Part shown: one piece after another, positions 1 through 64,000 of the stretch
Numbering within the stretch: the first letter of the stretch is position 1
Layout: each line of letters begins with the position of its first letter
Assembly (NCBI RefSeq): GCF_003841485.1
Contig: NZ_REFY01000005.1
Coordinates: forward strand, 124,001-188,000
DNA from: Natrarchaeobius halalkaliphilus
GTDB lineage: Archaea; Halobacteriota; Halobacteria; Halobacteriales; Natrialbaceae
Reading direction: 5' to 3'
Length of the DNA stretch: 64,000 nt
Notes under the pieces: generated by a model
What the model was told of the DNA's origin: nothing
Seen by the model: the letters and a program-made list of their open reading frames with translations, nothing else
Databases searched by the model: none
Position numbers and translations under genes: made by a program

Positions 1-1
1 A

Positions 2-640
2 GTCAGCTTCGAGGCGGGTGCTGGAATCGGCCACGTGGGAATTACATCCTGGCGGTCGCTCGTTGATCATGCGGCTCTAGAGCCGAAAGAGACCTGTCTG
101 ATTCACGGCGGTGGCGGCGGACTCGGACCCATCGCTGTCCAGCTTGCTGATCGGATCGGCGGGCGTGTCGTCACCACGTCGTCGTCGCCGGACCGACGAG
201 ATGAACTCGAGAGACTTGGCGCGGAGGTCGCCCTCGACTATCGACGTGACGATCTCCAGGAAGCGTTTCTCGAGGCGGCACCAGGGAAGGCGAATGTCAT
301 AATCGACGGACACCTCAACAACTACTTCGAGTTCGACCTCGAAGTTCTGGCTCGATTCGGTCGCATCGTCTGTATTGAGTTCACGGGTGACGAAGGCGGA
401 GAGGCGAGCTTTTCACAGTTCCATACGCGACTCGGCAACTGGAAGGAGGCCAGGCTTCACTGGGTTGGCGCTCCCAACGCACCGGACGTCTCTGACGTTC
501 TCGGGCGCCTGGCGGCCCTCGTCGCGAGCGGAGATGTCGAGGTGCCTATCGCGAAGACGTACTCCTTCGACGAGGCCGCCGATGCGCACCAAGCGATGAT
601 CGACTCCGATTACTTCGGTAAACTGATCCTCGAACCATAA
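2..640 (+). CDS. Quinone oxidoreductase-like MDR protein, 5'-truncated by window edge
   Basis: Only the C-terminal part is present; the frame is open from base 2, so the true start lies outside the window. The GTG at 35 is probably internal, because the residues before it (VSFEAGAGIGH) align with VSFDDAAALGH in the intact paralogue at 60177-61139. The glycine-rich nucleotide-binding loop (HGGGGGLGPIAVQLA) lies about residue 35 of the visible part, followed by a Rossmann fold and the usual C-terminal FGKLILEP ending. Medium-chain dehydrogenase/reductases of this type reduce quinones or activated double bonds with NAD(P)H. The substrate is unknown. The family is clear; the function is inferred. 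Confidence 0.88.
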   Translation, partial: VSFEAGAGIGHVGITSWRSLVDHAALEPKETCLIHGGGGGLGPIAVQLADRIGGRVVTTSSSPDRRDELERLGAEVALDYRRDDLQEAFLEAAPGKANVIIDGHLNNYFEFDLEVLARFGRIVCIEFTGDEGGEASFSQFHTRLGNWKEARLHWVGAPNAPDVSDVLGRLAALVASGDVEVPIAKTYSFDEAADAHQAMIDSDYFGKLILEP

Positions 641-1078
641 CGCGCGCTCCGCTAACAAACGCCGAGAATAGTTGGTCTCCTCGAACGTTTGCAGACGAGC
701 GTGGATCGGATGCCGTTCCGTAGGATTGGCTGCCGTCCCGGAAATTCGTTTGAGATTAGCAGCATTTTCTGCGGTTAAATCGCCGACTCCACGTTTCGAC
801 TGTCAATCCGTATTCGCCGCGGCGTAGGACCCAAATCCCATCGACTTTTTTCGCTGAGATCGTCGAGTTTCTGGAGTAGTACGATCCTCGCGTCAGCTCT
901 CGCCGTTGCGATCCCCATGTCGGCTCTGCGTCCGCTGTCCAGATCACATCCATCTCGTTAGTTACGTTGGTTGGCTCAGCACACTTCGTTCAACCTTGGC
1001 GAACAAGTATTTCTGTGGCAACACGAACTGTGATGATTCCTTTAGATAATTGTCAGTATCTGATTATTGATTATTACT
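641..1078. other. Intergenic gap without a supported gene
   Basis: This gap separates two convergent genes. The only notable ORF (756-953, minus, 65 codons) has no recognisable motif and no promoter-like sequence, so I do not call it. The stretch from about 960 to 1078 is visibly richer in A and T than its surroundings. I see no RNA gene or repeat here. Confidence 0.5.
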
Positions 1079-2044
1079 TCACGTATTTGTGAGTAATTCG
1101 AACGCATTTGCGCCGAGGATCCGCTTCGAATCCGACTCCGAGCACGTCTCAGTGACACTCGTTATGAGCGCCTCGAACGTTTCGGGCGTTCGGGTCTCGT
1201 ACGGGAAGTCCGTCCCGAACAGCACATGACTCGACGGCAACGTTTCGAGCGTCCGTCGGAGCACGGACGGGGAGCCGTCGTAGCCGGACGTGTCGACGTA
1301 GATTCGCGTTTCGAACGTCTCTTCGAACTCCCGATAGGAGACCACGTCGTCGAGACCCGGCCACAGGTCGTCGTCCAACTGCAGGCGAACGCGATCGAGC
1401 ATCGCCGCCAGATTTCCTCCCGTGTGGTGGTAGACGAGATTCAACTTGGGATGGCGATCGAGAACGCCCTCGTGGATCACCTTGCAGATACTCTCACAGA
1501 GCGCCACCTCTCGGCCGAAAATCGCGTTCAACCGCCACGTATCGTCGAGGACGTCCTCGTGTAGGGAGTCGTGCAACTTCGGGTGCACTAGAAGCGGTGC
1601 ATCGTGCTTTTCGGCGACTCGAAACACCGATTCGAGTTCGTCGTCAATCAACTCGATTCCGTCGGATTTCGTCTCGATCGCACCGCCGTGGTAGCCGGCC
1701 TCGAGCGACCGCTCGAGTTCGTTTGCGGCTGCCTCGCCGCCGGCCGCGGTCGGGATCGCAGCGAGTCCGAAGAACTCGTCGAACTCTTCGACGATGCGAA
1801 GCAACTCATCATTGGCCGTAGCGGTTTCGTCGGCGTCTCCGTGTCCCATGAAGTACGGCTGTGATAGCACCGTGTAGTCGACCGCGGAGTTCGCGTACCG
1901 GCGTTGAACGGCTTTGGCGTCTCGACAGACCGGTGATCCGTCGTTCTCTTCGATGAAGTCGTGATAGTAGGCGAACGCTTCGGGATCGGTCGGATGGACG
2001 TGCCCACCGAAATCGACGAGCTGCCGCGTACCTTGACCTGACAT
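1079..2044 (-). CDS. Amidohydrolase-2 family metal-dependent hydrolase/decarboxylase
   Basis: A TIM-barrel protein of the ACMSD/resorcylate decarboxylase superfamily, about 321 residues. It starts with DFGGHVHP, where the first metal-binding position of the usual D-x-H-x-H motif is Gly while the second His is kept. LVHPKLH and YHHTGG follow in the barrel, and VLFGTDFPYE provides the late Asp ligand. Start chosen at 2044 (MSGQGT): a TTTATG box lies 26-31 bases upstream, fitting a leaderless mRNA, and the longer frame adds an unlikely Arg/Gly-rich extension. Such enzymes decarboxylate or hydrolyse aromatic and ring-cleavage acids; the substrate cannot be named. It lies downstream of an ABC importer on the same strand, with a 182-base gap. 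Confidence 0.87.
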   Translation of the reverse strand: MSGQGTRQLVDFGGHVHPTDPEAFAYYHDFIEENDGSPVCRDAKAVQRRYANSAVDYTVLSQPYFMGHGDADETATANDELLRIVEEFDEFFGLAAIPTAAGGEAAANELERSLEAGYHGGAIETKSDGIELIDDELESVFRVAEKHDAPLLVHPKLHDSLHEDVLDDTWRLNAIFGREVALCESICKVIHEGVLDRHPKLNLVYHHTGGNLAAMLDRVRLQLDDDLWPGLDDVVSYREFEETFETRIYVDTSGYDGSPSVLRRTLETLPSSHVLFGTDFPYETRTPETFEALITSVTETCSESDSKRILGANAFELLTNT

Positions 2045-2069
2045 TGACTGGATAACGAACCCAAACTCA

Positions 2070-2075
2070 CATAAA
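2070..2075 (-). promoter_or_regulatory. TATA-like box for the 1079-2044 amidohydrolase
   Basis: Read on the minus strand this is TTTATG inside an AT-rich run. It ends 26 bases upstream of the ATG at 2044, the spacing of a haloarchaeal leaderless promoter, and it decides the start codon. Confidence 0.55.
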
Positions 2076-2226
2076 TATTGGTGCGGGTGAGCGTAGAACA
2101 GGGACAATCCGATCGACGGCGTTGCCGACCCGGTACGCCCCCCGCGAGCGGCCGTCGGATCGCGTTTGCCCTCCATACAACCAATAAAGGTACAATCGAA
2201 AGACTGCGGCTAGAAATCCGGGAGGG

Positions 2227-3042
2227 CTACGCAACCCCGACGACGTCGGTCGCCGAGCGGTACGCGTAAGCCCGCTTTTCGAGCTGGCGGAATACGCCGT
2301 ACTCGATGAGTAGAATAACGATCATGAACAGCACCGCCCACGCCCACGCGAGTTCGTACTGGTAGCTTTCGTACGCCCGAATGAGCATGTAGCCGACGCC
2401 GCTGCTCGAGGCGAAGATTTCCGCGATCGTGACGATTTTCCAGGAGATCGCAAGTCCGAACCGAGACGCCGAGAACAGCGCGGGTGCGGTGTTCGGGAGG
2501 ATTACTCTGCGGAGCAGGCGGGGGTTCGATACGCCGAAAGCTGAACTCATCTTGAGGAGGTCGGTTCGGATATTCTGGACGCCTTTCCAGACGTTGATCG
2601 CGATGAATGGGAAGGTCGTTGCGATCGTCGCGACGACCGGTGCCATCGGCGACAGCCCAAGCGAGAGCGTCGAGATCGCGGCCCAGGCGATGGCGGGAAT
2701 AGAGAGTCCGATTACGATGTACGGTACGAAGAACTTCTCCCCATAGTTGGAGACGCCCATCAACACGCCGATCGTACCACCGAGAATGAACGCGCCCAGG
2801 AATCCGAGCAGCGTTCTCCACAGGGTGACGAACAGGTGAGAGAACGCAGCACCGGACTGGATCAACTCGGCCGTTAACACGAGCGTTTCGAACGGGTAGG
2901 GCATCAGATTGGCGGGGAATACTGATGCGAGTACGAACCACGCGAGTAGTCCGAACAGGATTCCACCCACTCGCGCGTGCGTCCCGTTCAACTGTTTTCG
3001 GTACTGCGTCAGCTTGCGTTTGGAGAGGAGTTGCGCACACAT
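2227..3042 (-). CDS. ABC transporter permease (SsuC/TauC type)
   Basis: An integral membrane subunit of an ABC importer of the nitrate/sulfonate/taurine type, 271 residues, with about six hydrophobic segments. The cytoplasmic coupling loop is visible near residues 160-200 (KMSSAFGVSNPRLLRRVILP), matching the EAA loop of BPD_transp_1 permeases. It is the third gene of the minus-strand set receptor (5065), permease (3943), permease (3042), with 76 bases between the permeases. It probably pairs with the upstream permease as a heterodimer, powered by the divergent ATPase at 5311. Substrate unknown. Confidence 0.9.
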   Translation of the reverse strand: MCAQLLSKRKLTQYRKQLNGTHARVGGILFGLLAWFVLASVFPANLMPYPFETLVLTAELIQSGAAFSHLFVTLWRTLLGFLGAFILGGTIGVLMGVSNYGEKFFVPYIVIGLSIPAIAWAAISTLSLGLSPMAPVVATIATTFPFIAINVWKGVQNIRTDLLKMSSAFGVSNPRLLRRVILPNTAPALFSASRFGLAISWKIVTIAEIFASSSGVGYMLIRAYESYQYELAWAWAVLFMIVILLIEYGVFRQLEKRAYAYRSATDVVGVA

Positions 3043-3118
3043 TATTTTTCACCGTTTTTAGAGTTAGAGCGATTGGTGAGAATAGAAAGAATGGCAACGC
3101 CTCGCAGTCGATCGCGGT

Positions 3119-3943
3119 TCATAGATCCACCACCGGTTTCTCTCGCCAGGCGAACACTATCTTCTCAGTCTGCTGGAAGACGCCGTACTCCAGAACCAGA
3201 ATGATGACCATGAACAGCACGGTCCACGTGATCACGCCGGTCAACGAGAGGACAGACATCTGCCGCGCGATCATGTATCCGATCCCGTTTTGTGCGATGA
3301 TCAGTTCGGTCAGCGTCGTCACTTTCCAGCAGATCGCGAACGAGTATCTGGCGCCGGAAAACCACTCCGGCATGATCGATCGCAACACGATCCGAGACAG
3401 CACTCGCCGCCTCGAGACCGAAAACGAGTGTGCCATCCGAACTAGCTCCTGATCGACGTCTTTCACGCCCTCGTAGACGTTTTGCGTGATGAACGGGAAT
3501 GCAATCAGTGCACCCGCGACCATCGGCGTCACGTCGCTGAGACCGAACCACATCGCCGAAAACACCGCGGCAAACAGCGTCGGAAGTGCCAGCCCCACGA
3601 TGACGTAATCCCTGAACGCCTTCTCGAAGAAGGGGCTGATCCCCATCGCGACGCCGAGTGCGGTTCCGACGACGATCGTGAAGACGAATCCGTACAACGA
3701 TCGACGAAGCGTGACGTAAACGTGGTAGTACCAGTCGTCGGTTAACAGCAACTCGTACAACGAGGACGCGACGAGCGACGGCGATGATATCGTGTCGGCC
3801 ATGCCGAACGTGTTGGCAAGCACGTGCCAGATGACGAGGAACGAGAGGATCGACTGGACGAAGATGAACTTGTTGTTCGCCACTACCAGTCGCCGAATCG
3901 TACCGAGCGCGCCCATTTCTGAGGGGGTATCGTTTTCCGACAT
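3119..3943 (-). CDS. ABC transporter permease (SsuC/TauC type)
   Basis: The second membrane subunit of the same importer, 274 residues. A hydrophobic segment (FIFVQSILSFLVIWHVLA) begins near residue 27 and about five more follow. The EAA-like loop reads MAHSFSVSRRRVLSRIVL around residues 175-193. It starts 21 bases after the receptor stop codon, so the two are co-transcribed. It is clearly paralogous to the permease at 2227-3042, sharing the AxxxGVxxGI and SWKxxTxxE/CWKVTTLTE patterns. A more distant permease pair of the same superfamily lies at 62180-63831. Confidence 0.9.
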   Translation of the reverse strand: MSENDTPSEMGALGTIRRLVVANNKFIFVQSILSFLVIWHVLANTFGMADTISSPSLVASSLYELLLTDDWYYHVYVTLRRSLYGFVFTIVVGTALGVAMGISPFFEKAFRDYVIVGLALPTLFAAVFSAMWFGLSDVTPMVAGALIAFPFITQNVYEGVKDVDQELVRMAHSFSVSRRRVLSRIVLRSIMPEWFSGARYSFAICWKVTTLTELIIAQNGIGYMIARQMSVLSLTGVITWTVLFMVIILVLEYGVFQQTEKIVFAWREKPVVDL

Positions 3944-3964
3944 CTCTGCTCGTAGTCCGTGTGG

Positions 3965-5065
3965 TTACAGCGGTTCGAACTGCACGTACTCGTCCCAGTC
4001 TGCCGTCACCGTTCCGATCTCTGCGGCCCTGTCGAGATATTCGCGCTCGTTACTCACGAACTCGTCCGTCAGTTCCACGTCGTCGTACACGATGAAGTTA
4101 TCCGGTGATTCGGGGTGATTCAGCTCGATCGCCCAGTCGTACACGAACTCCGCTTCCTCTTCGGTCTGGCATCCGATGAGCTCCATGTACTCGTCTTGGA
4201 AGAACAGGTCGTCGGCTTCGTCGTACAGGATGTTCACGCCCTCTTGCCACGCGTCCGTAACCGCCTCCATGGCCTCCGGATTCTCGTCGACGAAATCAGT
4301 CTGTGCGGTCCACGCGTTGTGGATTCCGGTTCCATACCCCATCTCCTGGACCATGTCCATGTTCCAGAACAGGGTCGTCAACTCCGGCTCGTCGCCCGTC
4401 ATGTACGGTGCGACGCCGTAGTGACCGGACGTGGAGATGACGTCGACTTCCCCGTCCGCCAGCAGTTCCGGCAGCGCGAAGTAATCGGCCGTCGTCACCT
4501 CAAAATCCCCGTCGTCTTCCTCGAACGAGAGGTCGAACATCTCCGGCATGATCACCCGGTACTTCGGAACGTCGCCGCCTGCCCACGACCCGATCGCGAA
4601 CAGTCCGTCGTCCGCGAGAAGCTGCATCGACTCCTCAAGGCTTCCGGAAACGTCCGGATCGTACTCGCTGTCAGCCCGTACCATCAGACCCGGGTACGGG
4701 GGGGTGAGTACCGAAACGACCGTCGTCTGAATGTCCCGTTCGGTCCCGAGCTGTGCCGCCTCGAGCGGACTCACGTCCACGATGTCGGCCTCTTCGGACG
4801 CGTACAGGGAGGTATTCTCGCTCGACGACGAGACGCTAACGTCGTAGCCCCGGTCGTCGAACTCCTCCTCCAGTATTCCCCGCTCCTGAAGTTCCGTGAG
4901 CGTGATCTCTTTGAACCCGCCAGAACTGAACACGAGATCGATCTCCTCGTCGTCATCGTCGCCGAGGCACCCGGCCAAGCCGCTAACAGCAGCAACCCCC
5001 GTACCTGTACCGATGGTTTTCAGCACCGTGCGTCGACTGCGAACTTGTGTGTTTCTCTCTGTCAT
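3965..5065 (-). CDS. ABC transporter substrate-binding lipoprotein (NMT1/TauA-like)
   Basis: A periplasmic-type receptor, 366 residues. The N-terminus has a twin-arginine signal (SRRTVLKTIGTG) and a lipobox with Cys (LAGCLG), followed by an Asp/Glu-rich linker, so it is exported by Tat and lipid-anchored outside the cell. The mature part (SSGGFKEITLTELQERGIL, then ADIVDVSPLEAAQLG) has the layout of NMT1/SsuA-type binding proteins. It is the first gene of the minus-strand ABC operon, with a TATA-like box at 5103-5108. It differs from the three orphan receptors at 14130, 35576 and 45094, which form their own subfamily. Ligand unknown, probably a small organic anion or amine. Confidence 0.88.
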   Translation of the reverse strand: MTERNTQVRSRRTVLKTIGTGTGVAAVSGLAGCLGDDDDEEIDLVFSSGGFKEITLTELQERGILEEEFDDRGYDVSVSSSSENTSLYASEEADIVDVSPLEAAQLGTERDIQTTVVSVLTPPYPGLMVRADSEYDPDVSGSLEESMQLLADDGLFAIGSWAGGDVPKYRVIMPEMFDLSFEEDDGDFEVTTADYFALPELLADGEVDVISTSGHYGVAPYMTGDEPELTTLFWNMDMVQEMGYGTGIHNAWTAQTDFVDENPEAMEAVTDAWQEGVNILYDEADDLFFQDEYMELIGCQTEEEAEFVYDWAIELNHPESPDNFIVYDDVELTDEFVSNEREYLDRAAEIGTVTADWDEYVQFEPL

Positions 5066-5102
5066 GGCTCGCTGTGACGTAACTAGCCTACTGTGCTCAT
5101 CA

Positions 5103-5108
5103 TATAAA
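5103..5108 (-). promoter_or_regulatory. TATA-like box for the ABC receptor operon
   Basis: TTTATA on the minus strand, 38-43 bases upstream of the ATG at 5065. With a start point about 25 bases downstream, this would give a leader of roughly 15 bases. Confidence 0.45.
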
Positions 5109-5260
5109 GATTGTGCACTACACCGCGGCGATTACTCCCGCGGCTTCGAATGCTTTTCGTCGGTAAATCATGTTTCTTACTGTAGATGCTGCTAGGTCCC
5201 GACGAGCGGCTCGAGGTGGATGCGCGCCCCGAATCCTCCACTCTCGATTTACAGAAGTGT

Positions 5261-5266
5261 TTTATA
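5261..5266 (+). promoter_or_regulatory. TATA-like box for the ABC ATPase
   Basis: TTTATA in the divergent region, 50 bases upstream of the ATG at 5311. The two divergent promoters are about 150 bases apart, so one regulator could control both halves of the importer. Confidence 0.45.
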
Positions 5267-5310
5267 CAGCCTTGGTAAATATTGACTCGCAACCGTCTAT
5301 CGGTCATCTC

Positions 5311-6114
5311 ATGAACTCCGAGCAACACTCCACCTCCGGCGACGTCGGTACGACGCCGTCGTCGTCGTCGATCCACGTCGAAGGACTGGCGAAGGAATAC
5401 GAGACGAGAAACGGTATCGAACAGGTGTTCGACGACGTTTCGTTCACGATAAACGAGGGAAGCTTCGTGACGCTCATCGGTCGATCGGGGAGCGGAAAGT
5501 CGACGCTCCTTTCGATCGTCAGCGGTATCCAAGAGGCGACCAAAGGCCGTGTGCGGTTCGAATCGTCGAGCGGGGACGACATCACCCTCGGACACGTGTT
5601 CCAGGAGCCGCGTCTGTTACCCTGGAATACGTGCGTGCAAAATATCGAGTTCGTCCACGAGGACAACGATTCGTTCTCGGAGGAACTCGCGAAGGAGTAT
5701 CTCGATCTCGTCGGACTGGACGGACAGTACGACAAGTTCCCGACGCAGTTGTCCGGCGGTCAGCAACAGCGAGTCGGAATCGCACGCGCGCTCAGCATCG
5801 ATCCCGAAATTCTGCTGATGGACGAGCCGTTCAGCAACCTCGACGAGATTACGGCGGCCGAGTTGAGAAAGGAGTTGATCAGCATCTGGTCCGATCTCGG
5901 AAAGACCGTCTTCTTCGTTACACACGACATCACCGAGGCGGTCGAACTCTCTGACCGAATACTGATGCTGGGCGACGGCGAGATCTACAGCGACATCTCG
6001 GTCGACCTCGAGCGGCCGCGTACCGTCGACTCCGAGGAGTTTCTCACGTTTCAGCAACACGCGATCGAAGAGTTCCACGCGATCAAAAAGACGGCGGGTG
6101 CCGACGCGTACTAG
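5311..6114 (+). CDS. ABC transporter ATP-binding protein (SsuB/TauB type)
   Basis: The ATPase of the importer, 267 residues. It has Walker A GRSGSGKST (residues 57-65), a Q-loop (HVFQEPRLLPW, about 95-105), signature LSGGQ (147-151), Walker B ILLMDEP (167-173), a D-loop and the switch His in VTHD. The order and the LLPW element fit nitrate/sulfonate importers. The frame extends upstream to 5170, but the start at 5311 (MNSEQHS) is preferred because a TATA-like box lies at 5261-5266 inside the extension. It is divergent from its receptor and permeases, which is less common than one collinear operon. A U-rich tract follows the stop. Confidence 0.92.
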   Translation: MNSEQHSTSGDVGTTPSSSSIHVEGLAKEYETRNGIEQVFDDVSFTINEGSFVTLIGRSGSGKSTLLSIVSGIQEATKGRVRFESSSGDDITLGHVFQEPRLLPWNTCVQNIEFVHEDNDSFSEELAKEYLDLVGLDGQYDKFPTQLSGGQQQRVGIARALSIDPEILLMDEPFSNLDEITAAELRKELISIWSDLGKTVFFVTHDITEAVELSDRILMLGDGEIYSDISVDLERPRTVDSEEFLTFQQHAIEEFHAIKKTAGADAY

Positions 6115-6116
6115 TC

Positions 6117-6121
6117 TTTTT
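6117..6121 (+). terminator. Probable U-tract terminator after the ABC ATPase
   Basis: A run of five T begins three bases after the ATPase stop codon. Archaeal terminators are often simple T-tracts. Confidence 0.4.
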
Positions 6122-6333
6122 ATACGCACTCGCGCCGGCGGCCCATTCATCGACGATCGTACCGAGGTCGTCGGACCGGTACTGGCCGTCGACCACGTCT
6201 CCGCGGTGATCGACCGCGATGCGACGACGGCGGTCCCTGTCGTAGATATCACGCCACAAAATTTCGGTGCGGTTTCTCGATCGGTCCGGGAAGCGAGTTT
6301 CGGTGGGATTCGAAACTCAAGTGAGCGGTGTAG

Positions 6334-6338
6334 AAAAA
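6334..6338 (-). terminator. Probable U-tract terminator after the APC permease
   Basis: On the minus strand this is TTTTT, about ten bases past the stop of the 6348-7703 gene, in the convergent gap. Confidence 0.4.
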
Positions 6339-6347
6339 TCTCGTCTA

Positions 6348-7703
6348 CTACGCGAAGTCGACCGCGGCGGGCATCTCTCCCGTCATCCGACTCCTCACCA
6401 GGTAGTACACGCCGCCGATGAGCAAGGTAGCGAACCACGCACCGAATGCGACCGGGTTCTCGAGAGCCAAGAAGACGAAGAACACGGCGTAGATCGGGAG
6501 GGCGATGAAACCCCCCCAGGTCACGGCCTTCGGACTGGTGAAGAACGACCTGTTCGCGCCATTTCGTTCGACCTGATCCGAGTATCTCTTGACGTACCGG
6601 ATACCCGAGATCGTCACCAGCGAGTAGAGGAAGAGGAACGAGAAGGTGAAGCCGGCGATCAGCATCTGGAACGGCAATCCGAGGAACAGGAACACTATCG
6701 CAATCACGAACGAGATCGTCAGCGCGTACATCGGTTCTCCGAACCGGTTCTCTGTTGCGAGAGATTTGGGATACACGTTGAACTGGGAGGGTTCCGCCAA
6801 ATACCGCCCCGTGAGAGTCATCGCGGCGACGAGGGTCGAGAACGACGCGAACAGCGCCCCGAAAATCGCGGTGAACACGAACGCCGGGCCGCTCAAGATC
6901 TGCGACGCGACGTAGGCCACTGTCTCGCCAGCGAGTTCGTCGTGCGGAATCGTCCCAGCTACGACCAGCGTTATCATCGCGCTTAAGATCATCACTCCCA
7001 GGATACCGAGAACCAACACGATGGGGACGTTCCGAGAGCCGTCACGAATGTCGGAGCCAAGATCAATTGCGAAAAGTGCACCACCAGCGAGGGTGAACAC
7101 GAGGGGCCACGTCGCGATGTACGTGGCCGTATCGCCTGCGAAGAACTCAGCGAAATTAGCTGGTTCCATATGCTGTACCCCACCAACTGTCAGCAGCAGG
7201 ACCGCAACGAACAGAAGCGTGATGAAAAAAATCTCGACCATGCCGACGATCCGAACGCCAAGCGCATTAGTCACGTACGCTAGGGCGAGGACAGCTACCG
7301 CATAGGTTATTGGAGGAATCGGCGAATGGACCGTATTCAGGAAATCGCCGGCAGTTATCGCCGCGAGTGGAAGTGCGAACATCGATACGGTGGCGAAGAA
7401 GCTGAACGTTCCTGCCGTAGTCAGGAACTGGTTGAGGTGGGTATTGTCGCTCAAATAGCGCGCGGGATACTTGAAGTGACCGAGATTGGTCGGCTCGGAT
7501 CTCACCAATACGAAATAGGCCGGAAGAATCAGTAGAACCGGTATAACAACGATCAACATTGATGTCACTGCTGACGTGCCCGTGATGTTCACTGCTACTG
7601 CTGGAATCACCCAAAGCGAACTACTAAGATTAAGTCCGATAATCCACGCTACGGCACCCAATAGTCCTATCGTTGCTAATTTCTCTGTGTCAGCCTTTGA
7701 CAT
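6348..7703 (-). CDS. APC-superfamily amino acid/organic cation permease
   Basis: A polytopic membrane protein of 451 residues with about twelve hydrophobic segments. The first segment (IGLLGAVAWIIGLNLSSSLWVIP) resembles the broken helix 1 of APC-fold transporters, and the central LVFTLAGGALFAIDLGSDIRDGSRNVP corresponds to the conserved helix 6 region. Such carriers import amino acids, amines or related compounds by symport or exchange; the substrate is not evident. Start taken at the ATG at 7703 because a TATATTTT box lies 28 bases upstream; the longer frame would begin with TTG at 7748. It is a single-gene unit, convergent with the ABC ATPase. Confidence 0.82.
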   Translation of the reverse strand: MSKADTEKLATIGLLGAVAWIIGLNLSSSLWVIPAVAVNITGTSAVTSMLIVVIPVLLILPAYFVLVRSEPTNLGHFKYPARYLSDNTHLNQFLTTAGTFSFFATVSMFALPLAAITAGDFLNTVHSPIPPITYAVAVLALAYVTNALGVRIVGMVEIFFITLLFVAVLLLTVGGVQHMEPANFAEFFAGDTATYIATWPLVFTLAGGALFAIDLGSDIRDGSRNVPIVLVLGILGVMILSAMITLVVAGTIPHDELAGETVAYVASQILSGPAFVFTAIFGALFASFSTLVAAMTLTGRYLAEPSQFNVYPKSLATENRFGEPMYALTISFVIAIVFLFLGLPFQMLIAGFTFSFLFLYSLVTISGIRYVKRYSDQVERNGANRSFFTSPKAVTWGGFIALPIYAVFFVFLALENPVAFGAWFATLLIGGVYYLVRSRMTGEMPAAVDFA

Positions 7704-8009
7704 ACTTATCGATAGTTGTCTTATGTTACTTATATTTTTTGTCGCCAATCACAGGGCAATTTACATTTAAAAGCACTTCGTGACCCCTGTCCCGCATATA
7801 CAATCACTTCTTCACTGTGACGATCTGTTCCTTGCTTATCCACGACGAGCCACTCCGGTGGTTCGAGGTGTCGAAATTGACTCGGGTTGCCGTCAACCGA
7901 CTTGGTCCAGCGCTCGTAACCGGCAGGTGAAAGTAACTCACTGACGCTTGAAGTTGGATAGAGCGTAGGCTAACTATTTTGAGCGATCGACGCTAATTAA
8001 CAGGCGAAC
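7704..8009. other. Divergent intergenic region between APC permease and pseudogene
   Basis: About 306 bases. The left end carries the APC promoter (7731-7738). The right end has an AT-rich patch (near 7993-8000) that may be the relic promoter of the decayed amidohydrolase. I see no further gene, hairpin or repeat. Confidence 0.5.
7731..7738 (-). promoter_or_regulatory. TATA-like box for the APC permease
   Basis: AAAATATA on the minus strand, 28 bases upstream of the ATG at 7703, typical of a leaderless transcript. Confidence 0.55.
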
Positions 8010-8626
8010 ATGAACAGACCAGAACAGCAAATCGTTGACGGATACTCATACGTACTCCCGGCCAAGTACAGAGAAGCGCTCGACTCGCACACCAGCGATT
8101 CACACGTGGTCTCGGGGCTTCTCGGCTCTATTCCCCAACTCACCGACGTCGACCGCCGACTCGACTCATGGACGGATACGGCGTCGACGTCACCGTTCTG
8201 ACGCCAGCCAGTCCCCCGGTCGAGACGATCTCCGATCGCCACCGCCGTCGAACTCGCGCGAACGATGAACGAGGGCATCGTCCGGATCGCAACCGAACAC
8301 CTCGACAGGTTCGCCGGCGTCGCGACCGAGCCAATGAACGATCCGGACGCGATGATCGAAGAACTCGAGCGGGCCGTCACCGATCTCGACGTTCGGTTCG
8401 GTCCCAGCCCTCGAGTTCTTCGGCCCGGACAGGCTATTTTCGGGACTGACGCACCGTTTGACGTCGGTGGCGGTGCCGTCAGCATCGAACGATCCCTTAG
8501 GGAGTCGGGCAACTGGACGTCTCTGACGCCGACCGACGCCGAATTCACGGCGAGACGATATTCGGTCTACTCTCGTAGCGTCGCTGTCTCGAACGGTGCG
8601 AGGTGCGATCAAGGAGACCGAACCTG
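8010..8626 (+). pseudogene. Decayed amidohydrolase-2 gene, frameshifted and internally deleted
   Basis: The translated pieces match the intact gene at 18080-19123 but cannot be read in one frame. The opening MNRPEQQIVDGYSYVLP matches MNGGSDPTIDAYSHVVP, then the frame shifts near 8165 (MDGYGVDVTVLTPASP) and returns near 8240 (TAVELARTMNEG). Near 8390 the sequence jumps from AVTDLD directly to TFGSVPALEFFG, which in the intact protein lies about 150 residues further on, and another shift is needed to reach IFGTDAPFD. The middle of the barrel, with most metal ligands, is gone, and even the first metal His is Tyr (YSYV). The 3' end overlaps the stop of the FAH-family gene. Confidence 0.85.
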
Positions 8627-9385
8627 ATTTTCGAGCGTTCCGATCGTTTCGATCTCGACCTCGACCGTATCTCCCGGCTCGAGCGCGCCCTCGCCGGCCC
8701 GGTCGGACCACTCCTTCATCGGAATCGTTTCGGCGCTCGTCCCGGCTGGGGTACCGGTTGCGATGACGTCACCCGGAAGCAGTGTAAAGTGACCCGAGAT
8801 CTCAGCGACGAGTTCGGGAATCGAAAAGAGGAGCTCGTCGGTGTTCGAAGACTGTCTCACCTCGCCGTTGACTCGACAGGTGATGTCTAGCGATTCCTGG
8901 AGTTCGGTCTGAACGACGGGGCCGATCGGACAGAACGTATCGAACCCTTTCGCCCGCGCCCATTGCTCTTCCGTGTGTTGCCAGTCGCGTGCGGTGACGT
9001 CGTTGACGCACGTGTAGCCCTCGACGTACTCCAGGGCGTTAGCCTCCGAGACTGACGAACAACGTTCCCCGATAACGACGCCCAGTTCGGCCTCGTAATC
9101 GAGGAAGTGAGACGACTCGGGAGCGATCACGTCGTCACCGTGTCCAACTATTGACGACGGCGGTTTGAAAAAGAGCATCGGGAACTCCTCCTTCTCGACT
9201 TCACCGAGGATCGCACGGACGTGGTCGCGGTAGTTCTTCCCGACCGCGATGATCTTCGTCGGTTCGGACGGCGGAAGAATCTCGACTTTGCCGATCCGAT
9301 GGGTAGCGTCGTCGGTCGTGATTCGATGGCCATCGACGGTTCCCGTATTCACCGTTCCATCGGAACGAAATCGGACAGTGAGCAT
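8609..9385 (-). CDS. Fumarylacetoacetate hydrolase family protein
   Basis: A 258-residue FAH-superfamily protein. It has the domain opening ILPPSEPTKIIAVGKNYRDH, the metal site in LDYEAELGVVIGE and NDVTARDWQ, and the C-terminal LPGDVIATGTPAG. Members hydrolyse, hydrate, decarboxylate or isomerise 2-oxo acids made by ring cleavage (fumarylpyruvate, 2-hydroxyhepta-dienedioate and similar). A paralogue lies at 61221-61955; this copy has a longer C-terminal insertion (ETIPMKEWSDRAGEG). It sits between two pseudogenes, so this neighbourhood has been rearranged while this gene stayed intact. The exact reaction cannot be read from sequence. Confidence 0.88.
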   Translation of the reverse strand: MLTVRFRSDGTVNTGTVDGHRITTDDATHRIGKVEILPPSEPTKIIAVGKNYRDHVRAILGEVEKEEFPMLFFKPPSSIVGHGDDVIAPESSHFLDYEAELGVVIGERCSSVSEANALEYVEGYTCVNDVTARDWQHTEEQWARAKGFDTFCPIGPVVQTELQESLDITCRVNGEVRQSSNTDELLFSIPELVAEISGHFTLLPGDVIATGTPAGTSAETIPMKEWSDRAGEGALEPGDTVEVEIETIGTLENQVRSP

Positions 9386-9491
9386 AGAAAGCAGTTCGCG
9401 AGACGGCCCTTTATTCTTTTCCGCCCATGGGAAGAGGAGAGGTCACCGGCACTTCGTAGTCGGTGGAAGTCACAACGTACGGGTTACACGT

Positions 9492-9746
9492 TTACGTTAC
9501 TCGACAAACGATACCGTCGCTTAAGAACACTTCCTCGGGCGAAACCTCAGTCGAGGCCACCACGCTACCGAACTTCGCGTCGATACGGTCGAGACTCCGT
9601 TCGCGTGCCTCGAGATCAGCGAAAGCGGTGCAGTCCGAAAGCACGGTCACCCGATAATTCCGATCGAACGCCGACCGGACGGTCGACTCGACGCAGACCT
9701 CAGTGATGGTCTCGCCGCCGAGCAGTCGCGAGACGTCGTTGCTCGA
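9492..9746 (-). pseudogene. Isochorismatase-like gene remnant (C-terminal part only)
   Basis: The minus strand encodes SSNDVSRLL, then TEVCVESTVRSAFDRNY and ERSLDRIDAKFG, nearly identical to the C-terminal third of the intact isochorismatase-like protein at 17374-17952. The catalytic Cys is kept. Local scrambling is visible (LLGGETITE against LLVGGIATE). The N-terminal part with the catalytic Asp and Lys is absent: upstream in the same frame the sequence is unrelated and runs into the 9817 gene. This is a truncated duplicate, paired with the decayed amidohydrolase at 8010. Confidence 0.82.
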
Positions 9747-9816
9747 GTGGCGTCTGAGCACCCGCGATCGATCGAAACGTCGGAAGTATGGATGTCGGAT
9801 CGGACGATCGGTGGAC

Positions 9817-10914
9817 TCACTCTCGCTCGAGAACGACGTGAGTCTCGGTGACGTCGACGACGGTTCCGTCGATGGACGCGTGATGATTGTTGCTGATCTC
9901 GTCTTCTGTTCTCCTGGCGACGACGTCGCCGGTGGAAACACGATCACCGGGCTCGACGACTGGATCGCCTGGGGTTACCAGTCCCTCGTAGGCGGCGTTG
10001 GTGATCAGCGGGATGGAAACCGTCTCGGGTTCGAGGACCGACGGCTGTGTTTCGTGGTCACGGTCGTTCCAGTCACGTTCCTCGAGCACGTTGATCCGGT
10101 CTTCTTGTTCCGTGTGTGCCTCGACGGTGGCCTCGTCGAGAACGAGTATCGCGTTCGTTCGCTTTCGGGTACCGAACGCAACTGGAGACTCGTCGATCGC
10201 GTAACTCCAGCCCGGTCCACCGTCCGCGAGAACGGCATCGCTCGGAAGCGCGTCCTCGGGGAGGTCGGCCGCCTCCAGAAGATCAGCAGCTGTCGTTCCG
10301 ACCGGAACGTCCAGACAGCGGTGCGCTGGCGTATCGCCTCCGACGTGAACGTATTTTCGAGTGACCGGAGTGTTCTCAGCGAGCGCGTTGTAGATATTCC
10401 ACAGCGTTTCGGTATTGTGAACGATCCAGCCGTGATCCGTCGGGAGATCCCGGCCGATCCGTTCGCCCGCCGCCATCATCAACAACACCTGCTCTTCGCT
10501 GAAGTCGTAGGTCTCTCCGGTGTACGCGAAGATGATCCCCGTTTCTCCGTCGAGATCCGGCGGTAGTTCGTCCTCGAGGTAGACGTCCGCGTCACAGGCC
10601 GTCTCGAACTCTTTCGTCCATTCGTCTCGGTACTTCTGTTTCGTCCCGACGACGATGCGCTCGAACAGATCGGCCTCGAGCATCGCGTCGAAAAACGCTG
10701 CGAGCTCCGCTGCGTGTTCCGTTCCGAGCCAGACGTCCGAGTAGTAGTTCGGCTCGCTTTCTTGGTGGTTGACGAGGAGTGAGTGGACGTCCTCCAGTTG
10801 CTCCCATTTCGCCCCGGATGGGAAACCCGCACCGCCAGCACCGGCGACTCCAGCTTCGTACAGTCGATCCGGAATCTTTCGAGGATCGAGCTCGATCGAG
10901 GTGTTCACTGCCAT
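9817..10914 (-). CDS. Complex I 51-kDa/RnfC-like flavin-NADH domain protein lacking Fe-S motifs
   Basis: A 365-residue protein. The N-terminal AGVAGAGGAGFPSGAKW (about residues 22-37) is the FMN/NADH-binding signature of NuoF, RnfC and PduS. An SLBB-like stretch follows near residues 190-245 (VHVGGDTPAHRCLDVPVGTT), and the C-terminus is a barrel-sandwich segment (GLVTPGDPVVEPGDRVSTGDVVA). Only two cysteines are present and there is no C-x2-C-x2-C motif, so it cannot carry the 4Fe-4S clusters of RnfC or NuoF. It is a single-gene unit. It may be an NAD(P)H:flavin module passing electrons to a partner, or a catalytically altered relative. The family assignment is good, the role unknown. Confidence 0.75.
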   Translation of the reverse strand: MAVNTSIELDPRKIPDRLYEAGVAGAGGAGFPSGAKWEQLEDVHSLLVNHQESEPNYYSDVWLGTEHAAELAAFFDAMLEADLFERIVVGTKQKYRDEWTKEFETACDADVYLEDELPPDLDGETGIIFAYTGETYDFSEEQVLLMMAAGERIGRDLPTDHGWIVHNTETLWNIYNALAENTPVTRKYVHVGGDTPAHRCLDVPVGTTAADLLEAADLPEDALPSDAVLADGGPGWSYAIDESPVAFGTRKRTNAILVLDEATVEAHTEQEDRINVLEERDWNDRDHETQPSVLEPETVSIPLITNAAYEGLVTPGDPVVEPGDRVSTGDVVARRTEDEISNNHHASIDGTVVDVTETHVVLERE

Positions 10915-11748
10915 TCTGTATCTCTATGGCCTCGAGAATCGTATTAAGTGTTTGGAAGCGTTTAGGACCTTATCAAATCATCTAGAAGAGGATTGTGGAT
11001 GGACACCTCGATGTCGTGCGTTTGGGTGGATGATAACGGTTAATAACTCTCGTCGGTCGGATCTGTGTCTCCCAACCACGATCGTTTCTCCGAACTACCG
11101 CCCGTCGATCCGATACACTCGCGTCCAGCCCTACGGGTGTGTTGGGAACCCAGTACCGCAGACCGTCTGTAACCGTGTCGTACTCCAGATTGAACGCGGG
11201 CGATACGGAATGTGGGTGGCAGGACTTCGACTACGGCCGTTGTCGACGGTGTCGGCTCGAGATCGATTGCGAATCGACCAACACACCCTAAGTGTGTGTA
11301 TTCATTGACTAGTTTCGTCGTTGACCCCATTCAGATTGGTCCGACTCCGGACGTACTGACCTCCATGATTTAACATCGACTACTTTCACCCCGTATTTCT
11401 GAATTTACTCCCATACATCTGTAAACTTGCATGTGAATGTTTAACTATCGTGTACCGCGGTGACTTGGCACGTCACTCGGTAATCAACGATAGTTGATCC
11501 AGATTCTCACGAAACGTACTAGGACGGATGGGTACTCGACACGACTCCGATGACGGCGCTGATCCGTCACGCTGAAAACGTGGTAACGAACGAGTCGAGA
11601 TGAGACTCGTGGCGACGTCTGGTTCGTTCGATATCGTCTCGAGACACGTCAGGGTTCGATGACCACGCCGAACGACGCTCCGAAACGAAGTCATCAGAAC
11701 CGTGCGATTTTCCCACAGTCTTAAGACGATTCCTCCAGAGTCCAAATT
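10915..11748. other. Long divergent intergenic region (about 830 bases)
   Basis: No gene is supported here. Small ORFs on both strands lack motifs and promoters. The region contains the inverted repeat at 11281-11297, which recurs at 19287-19303. It becomes AT-rich around 11370-11460. It could hold a decayed gene or an untranslated RNA, but I cannot show either. Confidence 0.45.
11281..11297. promoter_or_regulatory. 17-bp inverted repeat shared with 19287-19303
   Basis: ACACAC and GTGTGT arms are separated by CCTAA. The identical 17 bases recur upstream of the TRAP transporter, where the arms extend to nine perfect pairs. It looks like a regulator-binding site. Here it lies about 450 bases upstream of the acyl-CoA dehydrogenase and 370 bases from the divergent 9817 gene. 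Confidence 0.45.
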
Positions 11749-12900
11749 ATGTACTCGCTCACAGATGAGCAACGATTGATCTTCTCTGAGTGTCGTCGGA
11801 TCGCGACCGAAGAATTTGCTCCGCGCGCGTTCACGTGGGACGACGAACCGCCGACGGAGAACGTCGAACTACTCGCAGACCTTGAACTCGTCGGTCTCAA
11901 TTATCCGATCGAGCTCGGGGGTGGGGGACTGTCGGAATTCGAGGTCTGTCTCCAGATCGAGGCGATCGGCCGAATCTGTCCGGACACCGCACAGAGCGTC
12001 TATCGCCGGTCGATGATCGCCCCCCGGGTAATCGAAATGTTCGGCTCCGAGTCGCTCAAAGAGGAGTACATTACGGATGTAACCGCTGGAGAGCGATCGA
12101 TCAGCGTTGCAATAAGTGAACCGCAGGCCGGAAGCGACGTTCAGAATATCGGAACGCAACTCGTCGAAGACGGGGACGGCTATCTCTTGACCGGTGAGAA
12201 AACCTGGATCACTCAGGGAGAAAGTGCGGATTCACTCGTCGTCTGGACGAGGCTTCCCGACTCGAACATGGGCGTTGTCGTCGTTGATACCGATCAGGCC
12301 GGCGTCGCACGGGAAACCGATTACACCAACATGGCCGGCGACACGCAGACACACTTCACCTTTAGTGAGGTTTCCGTCCCGGAATCACACGTTGTCGTTA
12401 GTGGGAAGAGCGGGTTCAAGCGTATGCTCCGCGCGCTCAACTGGGAGCGATGTGCCTCTGCGATGGGTTGTATCGCCATCGCGCTGTGTGCCTTCGATAC
12501 CGCGGTCGAGTATGCGAAGACACGTGAACAGTTCGGCCAGTCCATTTCTGAGTTCCAGGGACTTCGGTGGAAGTTCGCGGATATGGCGATGCAGATTCAG
12601 CTCGGACGAACGATGGTCTACAATACCGTTATCACCGCCGTAGAAAACGAGTGTCCGCCGAATCGACTGCAATCGTCAATCGCAGCGCTATATGCGACGG
12701 AGGTCTGCAACAACGTTGTCGACGAAGCACTTCAGATACACGGTGCCAACGGATATCAGCAGGGACATCCACTCGAGTACCTCTATCGGTTAGTTCGAGG
12801 GAAACGAATCGCGGCTGGAACCGACGAGATGCTCCGAAATACCATTGCGGATGCGGTGTTGGACGAGGGACTGGCCGATCTTCCCGATCTGATGAACTGA
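11749..12900 (+). CDS. Acyl-CoA dehydrogenase
   Basis: A full-length flavoenzyme of 383 residues. It has the N-terminal helical domain, the middle beta-domain signature ISEPQAGSDVQNIGTQ (about residues 123-138) and GEKTWITQG, then the C-terminal domain with TREQFGQSISEFQGLRWKFADM and the final QIHGANGYQQGHPLEYLYRLVR. The position holding the catalytic Glu in medium-chain enzymes (EGT) is Ala here (AAGTDE), as in members that use a Glu from another helix. It oxidises an acyl-CoA to the 2-enoyl-CoA. With the hydratase-lyase at 13111 and the ligase at 15519, a phenylpropanoyl-CoA substrate is plausible but inferred. Confidence 0.92.
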   Translation: MYSLTDEQRLIFSECRRIATEEFAPRAFTWDDEPPTENVELLADLELVGLNYPIELGGGGLSEFEVCLQIEAIGRICPDTAQSVYRRSMIAPRVIEMFGSESLKEEYITDVTAGERSISVAISEPQAGSDVQNIGTQLVEDGDGYLLTGEKTWITQGESADSLVVWTRLPDSNMGVVVVDTDQAGVARETDYTNMAGDTQTHFTFSEVSVPESHVVVSGKSGFKRMLRALNWERCASAMGCIAIALCAFDTAVEYAKTREQFGQSISEFQGLRWKFADMAMQIQLGRTMVYNTVITAVENECPPNRLQSSIAALYATEVCNNVVDEALQIHGANGYQQGHPLEYLYRLVRGKRIAAGTDEMLRNTIADAVLDEGLADLPDLMN

Positions 12901-12905
12901 GTCGG

Positions 12906-12910
12906 TTTTT
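12906..12910 (+). terminator. Probable U-tract terminator after the acyl-CoA dehydrogenase
   Basis: Five T residues begin six bases past the stop codon. Confidence 0.4.
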
Positions 12911-13110
12911 CGTAAGAGAGAACCGCGTTTACGACGGGCTTGGTTGCGAAGTCAGTAGCTGATCACGCTCAGTCCGAACGACCGCTGATCGCTGTCCGAC
13001 GGCATGTTTTGGGAAGTGAGACTGTCGGAGGAGTCCTATTTCCATCCAGAGTCGCGAGTTGCACAATCGGTAGTTATAGATGGGTACGGTTCCGTACAGA
13101 AAGTGGATTC

Positions 13111-13932
13111 ATGGAGTACGAGTACATCGAACTATCTGTTGAGGACGACGTGGGAAAGATCACACTCGATCGTGCGGAAAAGCGTAACGCGATCGTTCCC
13201 GAACTCGCATTGGAAGTAACGGATGCGCTCGAGCGAATCGAAGACGAGATCAGGGTTCTCGTGTTGGAGGGGAACGGATCGGCGTTCTGTGCCGGGATGG
13301 ACTTGGAAAAGCGATTCTACGAAACTCGCCAGGAAGGGCCGCGTGCGTTCTACGAGGCCGGACGGAAGACGGGATCAATGTTCACGACACTGTTCGACTA
13401 CAACCGACCGACCGTCGCGAAAATCGACGGCTGGACGTTCGGTGCGGGATACTGCTTGCAGGCGGTGTGTGACTTTGCCGTGACGACCGAGGAGTCGGTT
13501 TTTGGACTCTCGGAGATCAACTTCGGTATTATTCCGGGCGGCGGCGCGATGTGGGCAGCGGTCAACACGATGAACCGCAGAAAGGCGCTCTATTACACTT
13601 CGACTGGCGAATCGTTCACCGGGGCCACGGCGGAGGAACTGGGCGCTGTGACGACCGCCGTTCCGGAGGACAAACTCGAAGAAACTACCGACGAGCTCAT
13701 CGAGTCACTCGCAGAAAAGAACCCGATCGCAATGCAATTCAACACCGCTGTGCTCGAGCGTGTACGGTACATGGACTTCCACGAAGCGCTCGACTACGAA
13801 CGCGGAAAGAGCGAGGAGATGAAATATTATCAGCAAGACGAGTGGGTCGACGAGGGTATCGGCCAGTTCAAGGAGCGAGAGTACAAGCCGGGTCTCGAAT
13901 CGTACGACGAACAGTCCGAAGACTCCTCGTAG
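13111..13932 (+). CDS. Crotonase resembling hydroxycinnamoyl-CoA hydratase-lyase
   Basis: A 273-residue crotonase. Features match p-hydroxycinnamoyl (feruloyl)-CoA hydratase-lyase rather than ordinary enoyl-CoA hydratase: CAGMDLEKRFYE after the oxyanion loop, NGWCFGGGF-like DGWTFGAGY, GLSEINFGIIPGGG with Glu135, RKALYYTSTGESF, KNPIAMQF and the C-terminal YKPGLESY. The second hydratase Glu (as in rat Glu164) is replaced by Tyr. The known enzyme hydrates and cleaves feruloyl- or coumaroyl-CoA to acetyl-CoA and the aromatic aldehyde. Start at 13111 (MEYEYIE) is preferred over 12940 because the extension looks unlike protein. Aldehyde-oxidising enzymes are at 22564 and 33350. Confidence 0.8.
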   Translation: MEYEYIELSVEDDVGKITLDRAEKRNAIVPELALEVTDALERIEDEIRVLVLEGNGSAFCAGMDLEKRFYETRQEGPRAFYEAGRKTGSMFTTLFDYNRPTVAKIDGWTFGAGYCLQAVCDFAVTTEESVFGLSEINFGIIPGGGAMWAAVNTMNRRKALYYTSTGESFTGATAEELGAVTTAVPEDKLEETTDELIESLAEKNPIAMQFNTAVLERVRYMDFHEALDYERGKSEEMKYYQQDEWVDEGIGQFKEREYKPGLESYDEQSEDSS

Positions 13933-14129
13933 TCTCGCCCGAGAAACCGGGATCCGTCACCCGTATGCGTTTTTTCGAACGACTGACCGGTACTACCGTG
14001 TCAACTGAACTGATCTCCACATCGATCGCAGAGATCTCATTCGACCGGCTGTACCTCCGCGTTCGGTGCGTGCCGTCGCGAGTTCGACCCAGATAACGGT
14101 GTGATCTCTAAAAACGGGTGAACGAACGC

Positions 14130-15236
14130 TTACTCGAGGAACCGCCGGTCAACGAGGTCGTCTACCTCGATCACTTCGTCGATAAGTCCCGTTCGTTCCG
14201 CCAGATCGATCGATCGGCTGACGCGCTCGTCCGTGAGCATGTTCGACATGTCCGTTTCCCACATTTCGTCTTCCTGCGCCGCCTCGATGGTCTGTTCCCA
14301 GACCTCGATGTCGCCGGAGTCGTACGCAGGGAACTCAGCCGGCGAGTCGAAGATCATTTCCGCCAGCTCTTGCGGATCCGTCTCGTAGGCTTGCTCGTAC
14401 GAATTGGTCAATTCCTCGGCAATCGTCCGGTACACCTCCTCGTACTCGTTGAGTCTGTCATCGGTCGTTACCCACTGTGCGAGTGAGAGCGGTTCGGCGG
14501 CAACGTCGTCGTTGGGATTGTGGAACCACTGTGCGATATCACGTTCTTCGACGTCGATCGCTGCACTCGCAAACACGGTGGTTGCATCGACTTCTTCTTC
14601 TTCCATGGCCGAAATTCGGTTCGGTGTTCCTGCGATATAGCTGAGATCGAACGCCTCGGGGTCGCCTAACTGGGATTCTGCTGTCGCTCTGAGAGTGAGT
14701 GCGGAGAACGACTGTGGCGAATGGGCGGCGACCGGAGCACCCTCTAGTTCCTCCCAGGACTCGATGTCGGGTTGTGCGATGATCTGTTGTGAAAACTTCT
14801 GGTTCAGTTCCAGAAACGACGAAATCGGGAATCCTTCCCTGATCGAGTTGATGATCGCCGGCGGATTGGAGTAGCCGAGCTCGACTTCTCCGCTCACGAT
14901 TCCGGCTACCATCGCTGTGAAGCCGTTGAACACGACCGGTTCGATTTCAACGCCACGCGATTCCATCTCCTCGTTGAACAACGAGTACGTCGGAACACTG
15001 TATCCCGCCATCGCTGGCGACGGATGACCGATTCGGAGCGGATTCGGAATCTCGACTTCTCCCCCCATATCATCGTCCGATTGTTCATCGCCAATATCGT
15101 CACTTCCGGACGTGTCGCTGTCCGATGCACCGTTATCGTCGTCCCCGTTACCCATGCACCCGGCAAGCCCAACCGTAACGCCTGCACCAACTGTTTTGAG
15201 AATGGTTCGCCTCCCACTGCCAGTTCTATGTGGCAT
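14130..15236 (-). CDS. Orphan ABC substrate-binding lipoprotein (NMT1/SsuA-like)
   Basis: A receptor of 368 residues with a twin-arginine signal (SGRRTILKTVGAG), lipobox (LAGCMG) and a long Asp/Ser linker. The mature part has NGFTAMVAGIVSGEVELGY and a FSALTLRATAE segment, and ends VDDLVDRRFLE. It belongs to one subfamily with 35576-36652 (same DDLVDRRFL ending) and 45094-46173. No permease or ATPase lies next to it. It is divergent from the acyl-CoA ligase at 15519, and two ATCAT-type palindromes (15233-15249 and 15327-15348) lie in that region. Its ligand may be the acid activated by the ligase, but this is inference. Confidence 0.87.
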   Translation of the reverse strand: MPHRTGSGRRTILKTVGAGVTVGLAGCMGNGDDDNGASDSDTSGSDDIGDEQSDDDMGGEVEIPNPLRIGHPSPAMAGYSVPTYSLFNEEMESRGVEIEPVVFNGFTAMVAGIVSGEVELGYSNPPAIINSIREGFPISSFLELNQKFSQQIIAQPDIESWEELEGAPVAAHSPQSFSALTLRATAESQLGDPEAFDLSYIAGTPNRISAMEEEEVDATTVFASAAIDVEERDIAQWFHNPNDDVAAEPLSLAQWVTTDDRLNEYEEVYRTIAEELTNSYEQAYETDPQELAEMIFDSPAEFPAYDSGDIEVWEQTIEAAQEDEMWETDMSNMLTDERVSRSIDLAERTGLIDEVIEVDDLVDRRFLE

Positions 15237-15249
15237 GATACCATCATGC
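15233..15249. promoter_or_regulatory. Inverted repeat over the receptor start codon
   Basis: GCATGAT and ATCATGC arms, seven perfect pairs with three bases between, cover the ATG (15234-15236) of the orphan receptor. It shares the CATGAT half-site with 15327-15348, suggesting an operator for a local regulator. Confidence 0.45.
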
Positions 15250-15326
15250 GCAACAGCCTATTTAACCATTTTGATTGATTACCATCAGTACTCTCTCTAA
15301 ATACTGACTTGACTTCCATTTCTACA

Positions 15327-15348
15327 TACATGATGCCTCAATCATGTA
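15327..15348. promoter_or_regulatory. Inverted repeat in the receptor/ligase divergent region
   Basis: TACATGAT and ATCATGTA arms, eight perfect pairs with six bases between. It lies 91 bases upstream of the receptor start and 171 bases upstream of the ligase, so it could control both. Confidence 0.45.
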
Positions 15349-15518
15349 CAGATATTAACGATCACTGGACTCGAGCCGGACTCGTCGATTCGTCACCCAC
15401 CTCTCGAACGAAAAGTTCTGGATATATAGGTGCAGTGACGAACGGGGGGTTCGATCGGATATCTTGATCGTCATCTATCGAACAAAACAGTGTAGTACCG
15501 CCACAATAATGGGACGTC

Positions 15519-17075
15519 ATGGGAACGAGATCGACCATCATCGACTCTCTGGTCCACGCGTCGACGTGGTATCCGGAGCGCGAAGCACTGGTTCAAGGGG
15601 AACAGGACGCTCGGCGTGCATACACGTATGGAGAACTCGAGGAGGAGAGTCGACAGTTTGCGAACGGGCTCCGAGATGCTGGTATCGAGGCCGGCGATCG
15701 AATCGTCTTTCTGAACCGAAGCGTCGTCGAGCACGCGGTTGCGTACTTCGGTGCCTTGCGTGCGGGGGCGATTCCGGCAACGATACACTTTCGAGAGTCT
15801 CCATCGACGATCCAATCGATGGTGGAGTCGGTTTCTCCGACGGCACTCGTGTTCCAGCCACAGCTACACGAAACGGCTGAACTCGTCCTGGAGACGTCGT
15901 CGACGATCACCGAATCGATCGTACTCGATCGGCTTGGAGAGGTTCCCACCTTCGCCAGACCGTACTCCGACGTTCTCGATGCACCTCCACAGGAGCTGCC
16001 GACCGTTTCCTCGTCGGATCGGGCGTTCATCAATTTCTCGTCCGGAACGACCGGTGTCCCCAAGCCGGTCGTCCACACACACGAGAACATCATCGAAAGC
16101 ACTCATCTCGCCTTCTTCAAAAAACAGATCGGCCCCGGTGACCGCACTCTTAAGACCAACACGCCGTCGTTTATCGCGTGGGCGAATACGACGTTTCCGT
16201 ACGTCAACGCCGGTGCCACGGTGGTGTTCCTCGAGCAGTCGGATCCGGTTGCGATACTCGAGGCGATCGACGCAGAACGGATCACGTCGCTGATTCTGGT
16301 TCCGACGATCTGGAAGCGAATCCTCGCTGAAGATCTCGAGCAGTACGACCTCGAGTCGATACGAACGGCCGGCTACTCCGGAGAGCCGCTCGATCCGGGA
16401 TTGTTCGCACGGATCAAAGCGGAGGTCACACCCAACATCTGTACGATGTACGGGACGACCGAGACGATGTCGTCGTCGATGACGCTCTTCCCCGACGATG
16501 TCGACGAGGATACGCTGGACAGCGTCGGGTATCCCGTGCCGGACACCGACGTTCGTATCATCGAACCCGATAGCCGGGATCCCGATCGACAGGTCGACCG
16601 CGGTGACACTGGTGAGATCATCGTCCGCGGACCGTCGGTGGCAGAGGAGATCTGGAACGATCCGGAGCGAACGCGGGCGACGTTCCACGAGGATGGCTGG
16701 CTCTTTACGGGCGATCTCGGCTACGTCGGCGAGGATCGGCTGCTGTACCTGCGCGGCCGCCACGATAACATGATCATCAGCGGCGGGATCAACATCTACC
16801 CCGAGAAAGTAAACGAGGTGCTCGGTTCCTGGGACGAGATCGCGGATTCGGCGGTCATCGGCGTCCCACACGATACCTGGGGCGAAACCGTGACCGCGAT
16901 CGTCGTTCCCCGAGACGAGTCGGTAACCGAGGAGGACGTAAAGTCCGTCTGTGCGGAGTCGCCAGACCTGGCGGACTACCAGCAGCCGCGACTGGTACGG
17001 TTCGTCGACGAGTTGCCCAAGACGGGAACGAGCAAGATCGACTACGCCGCGCTCAGGGAGCGTTTCGCGGAGTGA
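15519..17075 (+). CDS. Acyl-CoA synthetase (AMP-forming, class I adenylating enzyme)
   Basis: A full-length acyl- or aryl-CoA ligase of 518 residues. Motifs in order: the AMP-binding P-loop NFSSGTTGVPKPVVHTHEN (about residue 168 on), MYGTTETM, the hinge region TGDLGYVGED then GRHDNMIISGGINIYPEKV, and the C-terminal catalytic Lys in LPKTGTSKIDY. It makes an acyl-adenylate from ATP and a carboxylic acid and then the CoA thioester. Residues before the P-loop Lys read P-K-P rather than the common P-K-G. The neighbouring hydratase-lyase suggests a hydroxycinnamate substrate; other aryl or fatty acids are possible. The start ATG at 15519 is the first in frame. Confidence 0.9.
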   Translation: MGTRSTIIDSLVHASTWYPEREALVQGEQDARRAYTYGELEEESRQFANGLRDAGIEAGDRIVFLNRSVVEHAVAYFGALRAGAIPATIHFRESPSTIQSMVESVSPTALVFQPQLHETAELVLETSSTITESIVLDRLGEVPTFARPYSDVLDAPPQELPTVSSSDRAFINFSSGTTGVPKPVVHTHENIIESTHLAFFKKQIGPGDRTLKTNTPSFIAWANTTFPYVNAGATVVFLEQSDPVAILEAIDAERITSLILVPTIWKRILAEDLEQYDLESIRTAGYSGEPLDPGLFARIKAEVTPNICTMYGTTETMSSSMTLFPDDVDEDTLDSVGYPVPDTDVRIIEPDSRDPDRQVDRGDTGEIIVRGPSVAEEIWNDPERTRATFHEDGWLFTGDLGYVGEDRLLYLRGRHDNMIISGGINIYPEKVNEVLGSWDEIADSAVIGVPHDTWGETVTAIVVPRDESVTEEDVKSVCAESPDLADYQQPRLVRFVDELPKTGTSKIDYAALRERFAE

Positions 17076-17344
17076 CGTGAGTTCCCGACCGAAGCGTATA
17101 CTGCCGCGAAAACGCGCTGCTACGAGTCACCAAGCGCGTGATAGCTAGCACGCGTCTCCGATCGGGCCTCGAGACTACCGTAACGACTCGTAGGCGTCCG
17201 GATCGGCCCACCGTTTCGGATACGAGTGATCGTGCTCGGTCCATGTGATGACGTCACAATCAGACACGGTGATAGTTGCGATCGTACTGGCGAATACCGA
17301 CGGTCGTCCGTGGGTGATCCGCCTCGATTCCGCTGACGGTACAA

Positions 17345-17350
17345 TTATAC
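17345..17350 (+). promoter_or_regulatory. TATA-like box for the isochorismatase-like gene
   Basis: TTATAC 29 bases upstream of the ATG at 17374, the spacing of a leaderless promoter. It supports 17374 over the in-frame ATG at 17245. Confidence 0.55.
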
Positions 17351-17373
17351 GCGGTCGACACGGAATCGACGCC

Positions 17374-17952
17374 ATGATCAGCGATCCGGCGCTCGTACTG
17401 ATCGACGTACAGGCGCAGTTCTGTGACCCCGAGTACGGCTACATTCCCGAGGCGGAAGCCGAGACGATCGAGGAGCGAATCGAGTCCGCTAACGAGTTAG
17501 TGGGGCGGTATCGAGAGAGCGGGCGACAACCGATCTTCGTCAGGGTGGTTCACGACGAGCGGGCGACGTCGCCCGTCTGGTCCGATAAATACGGCGACGG
17601 ACCGCTTCCGTGTGCGCCGGGAAGCGACGGCGCGGCGTTCGACTCCGCGCTCGACGTCCGCGAGGACGACGCGATCGTCACCAAACACCGCTACGACGCG
17701 TTTCACGAAACCGATCTGGAGGTGTACCTCTCGAGCAACGACGTCTCGCGGCTGCTCGTCGGCGGTATCGCGACCGAGGTCTGCGTCGAGTCGACCGTCC
17801 GGTCGGCGTTCGATCGCGACTACCGAACGACCGTGCTTTCGGACTGTACTGCGTCTGCGGATCCCGTTGCGCGCGAACGCAGCCTCGAGCGTATCGACGC
17901 CAAATTTGGTGAAGTAAAGCCCTCTACAGAAGTCTCCCTTGGAGTCGACTGA
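17374..17952 (+). CDS. Isochorismatase-family cysteine hydrolase
   Basis: A 192-residue cysteine hydrolase with the complete triad: Asp11 (LIDVQAQF), Lys104 (TKHRYDAF) and Cys137 (GIATEVCVES). Family members hydrolyse isochorismate, N-carbamoyl compounds, nicotinamide or other amides. The gene is followed 127 bases downstream by an amidohydrolase on the same strand. A decayed copy of the same two genes is found at 8010-9746, so the pair seems to be a functional unit. The other intact member at 36924 is much more divergent. Substrate unknown. Confidence 0.87.
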   Translation: MISDPALVLIDVQAQFCDPEYGYIPEAEAETIEERIESANELVGRYRESGRQPIFVRVVHDERATSPVWSDKYGDGPLPCAPGSDGAAFDSALDVREDDAIVTKHRYDAFHETDLEVYLSSNDVSRLLVGGIATEVCVESTVRSAFDRDYRTTVLSDCTASADPVARERSLERIDAKFGEVKPSTEVSLGVD

Positions 17953-18079
17953 GACGATCGATTCCCGTCGGAGACCGCCGACTCGAACCTACTCGCTGTT
18001 CTACAATAGTGTCGGTATCGTCCTGTCAGATAATACATCGCAGCGACACAGTCATGTGGCGTGGACGAAAACCTGGCGT

Positions 18080-19123
18080 ATGAACGGTGGATCAGATCCG
18101 ACGATCGATGCCTATTCGCACGTCGTTCCGAGCGAGTACAAAACCGCCCTCGAATCGTACACAGGATCGTCGTATACGATCTCGGACCTTCACGACGCGA
18201 TTCCGACGCTGACGGACGTCGAGAGACGGCTGACGACCATGGACGAGTGTGGAGTCGACGTCGACGTACTCGTTCCCGCGAGTCCCGCCGTCGAGACGGT
18301 CGCGGACCACCGCGGTGCTGTCGAACTGGCTCGAACCATGAACGATGGGATCGCTCGAATCGTCGACGAATACCCCGATCGATTCGCCGGTGTCGCGACG
18401 GTTCCGATGAACAACCCTGAGGCGATGGTCGACGAACTCGAGCGTGCAGTTACCGACCTGGGGCTTTGTGGTGCGCTGATCTACTCGAACGTGGACCGCA
18501 GACCGGCGGACGAACCACATCTCGACGGAGCGGGTCGCCCGATCGACGGACCGGAGTTTGACCCCTTCTACGAGATGGCTGCGGCGCTCGACGTTCCGCT
18601 GTGGCTTCATCCGGCCCGACCGAAGACGACGCCCGAATACGTCGGTGAACCGACCTCGAAGTACCTCGTCTGGCAAATGTTCGGCTGGCCGTTCGAGCTC
18701 AGCGCGGCGATGGCCCGGATGGTCTTCGGCGGTGTGTTCGATCGCCACCCAGAACTGGACGTGATAGCCCACCACGCGGGCGGGATGATCCCATTGTTGA
18801 CGGGGCGGATGGACGTCCACTACGACCTGTTCGAAACGTTTTCCGGGACGGATCTAACGGACCATCTCTCGAGTCCGTACAGCGATCAGTTCCGTCGGTT
18901 CTACGTCGATACCGCGACGTTCGGATCCGTCCGTGCACTCGAGATGGCGATCGAATTTTTCGGCGTCGACCACGTTCTGTTCGGAACCGATGCGCCGTTC
19001 GATACGTCGGAGGGCCGACGCTGTCGCAATCGATGTCGGAAAGCCCTCGACGCAGCCGACCTGTCCGAACGCGACCGTCAGCGTATCTCTGGAGGGAACG
19101 TTCGAACGTTGATCGGTGACTGA
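18080..19123 (+). CDS. Amidohydrolase-2 family protein
   Basis: A 347-residue TIM-barrel protein of the ACMSD-like superfamily. The N-terminus reads TIDAYSHVVP: the second metal His is present while the first position of the H-x-H pair is Tyr. WLHPARP, IAHHAGGMIP and VLFGTDAPFD supply later conserved residues. The family includes non-hydrolytic decarboxylases and hydratases of aromatic and ring-cleavage acids. The start at 18080 is preferred over 17939, whose extension overlaps the upstream gene and looks non-coding. It is probably paired with the isochorismatase. The stop codon directly abuts the palindromic repeat at 19125-19203. Confidence 0.87.
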   Translation: MNGGSDPTIDAYSHVVPSEYKTALESYTGSSYTISDLHDAIPTLTDVERRLTTMDECGVDVDVLVPASPAVETVADHRGAVELARTMNDGIARIVDEYPDRFAGVATVPMNNPEAMVDELERAVTDLGLCGALIYSNVDRRPADEPHLDGAGRPIDGPEFDPFYEMAAALDVPLWLHPARPKTTPEYVGEPTSKYLVWQMFGWPFELSAAMARMVFGGVFDRHPELDVIAHHAGGMIPLLTGRMDVHYDLFETFSGTDLTDHLSSPYSDQFRRFYVDTATFGSVRALEMAIEFFGVDHVLFGTDAPFDTSEGRRCRNRCRKALDAADLSERDRQRISGGNVRTLIGD

Positions 19124-19124
19124 T

Positions 19125-19203
19125 ACCGGCTCCTGTAAGTCATTTTGGTACAACTGCAAGACGGATCGCGGTCGTACCGGTAAATCGTTACAGCAGACCG
19201 TGT
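19125..19203. repeat. About 80-bp palindromic intergenic repeat, copy A
   Basis: Imperfect inverted termini: CTGTAAGTCAT near the left end pairs with the reverse of TAAATCGTTACAG near the right, and the outer ends are ACCGG/ACCGTGT. The right half is closely shared with copy B (35484-35565). All three copies are 79-82 bp long and lie at 3' ends of genes. Confidence 0.6.
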
Positions 19204-19283
19204 GACACCGGTGTACATCTCTATTTGAGTCGACTACCTCCCGACGTATACGCCTCTGGAAAGCGATGTGTGAAACATCTCAG

Positions 19284-19306
19284 AATACACACCCTAAGTG
19301 TGTATT
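19284..19306. promoter_or_regulatory. Perfect inverted repeat upstream of TRAP operon
   Basis: AATACACAC and GTGTGTATT arms, nine perfect pairs with a five-base spacer CCTAA. The central 17 bases are identical to 11281-11297. It is a candidate operator for the TRAP transporter, about 100 bases upstream of the likely promoter. Confidence 0.5.
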
Positions 19307-19481
19307 TATCTGTGGTGTGCACGTGGATACGATTGGGTGAACGTGAACCGTCGGACAGTCTGGCGATTTGTCCGATCTATATCTGTTCGTCTTGTCGGCT
19401 GGTGTCTTATTAATCTTCTCCTATCGGCAATAGGATCCACTACGTTAGATGTTATCAATCATCCCTGCAGAGAACCAAACG

Positions 19482-20546
19482 ATGACGTTCAGAGAGAGCA
19501 ATTCACAGGGGTCTGGTACGCGTCGATCGTTCTTACGGAACGCAGGTGCTGTCGGCGCTCTCGGGTCGTTGGGAGCTCTATCGGGGTGTCTGGGTGACGA
19601 GGAAGAAGGCGGTGCGGACAACCAGTACACCTTCGGAGCTGGGCCGTCGGATTCGATGTCGTTCGCGATGGCCAACCAGTTTGCACACAACCTCGAGAGC
19701 AATTCCGACCACACTGTCGATTTGACGTCCCAGCCGAGTTCGCAGGCGCTGTCGCTCGTTCTGGGCGGTGAGAACGAGATGGCCTGGGCGACGTCGTTTA
19801 TCGGCCAGCAAGCTGCTGATGCCGAAGGACCGTTCGCTGACGTCGAGATGAACTACACGCCGATGCAGATCATGTCCTATTACTACATGCGGATCGGGTT
19901 AGTCGCGCCCGTCGATTCCGATCTAGAGTATTACAGCGATCTGGCAAACGAGGACTTCGCCCCCGGACCGGCTGGCGCGTCGTTTTATCCTCCCTTCGAG
20001 ATGGCTCTTCAAGAAACACTCTCGGAGGACGATATTTCTCCGCGACATATGGACGTCTCCGAGTTAGCTGATGGTCTCGCCGAGGAACGAGCGGTCGCGG
20101 CCGGTGGCCCACTGAAAATGAACGCTATTATTCCTGCGTTCATGGAGCAGACGTACTCCCAGAACGACTGTCGGCTCCTCGCGTGGGACGACGATGCCAT
20201 CGATGGGATTCAGAGTAACCCGATGTTGAGCGGCGTATACGAGTCGAACGACGAGATGGGCGACATCCAGGAATTCACGTCGTCCGACGAGACGTTCGTC
20301 GTTTCCGCAGACTTCATCGTCTTCGGTTCGGAACAAGTGTCCGCTGACGTCGTCTACGAGATGCTCGATACGCTGTGGAACGCTCGAGACGAACTGGAGG
20401 AGGGACACGCTGCGTTCGCGCCGTTCCACGACGACGAGTTCTGGGTGGAGAACCTGACAACCGAGCTTCCCGTCCATCCTGGAGCTGCTGATTTCTTCGA
20501 AGAACACGGAATCTGGAACGACGACTTCGAAGTCGGTGAGGTCTGA
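19482..20546 (+). CDS. TRAP transporter solute receptor, TAXI family
   Basis: An extracytoplasmic receptor of about 354 residues. The twin-arginine signal (TRRSFLRNAGAVGALG) and lipobox (LSGCLG) precede an acidic linker. The mature part begins QYTFGAGPSDSMSFAMANQFAHNL, the TAXI pattern of a glycine-rich opening followed by a helix, and ends with a long acidic tail. It is 29 bases upstream of the fused TRAP permease, so the two form one transporter. Two starts are possible: 19449 or 19482 (MTFRESN). I prefer 19482 because it gives the usual short n-region before the RR pair. The ligand is likely a dicarboxylate or aromatic acid. Confidence 0.88.
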   Translation: MTFRESNSQGSGTRRSFLRNAGAVGALGSLGALSGCLGDEEEGGADNQYTFGAGPSDSMSFAMANQFAHNLESNSDHTVDLTSQPSSQALSLVLGGENEMAWATSFIGQQAADAEGPFADVEMNYTPMQIMSYYYMRIGLVAPVDSDLEYYSDLANEDFAPGPAGASFYPPFEMALQETLSEDDISPRHMDVSELADGLAEERAVAAGGPLKMNAIIPAFMEQTYSQNDCRLLAWDDDAIDGIQSNPMLSGVYESNDEMGDIQEFTSSDETFVVSADFIVFGSEQVSADVVYEMLDTLWNARDELEEGHAAFAPFHDDEFWVENLTTELPVHPGAADFFEEHGIWNDDFEVGEV

Positions 20547-20575
20547 ACTGGCGGTATTTCGTCTTGAATACTACT

Positions 20576-22507
20576 ATGAGTTCAATCCGATCGAACGCAG
20601 AGCGGAGTTTACGCGGAGTGATACTGCTGTTGGCCGTTGGCTTGTCGACGTGGGTTATCGTCTTCGCCTACAGCGGGGAGTTCATTCCTCGCCAACAACA
20701 CGCGAACATCGTGTTGGGATTGGGGCTCTCGGTCTACTACTTCAACAACGCTCAGAACCTGATTCAACGCGAGTCGCTCGAGCGACGCGAACGAATCTCG
20801 CTCGGAATCTCGCTGCTGTTCGGAATCGCGATCCTGGCGTTGACCGCTTACGTTCACCTCCATTACTACCGCTGGCTCGAATCCGGACGGCTACTCGTCT
20901 ATACCGATCTCGATCTGCTCATCGGCGTCGGTATCATCACGATCGTCATCGACGCAACGTTCAGAAAGTACGGAACGATCCTCGGAATGGTGATCCTCTT
21001 CGTCATCGGCTACGGCTACTTCGGTCAGTATTTCCCCGGCGTTCTCTCTCATTCGGGGTTAACCGTCGAGCAGATCATCCGCCGGCAAACCATCAACATG
21101 ACGGGGATTTACGGCTTCCTCCTCCAGGTCGGTGCCACCTGGATCGCGATCTTCATCATCTTTGCCGGGCTCGTCGAGGGCCATCGTGGGTTCGATTTCA
21201 TTCTCGACTTCGGTGAACGAGTCGCGAAACATTCGAAGAACGCGGTCGTCCAGACTGCCGTCGTCTCCAGTATGATAATGGGAACGATGATGGGGAGTTC
21301 GGCGTCGAACGTGGCGACGACTGGCTCGTTCACCATCCCGCTCATGAAAGACAGGGGTGTGCCGCCGAAGCTGGCCGGCGCGATCGAGTCCGTCGCGAGT
21401 ACGGGCGGACAGATCCTCCCACCGATCATGGGGACCGCAGCGTTCATCATGGCGGACATCATCAACGTACCGTTCGCTGAGATCGCCGTCGCGGGATTGA
21501 TTCCCGCCGCGCTGTTCTACCTGTCGGTGGTCCTGTCGATTCACTTCATCATGGTGAAAAAGGACATCATCGGCTCCAGCGGGATCGACTTCGATTCCCC
21601 TGACGACGAGTCGCTGAGTTCGTCTCGAGAGCTCGCAATCATGGGCGTTCAGTACGTCGTCCCGCTGGGAGTTCTCGTCTACGTACTGATGATCCAGCAG
21701 GTCAGTCCGATGGCAGCCGGCATCTCGTCTATCGGTGCGCTCTTGATCACCCGGTTCGTCTTTTTGGCACCGAAACGGGAGGGAAAACAGTTCGTTACGG
21801 ACACGATCGACGGCCTGGAGAAAGGAGGGAAGAACCTGGCACCGTTCATGGCCATCCTCGCGTCGCTCGGAATCGTCATCAACATCATCACGGTCACCGG
21901 ACTGGCACAGCGGATTGCGACCCAGCTCATCGCGATCTCGGGGGGTCAGCTGTTGATCTTTCTGGTGCTGGCGATGATCGTGAGTCTCCTGTTCGGGCTG
22001 GGTATGCCGACGCCCGCCGCCTACGTTCTCGTGGCGACGATCATCGCACCCGAACTCGTCTCGCTGGGTGTGCCACAGCTATCCGCTCACCTCTTCGTGT
22101 TCTACTTCGCGCTGCTGTCCGCGATCACGCCGCCGGTCGCCCTCGCCGTTGCGATCGCGTGTAATATCTCGCACACGGATTTCCTCGCGACGACCAAACA
22201 GGCGCTCGTAATCGGTGCGGTCGCGTTTATCATCCCGTATATCTTCGTCTTCAACAACGAGATCATCTTCGTGAGCGTCTCGGAAACCGTGCCGACGCTG
22301 TTGCTCCTCGTCGTCGCTATCTGGATGCTCACCAGTGCGATCGTCGGACACAACGGACTCGCTCGCATCTCGAGCGTCGAGCGTGTCGTTGGTGTGTTCG
22401 TCTTCGGATTGCTGGCGTTTCAGGCGACCCTCCTTACGATCACGCTCGGACTGGGTATCTTCCTCGTCGCGACGGTCGGGATGCAAAAACGAGACGTCGT
22501 TCTCTGA
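20576..22507 (+). CDS. TRAP transporter fused membrane subunit (DctQM type)
   Basis: A 643-residue polytopic protein in which the small 4-helix part (roughly residues 15-175) is fused to the large 12-helix part, the usual arrangement in TRAP-TAXI systems. The conserved large-subunit segment MMGSSASNVATTGSFTIPLMKDRGVPPKLAGAIE is visible near residues 240-270, followed by GQILPPIMGTAAF, and LGMPTPAAYVL near the second repeat. It performs sodium- or proton-driven uptake of the ligand delivered by the receptor at 19482. The ATG at 20576 is preferred over the TTG at 20564. Confidence 0.92.
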   Translation: MSSIRSNAERSLRGVILLLAVGLSTWVIVFAYSGEFIPRQQHANIVLGLGLSVYYFNNAQNLIQRESLERRERISLGISLLFGIAILALTAYVHLHYYRWLESGRLLVYTDLDLLIGVGIITIVIDATFRKYGTILGMVILFVIGYGYFGQYFPGVLSHSGLTVEQIIRRQTINMTGIYGFLLQVGATWIAIFIIFAGLVEGHRGFDFILDFGERVAKHSKNAVVQTAVVSSMIMGTMMGSSASNVATTGSFTIPLMKDRGVPPKLAGAIESVASTGGQILPPIMGTAAFIMADIINVPFAEIAVAGLIPAALFYLSVVLSIHFIMVKKDIIGSSGIDFDSPDDESLSSSRELAIMGVQYVVPLGVLVYVLMIQQVSPMAAGISSIGALLITRFVFLAPKREGKQFVTDTIDGLEKGGKNLAPFMAILASLGIVINIITVTGLAQRIATQLIAISGGQLLIFLVLAMIVSLLFGLGMPTPAAYVLVATIIAPELVSLGVPQLSAHLFVFYFALLSAITPPVALAVAIACNISHTDFLATTKQALVIGAVAFIIPYIFVFNNEIIFVSVSETVPTLLLLVVAIWMLTSAIVGHNGLARISSVERVVGVFVFGLLAFQATLLTITLGLGIFLVATVGMQKRDVVL

Positions 22508-22563
22508 TCCGACGGGGTCGTCCGATACTACATTTCACCGTCCACTCTCACCGGTCGCTCGAG

Positions 22564-24021
22564 TTACTTGTCGAAGACCGTCCCGTCCGATTCCCCGAGG
22601 GAGACGACGACGTTTTTGAGTTGCGTGTAGTGATCGATCGCCTGGATCCCCTTTTCCCTGCCGAGCCCGCTCTTTTTGTATCCCCCGAACGGTGCCTGCG
22701 GGAACGTCGCGGGGAACTCGTTGATCGCGACGGTTCCGGCTTCGAGACCGTTTGCGACCCGATGGCCGCGATCGAGCGTGTCGGTCCACACCGCCGCGTA
22801 GAGACCGTACTCGGTGTCGTTCGCGCGTCGAATGACCTCGGTTTCGTCCGAAAATTCGTACAGCGTGATGACCGGTCCGAACACCTCTTCACACGAGATG
22901 GGCGCATCGTCGTCGACCGAATCGATGAGCGTCGGCTCGAAGTAATTCCCGTTCCGTTCGACGACGCTACCGCCGGTCAACACCCGCGCACCGTCCGCTT
23001 TCGCCGTCGAGACGTACTCCTCGATGTCGTCTAGCGCGTCGGCCGAGATCACCGGACCGATGTCGTGGCCGTCGATTCCGGGACCGATCGACATCGACTC
23101 CGTCGCCGCCGCGAGCCGGGACGTGAACTCGTCGTAGATTTCCTCGTGAACGAAGACGCGCGTCGTGGCGAAACAGACCTGCCCGCTGTTGAAAAACACC
23201 TTCAGCGTGTCCTCGATCGCGGCGTCGAGATCAGCGTCTTCGAAGACGATACTCGGGCTCTTGCCGCCCAGCTCGAGCGAAACGGGTATGACGTTCTCCA
23301 TCGCCGCTTTTCCGACCATGGTTCCGCCCGTGACCGATCCGGTAAACGTGATCTCGTCGATCCGGGGATCCTCGGTCAGGGTGGCTCCGGTCCGCGATCC
23401 CGGACCGGGAACGACGTTGAACAACCCCTCCGGTATCCCCGCCTCCGTGGCGAGCTCTGCGAATTTGAGCACGGAGAGCGGCGCTTCCGAGGACGGTTTG
23501 GCGACGACCGCGTTTCCTGCCGCCAGTGCGGGGACGATGCCGCGTATTCCCAGCATGACCGCGGCGTTCCACGGGATGATCTGTGCGCTCACGCCGAGGG
23601 GCTCTTTCTGCGTGTAATCCAATCGATTTCCATCGACCGGAATCGTTTCCCCCTGGATCTTGTCACAGAGTCCACCGTAGTACTCGAAGTAGCCGAGTCC
23701 GTCCGTGATGATTCCGTTCGATTGTCCGATCGGTCGCCCCATCTCCAGGCTCTCGAGTTCTGCAAGCTCGTCGACCGAGTCGGTAAGACGCTCGCCGACG
23801 CGTCGGAGCACGCGACCACGTTCGGATGCGTCGAGTGCCGCCCACTCGCGTTGTGCCTCTCGAGCGGTTTCGATGGCGTCGTCGACGGTTTCCTCGTCTG
23901 CGATCCCGACGGTCGCGATCGTCTCGCCGGTCGAGGGGTTTTCGATGTCGAACGTCTCGGCCGCGCTTCGATACTCGCCGTTGATAAACGGTCCTGTGTC
24001 GTCGGCTGCTGGCGATGCCAT
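22564..24021 (-). CDS. NAD(P)-dependent aldehyde dehydrogenase
   Basis: A full-length aldehyde dehydrogenase of 485 residues. It has the substrate channel Asn region (IIPWNAAVML), the cofactor loop (GSVTGGTMVGKAA), the general-base Glu in LELGGKSP, and the catalytic Cys in FFNSGQVCFATTR. The C-terminal PFGGYKKSGLGREKG is also present. It oxidises an aldehyde to the acid. Next to a hydratase-lyase-like crotonase, vanillin- or hydroxybenzaldehyde-type substrates are an attractive inference, since this subfamily includes such enzymes. It is convergent with the TRAP permease and divergent from the amidohydrolase at 24185. Confidence 0.92.
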   Translation of the reverse strand: MASPAADDTGPFINGEYRSAAETFDIENPSTGETIATVGIADEETVDDAIETAREAQREWAALDASERGRVLRRVGERLTDSVDELAELESLEMGRPIGQSNGIITDGLGYFEYYGGLCDKIQGETIPVDGNRLDYTQKEPLGVSAQIIPWNAAVMLGIRGIVPALAAGNAVVAKPSSEAPLSVLKFAELATEAGIPEGLFNVVPGPGSRTGATLTEDPRIDEITFTGSVTGGTMVGKAAMENVIPVSLELGGKSPSIVFEDADLDAAIEDTLKVFFNSGQVCFATTRVFVHEEIYDEFTSRLAAATESMSIGPGIDGHDIGPVISADALDDIEEYVSTAKADGARVLTGGSVVERNGNYFEPTLIDSVDDDAPISCEEVFGPVITLYEFSDETEVIRRANDTEYGLYAAVWTDTLDRGHRVANGLEAGTVAINEFPATFPQAPFGGYKKSGLGREKGIQAIDHYTQLKNVVVSLGESDGTVFDK

Positions 24022-24155
24022 ACTCTGGGATAGCCGGTTGCAGATAGATAAACATTCACACGGACGCTATCGATCGTCGCCGGCCATCCTCTTCGAACGT
24101 CGGTCCTTCGCCAAAGAAGATCCGGACCGGTCAGAGAAGACCCCCTTCCGAATAA

Positions 24156-24161
24156 TTTATA
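24156..24161 (+). promoter_or_regulatory. TATA-like box for the 24185 amidohydrolase operon
   Basis: TTTATA exactly 29 bases upstream of the ATG at 24185, in an AT-rich run. It supports this start over the much longer open frame. Confidence 0.6.
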
Positions 24162-24184
24162 CTCCACTAGCGATAGCTGCTATC

Positions 24185-25276
24185 ATGGCATCGTTTACCG
24201 TTACGGATGCGGATGCACACTATCTAGAAGACTTGAGTCGATTATCGGAGTATCTCGAGGACGACAATCCCTGGAAAGGACGGTTCGGGGGGGACTCGAA
24301 GGACAACCGAGAGGACATCGGTAGCGTCCCGGTCAACATCTTCCCCGCGAGTACCGGATCTAGAAACCTGTACGGACGGATTCAGCGCGACGAGGTCTCT
24401 TATCCCGGCGAGGAGATGTCGGGCGAGGACGTGCCGCGGATCATGGCCCACCTCGGCCTCGACAACTGCGTGCTCCTCTCACAGAAGATGCTGACGTTCG
24501 CCCGGCTTAAGGCGGACGACGAGCGGGCGAACGTCCTCGCAAAGACGTACACGGAGTACATGCTCGACGAGATCGTCGACCCCGACGAGGGCGTCTACAC
24601 GATGATTCCGGTCCCGTGGCAGGATCCCGAGTACGCCGTTGAACTCCTCGACGAGTACGGCGACGAGAAGGGAATCTGCGGTGCGTGTATGATCACGGGC
24701 GGCGCAGAACCGCCGATGGGCAATCGCAAGTACGATCCAATTTACGAGATCGCAGAAAAGAAAGATCTCGCCATCAACTTCCACACCGGCGGCGGTGGCC
24801 TCGACGAGTTCCACCAGAAGGGCTACGAGAAGTTCATCGAAACCCACACGCTGGGCTTCCTCTACAACAACGCCTCACAGATCGTCAGCGTCGTCGTCCA
24901 GGGCGTTCCCGAGAAGTTCCCCGACCTGAAGATCGCGTTCCAGGAGTCGGGGCTGTTCTACGTTCCGACCGTCATGCATCGTCTCGATGCCGAGTACCTC
25001 AAACGACAGTCCGAGGCTCCGCTGCTCGAGAAGCGCCCGAGCGAGTACATGCAGGAGTTCTACTACGGAATCCAGCCGATGGAGCTTCCCGAAAAAGAGG
25101 AGTACCTAGAGCAGATCATCGAGATGATCGGCGGCCCGGACCGACTGATGTACGCGTCTGACTACCCACACTGGGACTACGACCGTCCCTCCGTGATCAC
25201 GGAGCGCCCGTTCCTCGACGACGACGAGAAACGGCGCATTCTCTCGGGTACCGCCGAGGAGGTGTTCGGAATATGA
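24185..25276 (+). CDS. Amidohydrolase-2 family protein
   Basis: A 363-residue ACMSD-like barrel protein. Its opening TVTDADAHYLED has Asp in place of the first metal His, a pattern found in many aromatic-acid decarboxylase-like members. AINFHTGGG and MYASDYPHWDYD are also present. The usual HH-x-GG ligand after strand five is replaced by FQESGLFY, so the metal site differs from the other amidohydrolases in the window. It overlaps the Rieske gene by four bases (ATGA), so translation is coupled. A combined function with a Rieske protein is unusual and suggests a ring-modifying step, but this is inference. Confidence 0.87.
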   Translation: MASFTVTDADAHYLEDLSRLSEYLEDDNPWKGRFGGDSKDNREDIGSVPVNIFPASTGSRNLYGRIQRDEVSYPGEEMSGEDVPRIMAHLGLDNCVLLSQKMLTFARLKADDERANVLAKTYTEYMLDEIVDPDEGVYTMIPVPWQDPEYAVELLDEYGDEKGICGACMITGGAEPPMGNRKYDPIYEIAEKKDLAINFHTGGGGLDEFHQKGYEKFIETHTLGFLYNNASQIVSVVVQGVPEKFPDLKIAFQESGLFYVPTVMHRLDAEYLKRQSEAPLLEKRPSEYMQEFYYGIQPMELPEKEEYLEQIIEMIGGPDRLMYASDYPHWDYDRPSVITERPFLDDDEKRRILSGTAEEVFGI

Positions 25277-25635
25277 GCTCCACCCACGTGGGATCGGTCG
25301 ACGAGTTCGAACACGGGGATCGGAAAATCACCACCGTCGACGGCGCATCCGTCGGCGTCTTCTGTGTCGACGGCGAGTTCTATGCCCTCGAAAACGAGTG
25401 TCCACACCAGGGTGGACCCGCCTGCACCGGGCGCGTCGGCGGCGAAATCGTCGCGGAGATTCCCGAGCCCGGAAAACGAAAGCAAGAGCGGATCTCTGAC
25501 GATCTGGTCGTCGCCTGTCCGTGGCACGGCTGGGAGTTCGAAATCGAAACGGGAATCCACCTGGGCGACGATAGCATCTGCCTCGATCAGTTCGATGTCG
25601 TCGTCGAGGACGACGAAGTGTACGTGACCGGCTGA
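25273..25635 (+). CDS. Small Rieske [2Fe-2S] protein
   Basis: A 120-residue soluble Rieske domain. Cluster ligands are Cys43/His45 (ECPHQGG) and Cys82/His85 (CPWHGWEF). The segment between the two ligand pairs is 36 residues, longer than the usual 16-20, with an inserted charged loop (EPGKRKQERISDD). No signal or membrane segment is seen. It resembles the ferredoxin component of ring-hydroxylating dioxygenases or the small subunit of nitrite reductases. It is translated from an ATGA overlap with the amidohydrolase and followed by an FMN oxidase. It could carry electrons for either neighbour. Confidence 0.9.
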   Translation: MSSTHVGSVDEFEHGDRKITTVDGASVGVFCVDGEFYALENECPHQGGPACTGRVGGEIVAEIPEPGKRKQERISDDLVVACPWHGWEFEIETGIHLGDDSICLDQFDVVVEDDEVYVTG

Positions 25636-25685
25636 GTTCGAGAGCCAAACGCAATAATGAGTGGAATTCGACCTGGCGTGTGGCT

Positions 25686-26834
25686 ATGACGAACGCATCC
25701 GAGTCGCCGCTCGAGCGCCGATTACGGGAGATCGAGACCGAGCGAACGGCCGTTCCGTTCGATTACGACGAGTTAGAACGAGTTGCACTCGAGCGGCTTC
25801 CGTCGGCATCGGCGTCGTACGTGGCCGCTACCGCGGGGACCGGCGAGACGGGGCGTGCGAACCGACGGGAGTTCGATCGGTGGCGAATCGTTCCTCGCGT
25901 CCTCCGGGACGTCTCGGATCGATCCCTGGGCGTCGACCTCTTCGAGAAGACGCTCCGCTCGCCGCTACTGCTGGCTCCGATCGGGGGACAGACGAAGTAC
26001 CACGAGGACGGAGAACTCGCGAGCGTCCGCGCAGCGACGGAACTCGGCGTCCCGTTCGCGCTGAGTACCGCATCCTCGTACTCCATCGAGGACGTCGCGG
26101 AAACCGACGATTCGAACCTCCTCTTTCAGCTGTACTGTACGTCTGATTTCGACACGACCGTGAACCTCCTCGAGCGGGCGGAGCGAGCAGGGTACGACGG
26201 AATCTTGCTCACCGTCGACTTTCAGGTTCCGCGGTGGTCCCCCGAGACGTTGTCCCGGACCAACGATCAGCTGTATGCGAGCTCCCTCGCGAACCTGTCG
26301 GCAGATTCGCCAGCGAATTCCGTGAGCGACACGACGGCCGATCCGCTCGCCAGAGACGAGTCGCTGTCGTGGGAGGACCTCTCCGCTCTGACGGAGGCGA
26401 CGACGCTGCCGATCTATCTCAAGGGGATCACCCACCCCGAGGATGCGCGTCTCGCCGTCGAACACGGGATGGACGGCGTCGTCGTCTCGAATCACGGCGG
26501 CCGACAGGTCGACGGTTCGATCGCGGCGATCACCGCCCTGCCACACGTCGCAGACGCCGTCGGTGCCGACGTTCCGGTACTCTTCGACAGCGGCGTTCGC
26601 GGGGGTGCCGACGCGTTCAAAGCGATCGCACTCGGGGCCGACGCCGTGTTTCTGGGACGGCCGTATCTGTACGGATTGACGATCGCGGGGCAGCGAGGGG
26701 TATACGAGGTCGTCCACAACGTTCTGGCGGAACTGGACAGCGTCGTCGGGCTCTCCGGGTACGACTCGATCGCGAACGTCGACCGATCGGCTATCGTCGA
26801 CGGATCGTCGATCGGCTCGATGGGGTTTGACTGA
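25686..26834 (+). CDS. FMN-dependent alpha-hydroxy-acid oxidase/dehydrogenase
   Basis: A 382-residue TIM-barrel flavoenzyme. It shows the N-terminal LLLAPIGGQTKYHEDGE, the middle LTVDFQVPRWSPE, the catalytic His in VVSNHGGRQVDGS, and the phosphate-binding DSGVRGGADAFKAIALGA with FLGRPYLYGL. The family oxidises L-lactate, glycolate, mandelate and related 2-hydroxy acids to 2-oxo acids. An aromatic 2-hydroxy acid such as mandelate would fit a catabolic cluster but is not shown. Start at the ATG at 25686; a GTG two codons upstream is possible. It begins 50 bases after the Rieske gene. Confidence 0.9.
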   Translation: MTNASESPLERRLREIETERTAVPFDYDELERVALERLPSASASYVAATAGTGETGRANRREFDRWRIVPRVLRDVSDRSLGVDLFEKTLRSPLLLAPIGGQTKYHEDGELASVRAATELGVPFALSTASSYSIEDVAETDDSNLLFQLYCTSDFDTTVNLLERAERAGYDGILLTVDFQVPRWSPETLSRTNDQLYASSLANLSADSPANSVSDTTADPLARDESLSWEDLSALTEATTLPIYLKGITHPEDARLAVEHGMDGVVVSNHGGRQVDGSIAAITALPHVADAVGADVPVLFDSGVRGGADAFKAIALGADAVFLGRPYLYGLTIAGQRGVYEVVHNVLAELDSVVGLSGYDSIANVDRSAIVDGSSIGSMGFD

Positions 26835-26946
26835 GTACGTGGCTGATCCGCTGCACGTCGACTCCTGTAATCATCCGATTGATCGGTATCACGTTGGTCA
26901 AACGCTCGCGGTAAGGAAAACCACGCGAGAGATGGGCTAACAGTAG

Positions 26947-26954
26947 TTATATAT
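26947..26954 (+). promoter_or_regulatory. TATA-like box for the BNR-repeat gene
   Basis: TTATATAT 31 bases upstream of the ATG at 26978, consistent with a leaderless mRNA and a separate transcription start within the cluster. Confidence 0.6.
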
Positions 26955-26977
26955 GCGCTCTGTCCCATCTACAAGCC

Positions 26978-28039
26978 ATGACGCTCTTGATGGGTACCGA
27001 TGACGGACTGTTCCGTGCGGAGGACGTTCCCTTCGAAAAAGCAGACGCAGAACGGATCCTCGACTGCGGGCGGGTGACGCAGGTCGAAGACCTGACCCAC
27101 GCGGAAGGCGTGTTCATCTGCTCGAGCGATGGTGCGTATCGATCGCTCGACGGCGGCGAGACGTGGTCCGAACTCGCGGTACCGAAAGGCGGACGGTACT
27201 GGTTCGAGGGCGACAGCATCGTCTTTTCGCTACAGGCCACCGCCGACGGCACGCTGTACGCCGGGACGAACTTGCCGGCCCTGTATCGGTCGTTCGACGA
27301 CGGGGAGACCTGGCACGAACTGCGCGGCTTTCAGGACCTGCCGTCGCGCCCCCACTGGGAGTCGCCGGAGGATCCAAAGCGGGCGCGGATCCGAAACATC
27401 GAATCGGCACCGAACACGACGGATCGACTCATCGTCAGCCTCGAAGTCGGTGGCGTCCACGTCAGCAACGACGGCGGCGAGACGTGGATCGACCGTCGGG
27501 AGAACATCGAGGACGACGTTCATCACGTTCTCCCGCTGACTGCCGATTGCTGGTTGGCTGCGACCGGCTACTTCGACCTCGAACTCGAGCACGTCGGGCT
27601 GCAGACCGGGCTCGGACACGCCACGGGCTGGGGTGGGCTGTATCGGACGACTGACGCCGGAGAAACCTGGAAGCGCCTGGACCAGGGCAACGAGTACTCC
27701 TACATCAGGCGGGCGTTCACGCACGACGGGACGGTGATTTTCAGCGGTGCCAACGGCGCTCCGCCCGCCTGGGAGAACGACGAGCACGAAGCCGCACTCT
27801 TCGAGTCGACGGACTTCGGCCGGACGTTCGAACGCGTTTCGTACCCGGGCGAACCGAACGAGGTGATCGAGGACTGGGTGGTCGACGACGACGGGACCCT
27901 CCTCTGTGGCGGCGGACTGTTCGACATTCCGGATCCGCGTCACGACCTCGACGGGCGGATTATGCGCCGAACCGACGATGGGACGTACGAAACGGTCGGG
28001 AAAGTGCCTTCGAGCGTGGGTCGAATCGAACTCGTCTGA
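26978..28039 (+). CDS. BNR/Asp-box repeat beta-propeller protein
   Basis: A 353-residue protein with at least five Asp-box motifs: SLDGGETW, SFDDGETW, SNDGGETW, TTDAGETW and STDFGRTF, spaced about 50-60 residues, as in sialidase-like or YCF48/Vps10-like propellers. There is no signal peptide or membrane segment, so it is probably cytoplasmic. No sialidase Arg triad is evident, so an enzymatic role is not supported. Its start follows a good TATA-like box by 31 bases. Its position inside an acid-degrading cluster, between an FMN oxidase and a CoA-transferase, is unexplained. Function unknown. Confidence 0.8.
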   Translation: MTLLMGTDDGLFRAEDVPFEKADAERILDCGRVTQVEDLTHAEGVFICSSDGAYRSLDGGETWSELAVPKGGRYWFEGDSIVFSLQATADGTLYAGTNLPALYRSFDDGETWHELRGFQDLPSRPHWESPEDPKRARIRNIESAPNTTDRLIVSLEVGGVHVSNDGGETWIDRRENIEDDVHHVLPLTADCWLAATGYFDLELEHVGLQTGLGHATGWGGLYRTTDAGETWKRLDQGNEYSYIRRAFTHDGTVIFSGANGAPPAWENDEHEAALFESTDFGRTFERVSYPGEPNEVIEDWVVDDDGTLLCGGGLFDIPDPRHDLDGRIMRRTDDGTYETVGKVPSSVGRIELV

Positions 28040-28079
28040 GTGGCAGTCGTTCGTCGCTCGGGACGCTCGAGGACCTGTA

Positions 28080-28087
28080 TTTATTAT
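28080..28087 (+). promoter_or_regulatory. TATA-like box placing a leaderless start at 28110
   Basis: TTTATTAT lies about 27 bases upstream of the ATG at 28110 but 80 bases upstream of the CoA-transferase start. The predicted mRNA therefore begins at the small upstream ORF. Confidence 0.55.
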
Positions 28088-28109
28088 CGTTGGATTGGTA
28101 CCGGGTTAC

Positions 28110-28166
28110 ATGGAATACGGTCGACAGACGATCGATCTCGCAGCCGAGAGACGGGTGTCAGTATGA
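28110..28166 (+). CDS. Possible 18-residue leader ORF coupled to the CoA-transferase
   Basis: ATG at 28110 opens an 18-codon ORF (MEYGRQTIDLAAERRVSV). Its stop overlaps the ATG of the CoA-transferase subunit A by four bases (ATGA at 28163-28166). The TATA-like box at 28080-28087 has leaderless spacing to this ATG, not to the CoA-transferase. It could be a leader peptide that allows re-initiation at the downstream gene. It is too short for homology judgement and may be chance. Confidence 0.4.
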   Translation: MEYGRQTIDLAAERRVSV

Positions 28167-29080
28167 CGGCGGTCGTCGACATGGACGACGCGATCGCTCG
28201 CAGTATTGAAGACGGACAGAGCGTGTACCTCGGTGGATTCACCCACCTCATCCCCTTCGCGGCCGGTCACGAGATCATTCGACAGGGATACCAAGATCTG
28301 ACCCTCATCAGAGCGACGCCGGATCTGATTTACGACCAGATGATCGCGGCGGGCTGTGCGAGTGCGGTGACGTTCTCCTACGCTGGAAACCCCGGCGTTG
28401 GAAGCCTGCGAGCGTTCCGGCGCGCCATCGAGGACGGCGTGCCGAACGAACTCTCGATCGACGAGTACTCCCACTTCGGACTGGTCTCGCGCCTCGAGGC
28501 GGGGGCGAAGGACCTTCCCTTCGTTCCGCTCCGGAGCTACGTCGGTTCCGGCTATCCCGACCACAACGATTCGATCCGGATGGTTGCGAACCCCTACGAC
28601 GACGACGTCGACGAGATCGCGGTCGTCCCGCCACTTCGGCCGGACGTGGCCGTCGTTCGCGCACAGCGAGCGGACGACGAGGGAAACGCCCACCTGTGGG
28701 GAATCACGGGTGAGATGGTGGAGGCGGCGTTCGCCGCGGACACGGTGGTGTTGAGCGTCGAGGAACTCGTCGACAGAGACGTGATCCGAAGCGATCCGAA
28801 CCGGACGGCCATTCCCGGAACGATCGTCGATCACGTCGTCGAGGAGCCCTACGGCTCTCATCCCTCCTACGCGCAGGGATACTACGACCGGGACAACGTC
28901 GCCTACCTCGAGTGGGACGAGATCAGCGAAACCCACGAGTCGACGACGGAGTGGCTATCGGAGTGGGTCCACGGCGTCGACGGTCGTCGGGAGTACGTCG
29001 CGAAACTCGAGACGGAGCGACTCCTCGACTTACAGCCGCGGACGAACTTCTCGACACCGATCGATATGGGGGAGTACTGA
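28163..29080 (+). CDS. CoA-transferase family I, subunit A (GctA-like)
   Basis: A 305-residue alpha subunit of a glutaconate-type CoA-transferase. The N-terminal VYLGGFTHLIPFAAGHEIIR and the central LRSYVGSGYPDHN and AVVRAQRADDEGNAHLWG are typical. It works with the beta subunit at 29083, two bases downstream, to move CoA between an acyl-CoA and a free acid. The related IpdAB proteins instead hydrolyse a ring, so a C-C hydrolase role is possible. The start at 28163 overlaps an upstream 18-codon ORF. A second pair of this type is at 46771-48421. Confidence 0.9.
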   Translation: MTAVVDMDDAIARSIEDGQSVYLGGFTHLIPFAAGHEIIRQGYQDLTLIRATPDLIYDQMIAAGCASAVTFSYAGNPGVGSLRAFRRAIEDGVPNELSIDEYSHFGLVSRLEAGAKDLPFVPLRSYVGSGYPDHNDSIRMVANPYDDDVDEIAVVPPLRPDVAVVRAQRADDEGNAHLWGITGEMVEAAFAADTVVLSVEELVDRDVIRSDPNRTAIPGTIVDHVVEEPYGSHPSYAQGYYDRDNVAYLEWDEISETHESTTEWLSEWVHGVDGRREYVAKLETERLLDLQPRTNFSTPIDMGEY

Positions 29081-29082
29081 CC

Positions 29083-29850
29083 ATGACGGCCTACACCGAT
29101 ACCGAACTGATGATCGCTCGCGCCGCACAGGAACTCGAAAACGACGACACGACGCTGGTCGGCGTCGGCGTCCCGAATCTCGCGTGTAATCTGGCCAAGC
29201 GAACCCACGCGCCCGACCTCGAGATGATCTACGAGTCGGGAACGATCGGCTCGAACCCCTCGCGGCTACCGCTGTCGATCGGTGATCCAGTTCTGGCGAC
29301 GAACGCTCGGAGCGTCGTCCCGATGACCAAAGGGTTCGGGTACTATCTACAGGCTGGTCGGATCGACGTCGGCTTTCTGGGCGGTGCCCAGATCGATCGC
29401 TGGGGCAATATCAACTCGACGGTGATCGGTGACTACGACGACCCGACGGTTCGTCTTCCCGGCAGCGGCGGAGCCTGTGAGATCGCGAGTAACACCGACC
29501 GGACGATCATCATCGCGCCCCACAGCCGACGTCGGTTCCCACCGGAGGTCGACTTCGTCACGAGTCCCGGCTACGTCGGCGGACGCGACAACCGCGCCGA
29601 ACTCGGACTACGCGGCGGTCCCGAAGCCGTCATCACCGACATGGCGGTCATGCACTTCGACGACGACGGTGAGATGACCGTCGACTCGATCCACCCCGAC
29701 GTCTCGAAAGCGGACGTGGCGGAAGCGACCGGCTGGGATATCCAGTTCGCGTCCGATCTCGACGAAACGCGACCGCCGACGGAGGACGAGATCGCCCTCA
29801 TCAGGAACGAACTCGATCCGGACGGCGTCTACACCGGCGGCGACGACTGA
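29083..29850 (+). CDS. CoA-transferase family I, subunit B (GctB-like)
   Basis: A 255-residue beta subunit. Glu51 in MIYESGTIG aligns with the catalytic Glu of glutaconate CoA-transferase (GctB Glu54), which favours true CoA transfer. VPMTKGFGYYLQAGRIDVGFLGGAQIDRWGNIN and LPGSGGACEIA are also diagnostic. It starts two bases after subunit A, so the two are co-translated in equal amounts. The neighbouring amidohydrolase, FAD hydroxylase and MaoC genes suggest a dicarboxylic or aromatic acid substrate, not identified here. Confidence 0.9.
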   Translation: MTAYTDTELMIARAAQELENDDTTLVGVGVPNLACNLAKRTHAPDLEMIYESGTIGSNPSRLPLSIGDPVLATNARSVVPMTKGFGYYLQAGRIDVGFLGGAQIDRWGNINSTVIGDYDDPTVRLPGSGGACEIASNTDRTIIIAPHSRRRFPPEVDFVTSPGYVGGRDNRAELGLRGGPEAVITDMAVMHFDDDGEMTVDSIHPDVSKADVAEATGWDIQFASDLDETRPPTEDEIALIRNELDPDGVYTGGDD

Positions 29851-29961
29851 TCGCTCGGCTCGAGGCGATCGCCTCTCTCGCGGATTCCCGATCCTGGATG
29901 ATCGACTCTCCACTACCATCGCTCGAACGGCCAGGCCACGAAGGATCGAAAGACACAATCG

Positions 29962-29967
29962 TTATAC
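29962..29967 (+). promoter_or_regulatory. TATA-like box for the 29990 amidohydrolase
   Basis: TTATAC 28 bases upstream of the ATG at 29990, leaderless spacing. Confidence 0.55.
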
Positions 29968-29989
29968 CGTCGGGATGTGATACCAGACC

Positions 29990-30958
29990 ATGGTTCAGCG
30001 TATCGACGCGTTCGGACACATCACGCCACCCGAATTTTACGACGAGATGAGTGACGTCCACTCGACGCCGGCACTTCACAACCTGTACTTCGAGCCGATC
30101 TGGAACGTCGATCGGCGCCTCGAGGACATGGACGATCACGGCATCGACAAGCAGGTGCTCACGCTCGCGAACCCGCCGATCTGGCGCGGGATCGACCCCG
30201 ACGATGCGCTCCCACTGACGCGGCTGGCGAACGATCTCGTCAGAGAGGTCGCGGACGATCACCCGGACCGGTTCATTCCGGTTGCGACGATTCCGTTCGC
30301 GACCGAGGAGTACGTCGAGGAGTTCGAACGCTGTCTGACGGATCTCGACATGCACGGCGTTCAGATCTTCTCGAACGTCGACGGCCGTCCGGTCGATTCT
30401 CCGGGGCACATGGCGCTCTATGAGACCGCGGCGAACGCCGGGGTTCCGGTCTGGATCCATCCACAGCTTCACGAGTGGTACGACTGGCTGTCGGAGTACG
30501 AGATCCACCGGACGATCGGGTGGCCGTTCGATACGACCGCCGCGATGGCCCGGATGGTCTTCGGCGGCGCGTTCGAACAGAACCCCGACCTGGACGTCAT
30601 CGTTCACCACCTCGGCGGAATGGTCCCGTTCTTCATCGGTCGAATCACGACGTTCTTCGAGGCTCGAGTGAACAATCCGGACATGTATCCGGAGTTCGAG
30701 GCCCCCGACTTCTCGACCACCGTTCGAGAGCAGTTCCAGAACTTCTACGGCGACACCGTCATCGGTGGCGAAGTTCCGCCGTTCGAGTGCGGACGGAGCT
30801 TTTTCGGAGACGACGGCGTCGTCTTCGCGACGGACTACCCGTTCGGACCCGAGGGCGGACGACGGTTCATGAAACAGGCCGTCGACGTCGTCGACAGCGT
30901 CGAGGACGACGACGCCTACGAGGCAATCTCGAGCGGGAACGTCCAGTCGCTGCTGTAG
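29990..30958 (+). CDS. Amidohydrolase-2 family protein
   Basis: A 322-residue ACMSD-like barrel protein, closest in the window to 18080-19123 (shared TIGWPFDTTAAMARMVFGG against MFGWPFELSAAMARMVFGG). The opening RIDAFGHITP has Phe at the first metal position and keeps the second His. WIHPQLHE, VHHLGGMVP and VFATDYPFG follow. A decarboxylase or hydratase acting on a ring-cleavage or aromatic acid is likely. It has its own TATA-like box and lies between the CoA-transferase and the FAD hydroxylase. Confidence 0.88.
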   Translation: MVQRIDAFGHITPPEFYDEMSDVHSTPALHNLYFEPIWNVDRRLEDMDDHGIDKQVLTLANPPIWRGIDPDDALPLTRLANDLVREVADDHPDRFIPVATIPFATEEYVEEFERCLTDLDMHGVQIFSNVDGRPVDSPGHMALYETAANAGVPVWIHPQLHEWYDWLSEYEIHRTIGWPFDTTAAMARMVFGGAFEQNPDLDVIVHHLGGMVPFFIGRITTFFEARVNNPDMYPEFEAPDFSTTVREQFQNFYGDTVIGGEVPPFECGRSFFGDDGVVFATDYPFGPEGGRRFMKQAVDVVDSVEDDDAYEAISSGNVQSLL

Positions 30959-31157
30959 TGTAGTGTTCGACTGGTCTGCCGGGATCGACCGGACGGAAGC
31001 CATCTGAGTACGGCCCAAAGCGATCGCCGAGTCTCGTGGACGTCGACGGGTGAGCGACGACGAGCGGGAAGTGAAACGGAGAGTCGAACCGGAAGAACCC
31101 GCTCGAGACGGTGCGTATAAGTACTTCTATCGGTAATCACGATATCAGGTGTAACGT

Positions 31158-32792
31158 GTGAGCGAACCACAAACGGAGACGCAGGTACTGATCGCTGGCG
31201 GCGGTCCGACGGGGCTCTCGGCTGCCGCCGAACTCGAGACGCACGGTATCGATACCGTGATCGTCGAACCACGGACGTACGTCAGCCACACCAATCCGCG
31301 GGCGAAGTTGACGAACGTTCGGACGATGGAGCACTTCCGCCGGCTGGGCCTGGCGGACGACATCCGCGAGGCGGCGAACTTGCCGGTTGATTGGTCACAG
31401 GAAGTCGTCTTCTGTACCAGTTTGCTCGGCGACGAGCTCGCCCGATTTGACAACGTCTTCGGTCAGAACGAATCCGAGCAGTACGCAGAGACCGCCCAGC
31501 AGATCCCGCAGTATCTCGTCGAAGAGACGCTTCGCGAGGGAGTTCGTGAGATGTCGTCGGTGTCCCTCGAGACGGGGTGGCGAGTCGAATCCATAGAACA
31601 GGACGAAGACGGCGTTCGTGCGACGGTCGTCTGTTGCATCGAGCGCCACTCCATTTCCGAGGGCGAACGCCGCGAGATCAGCGCGAACTACCTCCTCGGA
31701 TGTGACGGCTCTCGCAGCACCGTTCGGGACCAGATCGGATCCTCCTTCGAGGGGGACGTCAATCCACGGAACAACCTCGGGGTCGTGTTCCGCGCACCCG
31801 ACCTCGCGGAGCGACACCACCACGGACCGGCGGTCCACTACTGGACGCTGAACAACGAGATCCAGGGATTCATGGGTCGGCTGGATCTCGAGGACAAGTG
31901 GTGGCTCATCGCCGTGGGTGTCGACGATCCGAACGCGGTCGATCCGCGCGAGATCATCACCAAGATGGCCGGCGACGAAGTCGATGCGAAGGTGCTCACG
32001 ACCGATCCCTGGTCCGCCCGAATGCTGCTCGTGGACAACTCTCGCTCCGGGCGAGTGTTCCTCGTCGGTGACGCTGCCCACCTCAACCCGCCGTGGGGGG
32101 GACACGGCTACAACACCGGCGTCGGTGACGCAATCGACATCGGCTGGAAAGTCGCTGCAGTCCTCAACGGCTGGGGCGGGCCCGAACTCCTCGACACCTA
32201 CGAGGCGGAACGGCGCGACGTCCACGAGGACGTCATCGACATTTCCACGACGAACATGGAGTCGTCGCCGGCCGATCTGATCTCCGGCGAGCTCGATTCG
32301 GACGAAAACGTCGACGAGGATTCCTACGAGGACATCGCACAGGAGATCTACGAGAAGAAGAAACTGGAGTTCCACAGCCTCGGATTGATCCTCGGATACG
32401 CGTACGACGGCTCACCGATCGTCGTCGAAGAAGAAGCGGCGCTTCCGGAGACAGGGACGGTGGAGTACCACCCGACCAGTTATCCCGGCTCGAGGCTGCC
32501 ACACTCGTGGCTGAGCGAGGACCGTTCGATCTACGATCTGCTGGGTGAGGGGCTGTCGCTCGTCCGCTTCGATCGAGAGATAGACGTTTCCCCCTTCATG
32601 TCGGCCTCCGAGACGACGAGTATCCCGCTCGAGGTCGTCGACGTCGACCACGAGGACGTCGCCCGGAGCTACGAACAGCCGCTACTCCTCGTGCGACCGG
32701 ATCAACACGTCGCCTGGCGTGGATCGCGCTGTCCCGACGATGCGGAATCGATCCTTCGGCGCGTCTGTGGCTACCCCGTCGACGACTCCTGA
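31158..32792 (+). CDS. FAD-dependent aromatic hydroxylase (PHBH/PheA-like)
   Basis: A 544-residue class A flavoprotein monooxygenase. The FAD ADP-binding loop is IAGGGPTGLSAAAEL near the N-terminus, the bridging motif is LLGCDGSRSTVRDQIG, and the flavin ribityl motif is VGDAAHLNPPWGGHGYNTGVGDA. The C-terminal domain of about 120 residues (ending VCGYPVDDS) resembles the thioredoxin-like domain of phenol hydroxylase-type enzymes. It adds one oxygen to an aromatic ring using NAD(P)H. The start codon is GTG, with TATAAG at 31116-31121. It is probably the ring-hydroxylating step of this cluster; position and substrate are unknown. Confidence 0.9.
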   Translation: MSEPQTETQVLIAGGGPTGLSAAAELETHGIDTVIVEPRTYVSHTNPRAKLTNVRTMEHFRRLGLADDIREAANLPVDWSQEVVFCTSLLGDELARFDNVFGQNESEQYAETAQQIPQYLVEETLREGVREMSSVSLETGWRVESIEQDEDGVRATVVCCIERHSISEGERREISANYLLGCDGSRSTVRDQIGSSFEGDVNPRNNLGVVFRAPDLAERHHHGPAVHYWTLNNEIQGFMGRLDLEDKWWLIAVGVDDPNAVDPREIITKMAGDEVDAKVLTTDPWSARMLLVDNSRSGRVFLVGDAAHLNPPWGGHGYNTGVGDAIDIGWKVAAVLNGWGGPELLDTYEAERRDVHEDVIDISTTNMESSPADLISGELDSDENVDEDSYEDIAQEIYEKKKLEFHSLGLILGYAYDGSPIVVEEEAALPETGTVEYHPTSYPGSRLPHSWLSEDRSIYDLLGEGLSLVRFDREIDVSPFMSASETTSIPLEVVDVDHEDVARSYEQPLLLVRPDQHVAWRGSRCPDDAESILRRVCGYPVDDS

Positions 32793-32830
32793 TGGGGTCC
32801 GATCGTCTACGCTTCGCTCGAGACACATGA

Positions 32831-32836
32831 TTTATG
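32831..32836 (+). promoter_or_regulatory. TATA-like box for the MaoC gene
   Basis: TTTATG 30 bases upstream of the ATG at 32861. It supports that start over 32834. Confidence 0.5.
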
Positions 32837-32860
32837 CCTCGACGCCACACTCTGTCGCGT

Positions 32861-33310
32861 ATGGTCGACTATTTCGAAGATATCGAGGTCGGCGTTCGAC
32901 GGGAACTCGGATCGTATCGAATGTCCGACGACGAAATTAAGGAGTTCGCGGAACAGTACGATCCCCTTCCGATCCACACCGATGCCGAACTGGCGAGTCG
33001 GTCGCGCCACGAGGGGGTGATCGCGAGCGGCTTCCACACGTTCGCTGCCACCAACAGGATCGTTACGGAGAACTTCAAATCGAACCTGGCGGTCATCGCC
33101 GGACTGGGAATCGACGACCTCCGGTGGTACAATCCGGTCAGACCGGAGGACACGCTCACCGCGGAGATGGAGGTCCTCGAAAAGCGCACGTCGGAGAGCG
33201 ATCCGAACCGGGGAATTTTTCGACTGGACGTCACCGCCAGCAACCAGGACGGCGACGACGTCATCTCGTTCGTCGATACCGGTATGGTCGAGGTACGGGA
33301 AACACCCTGA
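32861..33310 (+). CDS. MaoC-like (R)-specific enoyl-CoA hydratase
   Basis: A single hot-dog domain of 149 residues. It shows YFEDIEVGVRRELG, then FAEQYDPLPIHTD with the Asp and His of the hydratase motif (D-x4-H), and GVIASGFHTFA. These proteins hydrate 2-enoyl-CoA to (R)-3-hydroxyacyl-CoA, or act on mesaconyl-type CoA esters. It is the last plus-strand gene of the 24185-33310 series and convergent with the AOR gene. The start at 32861 is set by a leaderless-spaced TATA-like box. Confidence 0.85.
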   Translation: MVDYFEDIEVGVRRELGSYRMSDDEIKEFAEQYDPLPIHTDAELASRSRHEGVIASGFHTFAATNRIVTENFKSNLAVIAGLGIDDLRWYNPVRPEDTLTAEMEVLEKRTSESDPNRGIFRLDVTASNQDGDDVISFVDTGMVEVRETP

Positions 33311-33349
33311 GAAAGCGGTTTCCTTGAGCATCCAGCTGATCCCGATGAT

Positions 33350-35011
33350 TCAGGAAGTAACGACTTCGTCCGCGAACGCGGACTCCGGGACAGTGCCGTC
33401 GTCGTTCCAGCCTCGTCGTTCGTAGTACTGCTCGAGCGCGTCTTCGAATCCGTCGAGTTCGTACGGCAGCGTGTCGTCCTCGCGCGTGACGCCGCGTTCG
33501 TTGTGGAAGTGCCGTTCGAGTTCGACGATCCGGTTTCCGACCGAAAGCAACTCGTCGTACTCGGCCTCGAGCAAACCCTCGTACACGGCTTCGTCGACGT
33601 GTCGGCCGGAGAAACGACAGATGATCGCGGAGTCTTCGAACGCGCGGTGATTCTCACGCTCGATGACGAGTTCGGGTTTCCCATCCAACGTCTCGTTCTC
33701 GAGGTCGCCGTATTCGAGGACGAGCATCGACGTATAAAGGTGATCCGCCCCGCGGTTCGAGACGGCGTAACTCAGCCCCTGTCCCCAGAGCGTGCGGCCG
33801 TCGTGCGCGGCGAAGTCCATCCCCTTGACGGACCAGTTTTCGACGCCAAGTTCGTCGTGGGCACGGGCGACGCCTTCGGCAAGCGTGTCGCCGATCCCCT
33901 CTCGGTGGGCGATCTTCTCGGTCAGTTCGTGGACGAGATCGGCGTTTCCGAACTCGTCTTCGCTCGCGAGGTAGGCCGCGACGGCGTTTCCGGCCGAAAT
34001 CGTGTCCATGCCGAGCGTGTCACAGAGTTCGTTCGACTTCATCACGGCGACGATATCGTCGACGCCACAGTTCGCGCCGAACGAGAACACCGTCTCGAAC
34101 TCGGGACCCTCCGTCTCGAGGCCGGTCTCCTCGTCACGGGTCGGCAGTTTGCAGGCGAACGCACAGACCGAACAGCTCCCCTTCTTGTATTTCTTCTCCT
34201 CGACGCGGTCGCCGCTGATACCGTCGATGTTCTCGAAGCCCATCTCGGAGAAGTACCGCGTCGGGACGGAGTAGTTCTCGTTGATGAAGAGGGTCCCCGC
34301 CGTGGTTCCCTGGCGGCGTTTCATATCGTCCGAGGTCGCCGCGTCCCTGTGAACGCTCATCTCCACGTCGCCGTCGAGTTCGACCGATGGGGTGCTGTCG
34401 CCGCGGAACGAGATGCATTTGACGTTTTTCGAGCCCAGGACAGCTCCGTGCCCGCCGCGGCCGAACGCCCGCGAATCGAACGTCATCGCGCTCGCGAACC
34501 GGACCTGGTTCTCGCCGGCCGGCCCGATCGAGACCAGGTTGTCCGGTTCGAGGTCGTGTTCATCATCCATGTGCTCTGAGACTGCCGGGACCGTCGCGCC
34601 GGCCAGTGACGCCACTTCCTCGAACTCGACGCCGTCGTCCGTGACGTGGATCGCGATCAGTTCGTCGCTCGAACCCGAAATCTCGACGGCGCTGTAGCCC
34701 GTTCCGGTGAAGTTTCGAGACAGAAAGCCGCCGGCGTTCGACGAACAGATACCGTTCGTCAGCGGCGAGAGCGTGGTCATGCTCATTCGGCCCGTAAAGC
34801 TCATCTGGGACATCTGGAGCGGACCGGTCGTGAGATAGAGGCGGTTCTCGGGACCGAACGGATCGGCGTCGAACGGGATGTTGTCGTGAGCCAGCTTTGT
34901 TCCGACGCCGCGACCGCCGATAAACCGCTCGAGAACGTCGTCGATCGGTTCCGTCGTCGCAGTCCTCTCGTCGACATCGATACGCAGGAGCGGGCCGATA
35001 GCGCGTTTCAT
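33350..35011 (-). CDS. Tungsten-dependent aldehyde:ferredoxin oxidoreductase
   Basis: A 553-residue AOR-family enzyme. N-terminal IGGRGVGTKL and NAGGFLSRNFTGTGYSAVEI bind the pterin. RAFGRGGHGAVLGSKNVK is conserved. Cluster ligands are Cys280, Cys283 and Cys287 (CSVCAFAC) with Cys465 as the distant fourth. It oxidises aldehydes to acids with ferredoxin as acceptor and needs a tungsten bis-pterin cofactor. Start 35011 is preferred over 35227 because a TATA-like box lies 26-31 bases upstream. It is divergent from a MoaD-like gene. It could remove aromatic aldehydes made in this region, as an alternative to 22564-24021. Confidence 0.92.
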   Translation of the reverse strand: MKRAIGPLLRIDVDERTATTEPIDDVLERFIGGRGVGTKLAHDNIPFDADPFGPENRLYLTTGPLQMSQMSFTGRMSMTTLSPLTNGICSSNAGGFLSRNFTGTGYSAVEISGSSDELIAIHVTDDGVEFEEVASLAGATVPAVSEHMDDEHDLEPDNLVSIGPAGENQVRFASAMTFDSRAFGRGGHGAVLGSKNVKCISFRGDSTPSVELDGDVEMSVHRDAATSDDMKRRQGTTAGTLFINENYSVPTRYFSEMGFENIDGISGDRVEEKKYKKGSCSVCAFACKLPTRDEETGLETEGPEFETVFSFGANCGVDDIVAVMKSNELCDTLGMDTISAGNAVAAYLASEDEFGNADLVHELTEKIAHREGIGDTLAEGVARAHDELGVENWSVKGMDFAAHDGRTLWGQGLSYAVSNRGADHLYTSMLVLEYGDLENETLDGKPELVIERENHRAFEDSAIICRFSGRHVDEAVYEGLLEAEYDELLSVGNRIVELERHFHNERGVTREDDTLPYELDGFEDALEQYYERRGWNDDGTVPESAFADEVVTS

Positions 35012-35036
35012 TGTCTCGGGGATCGGTTCCCAATCG

Positions 35037-35042
35037 TATAAA
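35037..35042 (-). promoter_or_regulatory. TATA-like box for the AOR gene
   Basis: TTTATA on the minus strand, ending 26 bases upstream of the ATG at 35011. The MoaD start is only 112 bases from the AOR start, so the promoters share one short region. Confidence 0.6.
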
Positions 35043-35123
35043 TGCTCTCCCTCTATTCGGAGATCGCTTCGCCGCGTTCGACGGGTAGTGACGCTTTTGT
35101 ACCGACCCGAACAAGACGTCTCT

Positions 35124-35438
35124 ATGACCGTCGAAATCCGCGTCTTTGGCCCGTTTCGTGACGTCGTCGGGAGGAAACACGTGACGTGGCCGGTGACACG
35201 GGGAATGACCGTCGACGATCTTCTCACCGAGCTGGTCGAACGCCATCCGGCCGTCGAACACTACCTCTATGATGACGACGAGCTCGTCCACCGGATCGCG
35301 ATAACGAAAAACAAGGCACACATCGGCCAACTCGAGGGCGTCGATACGGTGATCGAGGACGGAGATACGATTCGCATCGCTCCACCGGTTAGCGGCGGCG
35401 GGTCGGCCGACTATCAACCGACGGAGTTCGGAAGGTGA
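35124..35438 (+). CDS. MoaD/ThiS-like ubiquitin-fold protein with C-terminal tail
   Basis: A 104-residue beta-grasp protein: IRVFGPFRDVVG at the start and VIEDGDTIRIAPPVSGGG near the end. In sulfur carriers and archaeal modifiers the Gly-Gly is the C-terminus; here 12 residues (SADYQPTEFGR and neighbours) follow it. Either the tail is removed or the protein is not conjugated. Its place beside the AOR gene fits a role in making the pterin cofactor, since MoaD gives the sulfur for molybdopterin. The start at 35124 is chosen over 35088 because the domain begins there. Confidence 0.82.
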   Translation: MTVEIRVFGPFRDVVGRKHVTWPVTRGMTVDDLLTELVERHPAVEHYLYDDDELVHRIAITKNKAHIGQLEGVDTVIEDGDTIRIAPPVSGGGSADYQPTEFGR

Positions 35439-35483
35439 TCGGCAGACGGATAGAGTCACCGACAGTAGCCTGTCGGGCCTCTC

Positions 35484-35565
35484 ATACGGATTGCTGTAAC
35501 GATTTACCGGCGCACCCGCCGCCCGAATCGCGGGTGCGCCGGTAACGACTTACAGTAAACCGTAT
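35484..35565. repeat. About 80-bp palindromic intergenic repeat, copy B
   Basis: Strongest copy. A perfect 15-bp stem (35505-35519 with 35530-35544) and a 10-base loop are flanked by near-mirror ends beginning ATACGG and ending CCGTAT, with CTGTAA/TTACAG inside. It sits between convergent genes (MoaD and an ABC receptor), so it may also stop transcription from both sides. Confidence 0.7.
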
Positions 35566-35575
35566 CACGCGATCG

Positions 35576-36652
35576 TTAGAGGAAGCGTCGATCGACGAGA
35601 TCGTCGATATCGGGCACCTCTTCGATCAGCTCGGCGCGTTCGGCTAGTTCCAGCGAGGTAGTGAATTTCTCGTCGGTGATGTGATCGTCGAGATCGAGCG
35701 GGAACATCTCGTTTTCGAGTGCGATTTCGAACGTGTCGACCCAAACCTCCTCGCTGTAGCCCGGAAAGTCGGTCGGGGCGTTTTCGATGAGTTCGACGAT
35801 TTCCGTCAGATCGCGCTCGTACATGTCCTCGTAGGCCTCGAGCATCACGTCGGCGAAGATCTGAAACATCTCCTCGTTCTGATCGAGGTTCTCGTCGAGC
35901 GTCGCCCAGGTCGCGAGCGTCATGTGATCGAAGTCGTCGTTCGGATTCGAGAAGTGCTGGATGATGCCTTCCTCCTCGGCGTCGAGGACGCCGCCAAGGA
36001 AGGCGGTCGTCGCGACCCCTTCACCGGCCTCGATCGCGGCGACGCGGTTCGGCGTTCCGGCGATGTACTGGTACTCGACGGCTTCGGGATCGCCCAGGTT
36101 GGCCTCGACGGCGTTCCTGCCGACCATCGCGGAGAACGAACTCGGTGAGTGGAGGATGAACGTCTCGCCTTCGATCTCGTCCCAGCTGTCGATACCGGGT
36201 GCGGTGCAGATCTGTTGGCTGAACGCCTGCGAAAGTTCCATGAACGAACTGACCGGGAACCCTTCCGCGATCGCGTTCGCGAGCGACGGCGGCGTCACGT
36301 AGCCGATTTCGACGTCCCCGGAGATCATCCCCGCGATCATCGGACTGAAGCCGTCGAACGTCACCGGTTCGATCGTCACGCCGCGCGACTCCATCTCCTC
36401 GAGGAAGTACGCGTACTGTGGCGCGGCGTACGTCGGCCGCGTCGGTCCCGGGTGAGCCAGGCGTAGCGTGTCCGGAAGGACATCGTCGCCGTCGCCGTTG
36501 CCGTCGTCGTCTCCCGTCGCACCGCCGTTACCGTTTCCGTTGCCAGTTCCGTTCCCATTGCCGTTGTCGTCACCGGCACATCCTGCAACACCGATGGTCA
36601 ACCCCGCACCGACGGCTGTTAGTACGTTCCGCCTGTTGGCCTTATCCGTCAT
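35576..36652 (-). CDS. Orphan ABC substrate-binding lipoprotein (NMT1/SsuA-like)
   Basis: A receptor of 358 residues, close relative of 14130-15236. The Tat-type signal (NRRNVLTAVGAG) leads to a lipobox (VAGCAG) and a striking Asn/Gly/Asp repeat linker (NGNGNGTGNGNGNGG). The mature part has FDGFSPMIAGMISGDVEIGY and IAGTPNRVAAIEAGE, and ends DDLVDRRFL. No permease or ATPase is adjacent. It is divergent from the isochorismatase-like gene at 36924. It probably binds an organic acid and shares a membrane complex with related receptors. Confidence 0.87.
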   Translation of the reverse strand: MTDKANRRNVLTAVGAGLTIGVAGCAGDDNGNGNGTGNGNGNGGATGDDDGNGDGDDVLPDTLRLAHPGPTRPTYAAPQYAYFLEEMESRGVTIEPVTFDGFSPMIAGMISGDVEIGYVTPPSLANAIAEGFPVSSFMELSQAFSQQICTAPGIDSWDEIEGETFILHSPSSFSAMVGRNAVEANLGDPEAVEYQYIAGTPNRVAAIEAGEGVATTAFLGGVLDAEEEGIIQHFSNPNDDFDHMTLATWATLDENLDQNEEMFQIFADVMLEAYEDMYERDLTEIVELIENAPTDFPGYSEEVWVDTFEIALENEMFPLDLDDHITDEKFTTSLELAERAELIEEVPDIDDLVDRRFL

Positions 36653-36923
36653 GCACGATCAACAATGATGAATCTACGTTTAACTACATGTTATGTGGTA
36701 ACAATTGACTACTTGATGAACGCGCTATTCACGCCGGTGAATACTCCTCGGTCGATTCGGGAGCAGACGGTCGATCTCGAAGCAGCGTACGAAGTGACGA
36801 ACTGGTCGATCCGAAGCAATTGCAACGGGTACCTCGAGAATACGTTCGGTGACTGCCGAATCCCCATCGAACTCGTTTTCGACTCGGCAAAACACATATG
36901 AGAGTACGGACTGATGGGCCAGT

Positions 36924-37592
36924 ATGTCACTTGAGGACATACAGGCGGACCTCGAACTCGAGGCTAAGAACACGGCTGTGATCGTCGTCGACATGGAAAA
37001 CGACTTCGTCGCGGAGGGAGCACCGCTCGAGACGCCGATGGGACGGGCGTTCGTCGATGAACTCAACACGTTCCTCACCGAGTGTCGTGACGCTGGCTCG
37101 CAGATCGTGTATACGACGCACGTTCACCGCGAGTCCGGCTGTGATATGGGAACGATGGCGGACATCTGGGTGCCGATCGAACAGCAGGCTGGCCTGGTCG
37201 ACGAGACCGAGGGAGTCGAAATATACGACCCGATCAGCCCCGAAGAAGACGATATCCTCATCAAGAAACACCGCTATAGCGGCTTCTACGGGACGGATCT
37301 GGACATAATCCTCCGAAACTCCGGGATCGAAAACGTCGTTATCACGGGCGTCACGACCGAGAACTGCTGTGCGATGACCGCTCGAGCGGCGCAGTTTCGC
37401 GATTACGACGTGGTCTTCCTCGCGGACCTGACCGGAACGTTCGATTACCCGGATCAGGGATACGGCGAGCGAAGCGCCCAGGAGATCCACGAAACCGTCT
37501 GTACGATCATGGGAACGAGCGTCGGAACGCTCGCGACGGCTGACGACGTACTCGAGACGTTCGGCAGACGCGCGGTCGCGTCCGACGACTGA
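36924..37592 (+). CDS. Isochorismatase-family cysteine hydrolase
   Basis: A 222-residue cysteine hydrolase with Asp23 (VVDMENDF), Lys115 (KKHRYSGFYGTDL) and Cys148 (TTENCCAMTARAA). The active-site Cys is followed by a second Cys. The insert LIKKHRY and FLADLTGTFDY resemble biuret/ureidoacrylate-type amidohydrolases. It is divergent from the orphan receptor and 51 bases upstream of a crotonase on the same strand. It may hydrolyse an amide or carbamoyl group from an imported compound; this is not shown. Confidence 0.87.
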   Translation: MSLEDIQADLELEAKNTAVIVVDMENDFVAEGAPLETPMGRAFVDELNTFLTECRDAGSQIVYTTHVHRESGCDMGTMADIWVPIEQQAGLVDETEGVEIYDPISPEEDDILIKKHRYSGFYGTDLDIILRNSGIENVVITGVTTENCCAMTARAAQFRDYDVVFLADLTGTFDYPDQGYGERSAQEIHETVCTIMGTSVGTLATADDVLETFGRRAVASDD

Positions 37593-37613
37593 CCCGGAAC
37601 CGGGAGGATATCT

Positions 37614-37619
37614 TTATTC
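37614..37619 (+). promoter_or_regulatory. TATA-like box for the PaaG-like crotonase
   Basis: TTTATT 30 bases upstream of the ATG at 37644, leaderless spacing. Confidence 0.5.
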
Positions 37620-37643
37620 CGGGCCCGAACGAACGACGTCTCA

Positions 37644-38411
37644 ATGGTACGAACCACGACGGACGGTCGCGTCCGAACGCTGACGTTGGATCGCCCGGAG
37701 TCGAAGAACGCGTTCACGCCCGACACCGCGAGTGAGACGATCGAGGCGCTCGAAGCGGCGCTCACGGACGATATCCGTGCGATCGTTATTACGGGGGACG
37801 GCGACGCGTTCAGCGCGGGCGGCGACGTCGAATCGATGAACGAACGCGAGGAGACGCCACTCGAGTCCTACACGCGGATGTCGGAAACGATGAATACGGT
37901 GATCGAGACGATCCTTTCGGCACCGGTTCCGGTCATCGCCAAGGTCAACGGCGACGCCATCGGCGCGGGGACGAACCTGGTCGCAGCGTGTGACTTTGCG
38001 ATCGCCAGCCGCGACGCTCGGTTCGGTGAGGTGTTCGTTAACGTCGGACTAATTCCCGACAGCGGCGGGACGGTCATCCTTCCGCGACTCGTCGGACTCC
38101 GAACGGCAAAGGAACTCGCGATGACCGGCAAGATCTTCGACGCCGAGGAAGCCGAACGGCTCGACCTCATCAACAGAGCGGTCGACCCCGACGATCTCGA
38201 GGCGGAGGTCGATTCGCTGCTGGCGACGCTCGGAAACAGGCCGACGCAAACGCTTGCGCTGACGAAACGCGGTTTTCACGAGAACATCCACAAATCGCTC
38301 GACGAGGGACTCGAGTACGAGGCCCTCCTGCAGTCGCTCGCGTACGGAACTGACGCCCACGAGGAAGGCGTTTCAGCGTTCCTCGAGAAGCGAGATCCCG
38401 AGTTTCGATAG
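37644..38411 (+). CDS. Enoyl-CoA hydratase/isomerase (PaaG-like)
   Basis: A 255-residue crotonase. FSAGGDVESM forms the oxyanion region. VGLIPDSGGT carries Asp139, the residue used by PaaG-type isomerases, while the first hydratase Glu is not at its usual place; the second (Glu157 in AKELAMTG) is present. This pattern points to a double-bond or oxepin-forming isomerase rather than a plain hydratase. It may act after ring epoxidation or in unsaturated acyl-CoA metabolism. It is a single gene with its own TATA-like box. Confidence 0.85.
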   Translation: MVRTTTDGRVRTLTLDRPESKNAFTPDTASETIEALEAALTDDIRAIVITGDGDAFSAGGDVESMNEREETPLESYTRMSETMNTVIETILSAPVPVIAKVNGDAIGAGTNLVAACDFAIASRDARFGEVFVNVGLIPDSGGTVILPRLVGLRTAKELAMTGKIFDAEEAERLDLINRAVDPDDLEAEVDSLLATLGNRPTQTLALTKRGFHENIHKSLDEGLEYEALLQSLAYGTDAHEEGVSAFLEKRDPEFR

Positions 38412-38490
38412 CCGGCCGGTCGCTTTCGAGAATTCCCAGCCGATGGTATTCGGGAGCGTCATTATGTGAGTAATGACCGAATAGCTCGGT

Positions 38491-39096
38491 ATGGACGCAA
38501 CTGACGACGCCGCCTGTGGTCGCTGGGACAACAGCGATTGCACCGGAACGCCGTTCTGTCCGCCGCGCTGCCCTCGATTCGCCGACAGGGACGGTGAGGC
38601 GATGATCGTCGAACTGGCACAGCAAGCGGACTACTATCCGCTCGTTTCGATGTACGACGAGATGGGGGCGGAACAGCAAACGATGGGAATTCCACCACTC
38701 ACCCGAGGGAGAGTCGAGTCCTGGATCGAACGGCTGTATCGCCACGGCTGGAACCTCATCGCGAAACACGACGGCCGAGTCGTCGGCCACGTCGGAGTCA
38801 CGCCGACGGAGTCCGACGAGCCGGAGTTCGTGATCTTCATCGCACCGGAGTATCAAAACCGCGGGCTGGGATCCGAGCTCATGAAACACGTCATCGCCTA
38901 CGCGTCGGATCGCGGTTACGACGCTCTGACGCTCGACGTCGCCCGCGAGAACCGGCGGGCGATCACCGTCTACAGGAACGTCGACTTCGAAGTGACGGGG
39001 ACGAACGCTTCCGAAGTCGAAATGGTGCTCTCGCTCGATAAGCCGATCGCGAAAGAGTCCCAGCTTCCGCCCGGAAAGCGCGATCAGTGCGCCTGA
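38491..39096 (+). CDS. GNAT acetyltransferase with N-terminal Cys cluster
   Basis: A 201-residue protein. Residues from about 37 form a GNAT fold; QNRGLGSEL is the acetyl-CoA loop. Before it stands a short segment with four cysteines (Cys9, Cys17, Cys23, Cys27; FCPPRCPRF) that could bind zinc or another metal. The full-length start at 38491 is supported by ATTATG 30 bases upstream. The acceptor substrate is unknown. It lies convergent to the enoyl-CoA hydratase at 39120 and has no obvious link to the catabolic genes. Confidence 0.85.
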   Translation: MDATDDAACGRWDNSDCTGTPFCPPRCPRFADRDGEAMIVELAQQADYYPLVSMYDEMGAEQQTMGIPPLTRGRVESWIERLYRHGWNLIAKHDGRVVGHVGVTPTESDEPEFVIFIAPEYQNRGLGSELMKHVIAYASDRGYDALTLDVARENRRAITVYRNVDFEVTGTNASEVEMVLSLDKPIAKESQLPPGKRDQCA

Positions 39097-39119
39097 ACTC
39101 GAGAACCGAGCTCTCTCGT

Positions 39120-39947
39120 CTATCTCCCTTCCCACTCCGGTTCGCGGTCCTCGAAGAACGCGTCGATTCCTTCGTTCTTGTCGGCAGTCGCGAACAGCTG
39201 TGAGAACAGCTCCGCCTCGTACTCGATTCCCGACTCGAGTGATAGCTGCGAGCTTGCCGTCACGGCCTTTTTCGCGAACTCGAGTGCGATCGGACTCTTC
39301 GTGGCCATCGACTCGGCCAGGTCGTACACCCGATCGTCGAGCGATTCGTCGTCACAGACTTCGTCGACGAGACCGATCTCGGCGGCCTCCTCGGCGTCGA
39401 TCAGCTCTCCGGAGAGGATCAACCGCAGGGCCTGTCCCTCCCCCACGAGGCGGGGGAGGCGCTGTGTTCCGCCGCCGCCGGGGATGATTCCGAGGTTGAT
39501 CTCTGGTTGGCCGAGCTTCGCTCGCTCGTGGGCGATTCGGACGTCACAGGCCTGGGCCAGCTCACAACCGCCGCCGAGGGCGTGTCCGTTCAGTCGGCCG
39601 ATCACCGGCTGTGGGAGGTCGGCAACGACCTCGTAGACGCGGGGCCGCTTGCTGACTTCGCGCTGTTCGATCGCGTCCCGTTCGCGGAGTTCGGAGACGT
39701 CGGCCCCGGCGACGAACGCCTTGGCTTCGTCGACACCGGTCAGGACGACGACACGAACGTCGCTGCCTTCGATCGCGCGAAACGCAGCCTTCAGCTCCGA
39801 GCGAACCGTCGCGTCGAGCGCGTTGCGAGCGTCCGGCCGATCGATCGTGACCGTGGCCACGTTCTCGAGGCGATCACCGACGTCGACGTGAACGGTCTCG
39901 AACTCCTCGTCGACGCGTTCGAGGGGGACGTCGTCGGCTTCGCTCAT
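39120..39947 (-). CDS. Enoyl-CoA hydratase
   Basis: A 275-residue crotonase. FVAGADVSEL and the glycine-rich GQPEINLGIIPGGGGTQRLPR are typical; Glu149 is the first catalytic Glu, while the second position (LRLILSG) has Arg. Such members occur among archaeal hydratases, so hydration of 2-enoyl-CoA is still likely. It is the last gene of the minus-strand operon thiolase, HMG-CoA-synthase-like fusion, hydroxyacyl-CoA dehydrogenase, hydratase, and overlaps the dehydrogenase by four bases (ATGA). Confidence 0.88.
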   Translation of the reverse strand: MSEADDVPLERVDEEFETVHVDVGDRLENVATVTIDRPDARNALDATVRSELKAAFRAIEGSDVRVVVLTGVDEAKAFVAGADVSELRERDAIEQREVSKRPRVYEVVADLPQPVIGRLNGHALGGGCELAQACDVRIAHERAKLGQPEINLGIIPGGGGTQRLPRLVGEGQALRLILSGELIDAEEAAEIGLVDEVCDDESLDDRVYDLAESMATKSPIALEFAKKAVTASSQLSLESGIEYEAELFSQLFATADKNEGIDAFFEDREPEWEGR

Positions 39948-40819
39948 CGGCCGCCCTCCTCGTCGACGATTTCACCGTCCTCCCAGACGTAGAATCCTTC
40001 TCCCGATTTCTTCCCGAGGTTTCCGGCTCGAACCTTCCGTTTGAGTTCCTGTGGCGGCTTGAACCGTTCACCCAGTTCCTCGCGAAGGTACTCGAGGATC
40101 TCGAGTCTGACGTCCAGGCCGACGACGTCGGTGAGTTCGAGCGGCCCCATCGGGTGGTTGTAGCCGAGTTCCATCGCGGTGTCGATGTCCCGGGGACTGG
40201 CGACTCCCTCCTCGACCATCCGGATCGCTTCGACGCCGAGAGCGACGCCGAGTCGCGAAGAGGCGAAGCCGGGCGTATCGATGACCTCGACGGGAACTTT
40301 CTCGATGCCCTCGACGAACTCGTGGGCGAACGCGACGGTTTCGTCGCCGGTCTGTTCTGCGACGACGATCTCGACCAGCGCCATGATGTGGACCGGGTTG
40401 AAAAAGTGCAGCCCGATCACCCGCTCGGGGCGGTCCGCCGCGCTCGCGATTTCGGTGACCGACAGCGAGGACGTATTGGACGCGATGATCGCGTCGGTCG
40501 AAACGTTCTCCTCGACGGTTTCGACAGTGTCGACCTTCAGGTCCATCTGCTCGGGAATGGCTTCGATCACGAGGTCGGCCCCGGTGACGGCCTCGGCCAG
40601 GTCGACCGATCCGTCGATGCGGTCGAGCGTTGCGTCGGCTTCCTCCCGGGTCAGTTTGTCACGGGCGACGCCGCCCTCGAGGTTGTTCTCGATCGCAGCA
40701 AGTCCGTCGTCGACGAACGACTGTTCGATGTCCCGAATGGTGACGTCGTGACCACCCATCGCGGAGACCTGTGCGATTCCGTGCCCCATCGTTCCGGCAC
40801 CGAGTACGGTAACGTCCAT
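39944..40819 (-). CDS. 3-Hydroxyacyl-CoA dehydrogenase
   Basis: A 291-residue NAD-dependent dehydrogenase of the usual length. The Rossmann loop is VLGAGTMGHGIAQ at the N-terminus. The catalytic His lies in IGLHFFNPVHIM, with SNTSSLSVTEIA before it, and the C-terminal domain has ELGYNHPMGPLELTDVVGLD. It oxidises (S)-3-hydroxyacyl-CoA to 3-oxoacyl-CoA, the step between the hydratase (39120) and the thiolase (42316) of the same operon. This gives a complete last turn of beta-oxidation for acids activated elsewhere in the region. Confidence 0.93.
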   Translation of the reverse strand: MDVTVLGAGTMGHGIAQVSAMGGHDVTIRDIEQSFVDDGLAAIENNLEGGVARDKLTREEADATLDRIDGSVDLAEAVTGADLVIEAIPEQMDLKVDTVETVEENVSTDAIIASNTSSLSVTEIASAADRPERVIGLHFFNPVHIMALVEIVVAEQTGDETVAFAHEFVEGIEKVPVEVIDTPGFASSRLGVALGVEAIRMVEEGVASPRDIDTAMELGYNHPMGPLELTDVVGLDVRLEILEYLREELGERFKPPQELKRKVRAGNLGKKSGEGFYVWEDGEIVDEEGGR

Positions 40820-40915
40820 ATGCGTCTATCTGTGAGCGCCCACTAAAGAGATTATCATCACGGGAGACGCTCGCGTCCGGGCGCGAGCCGATCTATAAAA
40901 CGGTTACAGGAGAGA

Positions 40916-42319
40916 TTACCGCGGTCGAACCTTGAGACCGTACCTGATGACGGCCTCTTGTTCGTAGACCCGTCGGATCGTCGATTCGACGGCGTCCCCG
41001 ACGTCGACCTCACCGATGACCTGTGCCGGAAGACTTACCGTCTCTCCGCCCGGCCCGTCGAAGGCGACGACGGCGCTCTGAAACGCACCGTCCCGAGCCT
41101 GCTGTTCGACGAATTCCGGCGGTGCACCGCCTTGCTGGATCGTCGTCACGGCCTCTACCGTTCCCGTTCCGGCTAGCCGGACCGACTCGTACTCGACGAG
41201 CGCGCCACAGCCGTCGCAGGCACCGTCCGGCGGGAGCGAAAGCGCCCCGCAGTCGGGACATCGCCCGGCATCGAGACGGTAGCGCTGGGGGATCGAGCGC
41301 TTCCAGGTCGGGACGCTGACGTACGCGCCGCCGCCGTCGGGCTCGCCGCTCGTGAGCTCGCCCCGGCGACGGAGGTAGTGGGCGTAGGAAAGTCCCTCAC
41401 CGTCCGCGTCGATCTCGAGGGTCGCGTCGACGCCGTCGTTCTCGACGAGGAGAGCGGTCGCGGACGCGCCGCTTCCGTAGCCCGCGACGAGGACGCGCTC
41501 GGCGTCGTCGTCGACGGCGACGGCCAGCGAGAGCAGCGCGCTCGCCGCGCCGACGTCACCGACGTCGTGGACGGTCGCACACGCCTGGATGTCGCCCGTC
41601 TCGACGCCGAGCGAGCCGGCGGCGCGGTAGGGGAGTTTTCCGTTCGGTGCCTGAACCGCGGCGGCGTCGATCGAATCGGTTTCGAGGTTCGCTGTGGCCG
41701 CCGAAAGCAGGTCGTTGAACGACGCGCGTTCGTACGCGGTCGCGTCGAGACTCGCCGTTTCCGGCTCGCCGTGAGCACGGAATCGGGTGCCAGGATAGGG
41801 TTCGGACGCCGTTCCTCGGTCGACGACCGTCGCAGCGCCGTCATCGGTGAGGACGAACGCAACGGCGCCGGCCCCGGCGGCGTGTTCGATCGCGCTATCG
41901 GGCGCACCCCGTGGCGCGTCGCTGGCGACGACGAGCGTCGCGTCGTCCCCATCGCGCTCGAGACCGGTCGTCAGCGCTTCGACGCCGGCCAGGGTGCTTC
42001 CGGTGTGCAGAGTCGTCTCGACGTCGTCGTCGAGCGCGAGCATGCTCGCGAGCCGAGGCGTCGGATCCTCTTCGTCCATCGGCGGCGTCGTGGTCGCGAG
42101 CGAAAGTCCGTCGACGGACTCCGGCTCGATCCCCGTCGTCTCGAGAGCGATGGTCGCCGCCTCCGCAGCCATGGTCAGCGAATCCTCATCGACCGCGGGG
42201 ACTGACTTCTGCTGGATACCGGTGCCGCCGAAGGTGCCGAGCGCCTCGGTGAACTCCTGTGCAGCGATCCGGTCGGACGGGACGTACGCGCCGACGCCCG
42301 CGATAGCACGGTCGGTCAT
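40916..42319 (-). CDS. HMG-CoA synthase-like protein fused to zinc-ribbon/OB (DUF35) domain
   Basis: A 467-residue fusion. Residues 1-300 have the HMG-CoA synthase/KAS III fold (GVGAYVPSDRI at the start). Where archaeal synthases have the nucleophilic Cys, this protein has TLHTGSTLAG, with His105 near that position, and the later catalytic His is replaced by Gln223 (VQAPNGKLP). The C-terminal part is a zinc ribbon (Cys354, Cys357, Cys368, Cys371) and an OB fold of DUF35 type. It overlaps the thiolase by four bases (ATGA). Archaeal thiolases commonly work with a DUF35 partner, so this is likely a non-catalytic partner or one with altered chemistry. Confidence 0.82.
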   Translation of the reverse strand: MTDRAIAGVGAYVPSDRIAAQEFTEALGTFGGTGIQQKSVPAVDEDSLTMAAEAATIALETTGIEPESVDGLSLATTTPPMDEEDPTPRLASMLALDDDVETTLHTGSTLAGVEALTTGLERDGDDATLVVASDAPRGAPDSAIEHAAGAGAVAFVLTDDGAATVVDRGTASEPYPGTRFRAHGEPETASLDATAYERASFNDLLSAATANLETDSIDAAAVQAPNGKLPYRAAGSLGVETGDIQACATVHDVGDVGAASALLSLAVAVDDDAERVLVAGYGSGASATALLVENDGVDATLEIDADGEGLSYAHYLRRRGELTSGEPDGGGAYVSVPTWKRSIPQRYRLDAGRCPDCGALSLPPDGACDGCGALVEYESVRLAGTGTVEAVTTIQQGGAPPEFVEQQARDGAFQSAVVAFDGPGGETVSLPAQVIGEVDVGDAVESTIRRVYEQEAVIRYGLKVRPR

Positions 42320-43488
42320 TCCGCCATCACCCGCTCGAAGACGTGAACAACGGCAGCACCGCCGCTCCCACCCACGTTGTGCGTCAACCCCCGCTGTGGA
42401 TCATCGAGCTGTCGATCGCCGGCGTTTCCGGTGAGTTGCTTGAACACTTCAGCCACCTGGCCCGTCCCCGTCGCGCCGATGGGGTGGCCTTTGGATTTGA
42501 GGCCGCCGGAGGGGTTGACCGGGAGGTCCCCGTCGAGATCGGTCGTTCCGTTCTCGAGCAGCGACGGTGCCTCGCCTCGCTCGCAGAAGCCGAGGTCCTC
42601 GTAGGCGAGGACTTCCGCGATGGCGAAACAATCGTGGACCTCCGCGAAGTCGACGTCGTCCGGACCGATACCGGCCATCTCGTAGGCCGTCTCGGCTGCT
42701 CGCTCGCTCGCGGGGATCCCCGTGTAGGTGTCGCGGTCGGCCAGTCCGACCGGATCGGAGGAGGCCCCGACGCCGGCGACGCGAATCCGCTCGCCGTCGT
42801 AGTCCTCGAGGAACTCCTCGCTGGCGACGAGGGCGACCGCCGCCCCGTCGGAGGTCGGACAGCAGTGATAGAGGTTCAGCGGATCCGCGACCGGTGCGCC
42901 GCCTTCTGCGTCCTCGAGCGAACAGGTGAACCCGAGGTGTGCGTTCGGGTTTTTCGCGCCGTTGGCGTGGTTTTTCACGGCGACGCGCGAGAACGGTTCG
43001 GTGTCGACGCCGTATCGGTCCATGTAGGCGCTCGCCATCTGGGCGTAGACGCCGGCGAAGGTGGTTCCGGTCAGGCGCTCCCACTCGGTCTCGCCGCTGA
43101 CGCCGAGCCAGTACTTCGTGAGGTCGCCGCTCATATCGGTCATCACTTCGAAGCCGCCGGCGACGACGAGATCCGCCATCCCGCTTCGAACGGCCTGGAC
43201 GGCCTGTCGAACGGCGTATCCGCCGGCCGCACAGGCGTTCTCGACGCGCGTACAGGGGACACCCTCGAGACCGACGTGTTCGGTGACTGCCGGCCCGGAG
43301 AGACCCAGTTGACGGCCACCGACACCCAGCGTTCCGATCACCGCCTCGTCGACGGCGTCGGAATCGATCGTTCCGTCAGTGCTCTCGAGTGCCGATTCAT
43401 AGGCTCGTTGGAAGAGTGATCGATAGCTCTCGTCGGGGAACGCTCCGAACGGTGTCTGTCCGGCACCGATCACGTACGCTTCCGTCAT
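42316..43488 (-). CDS. Thiolase (SCP-x/acetyl-CoA acetyltransferase type)
   Basis: A 390-residue thiolase of the SCP2-like family. The nucleophile is Cys86 in VENACAAGG. HDCFAIAE and GGLKSKGHPIGATGTGQ supply the conserved His residues and second Cys region. It cleaves 3-oxoacyl-CoA with CoA, or in related lyases a branched hydroxyacyl-CoA. The start at 43488 (MTEAYVIG) is chosen; the longer frame to 43668 adds an unlikely Arg/Ser-rich part that overlaps the MATE gene. It is the first gene of a four-gene minus-strand operon and directly coupled to its DUF35-fused partner. Confidence 0.92.
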   Translation of the reverse strand: MTEAYVIGAGQTPFGAFPDESYRSLFQRAYESALESTDGTIDSDAVDEAVIGTLGVGGRQLGLSGPAVTEHVGLEGVPCTRVENACAAGGYAVRQAVQAVRSGMADLVVAGGFEVMTDMSGDLTKYWLGVSGETEWERLTGTTFAGVYAQMASAYMDRYGVDTEPFSRVAVKNHANGAKNPNAHLGFTCSLEDAEGGAPVADPLNLYHCCPTSDGAAVALVASEEFLEDYDGERIRVAGVGASSDPVGLADRDTYTGIPASERAAETAYEMAGIGPDDVDFAEVHDCFAIAEVLAYEDLGFCERGEAPSLLENGTTDLDGDLPVNPSGGLKSKGHPIGATGTGQVAEVFKQLTGNAGDRQLDDPQRGLTHNVGGSGGAAVVHVFERVMAE

Positions 43489-43528
43489 ACCCGTGAGTAT
43501 CCCGCAGCGAGCAAATAGTTTGGGATGT

Positions 43529-44950
43529 TCAGTCCGTCGACTGCCCTGCCCGCTCGCGGATCGAGCGACTGACACCGCGCCAGGCACCGGTCCGGTAGCG
43601 GTAGTAGGTGATCGCCGCCGAGATGTAGGTTTCGGTGAGCATTGCGACGTAGAGTGCGGCCACGCCAAGTGGCGTAATCACGCCGAGGTATGCGATCGGG
43701 AGCGTGAACACGTAAAGACCGATCAAAGCGCCGTAAAACGGCCATCGAGTGTCGCCCGCACCGCGGAGTGCGCCGGTTGCAGAGGAGTCGATACCGAGAC
43801 CGATCGTCGCGATTGCAGCGATCTGAATGAACGTCGTCGCGAGTGAGAGCGTCTCCGGATCGGTGACGAATAGGTGAGCGATCGAATCGGCAAAGAAAAT
43901 CACCAGTGACGCGAAGATAACGTATGCCACGAGCGAAAATCGAATGATTTCGTCGCCGTAATTCGTTGCAATTTCTTCCTCGTTCGCACCGAGGTGTCTT
44001 CCGACGAGGCTGCTCGAGGCGATCGAAAAGCCCCAGGAAAGGCTGTTCATCAGGTCTCGGATACGGCGTCCGATCTCGTACGCAGCGACGACGGTAGAAC
44101 CGAAGATTCCTGCGATAGCTAACAGTGGGAAGACGGCGACTGCTCGGGCGACCTCCTGAAATATCAACGGCGTACTTACCCGGACCAACGGCCGCAACAG
44201 AGTCATATCTACAGTCGGCCCGGCAAGCGTGAGCCTAACCGGGAGTCGACCACGACGTGGATACGGACGACCGAACAGTCCCCACGCCAGTCCAGCAGTG
44301 ATGAGAACGGTCGCGACGACCGTACCGATAGCAGCGCCGGCAACGCCCATTTCGAGTCCGAAAATCAAAATCGCATTCAGAACGATATTGAGCGCCGCAC
44401 CGCCCGCGCGGATTACCATCGGGGTGAGCGTGTCACCGATACCGGCGAAGACGCGACTCGCGATCTTGTTGTAGAACTCGAACAGAAGTGCGGGTGCGAG
44501 CAGCGTCAGATAGATGGTCCCGTACTCGAGTGCGGCTGGTTCGGCACCGAGAAGCCCGATCAGCCCCTCCGAACCGAAAGCGAACAGAACGATAAACGGG
44601 GCTGAAAACACCGTCGCAAGCAGACAGCTCTGTGTAATCGCCCGGTTAGCCAGCGACGGTTGATCGCCGCCATAGTACTGTGAAACGAGGCTGATCGTCC
44701 CCCCCGAAAGTCCAAGGGAGAGTCGGGCAACGAGTTGCCAGTACGCGTAGGCGAACGCGAGGCCAGCGATCGCCGGAGCACCGAGTACGATCCCGACCAT
44801 CGCCACGTCCGCCGTCTGCTTTGACATGCGAGCAAATCCCGTCACCACGCGCGGCCAGGCGAGGTCGACCGTCGCCCGGAGTCGCGAGCGTTCGATGATG
44901 TTCCCGCGCTCTAAGAGGCCGGCGAGAAATGAAACGAGAGAGCGAAGCAT
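43529..44950 (-). CDS. MATE-family multidrug/organic cation exporter
   Basis: A 473-residue polytopic protein with about twelve hydrophobic segments in two related halves. LSGGTISLVSQYYGGDQ and VVRAGGAALNIVLNAILIFG are typical MATE sequences. It exports organic cations or aromatic compounds in exchange for sodium or protons. A second, more distant MATE gene lies at 53346-54728. The start lies just after a TTAAACG element. It may protect the cell from toxic aromatic intermediates made in this region, which is inference. Confidence 0.88.
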   Translation of the reverse strand: MLRSLVSFLAGLLERGNIIERSRLRATVDLAWPRVVTGFARMSKQTADVAMVGIVLGAPAIAGLAFAYAYWQLVARLSLGLSGGTISLVSQYYGGDQPSLANRAITQSCLLATVFSAPFIVLFAFGSEGLIGLLGAEPAALEYGTIYLTLLAPALLFEFYNKIASRVFAGIGDTLTPMVIRAGGAALNIVLNAILIFGLEMGVAGAAIGTVVATVLITAGLAWGLFGRPYPRRGRLPVRLTLAGPTVDMTLLRPLVRVSTPLIFQEVARAVAVFPLLAIAGIFGSTVVAAYEIGRRIRDLMNSLSWGFSIASSSLVGRHLGANEEEIATNYGDEIIRFSLVAYVIFASLVIFFADSIAHLFVTDPETLSLATTFIQIAAIATIGLGIDSSATGALRGAGDTRWPFYGALIGLYVFTLPIAYLGVITPLGVAALYVAMLTETYISAAITYYRYRTGAWRGVSRSIRERAGQSTD

Positions 44951-45068
44951 TGGTCTGAATAGAGGAGCAACGAGTCGTTTAATCGTTTAGAAATAGGCAA
45001 GCACGAACGGTTGTGGACACACCGAACTTAATCGATGACAACCGCCGCCTGAGGGGGTGCCTCCCGCT

Positions 45069-45089
45069 GTTCCACCGGTCGTGGAACAC
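45069..45089. other. Short perfect hairpin after the 45094 receptor
   Basis: An eight-base stem (TGTTCCAC with GTGGAACA) and a five-base loop begin five bases beyond the receptor stop codon. No T-tract follows, so it may stabilise the mRNA 3' end rather than terminate. Confidence 0.4.
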
Positions 45090-45093
45090 GCGA

Positions 45094-46173
45094 TCAGATT
45101 CGAATAAATCCGTCGTCGATACGATCGTCCTCCTCGAGAATGCCCGTCTCGACCAGGAGATCCTGACTGCGCTCTAGGTTCTCGGTCGGGATGTCACCGT
45201 CGCGCGGCCAGACGTCGATCTCACGAACCGTCTCCAGCGATTGCTCCCAGATGTCCTGGCCGTAATCGGGGAAGACCTCACCGCCACCGGCGAGCGCCTG
45301 CTCGGTCACCTCGGAGAGATCTCCATCGTAGGTAGCCTCGTATGAGACGCTGAGTTCGTCAGCCATCGTCCGGTAGAGGTCCGTGTTTTCGTCGTACGTG
45401 TCCTCGAGCGTGATCCAGGCCGAAGCGAGATTCGACTGGAGTTTTTCGTACTCCCAGGGAGCAGCCAGGATGGATCCGATCCCCTCGTCTTCGGCGTTGA
45501 GCGCTGCGCTGTAGGGAACGATCGCAGCGTCTACTTCGTCGGCCTCGAGCGCAGCGAGTCGGTCGGTCGCACCGAGAATGTTGATCAGGTCGACGGCGTC
45601 GGATCCCAGTTCCTCGTCGATCATTACCTCACCGACCACGGTCGACATCGAGTTTGGCGAGTGCGTCGCCGCTCGACCACCCTCGAGATCCTCCCACGTA
45701 TCGATCTCCGGACTGGCGATCATGACGAACACGTACTCATCGAGGAACCCACTGAACGCGACGATCGGGAACCCCTCGTTGATCGCTCCGACGATTCCCT
45801 CGACCGTGAGGTAACCGAAGTCGATCTCGCCGCTCATGAGCGCCGCCACCATCGGGGTAAACCCGTTGAACATCGTTCGCTCGAGCGACGTTCCGTGTTC
45901 GTCTAACTGGGACTGAAAGTCGCCGTAAATCGGGAACGCGTACACCGGCTCAGTCGGGGACGGAACGCCGATCTGTATCTCGTCCGGAAACGCCACGTCA
46001 CCCTCATCGCCGGTACCGTCGTCGGTCGCGCCACCGTCGTCGTCCGACGTTCCGTCGTCAGTTTCACCATCGTCCGTCTCACCGTTCTCGTCACCGAGAC
46101 AGCCGGCGACACCCACCAAGCCGGCACCGACGGTCGATTTGAGCACTGTTCGGCGGTTAGGATATGCTACCAT
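45094..46173 (-). CDS. Orphan ABC substrate-binding lipoprotein (NMT1/SsuA-like)
   Basis: A 359-residue receptor. The Tat-type signal (NRRTVLKSTVGAG) leads to the lipobox VAGCLG and an Asp/Gly/Thr linker. FNGFTPMVAALMSGEIDFGY matches the two other orphan receptors at 14130 and 35576, but this one is more divergent and lacks the shared DDLVDRRFL end. No permease or ATPase is adjacent. It is divergent from a UspA gene 168 bases away. The ligand may relate to the CoA-transferase at 46771, but no direct evidence exists. Confidence 0.87.
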   Translation of the reverse strand: MVAYPNRRTVLKSTVGAGLVGVAGCLGDENGETDDGETDDGTSDDDGGATDDGTGDEGDVAFPDEIQIGVPSPTEPVYAFPIYGDFQSQLDEHGTSLERTMFNGFTPMVAALMSGEIDFGYLTVEGIVGAINEGFPIVAFSGFLDEYVFVMIASPEIDTWEDLEGGRAATHSPNSMSTVVGEVMIDEELGSDAVDLINILGATDRLAALEADEVDAAIVPYSAALNAEDEGIGSILAAPWEYEKLQSNLASAWITLEDTYDENTDLYRTMADELSVSYEATYDGDLSEVTEQALAGGGEVFPDYGQDIWEQSLETVREIDVWPRDGDIPTENLERSQDLLVETGILEEDDRIDDGFIRI

Positions 46174-46308
46174 ACCTCACGTATATACCATCCTCAACCA
46201 TGAACGTTTCTTTATCTATTAGACGGTTGTCATAGTCCGAACTCGGCCGATGAGGTGCGAGAAACTACATACTAGCTCAGGTCTACCGAATGGGAACTAT
46301 CGATTCCA

Positions 46309-46314
46309 TTTATG
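46309..46314 (+). promoter_or_regulatory. TATA-like box for the 46341 UspA gene
   Basis: TTTATG 32 bases upstream of the ATG at 46341, inside the longer open frame; it supports the shorter start. Confidence 0.45.
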
Positions 46315-46340
46315 TGGGTAGCGGTACTCAGCTAACACGT

Positions 46341-46733
46341 ATGTTTCACGTAGTTGCCGGCATCGACGACAACACGGAACGGGCACTCGAGCAAGCGAAA
46401 GCGATCGCGTCCCTTCCCAGCGCACCCGAGGAAGTCAGCGTAACGCTGGTTCATACGTTTACGTTCAAAGAGCCGGAAACGACCATCGACGATATCGAGG
46501 CCGTCGACGCCGTACGCACGCACCTCGACGAACAGGGAATCGAACACGACACCCACGAGGGGGACGGAGAGCCATCGGAATATCTCGTCCAGTATGCGAC
46601 CGAACAGGACGCCGACCTCATCTGTGTCGGCGGTCGAAAGCGGACGCCCGCCGGAAAGGCGCTGTTCGGAAGCGTCTCCCAGCAGGTGTTGCTCGGAGCA
46701 GACCGACCCGTGCTCGTGTCACCGACTCCGTAA
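46341..46733 (+). CDS. UspA-family universal stress protein
   Basis: A 130-residue single UspA domain. The ATP-binding loop GGRKRTPAGKALFGSVSQQVLL lies near the C-terminus with the G-x2-G-x9-G-S pattern of nucleotide-binding members. The frame extends to 46290, but the conserved beta-strand begins at MFHVVAGID (46341). It is divergent from an orphan receptor. Other UspA genes lie at 49561 and 59543 beside transporter genes. A role in sensing energy state for uptake is possible but unproven. Confidence 0.88.
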   Translation: MFHVVAGIDDNTERALEQAKAIASLPSAPEEVSVTLVHTFTFKEPETTIDDIEAVDAVRTHLDEQGIEHDTHEGDGEPSEYLVQYATEQDADLICVGGRKRTPAGKALFGSVSQQVLLGADRPVLVSPTP

Positions 46734-46770
46734 ACGTGGACACCGAAGCGACGCTGTGATCGACTCTCGC

Positions 46771-47538
46771 TCACTCGGTCCAGAAGCCGTCCGGATCGAA
46801 CTCGCGGACGTACTCGAGTTCCGTCGGCGTCGGTTCCGGAGTCGTCTCGATTTCTTCGTCGCCGTCCGCGGCCGTTCGAAGCTCCCACGGAATCGACTCG
46901 TGGATTTCGTCGACTGAAACGCCGGGGTGGACGGAGCTGAGCGTCAGTTCTCCGTTCTCGAAGCGAAAGACGCCCTTCGTCGTGATGAGGGCGTCCGGTC
47001 CGCCGCCACGAAGCCCTTCCGCCGCTCGCCAGTCGCCTCCAGTTCCGTGACCGGGGCTCGTACGATACGTCACCTCCTCGACGAACCGGCGAGGTTCGTG
47101 TGGCATGATGATGACGGTCCGATCGGACAGCACCGAAATGTCACAGGCACCGCCGCTTCCGGGGAGGCGAATCGTTCGATCGCCGGCGCGAACGCGCGTC
47201 GTGTTCAGGTTACCGTATCGGTCGATCTCCGCACCGCCGATAAATCCGATATCGACGTCCCCCCGCTGTAGACGGCTCATAACGTCGATCATGTTCGTCG
47301 TACTGACCGATCGGTCGAGGTGAGCGAGATCACCCATCGTGTAGATAAGTTCGTCGGACGGTGCATCGCGAACGGTGCCGTTTTCGAACACCGCAACCGA
47401 GTTCGGAGCGTGTGTGCTGACCGCGACCTGGTAGGCGAGCAACGGCAGTCGCATCCCGACGAACGCACACTCGTCGTCGCGTATCTCGTTCGCAGCGGTC
47501 GTCACCATTAGCTCCCGGCTCGTGTACTCAGTAGCCAT
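46771..47538 (-). CDS. CoA-transferase family I, subunit B (GctB-like)
   Basis: A 255-residue beta subunit. Glu52 in VAVFENGTV aligns with the catalytic Glu of glutaconate CoA-transferase. VDIGFIGGAEIDRYGNLN and RLPGSGGACDIS are conserved with the paralogue at 29083. It follows subunit A on the minus strand and overlaps it by 11 bases; the start at 47538 (MATEYTS) is set by alignment to the paralogue. Together they would move CoA between acids. The two CoA-transferases in the window probably act on different acids. Confidence 0.88.
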   Translation of the reverse strand: MATEYTSRELMVTTAANEIRDDECAFVGMRLPLLAYQVAVSTHAPNSVAVFENGTVRDAPSDELIYTMGDLAHLDRSVSTTNMIDVMSRLQRGDVDIGFIGGAEIDRYGNLNTTRVRAGDRTIRLPGSGGACDISVLSDRTVIIMPHEPRRFVEEVTYRTSPGHGTGGDWRAAEGLRGGGPDALITTKGVFRFENGELTLSSVHPGVSVDEIHESIPWELRTAADGDEEIETTPEPTPTELEYVREFDPDGFWTE

Positions 47539-48421
47539 AGTGCACCTCCGCGGCGACCGTCTCCTCGAGATCCCGGAGATCGGGATCGAGTCGATCGACG
47601 TACTCCTCGCGATCGACGCCGTGAACCCACTCGTCGGCCCACTCCCGATAGCCCTCGGGAGTCTCCGTTCTGTCGTGATACGAGACGTATCGGTCGTGGT
47701 CACGCCGGTAACAACCCGTCAGCGGGCTCGGATGTGCGCCCATCGGACATTCGACGACGGCGTCGACCTGCTCTCGGGTACCGACGACGCGATCGGGATC
47801 GCTCTTGATGACCGACGGCTCGACGAGTTCCTCACAGGTGACGAGAACGTGATCCGCGGCTCCGATCGCTTCTTCGGTAACGCCACGGCTCCCCCAGTAG
47901 TGTACGTCGCCGTAACGGTCGGCACGTTGTGCGTGAACGACCGTCCAGTCCGGCTTTATCGCCGGAACGAGCACCTGTGTTTCGCCGGTGAAGGGACACG
48001 TTTCCGTTTCGAACGGCGACTCGCTCGAGAGGAGATCGCTACCCAGCAGCGAACGGGTGGGAAGGTACGAAACGCCCAGCGAACCGGCGTGTAACGCCAT
48101 CGCGAGGCTCAGATTGGAGTGATCCTCGACCTCGAGATCGCTGGATTCGACGGCACGGCGGAAGCAGTAGCCGCTGCCCGCACTCGCGTTTCCGATCCAG
48201 GCGGCTCGGATTCGGTCGACCAGGCCCGCACCGACGAGCTGATCGAACAGCACGTCACTGATCGGCCCGACGAGCGTCAGTTCATCTCGTTGTTGTCTCA
48301 CCAGTTCGTGACCGACCGCGAACGGGATCGCGTGCTCCAGTGCGAGACCCATGGCGATCGAACTTCCTGGCTCGATTCGTTCCACGGCGTCGGTGAGTGT
48401 CGTGGATCTATCGCGTGGCAT
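47528..48421 (-). CDS. CoA-transferase family I, subunit A (GctA-like)
   Basis: A 297-residue alpha subunit. AMGLALEHAIPFAVGHELVRQ matches GGFTHLIPFAAGHEIIRQ in the paralogue at 28163, and VVHAQRADRYGDVHYWG is the conserved central part. It is the first gene of the pair and overlaps subunit B by 11 bases. An inverted CACAC/GTGTG sequence (48531-48546) lies about 110 bases upstream. The substrate is unknown; IpdA-like hydrolase function cannot be excluded, although the beta subunit keeps the catalytic Glu. Confidence 0.88.
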   Translation of the reverse strand: MPRDRSTTLTDAVERIEPGSSIAMGLALEHAIPFAVGHELVRQQRDELTLVGPISDVLFDQLVGAGLVDRIRAAWIGNASAGSGYCFRRAVESSDLEVEDHSNLSLAMALHAGSLGVSYLPTRSLLGSDLLSSESPFETETCPFTGETQVLVPAIKPDWTVVHAQRADRYGDVHYWGSRGVTEEAIGAADHVLVTCEELVEPSVIKSDPDRVVGTREQVDAVVECPMGAHPSPLTGCYRRDHDRYVSYHDRTETPEGYREWADEWVHGVDREEYVDRLDPDLRDLEETVAAEVHYGY

Positions 48422-48564
48422 ATGTAAACGGTGTACGTCTCCCGTGGCAGTGCAGTGCTATAAACCATTTCCTCGTTCGAACCCGATCACCACGAATAGG
48501 GTATCGATCGGAGAGAAGGCTCATTTCAAACACACTAGAGGGTGTGCAAACGAGCGCGTAGCTG

Positions 48565-49452
48565 TCAACCGTGAATCGAGACGAGAATACCCCCGACGAC
48601 GACCACGACCGCCGATAGAATCAGCGGAACTGTCACGGTCTCGAGCCGTTTTAAGAACACGAACGAGAGAACAGCGACGAGCAGCGGTGAGATCTGGATG
48701 ATCGGGACGACGAGCACGACCGGCGCGATCTCGAGCGCCGCGTAATACCCGAGGAGAAAGACCGTGTTGGCGATGCCGGCACCGACGTACCAGCGGAGCG
48801 AAGACGACGCGAGCTCCGTCGAGGTTGGCAACGCATTTCGCCACCTGAGATACGCGAGAAAGCCCGCAGTTGCCACGACGGTTTTGATCGAGAGACCGAC
48901 GAGCACCGACGTTCCGGTCGCGAACCCGATCTTCGCGAATATCGGCTCGATTCCGTAAAAAAACGCCGCCACGAACGGAAACGCCAGATCGTACGATCGC
49001 CCCGTCTGCTGAACTGATCCCGAAGCAGTCTCCCACGAGATCGCGCCGACGCCGAGAACGATCAACAGAATACCGGCGAAGTGCTCGGGGGTCAATACTT
49101 CTCCGAGCACGATAACCGCCGCGAGGGTCGCGTAAATCGGCTGTGAGGCACGGATCGGTTCCGATCGACTGGCACCGACGCGTTCGATGCTCGCGTAGAA
49201 GAACGCTCGGCCGACGAACGTCCCGACCAGTCCCGCCATCGCGAACGAGACGAGCGACGTCCTCGTCAGTCCCGACAGCGGATTCTGTAGCGCGAGCGTC
49301 ACGGGAACCAGTATCGCGATGTTGGTAAGCAACACGACGACGAGCGCGTCGACAGACCGACCGTCGTCGGTCCCGATACGGATGCAAATAACCGCGATCG
49401 AGAGCCCAAGCGCTGCCAGTACGGCCAACGCGATACCCGCCAGATTGCTCAT
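48565..49452 (-). CDS. EamA/DMT-family transporter
   Basis: A 295-residue membrane protein with about ten hydrophobic segments and two EamA repeats. FFYASIERVGASRSEPIRASQPIYATLAAV in repeat one and YYAALEIAPVVLVVPIIQISPLLVAV in repeat two are typical. It is paralogous to 50900-51802, which has nearly the same motifs. DMT carriers export amino acids, nucleosides or other metabolites. It ends about 144 bases from the CoA-transferase start on the same strand. Substrate unknown. Confidence 0.87.
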   Translation of the reverse strand: MSNLAGIALAVLAALGLSIAVICIRIGTDDGRSVDALVVVLLTNIAILVPVTLALQNPLSGLTRTSLVSFAMAGLVGTFVGRAFFYASIERVGASRSEPIRASQPIYATLAAVIVLGEVLTPEHFAGILLIVLGVGAISWETASGSVQQTGRSYDLAFPFVAAFFYGIEPIFAKIGFATGTSVLVGLSIKTVVATAGFLAYLRWRNALPTSTELASSSLRWYVGAGIANTVFLLGYYAALEIAPVVLVVPIIQISPLLVAVLSFVFLKRLETVTVPLILSAVVVVVGGILVSIHG

Positions 49453-49560
49453 CGCCCCGTACCGCTGTGGATGGTACGTTCCCGAATAGATCCGCTCACA
49501 ACAGCTTCGCTGACACGGTCAGCGCTTTCGTACTCGATCGCGATAGAGGTCCGCAACACG

Positions 49561-50067
49561 TTATTCGTGCATGCACGTCAGTACGGGCCGCTCACTGTTG
49601 AGCAGTACCGACTGGGTGATGCTTCCGAACAGCGCCTTCCCGACGGGCGAGCGTTTTCTGCCGCCGATTACGAGCATGTGTGCGTCGTTTCGCTCGACGG
49701 ACTCGAGGATCTTTTTCGTCGGCTCGCCAACGCGACCATCGGCAGAAAACGCCGCGTCGGCCGGCAGCGCTTCCTCCGCGAAACTTCGGGCGACGGTCGT
49801 TGCGTCCTCGGCCGCGGTATCGATGGGATAGCCCTCAGCGCTCTGGCCGCCGGTCGAAAGCGTCACCGAACTGTCCGACGGCGTGAACGGATAACTCGGG
49901 GTTCCACTCGTCGGTCCCTTGGCTCGTTCTGCGATCCGTTCGTACTCCTCCTGTTCCATGACGTGGAGAACGATCAGTTCCTCGTCGAACGCACTCGAGA
50001 CGTCGTGGGCCGTCTGAACGACCGTCTCAGAGGAAGGCGTGCCGTCGATCGCCGCTACGATTGTCAT
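49561..50067 (-). CDS. UspA-family universal stress protein
   Basis: A 168-residue single UspA domain with GGRKRSPVGKALFGSITQSVLL near the C-terminus. It is longer than the usual 140 residues because of a Ser/Thr-rich insert (GTPSYPFTPSDSSVTLSTGG). The start at 50067 (MTIVAAID) is the conserved first strand; the longer frame from 50088 adds seven residues. It lies between two EamA transporter genes and a VOC-fold gene. The ATP-binding motif suggests a nucleotide-dependent regulatory role. Confidence 0.88.
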   Translation of the reverse strand: MTIVAAIDGTPSSETVVQTAHDVSSAFDEELIVLHVMEQEEYERIAERAKGPTSGTPSYPFTPSDSSVTLSTGGQSAEGYPIDTAAEDATTVARSFAEEALPADAAFSADGRVGEPTKKILESVERNDAHMLVIGGRKRSPVGKALFGSITQSVLLNSERPVLTCMHE

Positions 50068-50246
50068 ACTGGTACGATTCGTGCACACCGTGAAAATTGT
50101 TCCGTCTATTGGCCCGTCGGAGGAACACCGCGGTTGAGACGCGACGTTCGCCGTCGGTTCGCCTGGCCTTCGAGACGGGTCTTCAGCGTCGGTGACCGGA
50201 GAAACAAACCGGTACTACTATCGATCTGCTCCGACGAGTCGTATCC

Positions 50247-50633
50247 ATGACACCGACGCTCTCACAGGTGTATCTGATGGTGACCGACCTCGAGCGATCG
50301 CGCGAGTTCTACGAGACGGTTTTCGACCTACCGATCGCTGAAACCGGCTCACAGAGCGTCGCGTTCGAGACCGGCCGCTGTGAGCTCAAACTCGAACAGC
50401 AGTTCGACGACGAAACGCTCTCCGCGTTCGGGCTCTCACCGCCCGGTGACAGTCGAGGCGACGGCGCGATCGCCGTCCTCGAAGTCGACGACGTCGACGC
50501 CGTTTACGAGCGGGCAACGGAGGCCGGGGCGACGACCCCGTTCGGTCCCGCGGACGTCGAGTGGGGTCGACGGATTTTGCTGGTTGAAGATCCGGACGGT
50601 TACGTATTCGAGGTTTCGCGTCCGCTCGAGTGA
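50247..50633 (+). CDS. VOC-fold (glyoxalase/bleomycin resistance/dioxygenase) protein
   Basis: A small 128-residue protein with two beta-alpha-beta-beta-beta modules. LTQVYLMVTDLERSREFYETVFDLP-like opening, a middle IAVLEVDDVDAVYERATEAGA, and LLVEDPDGYVFEVSRPLE at the end are diagnostic of the vicinal oxygen chelate fold. The usual first metal His is Tyr (QVYLMV), while Glu near the end is kept. It could be a lyase, isomerase or binding protein; nothing more can be said from sequence. A 266-base gap without a supported gene follows. Confidence 0.82.
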   Translation: MTPTLSQVYLMVTDLERSREFYETVFDLPIAETGSQSVAFETGRCELKLEQQFDDETLSAFGLSPPGDSRGDGAIAVLEVDDVDAVYERATEAGATTPFGPADVEWGRRILLVEDPDGYVFEVSRPLE

Positions 50634-50899
50634 CGAACGAAAACCGGTCAGAGCGGTTCGATTCCGGCGTCGTCACCGGATTGGAGACAGCATTGCCGTA
50701 TTACGAGCCTTAAGGAGAGCGTGCGCCCGTGTCTCGAGGTATACTGTGACGATCGTCGGTTCGAGACGTGAGAAAGGGACAATGACGGGACGGAAACTAC
50801 ACGCACGAGTACAACCGGCTGGGCGGATGACAGTGACTGCGAGTGGACTCGAACGGACGTGGATGAGCGACTGCGGAGTGCAGAGGTGGAAGTGACACG

Positions 50900-51802
50900 A
50901 TGGTTAACGTTCTCGGCTTAACGTTCGCGGTGCTGGCGGCCCTCGCTCTCGGAGTAACGTCGATTTTCGTACGTCTCGGTTCCCGGAGCGGGAAGTCGAA
51001 CGAGATCGTGATCGTCACCTTCATCGCCAACCTCACGTTCGTCGTTCCGATCACGCTCTACTGGTACTACCCCAATTTCGGGTTGACGCCCAGAGCGATC
51101 GTTGCATTCGCGATGGCGGGTACGATGGGGACGTTCTTCGGTCGGGCGCTTTTTTACAAGAGTATCGAAACGATCGGGGCGAGCAGAACGGAGCCGATAA
51201 AGGCGACGCAACCGCTTCACGCCGCCGTAATCGCCGCACTCGTTCTCGGTGAAGCGCTGACCGCGACCAACCTGTTCGGGATTCTCCTCCTGATCGGTGG
51301 ACTCGCGCTCGTCTCTCGCGAGATCGTCAACGACGACGACGTCGGTGGAAGCGACAACGTCTCACCCGCACTGCTCGTCGTCCCACTCGGTGCCGCGTTC
51401 TTCTTCGGTATCGAGCCGATCTTCGCGAAGATCGGGTTCGAAGAGGACACGCCGATTCTCGTCGCGCTCGTCGTCAAAACGGTCGCCGGGCTGACCGCGA
51501 TGACGCTCTATTTGCGAGTGCGGAATAACTTCCCGTCGTTTTCACTCCGTTCCACCGAACCCGTCGTATTGAAGTGGTACGCCCTCGCCGGCATCTCGAA
51601 TACGATCTTTCTCACCTCGTACTACGCGGCGCTCGAGACCGCACCGGTTATCCTCGTCGTGCCGCTGGTCCAGACGAGTCCCCTCGTGGTCGTCGTCCTC
51701 TCGTTGCTGTTTCTCTCTCACCTCGAACGTGTGACACCGCGATTGATTGCGGCTGCGACGATCGTCGTCGTCGGAGCGACCGTCGTTTCGTTGACGACGT
51801 AA
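50900..51802 (+). CDS. EamA/DMT-family transporter
   Basis: A 300-residue transporter with about ten hydrophobic segments, paralogous to 48565-49452 (shared GTFFGRALFYKSIETIGASRTEPIKA and SNTIFLTSYYAALETAPVILVVPLVQ). Two EamA repeats are present. It is encoded on the opposite strand from its paralogue, with UspA and VOC genes between them, which suggests an old inverted duplication. It probably exports a metabolite. Substrate unknown. Confidence 0.87.
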   Translation: MVNVLGLTFAVLAALALGVTSIFVRLGSRSGKSNEIVIVTFIANLTFVVPITLYWYYPNFGLTPRAIVAFAMAGTMGTFFGRALFYKSIETIGASRTEPIKATQPLHAAVIAALVLGEALTATNLFGILLLIGGLALVSREIVNDDDVGGSDNVSPALLVVPLGAAFFFGIEPIFAKIGFEEDTPILVALVVKTVAGLTAMTLYLRVRNNFPSFSLRSTEPVVLKWYALAGISNTIFLTSYYAALETAPVILVVPLVQTSPLVVVVLSLLFLSHLERVTPRLIAAATIVVVGATVVSLTT

Positions 51803-51923
51803 CGCGATCGTATGAATAGTCCAGAAACGAAGAACCATTCCACTGGAAGTCCGCCTTAGCACCGGGACCGACAGGAGATCGTCGGAAGTGGCTGAATCGT
51901 CAGGTTCGACGAAAAGAGAAATG

Positions 51924-51929
51924 TTATGA
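51924..51929 (+). promoter_or_regulatory. TATA-like box for the extradiol dioxygenase
   Basis: TTATGA 30 bases upstream of the ATG at 51954. It supports this start over the GTG at 51939. Confidence 0.5.
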
Positions 51930-51953
51930 AGGTGCATAGTGTTACCTGAACTC

Positions 51954-52847
51954 ATGGTCGGACAACAACGGCTGGAGCACGCCGAGCTTGGAGTGACGGA
52001 CCTCGACGACGCGGTGTCGTTTTACACGGACGTTATGGGTATGATTGAGATCGAACGGAGCAGCGACACGGTCTACCTCGGATGTGGGCTGGACGAGAAC
52101 TTCGATATCGCGGTCACGGAAGGAGGGACGGGGACCCGACACTTCGCAGTCCGAGTCGACAATAGCGACGAGCTCGCTCGATACGAACGAAACCTCGACG
52201 AAGAAGGTGTGAAGACGAAACGGGTCGATGGTGAGGAACCCAACCAGGTCGAAGGAATTCGGTTTTCGATGCCGATGGGCGTTGACATGGAGCTGGTTCT
52301 CGTCGAGGACATGGGGTACAGACATTCGGACGAAGCCAGGGTTCCGGGACGCTCGAGCGTCTGTCCGGTAGATATTGACCACATCACTCTCGGTTCGTTA
52401 AATCCCCAGGAGAACGTGGAGTTTCTGGAAGACGTTGTGGGTTTCAACGTCTCGGAAGTGCTGTTGAAAGAGGACGAAAGTTGGCGCGGTGCGTTCACTA
52501 GGTGGGGCGTCCACCACCACGACGTCGCCGTCCTCGGTCGTCCCGACGGAACCGAGTACAACCTGCGTCACATCGCCTGGACGATGTCGAGCATCGACCA
52601 CATGAAGGCGTTCATCGACAACTTAGCCCAGGCCGGCTACGAACTCGAGGTGACGATCCATCGCCACTACGCCGGCGACAATCTCGCCGCGTACTTCTGG
52701 GAACCCGGCGGAAATCGGTTCGAGATCTGCGCCGAGATGGCGACGCTCGATCCGAATACGCCGACGAACTACTGTGAGCCCGGCGAAGGGTACACGGCGT
52801 GGGGAGGCGTCCATCCGCCGGAATCGTACCGGAAAGACGGCTCGTAA
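51954..52847 (+). CDS. Extradiol ring-cleavage dioxygenase (type I, VOC fold)
   Basis: A 297-residue two-domain protein of the catechol 2,3-dioxygenase family. The N-terminal domain (HAELGVTDLDDAVSFYTDVMG) is structural; the C-terminal domain holds the iron site His143 (IDHITLGS), His206 (LRHIAWTM) and Glu257 (NRFEICAE), with a catalytic His-type region GVHHHDVAV and HYAGDNLAAYFWEPGGNRFE. It cleaves a catechol next to the two hydroxyls, giving a 2-hydroxymuconate semialdehyde-type product. FAH-family enzymes at 8609 and 61221 could process such products. The natural catechol is unknown. Confidence 0.9.
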   Translation: MVGQQRLEHAELGVTDLDDAVSFYTDVMGMIEIERSSDTVYLGCGLDENFDIAVTEGGTGTRHFAVRVDNSDELARYERNLDEEGVKTKRVDGEEPNQVEGIRFSMPMGVDMELVLVEDMGYRHSDEARVPGRSSVCPVDIDHITLGSLNPQENVEFLEDVVGFNVSEVLLKEDESWRGAFTRWGVHHHDVAVLGRPDGTEYNLRHIAWTMSSIDHMKAFIDNLAQAGYELEVTIHRHYAGDNLAAYFWEPGGNRFEICAEMATLDPNTPTNYCEPGEGYTAWGGVHPPESYRKDGS

Positions 52848-53345
52848 CCGAACGTACGCAGTTTCGAACTTGCGGTATTTTTCGGATCCAGTCCAGGGTT
52901 GCTGGTACGAACGGGAGATCCGTAGCGGATCGTGCAAACGTCGATACGCAACGCGGTCCGATGCGCGAGATCCCGAGTCCGCTCTCGTGTCGAAAAGTGC
53001 AGCCTCGAGTTTTCGATCATCGGTCGGTAACTGAAGAAACGAGCGTTTCGAGTTACCACGAGGAGTTTCGAAACGAAATAGTATCGGATGATAAAATTGG
53101 GAGATTATACGCTAATACCGGGTATTGAGAAGACATTCGAACACCAATTTACAGGAGTATGCGAGTAAATTAGAAATATGTTGTTCGGTTACACACCAGA
53201 CGATAGTGAAGGTTCGTCTCGAGACGGGACGACGTGGAGTGCGATTTGGGCCGGTCCGCTTCCCTCACACGGACCACTGTAAGTCATCCTGAGGCGACCG
53301 AGTCCCCCCGACGGTCGCTCCGATAAGCAGCTACGTCAGACCGTA
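52848..53345. other. Convergent intergenic region, AT-rich, no supported gene
   Basis: About 498 bases between the dioxygenase and a MATE gene. The middle (roughly 53070-53190) is clearly AT-rich compared with its surroundings. Small ORFs here carry no motif. The right end holds copy C of the palindromic repeat (53267-53346). An RNA or decayed gene cannot be excluded. Confidence 0.5.
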
Positions 53346-53346
53346 T
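53267..53346. repeat. About 80-bp palindromic intergenic repeat, copy C
   Basis: Ends ACACGG and CCGTAT, with CTGTAAGTCAT inside the left end as in copies A and B, and a central GCGACCG/CGGTCGC stem of seven pairs. It is the most degenerate copy. Its last base falls in the stop codon of the MATE gene on the opposite strand. Confidence 0.5.
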
Positions 53347-54728
53347 CAATCCTCGTCCGCCGGCGCACTTCCCCGTTCGCTCATCATCGTTGCGCCTCGC
53401 TCGAGCCAGGACTGACGGACGAACGTGGTACAGACGACGACGTTTCGCCAGAGGAAGTCGGCAACGATCGCCACGTACGCGGCGACGACGCCGTACTCGA
53501 GTTGAATTCCAAAAACGTACGTGACACCGAGTAACATCCCGAACGTACCCGTCAGCTTCGCGGCGAACGGTGATCGCGTCTCGCTTCCGCCGCGAAGCGC
53601 GCCGGATACGGACTCGAAGAGGGCGATGAAGACGGCGGCCAGCGCGTACGCTTGCGCGAAGCTAGCCGCGTACTCGACCGTCGCCGGATCGCGCGTGAAG
53701 AGTAGCACAAACTGCTCAGCGCCGACGAAGAGTGCGGCGCTCAATCCGCCGATGGTCAACACCGCAAGCGACGCCGTCGACCAGCCGTTGAAGTAGGCGA
53801 CGTCGTGTTCGCCGCGGCCGACCGCCTGCCCGACCAGGATATTCGCTGTGACCGAATACCCCCGAGCGAGCGGATCGGCGACCTGCTGATACATCCGACG
53901 ACCGATGTGGTACGCGGCGTTCACCTCCGTTCCGAAGACGAGGAGAATCGCGTTGAACGGGAATTCGGCCACCAACTCGGTGAGACCCTCCGCGACCCGC
54001 GGCGTTCCGATCACGACCAGTTGCTTCGCGATGATCCACTGGCGTGGAAGTGCGAACTCGAGTTCACAGCGGGGGCTGGCGATCACGGCGAGAAACGCGA
54101 TCGCGGAGAGAACGTCCGCAGCGGCCGTCGCCGCGGCGATACCGATCACCGACAGCTCTGGTGCCGGACCGATACCGAACGCGAGGACGATCGTCAGAGA
54201 GATGTTCAACACGTTCGTGGCCCCGTTGACGTACATCGGCGTGAGCGTGTCGCCAGTTCCCTGGATCGATCGGGCGGAGATCAACACCACGTGGCGTGCG
54301 GGACTGCTAACGAGGATGATCGCCAGGTACGCAGCGCCGAGTGCAACGACCTCCGATTCGGCACCGAGAACGCCGATTGCCCACTCGTTCAACAGAAGTC
54401 CGAACAACACGAACGGGATACCGGTAAGCGCGCCGAGCAACAGCGCCTGCGTCACCGCTTCGTTTCGATTCGCCGTTGCGCCGCTGCCGGTGTCCTGACT
54501 CGAAAGCGCGATCGCGGCATCGCCGGTTCCGAGGCCGATCCAGAGCGGGAGTCGTGCGTAGATGTCCGCGAGGCCGACCGCGGCGACGGCGGCGGGAGAA
54601 AAGAAGCCCGCGACGATCATATCCACTGTTCGCATGAGCGTGCGAAGCACCTGTTCAGTCATCACCGGCCACGACAGGCTGTACACACGCCGCCAAACGG
54701 CCCAGACCCGTTCGGTAGGAAGGCGCAT
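53346..54728 (-). CDS. MATE-family exporter
   Basis: A 460-residue protein with about twelve hydrophobic segments. MTEQVLRTLMRTVDMIVAGFF, GLADIYARLPLWIGLGTGDAAIALSSQ and NGATNVLNISLTIVLAFGIG are MATE hallmarks. It is distant from the other MATE at 43529. The promoter region contains overlapping TACCGT/ACGGTA half-sites (54752-54774), which could be an operator. It likely exports drugs or aromatic compounds using an ion gradient. Confidence 0.88.
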   Translation of the reverse strand: MRLPTERVWAVWRRVYSLSWPVMTEQVLRTLMRTVDMIVAGFFSPAAVAAVGLADIYARLPLWIGLGTGDAAIALSSQDTGSGATANRNEAVTQALLLGALTGIPFVLFGLLLNEWAIGVLGAESEVVALGAAYLAIILVSSPARHVVLISARSIQGTGDTLTPMYVNGATNVLNISLTIVLAFGIGPAPELSVIGIAAATAAADVLSAIAFLAVIASPRCELEFALPRQWIIAKQLVVIGTPRVAEGLTELVAEFPFNAILLVFGTEVNAAYHIGRRMYQQVADPLARGYSVTANILVGQAVGRGEHDVAYFNGWSTASLAVLTIGGLSAALFVGAEQFVLLFTRDPATVEYAASFAQAYALAAVFIALFESVSGALRGGSETRSPFAAKLTGTFGMLLGVTYVFGIQLEYGVVAAYVAIVADFLWRNVVVCTTFVRQSWLERGATMMSERGSAPADED

Positions 54729-54751
54729 CGGTTACTGGACGTGAGTTGTGT

Positions 54752-54774
54752 TACCGTCTATTAAACGGTACCGT
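54752..54774. promoter_or_regulatory. Overlapping inverted repeats in a MATE promoter
   Basis: Three half-sites TACCGT (54752), ACGGTA (54765) and TACCGT (54769) surround a TATTAA core. They form one pair with a seven-base spacer and one near-continuous palindrome (ACGGTACCGT). The position, 24-46 bases upstream of the start at 54728, fits a repressor site over the promoter. Confidence 0.4.
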
Positions 54775-54955
54775 TGTTTCGGGAACCGAGCCGGCACCAG
54801 TCGATTCCTCGAGACGATAATGAGAACGTGTTTCGAATCAGACTTATAAAGAGACGGAGTAACGATCAGTTCGGTTAGTTTCCAGGTGACATATCGTCTG
54901 AATATCGATCGCTACACAATACTTTTATAGGAGGTCCGCTAATACCAGGTTGGCG

Positions 54956-56002
54956 ATGGTACACGATATCAATCAACTAGGGGCAGATAGTGCAACGTCG
55001 CGGCGAAAAGTACTCGCACTTTCGGGGTCGGCGATGGCAGCAGGTGTCGCGGGATGCCTCGGTGACGACGACGGTGACGACGACGACGAAGAGTACCCGA
55101 CGGGTGACATCGACGTAATCATCCCGTTCGATACGGGAACCGGATTCGATACCTTCGTGCGGGGTGTCATCGAATTCCTTCCGGGCCACCTTCCAAACGA
55201 AGTGGACGTCATTCCGGACAACCAGGGTCCGGCACCGGAGGGAACGGCAGCGATCTACAATGCCGAACCAGACGGATACGAAATCGGCGCATCGATGCTA
55301 CTTGGCATGTCCGTTCAGGAGCTCATGCTGGACGCGCCCTTCTCTATCGCGGAGATGACGGCGTTACCTCGAATCCACGCAGATCGGGCGATTCTCGCAG
55401 CGAACACGGATACACCGTACGAAACGGTAGACGACCTCCAAACGACTGACGAGGACCTACGGTGGGCAGTCGTGGGCGGAACCGACAGTCACTATCAGGC
55501 GGTGATAACGGCCGACGAGATGGGTATTCCCGCCGATATCGTTCCATACGACGGCGCACCGGATGCGATCGCCTCCACACTCCGCGGTGAAACCGAGATA
55601 ACCGCGTTTTCGGCATCCTCGACGCCAATGGCCGACGGACTCACACAAGGAGATCTGCGACCGGTGATGATCTACAATGACGGCCCGCTAGACTACCTTC
55701 CGTACACGCAGGAACTGGACATTGCGGACACCACCCACGACCTCGGCTACTCCGAGCTGGACATCACCAGCGTCCAGCGAGTATTCTTCGCTCCACCGGA
55801 TCTACCGGACGACATCCACGGCGTCCTCGAGGACGCGCTCATGGATACGATGGAATCGGACGAGATGCAGGAGTGGGCCGACGAAGACGAGGGTCGGTTC
55901 GTCGATCCGGCGCCGTCCGACGTGATCGCGGACGAGATCGACATGATCCACGATCTCATCAACGAGCACGAGGATACGATCCAGGAACATCTGGACGACT
56001 GA
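54956..56002 (+). CDS. Tripartite tricarboxylate transporter receptor (TctC family)
   Basis: A 348-residue receptor with a twin-arginine signal (TSRRKVLALSGSAMAAG), lipobox (VAGCLG) and acidic linker. The mature part begins DIDVIIPFDTGTGFDTFVRGV, the TctC/Bug fold opening, followed by VIPDNQGPAPEGTAAIYNAEPDGYEIG. It is followed 39 bases downstream by TctA and then TctB, so it is the binding component of that system. The ATG at 54956 is preferred over the TTG at 54950; ACTTTTATAG lies about 33 bases upstream. Ligand probably a carboxylic acid. Confidence 0.9.
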   Translation: MVHDINQLGADSATSRRKVLALSGSAMAAGVAGCLGDDDGDDDDEEYPTGDIDVIIPFDTGTGFDTFVRGVIEFLPGHLPNEVDVIPDNQGPAPEGTAAIYNAEPDGYEIGASMLLGMSVQELMLDAPFSIAEMTALPRIHADRAILAANTDTPYETVDDLQTTDEDLRWAVVGGTDSHYQAVITADEMGIPADIVPYDGAPDAIASTLRGETEITAFSASSTPMADGLTQGDLRPVMIYNDGPLDYLPYTQELDIADTTHDLGYSELDITSVQRVFFAPPDLPDDIHGVLEDALMDTMESDEMQEWADEDEGRFVDPAPSDVIADEIDMIHDLINEHEDTIQEHLDD

Positions 56003-56041
56003 AGCAACGTTTAAGTCGAACAACGATACATTCTACCATAG

Positions 56042-57526
56042 ATGTCCGAGATTCTAAGCGCCGCAGTGCAGGCCGCCGAGGTGTTATTCACGTGGCCGAC
56101 GATCGGATTTTTAATACTCGGCACACTGATCGGGCTGATATTCGGTGCGATTCCGGGTCTCGGAGGGGCCGTGGCGATCGCGTTACTCATCCCGCTCACG
56201 TGGGGAGTGGACACGTCGGCGGCGATGGTTCTGTTCGCGGCCACCCTCGGCGGAGCGACATTCGGCGGGAGCATCTCGGCGATTTTGATCAACACGCCCG
56301 GAACGCCACCCAACGCTGCGACGTTATTGGACGGATTTCCGCTCACACGCCAGGGTCGCTCGGGCGAAGCGCTGGCTACGTCCGCGACTGCGAGCGCCCT
56401 GGGCGCGGTTTTCGGAGTGATCGTTCTCCTCGCGTCGCTTCCGGTCGCGCGGGAGATCGTCCTCGCGTTCGGGTCGCCCGAATTCTTCTGGCTCGGTGTC
56501 GTCGGCGTTTCGGTGATCGCCACGATTTCGCGCGGCAGCACGCTCAAAGGAATGATTGCCGGCGGATTCGGGTTTATGCTGTCGTTTATCGGTTATCAAG
56601 GAGCGACGGCCGAGTACCGGTTTTCGCTGGGAACGACGTTTCTGTGGGACGGGTTGGAACTCATCGTAGTGTTGATCGGGATATTCGCCGTCGGTGAGGC
56701 GATTAACCTCGCAACCGAGGAGGGTAAAATATCCCAGGTGAAAACGAAGGCCAACCGATCGGACATCGTACAGGGAATAAAGAATCCGTTCAAACACTGG
56801 TTTCTCTTTCTCCGGTCGTCGGTGATCGGTTCGCTCGTCGGAATGATACCTGGGGCCGGAGGCGCGCTGGCTACGTTTATCTCGTACGCACAGGCGGTCC
56901 AAACGTCCGATAACGCCGAGAAGTTCGGGGACGGTGACGTCCGTGGGGTCATCGCGGCGGAAGCCGCGAACGACAGCTCGGACGGCGGTGCGCTCATTCC
57001 GACCGTCGTCTTCGGCATACCGGGAAGCGTCGCCACCGCCGTGTTACTTGGGGCGTTCATTTTTCACGGACTCTCTCCGGGTCAACAGCTGTTGAACGAT
57101 AATCTGGATATCCTGTTGTTGATCATATTCGCCCTGGTAATCTCGAACGTGCTCACGTCCTTGATCGGTGTCGTGAGCGCGAACCAGGTCGCAAAAATCA
57201 CGCAGATCGACACGAACCTGTTGATCGCACCGATTCTCGTGATCAGTTTCGTCGGTGCGTTCGGACTTCGAACACATATCGGAGACGTCGGCGTCGTGGC
57301 AATTTTCGGTCTGATCGGTTACCTGATGTTGCGCTTCGGTTACTCGCGGATCGCGTTCGTGATCGGAATCATACTCGGTCCGATCATCGAGAGTTCGTTC
57401 CTCCAGTCCCTCTCGGTCTCGGGGGGGAGTTACATGATTTTCTTCGAGCGTCCGCTGTCGATATTTCTCATCGTGATACTCGTTCTCAATTTGACGGCAC
57501 CGTTTATCAGGCGAACGCTGAGATAA
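56042..57526 (+). CDS. Tripartite tricarboxylate transporter large membrane subunit (TctA family)
   Basis: A 494-residue protein with about twelve hydrophobic segments. The N-terminal GAIPGLGGAVAIALLIPLTWG and FGGSISAILINTPGTPPNAATLLDG are the classic TctA signature, and GMIPGAGGALATFISYAQA with DGGALIPTVVFGIPGSVATAVLLGAF repeats it in the second half. It is the channel-forming subunit for uptake driven by ion gradient. The gene order receptor, TctA, TctB differs from the common C-B-A order. Confidence 0.93.
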   Translation: MSEILSAAVQAAEVLFTWPTIGFLILGTLIGLIFGAIPGLGGAVAIALLIPLTWGVDTSAAMVLFAATLGGATFGGSISAILINTPGTPPNAATLLDGFPLTRQGRSGEALATSATASALGAVFGVIVLLASLPVAREIVLAFGSPEFFWLGVVGVSVIATISRGSTLKGMIAGGFGFMLSFIGYQGATAEYRFSLGTTFLWDGLELIVVLIGIFAVGEAINLATEEGKISQVKTKANRSDIVQGIKNPFKHWFLFLRSSVIGSLVGMIPGAGGALATFISYAQAVQTSDNAEKFGDGDVRGVIAAEAANDSSDGGALIPTVVFGIPGSVATAVLLGAFIFHGLSPGQQLLNDNLDILLLIIFALVISNVLTSLIGVVSANQVAKITQIDTNLLIAPILVISFVGAFGLRTHIGDVGVVAIFGLIGYLMLRFGYSRIAFVIGIILGPIIESSFLQSLSVSGGSYMIFFERPLSIFLIVILVLNLTAPFIRRTLR

Positions 57527-57539
57527 TGGAAAAAATACA

Positions 57540-58151
57540 ATGAGTACACGAAATACGTTCGTGAAGGTGATGGAAAGAGCAAATCAGACGATCGATAGCG
57601 CATCACAGTGGATCTACAACAACGAACGGAAACTAGAGATCGCGTTCGTGGTCGCACTCCTGGCGTTCTTCGCATACGCCGTCGTCACGGGGATGGACTA
57701 CCGTCGGAACGCGCGACTCGTTCCAACGATAATCGCAGTTCCGACGATAGCATTACTGGTACTCGTGTTAGCCACCCTGCTCTCGAGTCGGTTCGCAGCG
57801 TTCGCCGCCTCAATCGCGTCGTCTGACATGCTCGGAATTCACTCGAAAGCGGCGAGTTCTGACACTCAGAAGGGGGAATCGCCGCAGTCGGATCCGTTCA
57901 CGAGCGAACGAACGCCGGCCAGCGAGAAACGACTTATCATGATGGTACTCTGGACGGGACTCCTGCTCGGGTTAGTCGTGGCCATCGGCTTTTCGGTTGC
58001 GATTCTCGTCTTCGCTATCGGTTTCTACCGGATATACTCCGGCGAATCCTGGTACCGATCGGTCGGTTACGCGGTAGTGCTCTGGGCGTTCGTGATAGTT
58101 GTGTTCCAGATACTTGCAGACATCGATCTCTACGGCGGAATTGTCCTTTAA
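57540..58151 (+). CDS. Tripartite tricarboxylate transporter small membrane subunit (TctB family)
   Basis: A 203-residue membrane protein with four hydrophobic segments: one near residues 35-55 (KLEIAFVVALLAFFAYAVVTG), one at 62-80, and two in the C-terminal half. This matches the four-helix TctB component, with a charged, Ser-rich loop in the middle. It begins 13 bases after TctA and has no other likely role. It is less conserved than TctA, so the identification depends partly on position. Confidence 0.8.
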   Translation: MSTRNTFVKVMERANQTIDSASQWIYNNERKLEIAFVVALLAFFAYAVVTGMDYRRNARLVPTIIAVPTIALLVLVLATLLSSRFAAFAASIASSDMLGIHSKAASSDTQKGESPQSDPFTSERTPASEKRLIMMVLWTGLLLGLVVAIGFSVAILVFAIGFYRIYSGESWYRSVGYAVVLWAFVIVVFQILADIDLYGGIVL

Positions 58152-58389
58152 CTCGATATCGCGGTCGTTCTACGGTTGTCCCTTCGCTCGGAGATTCGGC
58201 ACAATAGAGCGGGGGAGTGGTGCGAACTAATCCGTCCAGGACAGAGGGTTCCGAAACACAAAGGCGAGCGACAGGTCCGGCAATCAACCAGTACGATCGG
58301 AATGCGCATCGGCCCAGTCAGCGTCCAGACGGATTCGTACACGCCGACGATGGACGGGTATCGTGACAATCGATACCGAGTCAGTATCG

Positions 58390-58395
58390 TTATGG
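58390..58395 (+). promoter_or_regulatory. TATA-like box for the TIM-barrel isomerase
   Basis: TTATGG 28 bases upstream of the ATG at 58418, leaderless spacing. Confidence 0.5.
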
Positions 58396-58417
58396 ACGTG
58401 GTGGTGATAGCACGATC

Positions 58418-59368
58418 ATGGAACTCGCGATCCAGACCGCTCCGATAGGCGGATCGATGGAAACGAAACTCGAGGCCGCCTCCGAACTCGAGGTATCGGT
58501 CGTCTCGCTCGGAACGTACGATTACTACGGACCCGGACCCGCCGAACTCGATCCCGGAACCCATCTGGACGATCCGGACGCTCGAGAGACGCTCGAAGAT
58601 CAGTTGGAGCGCCACGAGATTTCGATCGGGATGCTGGGGGGAGGGAGCAATCCGCTTCACCCGAATCCGGACGTCGCCGAGAACTGTAAGCGGGAGATTA
58701 CGGCGACGCTCGAGCTGGCGGAACGACTCGGCGTTGACACGGTGTCGTGTCATTCCGGTCTACCTGCGGGTAGTCCGGACGACGAGACGCCGAACTGGCT
58801 GACAATGCCGATTCCACCGGAGCCGCATATCTCGGAGGGGTACGAGTACCAGTGGGAGGAGGTCGCGATCCCGTTCTGGCGAGAAATCGCCGACGAGGCG
58901 GAAGAACGCGGAGTCGACGTCGCGATAGAGGTACACGTGAACACGCTCGTTCACACGCCGGCGAAATTGCTCCGGCTTCGAGAGGAGACGAACGACCGCA
59001 TCGGCGCGAAACTCGATCCGGCGCACCTGCTCTTGCAGGGGATGGACGAGATCGACGCGATCAGGCGGCTCGGTCGAGAGGACGCGATTCACGCGTTCGA
59101 GGCGTCGGATATCAAACTGGACGAAGCGAACGTGCGACGAGGAGGGATGCTCGACGTTCCGCAATCCGAGCGTCGGATCGATCGTTCCTGGGAGTTCAGA
59201 GCGGTGGGGCGGGGTCACGGATCCGACTACTGGCGCGACCTCGTCGACAGTCTGGAGAAGGTCGGCTACGACGGGATCGTCTCGATCCAACACCTCGGCG
59301 TGCCGGAAGAAACGCGGGCGGGATTCGAAACTGCGGTCGGCGTTCTGGACGACGCGCTGTCCGGGTGA
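58418..59368 (+). CDS. Sugar phosphate isomerase/epimerase-like TIM-barrel protein
   Basis: A 316-residue protein of the AP-endonuclease-2/xylose isomerase-like superfamily. LELAERLGVDTVSCHSGLP, ERGVDVAIEVHVNTLVHTPAKLL and IGAKLDPAHLLLQG give the Glu, His and Asp positions of the metal site, and GYDGIVSIQHLG closes the barrel. Members isomerise sugars or inositol derivatives, or dehydrate 3-dehydroshikimate. It lies 266 bases downstream of the TTT transporter on the same strand and has its own TATA-like box. Substrate unknown. Confidence 0.86.
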   Translation: MELAIQTAPIGGSMETKLEAASELEVSVVSLGTYDYYGPGPAELDPGTHLDDPDARETLEDQLERHEISIGMLGGGSNPLHPNPDVAENCKREITATLELAERLGVDTVSCHSGLPAGSPDDETPNWLTMPIPPEPHISEGYEYQWEEVAIPFWREIADEAEERGVDVAIEVHVNTLVHTPAKLLRLREETNDRIGAKLDPAHLLLQGMDEIDAIRRLGREDAIHAFEASDIKLDEANVRRGGMLDVPQSERRIDRSWEFRAVGRGHGSDYWRDLVDSLEKVGYDGIVSIQHLGVPEETRAGFETAVGVLDDALSG

Positions 59369-59542
59369 TCGTTCGCTACGTACGCGCGCTCTCGCCGCCG
59401 AAGAGGGGGAGGTTTACTCGAGCGCTTCCGATCGAAACGGCATTTCTATCGGACCGAGCAAAGAGAGCGACAACGCGAGCGGGTACCGTGGTCGTCGACA
59501 TCGATCGCGTAGCGGGTCGCCGTTATTCTGTCGCTTCGAGGA

Positions 59543-59980
59543 TTACGAGGAGTCCCCTTCCAGGACCGTAACGACGGGACGGTCCGCGTTGAGCAGGACC
59601 GTCTGGGCGACGCTTCCGAACAGAACCTTTCCGGTCGGCGACCGTTTGCGTGGGGCGACCACGACGTAGCGAGCGTCCTGTTCGTCCGCGTACTCGATGA
59701 CCCGGGTTGCCGGATCGCCGATCAATCCGACGGCTTCCCACTCGGACTCGATGTCGTCGCCGGCCTCTGCGGCGATACGAGTCGCGGCGTCGCGAATATC
59801 GTCCATGCTGACGCCGTCAGTGCCCGATTCAGCACTGTCGACGCCCATTTCGACGAATTCCGATCTCGTCAGGACGTGTACGACGTGGATCGAGTCGCCG
59901 AACGAATCGGCGAGCCGTTCGGCCTCCCGGATGACGTGACGTGACCGCTCCTCCCTGTCGACCGCGGCGACGATTGCCAT
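59543..59980 (-). CDS. UspA-family universal stress protein
   Basis: A 145-residue single UspA domain. It opens MAIVAAVDREERSRHVIREA and has APRKRSPTGKVLFGSVAQTVLLNADRPVV near the end, so the first Gly of the ATP loop is replaced by Pro-type sequence (VVAPRKRSPTG). It lies convergent to the TIM-barrel gene and divergent from the quinone oxidoreductase at 60177. Three UspA genes in this window all flank transporter or catabolic genes. Confidence 0.87.
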   Translation of the reverse strand: MAIVAAVDREERSRHVIREAERLADSFGDSIHVVHVLTRSEFVEMGVDSAESGTDGVSMDDIRDAATRIAAEAGDDIESEWEAVGLIGDPATRVIEYADEQDARYVVVAPRKRSPTGKVLFGSVAQTVLLNADRPVVTVLEGDSS

Positions 59981-60176
59981 GCGTTTTCATAGATATGGAG
60001 CCCATTAATCGTTTCCGTAGTGTACGGCGTACACGGCAGTCGCCGCGCCGAACGCGACGAGAGTTCGGCGTTCGACCACGACGGGATCAGGGAAGACGAC
60101 GCAGCGTCAGGACCGGTGGTTCGGCGCAAGCCACGTCACCAAAACACGTATTGTGAATTAGCGTGATGTGAAAGCG

Positions 60177-61139
60177 ATGAAAGCAGTTCGATACCACGAG
60201 CAAGGCGAACCCGGTGTGTTGCGCGTCGACGACGTTCCGAAACCGACGCCACAGAACGAGGAAGTGCTCGTCGAAGTTCACGCGGCGAGCGTCAATCCGA
60301 TCGACACGAAGTTTCGGAACGGGTTCTACTCGCCGCCGGAGCTGCCGATGACGACCGGGTCGGACTTCTCCGGGGTCGTCGTCGAGGTCGGCGACGGAGT
60401 GGATGATTTCGAGCCGGGCGACCGAATAATCGGCGACGGCCTCAACAAACGAAGCGGCTACCAGGGATCGTTCTCGGAGTACGCGGTCGCGCCGCTCGAG
60501 TCGATCGCGCCGATTCCCGACGACGTAAGTTTCGACGACGCAGCGGCGCTCGGCCACGCCGGTCTCACGGCTTGGTGCGGAATCGTCGCCTACGGTGACG
60601 TGACGATCGGAGACACGTGTCTCGTCCACGGCGGCAGCGGCGGCGTCGGGCATATCGCGGTCCAGCTAGCGCGCCAGAGCGGGGCCAAGGTCATCGCGAC
60701 TGCCGGGACGGATCACGGCCTCGAGAAACTCGAGCAACTCGGCGTGGATCACGCGATCAGTTATGAGCGGGACGACCTCCAAGAAGCGATCGAGGAGGCG
60801 GGAGCGCCCGACGTGATACTCGATCCGCTGCTCGGGGAGTACCTCGAACTCGATATCGAGGTCGCGGCTCCAAACGCGACGATAGTCGCCATAGAAGGAC
60901 GCGAGGTCACGTTCACGAACGCACCGACGGCGCGGCGCAAAGACCTGTGTCTGTACCAGGTCGGCGCTGCGAGCCTACCAGATGTCAGCGGGGCACTCGA
61001 GCGGCTGGCGACACTCCTCGGTCGCGAACTGATCGAGGTCGTGATCAACCAGAAGTTCGACCTCGAAGAGGCGGCCGAAGCTCAGCGGTTCACGATCGAG
61101 GCGAACGACTTCGGTAAAGTGTTGGTCCAGATTAGATAG
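60177..61139 (+). CDS. Zinc-independent MDR quinone oxidoreductase
   Basis: A 320-residue medium-chain oxidoreductase with the GroES-like N-terminal domain (MKAVRYHEQGEPGVLRVDDVP) and the Rossmann loop HGGSGGVGHIAVQLA near residue 150. The structural-zinc Cys cluster is absent, as in quinone oxidoreductases. The intact paralogue of the partial gene at 2-640, it uses NAD(P)H to reduce quinones or 2-enoyl compounds. Start at the ATG at 60177; a GTG three codons upstream is possible. It is followed 81 bases downstream by an FAH-family gene. Confidence 0.9.
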   Translation: MKAVRYHEQGEPGVLRVDDVPKPTPQNEEVLVEVHAASVNPIDTKFRNGFYSPPELPMTTGSDFSGVVVEVGDGVDDFEPGDRIIGDGLNKRSGYQGSFSEYAVAPLESIAPIPDDVSFDDAAALGHAGLTAWCGIVAYGDVTIGDTCLVHGGSGGVGHIAVQLARQSGAKVIATAGTDHGLEKLEQLGVDHAISYERDDLQEAIEEAGAPDVILDPLLGEYLELDIEVAAPNATIVAIEGREVTFTNAPTARRKDLCLYQVGAASLPDVSGALERLATLLGRELIEVVINQKFDLEEAAEAQRFTIEANDFGKVLVQIR

Positions 61140-61220
61140 GTATCGACTGTTCGGAGACGAACGGTGACCGGAGAGACGACCGACGAAACAGATAAGAGCC
61201 ATCCGCGTGATGGATCCGTC

Positions 61221-61955
61221 ATGCGACGTGTACGATTCGAAACTGATGAACAGGTGCGAAACGGTCACTACGAAAGTGGCGAAATAGTTGCGGACTCAGA
61301 GACGTACGACGTGGACGAAGTGACGATTCTGCCCCCGTGTGAGCCGACGAAAATCGTCGCGGCCGGGAAGAACTACCACGACCACATCGCCGAGATGAAA
61401 GAGAAAGGGATCGGCACCGGAGAGATTCCGGACTTTCCGTTTTTCTTCTTCAAGCCGCCGAGCAGCGTGATCGGTCACGGCGGTATCATCGCGTATCCGG
61501 ACGGTGGGGAGCTCGTCCACTACGAGGGGGAAGTCGGCGTCGTTGTCGGAGAACGCTGTCGGAACGTCGCTACCGACGACGCGATCGACGTGCTCGCTGG
61601 GTACACTGCGCTCAACGACGTCTCACACCGCGACTGGTCCGGAAAAGAAGAGCAGTGGGTGAGACACAAGGGTCGGGATACGTTCTGTCCGGTCGGACCC
61701 TTTCTCCAGACGGATGTCGAGTCGGACATCGGCGTTCAGACGCACGTAAACGGTGAAAAGCGACAGGATAGCCGAACGACGGAGATGGTATTTTCGATCG
61801 CAGAGCTGGTCTCGGATGCTTCCCAGTATATGACGCTCGAACCGGGGGACGTCATCGCGACCGGGACGCCAAGCGGTGTCGGTCAAATTTCGCCCGGAGA
61901 CACCGTGGAAGTGACAGTCGAGGGCGTCGGAACGCTCCGGAACGACGTCCGATAG
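61221..61955 (+). CDS. Fumarylacetoacetate hydrolase family protein
   Basis: A 244-residue FAH-family protein, paralogue of 8609-9385 (shared ILPPCEPTKIVAAGKNYHDH and FKPPSSVIGHG). Metal ligands are in LVHYEGEVGVVVGE and LNDVSHRDWSG. The 14-residue insert of the other copy is absent, so its active-site lid is likely different. It may hydrolyse or isomerise ring-cleavage 2-oxo acids. The start at 61221 is preferred over 61164 because a leaderless-spaced AT-rich element lies about 29 bases upstream and the domain begins there. Confidence 0.88.
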   Translation: MRRVRFETDEQVRNGHYESGEIVADSETYDVDEVTILPPCEPTKIVAAGKNYHDHIAEMKEKGIGTGEIPDFPFFFFKPPSSVIGHGGIIAYPDGGELVHYEGEVGVVVGERCRNVATDDAIDVLAGYTALNDVSHRDWSGKEEQWVRHKGRDTFCPVGPFLQTDVESDIGVQTHVNGEKRQDSRTTEMVFSIAELVSDASQYMTLEPGDVIATGTPSGVGQISPGDTVEVTVEGVGTLRNDVR

Positions 61956-62162
61956 CCGAGCGATTTTTGATCGACGCGTCGAACGCGCATCCGGCCGGAC
62001 CGATACCACGCGTTCGCGCGGTGAAAAAGACTTGTAGAGAGGGACCGACTGCGAGCCGAATCCACGCGGACCGTCGCGATCGATCCGACACCGATCGCCA
62101 GGGCGGAACGCGACTCCAGTGACGACGGGTGCTCAACCGTTCGCGTCGAACGTTCGAAAATC

Positions 62163-62167
62163 AAAAA
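62163..62167 (-). terminator. Probable U-tract terminator after the ABC permease pair
   Basis: TTTTT on the minus strand, about a dozen bases past the stop of the 62180-62995 gene. Confidence 0.4.
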
Positions 62168-62179
62168 CGATCGAACCGA

Positions 62180-62995
62180 TCAGAAGCCAGCGCGGTCGAC
62201 GTCCCACCAGATGAGCCGATCGTATATTTTGCCCATCAACCAGGGCAGGGTAACGCCGAGAAGCATGAGGACGAGCACGACGCTGATGACGCCCTCGAGG
62301 CGGAACGATGCGCTCCACTGCTGAATGAGTCCACCGAGACCGGTCACGGCGACAATAATCTCGACCAGCACCAGTCCACGGACGGCACGTCCGATACCCA
62401 TTCGGAGTCCGGCAAGGATGTACGGAATCTCGTAGGGGAGAACGACGTTCTTCAGCGTGTAGAGTCGACTTGCGTTGAACGACTCCGCGACCTCGAGCAG
62501 TCCCGCAGGAGTCGTTCGAGCCCCTTCGAAGGAGTTGATCACGATCGGGAAGAACGCGAACAGGAAACAGATCGCGACGCGGATCCGAATCCCGGTTCCG
62601 AACCAGACGATCAGCGCCGGAACGATCGCTGCGTAGGGAACGACGTAGATGGCGTTGACGTAGGGATCGAGCAACTCCTCGATCGTTCGGTTGACGCCCA
62701 TCAGGATACCCATCGGGATGCCGACGAGCGTGGCCATGAAGAACCCGATAAAGATCGCGTACAGTGCGTCCCAGAGGGCCTCTAGCAGTCCTTCTTCAGC
62801 GACCTGTACGTACAGTGCGTCTGCGATCATCGGGACCGACGGTATCCGGTCGCTCGGATACCCGAGGTAGGCGAACAACGAATAGAGCGCCAGCAAGAAG
62901 ACGCCGAAGCCCGCTTGCAGGATGATCTGGTGGTTTCGGTCGTCCATCGATAACGTCAGCTGCTGTCGGAGCGAGGATTCGTCTGCTGTTGCCAT
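62180..62995 (-). CDS. ABC transporter permease (SsuC-like)
   Basis: A 271-residue permease with about six hydrophobic segments. GRAVRGLVLVEIIVAVTGLGG and the coupling loop EVAESFNASRLYTLKNVVLP are typical. Its start codon shares one base with the stop of the upstream permease (TAATG), so translation is tightly coupled. With 62995-63831 it would form a heterodimer. No receptor or ATPase is visible in the window; they may lie further right, or the complex may use the orphan receptors at 14130, 35576 and 45094. Confidence 0.9.
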   Translation of the reverse strand: MATADESSLRQQLTLSMDDRNHQIILQAGFGVFLLALYSLFAYLGYPSDRIPSVPMIADALYVQVAEEGLLEALWDALYAIFIGFFMATLVGIPMGILMGVNRTIEELLDPYVNAIYVVPYAAIVPALIVWFGTGIRIRVAICFLFAFFPIVINSFEGARTTPAGLLEVAESFNASRLYTLKNVVLPYEIPYILAGLRMGIGRAVRGLVLVEIIVAVTGLGGLIQQWSASFRLEGVISVVLVLMLLGVTLPWLMGKIYDRLIWWDVDRAGF

Positions 62996-63831
62996 TATTT
63001 CTCAGCCTCCCAGTCGATGATCTGTTTTTCGAGTAGCTGGATGAGCCTCGTCAGGATGATGCTTACGAGCATCAACAACAGGACGATCGATAACACACCG
63101 CTGACGCGGAAGACGTCCGCCCACGAGCGGATGATGCCACCCAGGTTGACGAACTCGATCAGGATCTCTGCCAGGATCATCCCGTTGACTGCACGTCCCA
63201 TCCCGAGACGGAGCCCCGCAGTGATGTACGGTAAGTCGTGTGGAAAGATCACGTGTCGAACGGTGTAGTACTTGCTCGCCCCGAAGGATTCGCTGACCTC
63301 GAGTAACCCCTCGGGAGTCGTCTTGACACCTTCGTACGTATCGATGAGAATCTCGAACACACAGAAGAGGAAGACGATGAAGACACGAACCTCGAAGGTC
63401 GGGCCGCCGATCAGAATGAAGATCGGCACCATAGCCGAGATCGGCGCGACGTACATCGCGTTGATGTACGGATTGAGCATCACGTCGAGGTGGCGGTTGA
63501 TCCCCATCGCCAGACCCAGCGGTACCCCGACGAGAACCGCGAGGATATAGCCGAGGAACATGGTTCCCATACTGTTCATGAACGCGCCGACGAGGTCGTC
63601 CTCGCGGAACTGCGTGACCAGCGACTCGAAGATCAACTCGAGACCCGGGAAGAGGTAATCGGGTTGGCCTCTCGCGTAGAGGTCCCAGATCGTGAGTCCG
63701 ACGAACACCGCGAACAGCCGGATGAGAAGGCCTCTGTTTCGCTCGAACCACGTTCCAGCCAGACGCGATTTTACGCTCATAAGAGCGTTTTCCCACTTCG
63801 TCCGAACGGAATTTAATGATTTTGTGGACAT
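62995..63831 (-). CDS. ABC transporter permease (SsuC-like)
   Basis: A 278-residue permease with about six hydrophobic segments. GRAVNGMILAEILIEFVNLGG and EVSESFGASKYYTVRHVIFP match the partner permease. The start is placed at 63831 (MSTKSLNS): it lies one base after the stop of the zinc-ribbon gene at 63833-63982, whereas the longer frame would overlap that gene. An ATG at 63780 is a further alternative. Paralogous to its downstream neighbour. Confidence 0.88.
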   Translation of the reverse strand: MSTKSLNSVRTKWENALMSVKSRLAGTWFERNRGLLIRLFAVFVGLTIWDLYARGQPDYLFPGLELIFESLVTQFREDDLVGAFMNSMGTMFLGYILAVLVGVPLGLAMGINRHLDVMLNPYINAMYVAPISAMVPIFILIGGPTFEVRVFIVFLFCVFEILIDTYEGVKTTPEGLLEVSESFGASKYYTVRHVIFPHDLPYITAGLRLGMGRAVNGMILAEILIEFVNLGGIIRSWADVFRVSGVLSIVLLLMLVSIILTRLIQLLEKQIIDWEAEK

Positions 63832-63832
63832 A

Positions 63833-63982
63833 TCATTCAACGATTCGTGCTGCGTCTGTATCGAGGAACTCCGCCCCGCAGGTGGGACAGAGTAGTTCGG
63901 TACCACTGTTTCGAAGCTCTCCATGGTGTGCATGGAAGAGCTCGCTACATTCGGGACATTCGGCCCAGAATATTCGTGCCAT
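63833..63982 (-). CDS. 49-residue zinc-ribbon protein upstream of ABC permeases
   Basis: A short ORF on the minus strand starts with ATG at 63982 and encodes MARIFWAECPECSELFHAH, continues through a Gly/Ser turn, and has ELLCPTCGAEF before the stop. The pairs Cys9/Cys12 and Cys32/Cys35 are the knuckles of a compact zinc ribbon. The stop lies one base before the permease start, so it belongs to the same operon. Tiny zinc proteins are common in haloarchaea, mostly of unknown role. It may regulate or assemble the transporter, or just travel with it. The Cys pattern makes it unlikely to be chance. Confidence 0.75.
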   Translation of the reverse strand: MARIFWAECPECSELFHAHHGELRNSGTELLCPTCGAEFLDTDAARIVE

Positions 63983-64000
63983 TGTCAATCGAGGTATTCT

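Follow-up and report, generated by a model that had tools for sequence, protein, structure and literature searches.

Does the soda-lake archaeon Natrarchaeobius halalkaliphilus cleave the side chain of phenylpropanoid acids with a hydroxycinnamoyl-CoA hydratase-lyase (HCHL), the bacterial enzyme that converts plant phenolic acids to vanillin-type aldehydes? The question was raised by a crotonase gene in a stretch of 64,000 nucleotides (contig NZ_REFY01000005.1, positions 124,001 to 188,000; from here on called the window), which the original prediction had combined with genes for a ligase, an acyl-CoA dehydrogenase, an aldehyde dehydrogenase and a transporter into a complete set for ferulate and coumarate degradation. 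All genes that it named are present in their predicted positions. Lyase-type cleavage of phenylpropanoid side chains is known mainly from bacteria, and no description of it from archaea was found in the literature searched.

A crotonase of the HCHL clade

13111..13932, plus strand: HCHL-clade crotonase of 273 amino acids, assigned from profile, PDB matches, tree and active-site residues

The four motifs on which the assignment to HCHL had been based begin at residues 106, 134, 160 and 258 of the protein, and the assignment was borne out by profile and structure searches. The best model is NF006588 (p-hydroxycinnamoyl-CoA hydratase/lyase) with 274.6 bits (E = 7e-82), 146 bits ahead of the second-best family (128.6 bits). 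The curated cut-off of this model is 276 bits; the homologs from N. chitinivorans (275.4 bits), G078 (274.3 bits) and G305 (267.2 bits) score, like the window protein, below it, and the orthologue from G326, which is 76% identical to the window protein, scores above it (279.3 bits). All 12 best PDB sequences are HCHL-type chains (162-176 bits; the next sequence has 118.8 bits), of which 11 are named HCHL or feruloyl-CoA hydratase/lyase and one, 6p5u, was deposited as enoyl-CoA hydratase. The resemblance to HCHL is far beyond chance.

Placement among ordinary archaeal hydratases had been named beforehand as the outcome that would speak against an HCHL. In the tree the protein forms a joint clade with the bacterial HCHLs (support 99/97), apart from the enoyl-CoA hydratases, and its grouping with haloarchaeal enoyl-CoA hydratases was rejected in the AU test (p = 9e-6). 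Of the 391 Halobacteria genomes sampled, five have an HCHL; monophyly of the five is favored (92/89), with the alternatives not rejected (p = 0.05 and 0.16). Judged from its sequence, the gene is a member of a rare haloarchaeal branch of the HCHL clade.

Active site and substrate pocket

The single catalytic Glu is kept (E135, corresponding to Glu143 of HCHL), and the second Glu of hydratases is absent, as had been claimed, with C115 in the position of Ser123. The protein carries the KPGLxxY tail, and M63 lies in the oxyanion-hole region. R68 and R231 replace Tyr75 and Tyr239 of HCHL. This pair is common to the proteins from the window, N. chitinivorans and G326 (identity down to 76%) and occurs in none of the 13 bacterial and neither of the two other haloarchaeal HCHL sequences compared. 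Bennett and coworkers are said to have shown in 2008, in the structure of the Pseudomonas enzyme, that Tyr75 and Tyr239 bind the 4-hydroxyl of the substrate. Since the two arginines replace the tyrosines that grip this hydroxyl, the native substrate most likely has an anionic or strongly accepting group (phenolate, carboxylate or similar) at the distal end of its ring. In bacterial sequences annotated as HCHL, position 239 varies (Y, V, I, L, F, T), and all 13 have Tyr or Phe at position 75, so that only the change at Tyr75 is a clean departure. Our proposal is that the crotonase acts as a hydratase-lyase on an arylpropenoyl-CoA ester whose ring bears an anionic group at its far end.

Ferulate or coumarate, the substrates originally assigned, are possible but not indicated: the tyrosine pair is Arg/Arg, and neither an O-demethylase nor a VanAB-type oxygenase was recognized among the genes scanned. 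Both substitutions at the phenol-binding tyrosines had been overlooked in the original prediction.

The ligase and other close neighbors

2210..6114: ABC importer, with permeases (2227-3042 and 3119-3943, both minus strand), a candidate receptor (3965-5065, minus) and an ATPase (5170-6114, plus)
8609..9385, minus strand: FAA-hydrolase family protein, HpaG C-terminal-like
9817..10914, minus strand: RnfC/NuoF-like electron-transfer protein, linked to the acyl-CoA dehydrogenase and HCHL in N. chitinivorans
14130..15236, minus strand: NMT1/SsuA-type Tat lipoprotein receptor of an ABC importer, between crotonase and ligase
15519..17075, plus strand: AMP-forming acyl-CoA ligase, nearest PDB entries 8weu/8wev (feruloyl-CoA synthetase)
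17245..17952, plus strand: isochorismatase-family cysteine hydrolase, linked in N. chitinivorans
18083..19123, plus strand: Amidohydro_2 protein of the decarboxylase type, nearest PDB entry 3ij6, then gamma-resorcylate decarboxylase

The ligase is the part of the predicted set that stood. An AMP-forming ligase adjoins the HCHL gene or lies near it in all five haloarchaeal loci, and in N. chitinivorans and G326 the orthologue of the window ligase is arranged head-to-head with HCHL. Of 382 genomes, only four have a ligase of the window type (E ≤ 1e-110), and three of these four have an Arg/Arg HCHL; in all three Arg/Arg genomes the ligase belongs with HCHL. We hold it to be somewhat probable that crotonase and ligase form a two-enzyme unit for the cleavage of the side chain of an arylpropenoic acid, the ring of which is degraded by enzymes of the surrounding island.

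The NMT1-type receptor, which had also been overlooked, adjoins HCHL in N. chitinivorans too, and a related receptor adjoins HCHL in G326. In G078 a different isochorismatase adjoins HCHL.

The aldehyde dehydrogenase, the TRAP transporter and an AibH2-like oxygenase

19449..22507, plus strand: TAXI receptor (19449-20546) and fused TRAP permease (20564-22507)
22564..24021, minus strand: BADH-like aldehyde dehydrogenase, in divergent orientation to the oxygenase pair at 24164
24164..25635, plus strand: AibH2-like, amidohydrolase-related dinuclear oxygenase and Rieske ferredoxin, assigned from a PF04909 match and metal-site residues

Is the aldehyde dehydrogenase the partner of HCHL, as had been claimed? 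Enzymes of the AibH2/SfbO type catalyze the O2-dependent hydroxylation of C-H bonds with an Fe2 or Mn/Fe center, and a small Rieske ferredoxin is encoded in their transcription unit. The protein encoded at 24164-25276, whose gene overlaps that of the Rieske ferredoxin (25273-25635) by 4 bp, has all seven of the AibH2 residues D25, H27, H211, E265, D337, H340 and D342, a set not found in the amidohydrolases at 18083, 29990 or 1079; the 18083 protein is without the dinuclear ligand set. The 24164 protein has 6m1w_B as its nearest PDB sequence. Together with the Rieske ferredoxin it is predicted to be an AibH2-like dinuclear oxygenase system.

Because the aldehyde dehydrogenase gene lies divergently beside those of the oxygenase and Rieske ferredoxin in three genomes (the window, N. 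chitinivorans and G326), the enzyme may serve the oxygenase instead of HCHL. It is a serious possibility, just short of probable, that the aldehyde dehydrogenase, and with it perhaps the TRAP transporter, belongs to a separate system unrelated to HCHL, in which the oxygenase and the Rieske ferredoxin would generate an aldehyde or alcohol for oxidation by the dehydrogenase. The seven conserved metal-site residues are consistent with this, as is the finding that the 20-kb stretches around HCHL in G078 and G305 yielded no aldehyde dehydrogenase. In each of the three Arg/Arg genomes, however, no more than about 26 kb separates the triad from HCHL, so that one pathway could use both. This alternative concerns the gene set rather than HCHL and is compatible with side-chain cleavage by crotonase and ligase.

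In N. chitinivorans the TAXI receptor and TRAP permease are conserved about 20-24 kb from HCHL; the first 40 kb had suggested that aldehyde dehydrogenase and TRAP transporter were unlinked to it, which proved wrong, their orthologues being about 21-24 kb off. Neither G326 nor G078 has a close relative of the TRAP transporter; in G305 there is a relative of 40% identity only, elsewhere in the genome.

The acyl-CoA dehydrogenase and a complete ferulate pathway

11749..12900, plus strand: acyl-CoA dehydrogenase (Ala356, Glu233)

The acyl-CoA dehydrogenase has Ala356 in the position of the usual catalytic Glu and Glu233 in the position found in isovaleryl-CoA-dehydrogenase-type enzymes. The idea that the enzyme is dead for lack of the usual Glu was dropped because of Glu233, and its identification as a 3-sulfinopropanoyl-CoA desulfinase was rejected (251.6 bits versus a cut-off of 600). 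The family is present in 51 of 382 haloarchaeal genomes; its linkage to HCHL was seen in Natrarchaeobius only.

Ligase, acyl-CoA dehydrogenase, HCHL, aldehyde dehydrogenase and TRAP transporter had been taken as exactly the steps required, and together they could form a complete pathway from ferulate or p-coumarate via vanillin or 4-hydroxybenzaldehyde to the corresponding benzoate. The clade and motifs of the crotonase, the nearness of the ligase to feruloyl-CoA synthetase and the orthologues of aldehyde dehydrogenase and TRAP transporter that N. chitinivorans has at most about 25 kb from HCHL agree with such a pathway, and an arginine could stabilize a phenolate. We nevertheless consider it unlikely: Tyr75 and Tyr239 are both replaced, an O-demethylase was not recognized among the genes scanned, the aldehyde dehydrogenase is divergently paired with the oxygenase rather than with HCHL, the acyl-CoA dehydrogenase is unlinked outside Natrarchaeobius and the TRAP transporter is absent from G326 and G078. 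To speak of exactly the required steps therefore goes too far.

Aromatic catabolism in the island

29990..32792, plus strand: Amidohydro_2 decarboxylase-type protein and FAD aromatic hydroxylase
39944-40819: 3-hydroxyacyl-CoA dehydrogenase
51939..52847, plus strand: extradiol (catechol 2,3-type) dioxygenase, 2-His-1-Glu iron ligands H148, H211 and E262 kept
61164..61955, plus strand: second FAA-hydrolase family protein

With an extradiol dioxygenase, FAA hydrolases, decarboxylase-type amidohydrolases and a flavin hydroxylase, the island fits aromatic catabolism. The dioxygenase is filed only as extradiol-type, since it scores 151 bits with TIGR03211 (catechol 2,3-dioxygenase), below the cut-off of 320. 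N. chitinivorans keeps the aromatic-catabolism genes and G326 part of them, the G326 orthologues of the pair at 29990-32792 (73% and 67%) lying at most 13 kb from HCHL.

Beta-oxidation is also fully represented in the conserved island, by two ordinary enoyl-CoA hydratases, a 3-hydroxyacyl-CoA dehydrogenase and a thiolase, so that lyase chemistry is not required. That the crotonase is a plain hydratase, or has other crotonase chemistry, in the CoA-dependent beta-oxidation of an aromatic or alicyclic acid with these enzymes, for which the degradation of cinnamate and phenylpropionate by Haloferax sp. D1227 (PMC4005966) could also be quoted, appears improbable to us, as the protein is missing the second Glu on which hydratases rely, is linked with the ligase in every Arg/Arg genome and is encoded at least 20 kb from the beta-oxidation genes of an island that already owns two ordinary hydratases.

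Proposed pathway

In the side-chain cleavage by crotonase and ligase favored here, an arylpropenoic acid would be imported via the ABC or TRAP receptor and, as the family of the ligase suggests, converted to its CoA ester. From its clade and active site, the crotonase would hydrate the ester and then, with its single Glu, cleave it in a retro-aldol reaction to acetyl-CoA and an aromatic aldehyde, which would be oxidized by an aldehyde dehydrogenase of the island or by one encoded elsewhere. Saturated arylpropanoic acids may enter this route through the acyl-CoA dehydrogenase in Natrarchaeobius. The ring would be processed by the flavin hydroxylase, the decarboxylase-type amidohydrolases, the extradiol dioxygenase and the FAA hydrolases of the island.

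A further-reaching idea, which we regard as doubtful, is that the Arg68/Arg231 subclade is an HCHL re-specialized for arylpropenoyl-CoA with a carboxylate or other anion on the ring, that the decarboxylase-type amidohydrolases of the island would remove this group later, and that the triad of AibH2-like oxygenase, Rieske ferredoxin and aldehyde dehydrogenase would handle another ring substituent.

Relation to known systems

With the HCHL from Pseudomonas fluorescens (PDB 2J5I, 2VSS, 2VSU) and the bacterial Ech/FerB HCHLs the window protein shares the clade, the single catalytic Glu, the KPGLxxY tail and an acyl-CoA ligase as partner. It differs in having Arg for Tyr75 and Tyr239, Cys in the position of Ser123 and GAG rather than GGG in the oxyanion-hole loop, and in belonging to a haloarchaeal sister branch. 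The HCHLs from G078 and G305 are of the same larger clade (48-49% identity) and have an AMP ligase nearby, but they keep Tyr75 and have Leu at 239, and their neighborhoods differ (nitrile hydratase, amidase and TPP decarboxylase in G078; amidases and CoA-transferase in G305).

The actinobacterial phd/cou pathway is CoA dependent and uses an amidohydrolase as retro-Claisen hydrolase. Like the window it has a ligase, an acyl-CoA dehydrogenase, a crotonase and an amidohydrolase in a single cluster; the window crotonase, however, is of the HCHL type, and the SDR of the N. chitinivorans locus is without counterpart in the window.

Haloferax sp. D1227 likewise exemplifies the breakdown of phenylpropanoid acids by haloarchaea; for its route a gentisate 1,2-dioxygenase was reported and an HCHL was not described (PMC4005966). 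AibH1H2/AibG and SfbO are amidohydrolase-related dinuclear oxygenases (PMC7782822, PMC10811679), with which the 24164 protein has in common the seven metal-site residues and a Rieske ferredoxin gene, here an overlapping one; it differs in being haloarchaeal, in having a single oxygenase gene and in lying beside an aldehyde dehydrogenase in an aromatics island.

Significance

This haloarchaeal HCHL branch is rare, has a ligase as partner, shows a changed specificity pocket and comes with a conserved aromatics island; it lends itself to testing how the specificity of HCHLs evolves, and the enzyme might serve as a salt-tolerant catalyst for making aldehydes. With the linked AibH2-like oxygenase pairs, a group of metalloenzymes defined only very recently would be extended to haloarchaea. 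We know of no bacterial counterpart of a haloarchaeal route via anionic arylpropenoyl-CoA. If true, an Arg/Arg subclade that cleaves anionic esters would provide haloarchaea with a route for aromatics derived from lignin or humic matter.

A crotonase of the HCHL clade

The original prediction was a set of genes for ferulate and coumarate degradation around a hydroxycinnamoyl-CoA hydratase-lyase (HCHL). The window covers positions 124001-188000 of contig 5 (C5) in a Natrialbaceae genome. Every gene that the prediction named was present in the window at the annotation check:

11749-12900 (+), acyl-CoA dehydrogenase
13111-13932 (+), crotonase (13111)
15519-17075 (+), AMP-forming acyl-CoA ligase (15519)
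19449-22507 (+), TAXI receptor and fused TRAP permease
22564-24021 (-), aldehyde dehydrogenase (ALDH)

The four motifs quoted for the 273-residue crotonase were located at residues 106, 134, 160 and 258. Its top curated model is NF006588 (p-hydroxycinnamoyl-CoA hydratase/lyase) with 274.6 bits (cut-off 276; next family 128.6), and the 76% identical orthologue from the haloarchaeal genome G326 scores 279.3 bits, above the cut-off. The 12 best PDB sequence matches are HCHL-type chains, 11 of them named HCHL or feruloyl-CoA hydratase/lyase and one deposited as enoyl-CoA hydratase. HCHL-clade genes are scarce (5 of 391 sampled Halobacteria genomes); by family, in overlapping sets, they occur in 3 of 125 genomes of the window's own family and in one genome each of two others (170 and 146 genomes).

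In a maximum-likelihood tree of 32 sequences, including 13 bacterial HCHLs, drawn mainly from plasmids, 13111 groups with the proteins of N. chitinivorans, G326, G078 and G305 (support 92/89); the 13 bacterial HCHLs are the sister group (100/100; joint clade 99/97). Grouping with ordinary archaeal hydratases, which had been named as fatal to the assignment, can be set aside because a topology forcing the haloarchaeal five together with ordinary haloarchaeal enoyl-CoA hydratases was rejected (p = 9e-6). A single branch for the five is favoured, but the alternatives were not rejected (p = 0.05 and 0.16).

Active site and pocket

The crotonase keeps Glu143 and Met70 of Pseudomonas HCHL (E135 and M63) and the KPGLxxY tail; the second hydratase Glu is missing, as predicted, with C115 at position 123, and Gly120 is replaced by Ala112. 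Bennett et al. reportedly showed in 2008 that Tyr75 and Tyr239 of the Pseudomonas enzyme grip the substrate 4-hydroxyl. In the alignment, gap-free at both positions and anchored by flanking AGMDL and DY, Arg replaces both in the proteins of the window, N. chitinivorans and G326. All 13 bacterial HCHLs have Tyr or Phe at position 75, where G078 and G305 have Tyr; position 239 varies across the aligned HCHLs, which makes its Arg the weaker evidence. The far end of the pocket would now suit an anion or strong acceptor. With Arg at both positions, 13111 is therefore retained in the HCHL clade but not classed as a p-hydroxycinnamoyl-CoA hydratase-lyase.

Genes linked to HCHL

HCHL and the ligase gene form a head-to-head pair in N. 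chitinivorans (213 bp apart) and in G326 (about 160 bp). Ligases of the window type (E <= 1e-110) were found in 4 of 382 genomes, namely the three with Arg/Arg HCHLs and G370 (a 44% relative); G305 and G078 have AMP ligases of other types beside or near HCHL. The acyl-CoA dehydrogenase family is common among haloarchaea (51 of 382 genomes), and the orthologue of the window gene is HCHL-linked only in N. chitinivorans, where about 21-24 kb separates HCHL from the TRAP and ALDH orthologues. G326 lacks a close TRAP relative. Genes within 16 kb of its HCHL encode two ALDHs (about 46-51%), a BNR protein (77%), a decarboxylase-type amidohydrolase (73%) and a flavin hydroxylase (67%).

At locus L020 171-10457 of G078, HCHL has as neighbours a nitrile hydratase alpha subunit, an amidase, an AMP ligase, an MFS transporter, a benzoylformate-decarboxylase-like TPP enzyme and an isochorismatase, a neighbourhood that suggests a different HCHL substrate there.

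ALDH had been assigned to the HCHL pathway, which it may serve, but 142 bp from it lies a divergent gene, 24164-25276 (+), overlapping by 4 bp a small Rieske ferredoxin gene, an arrangement used to find such oxygenases (PMC10811679). The nearest solved sequences (best four, 148-110 bits) are AibH2 and other amidohydrolase-related dinuclear oxygenases, with decarboxylases at <=38 bits; the protein is not a typical hydrolase. The seven metal-site residues named for AibH2 (PMC7782822) are all identical. Since the pair adjoins ALDH divergently in N. chitinivorans and G326 also, the partner of ALDH may be the oxygenase; ALDH may serve the oxygenase, HCHL or both.

Such AibH2-like/Rieske pairs recur in haloarchaea:

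window, 24164-25635
N. chitinivorans, C2:73648-75020, 77770-79160 and 119360-120816
G305, locus L021 3228-4946
G326, C4:253742-255132

Among the copies read (those other than the G326 copy), four have 7/7 metal-site residues and N. chitinivorans 78090 has 6/7.

The aromatics island

The whole window has a largely conserved counterpart at 83-150 kb of N. chitinivorans C2 (mostly 70-97% protein identity), from which it differs by a single large inversion and, around HCHL, by smaller ones. Relative to N. chitinivorans one segment is inverted, and its other end is marked at 9492-9774 (-) by a 3' fragment of isochorismatase gene 17245 (82% over 181 nt). Further genes are:

33350-35227 (-), aldehyde:ferredoxin oxidoreductase-like, 93% identical in N. 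chitinivorans; candidate alternative aldehyde oxidiser
37644-49452, conserved beta-oxidation block: two enoyl-CoA hydratases, 3-hydroxyacyl-CoA dehydrogenase, thiolase, CoA-transferase pair, NMT1 receptor, and an HMG-CoA-synthase-like protein with a ChsH2-type zinc ribbon
51939-52847 (+), extradiol dioxygenase, iron ligands present
C5:122561-123454, immediately upstream of the window, paralogue of the 51939 extradiol dioxygenase (52%)

N. chitinivorans has three extradiol dioxygenase paralogues around the corresponding island. With two FAA hydrolases, CoA-transferases, the thiolase, the two enoyl-CoA hydratases and the 3-hydroxyacyl-CoA dehydrogenase, the gene content outlines a catabolic island for aromatics (meta-cleavage) reaching well past 11749-24021, the extent first proposed.

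Proposed pathway

From the clade, residues and gene linkage observed we infer the catalytic steps. The substrate would be imported and activated to its CoA ester by 15519; 13111 would hydrate the ester and, by retro-aldol cleavage, release an aldehyde and acetyl-CoA; the aldehyde would then be oxidised, and the ring hydroxylated or decarboxylated before extradiol cleavage. Our preferred guess for the substrate is an arylpropenoic acid bearing an anionic ring group; ferulate and coumarate are possible substrates of 13111.

Haloarchaeal degradation of cinnamate and phenylpropionate is already known from Haloferax D1227 (PMC4005966). A search of the literature collection available found no report of an archaeal HCHL route, and aromatics go unmentioned in the Natrarchaeobius genome paper. 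The family assignment is not new, because an NCBI model already names the G326-type protein automatically; what is new here is the HCHL subclade, its pocket and its island.
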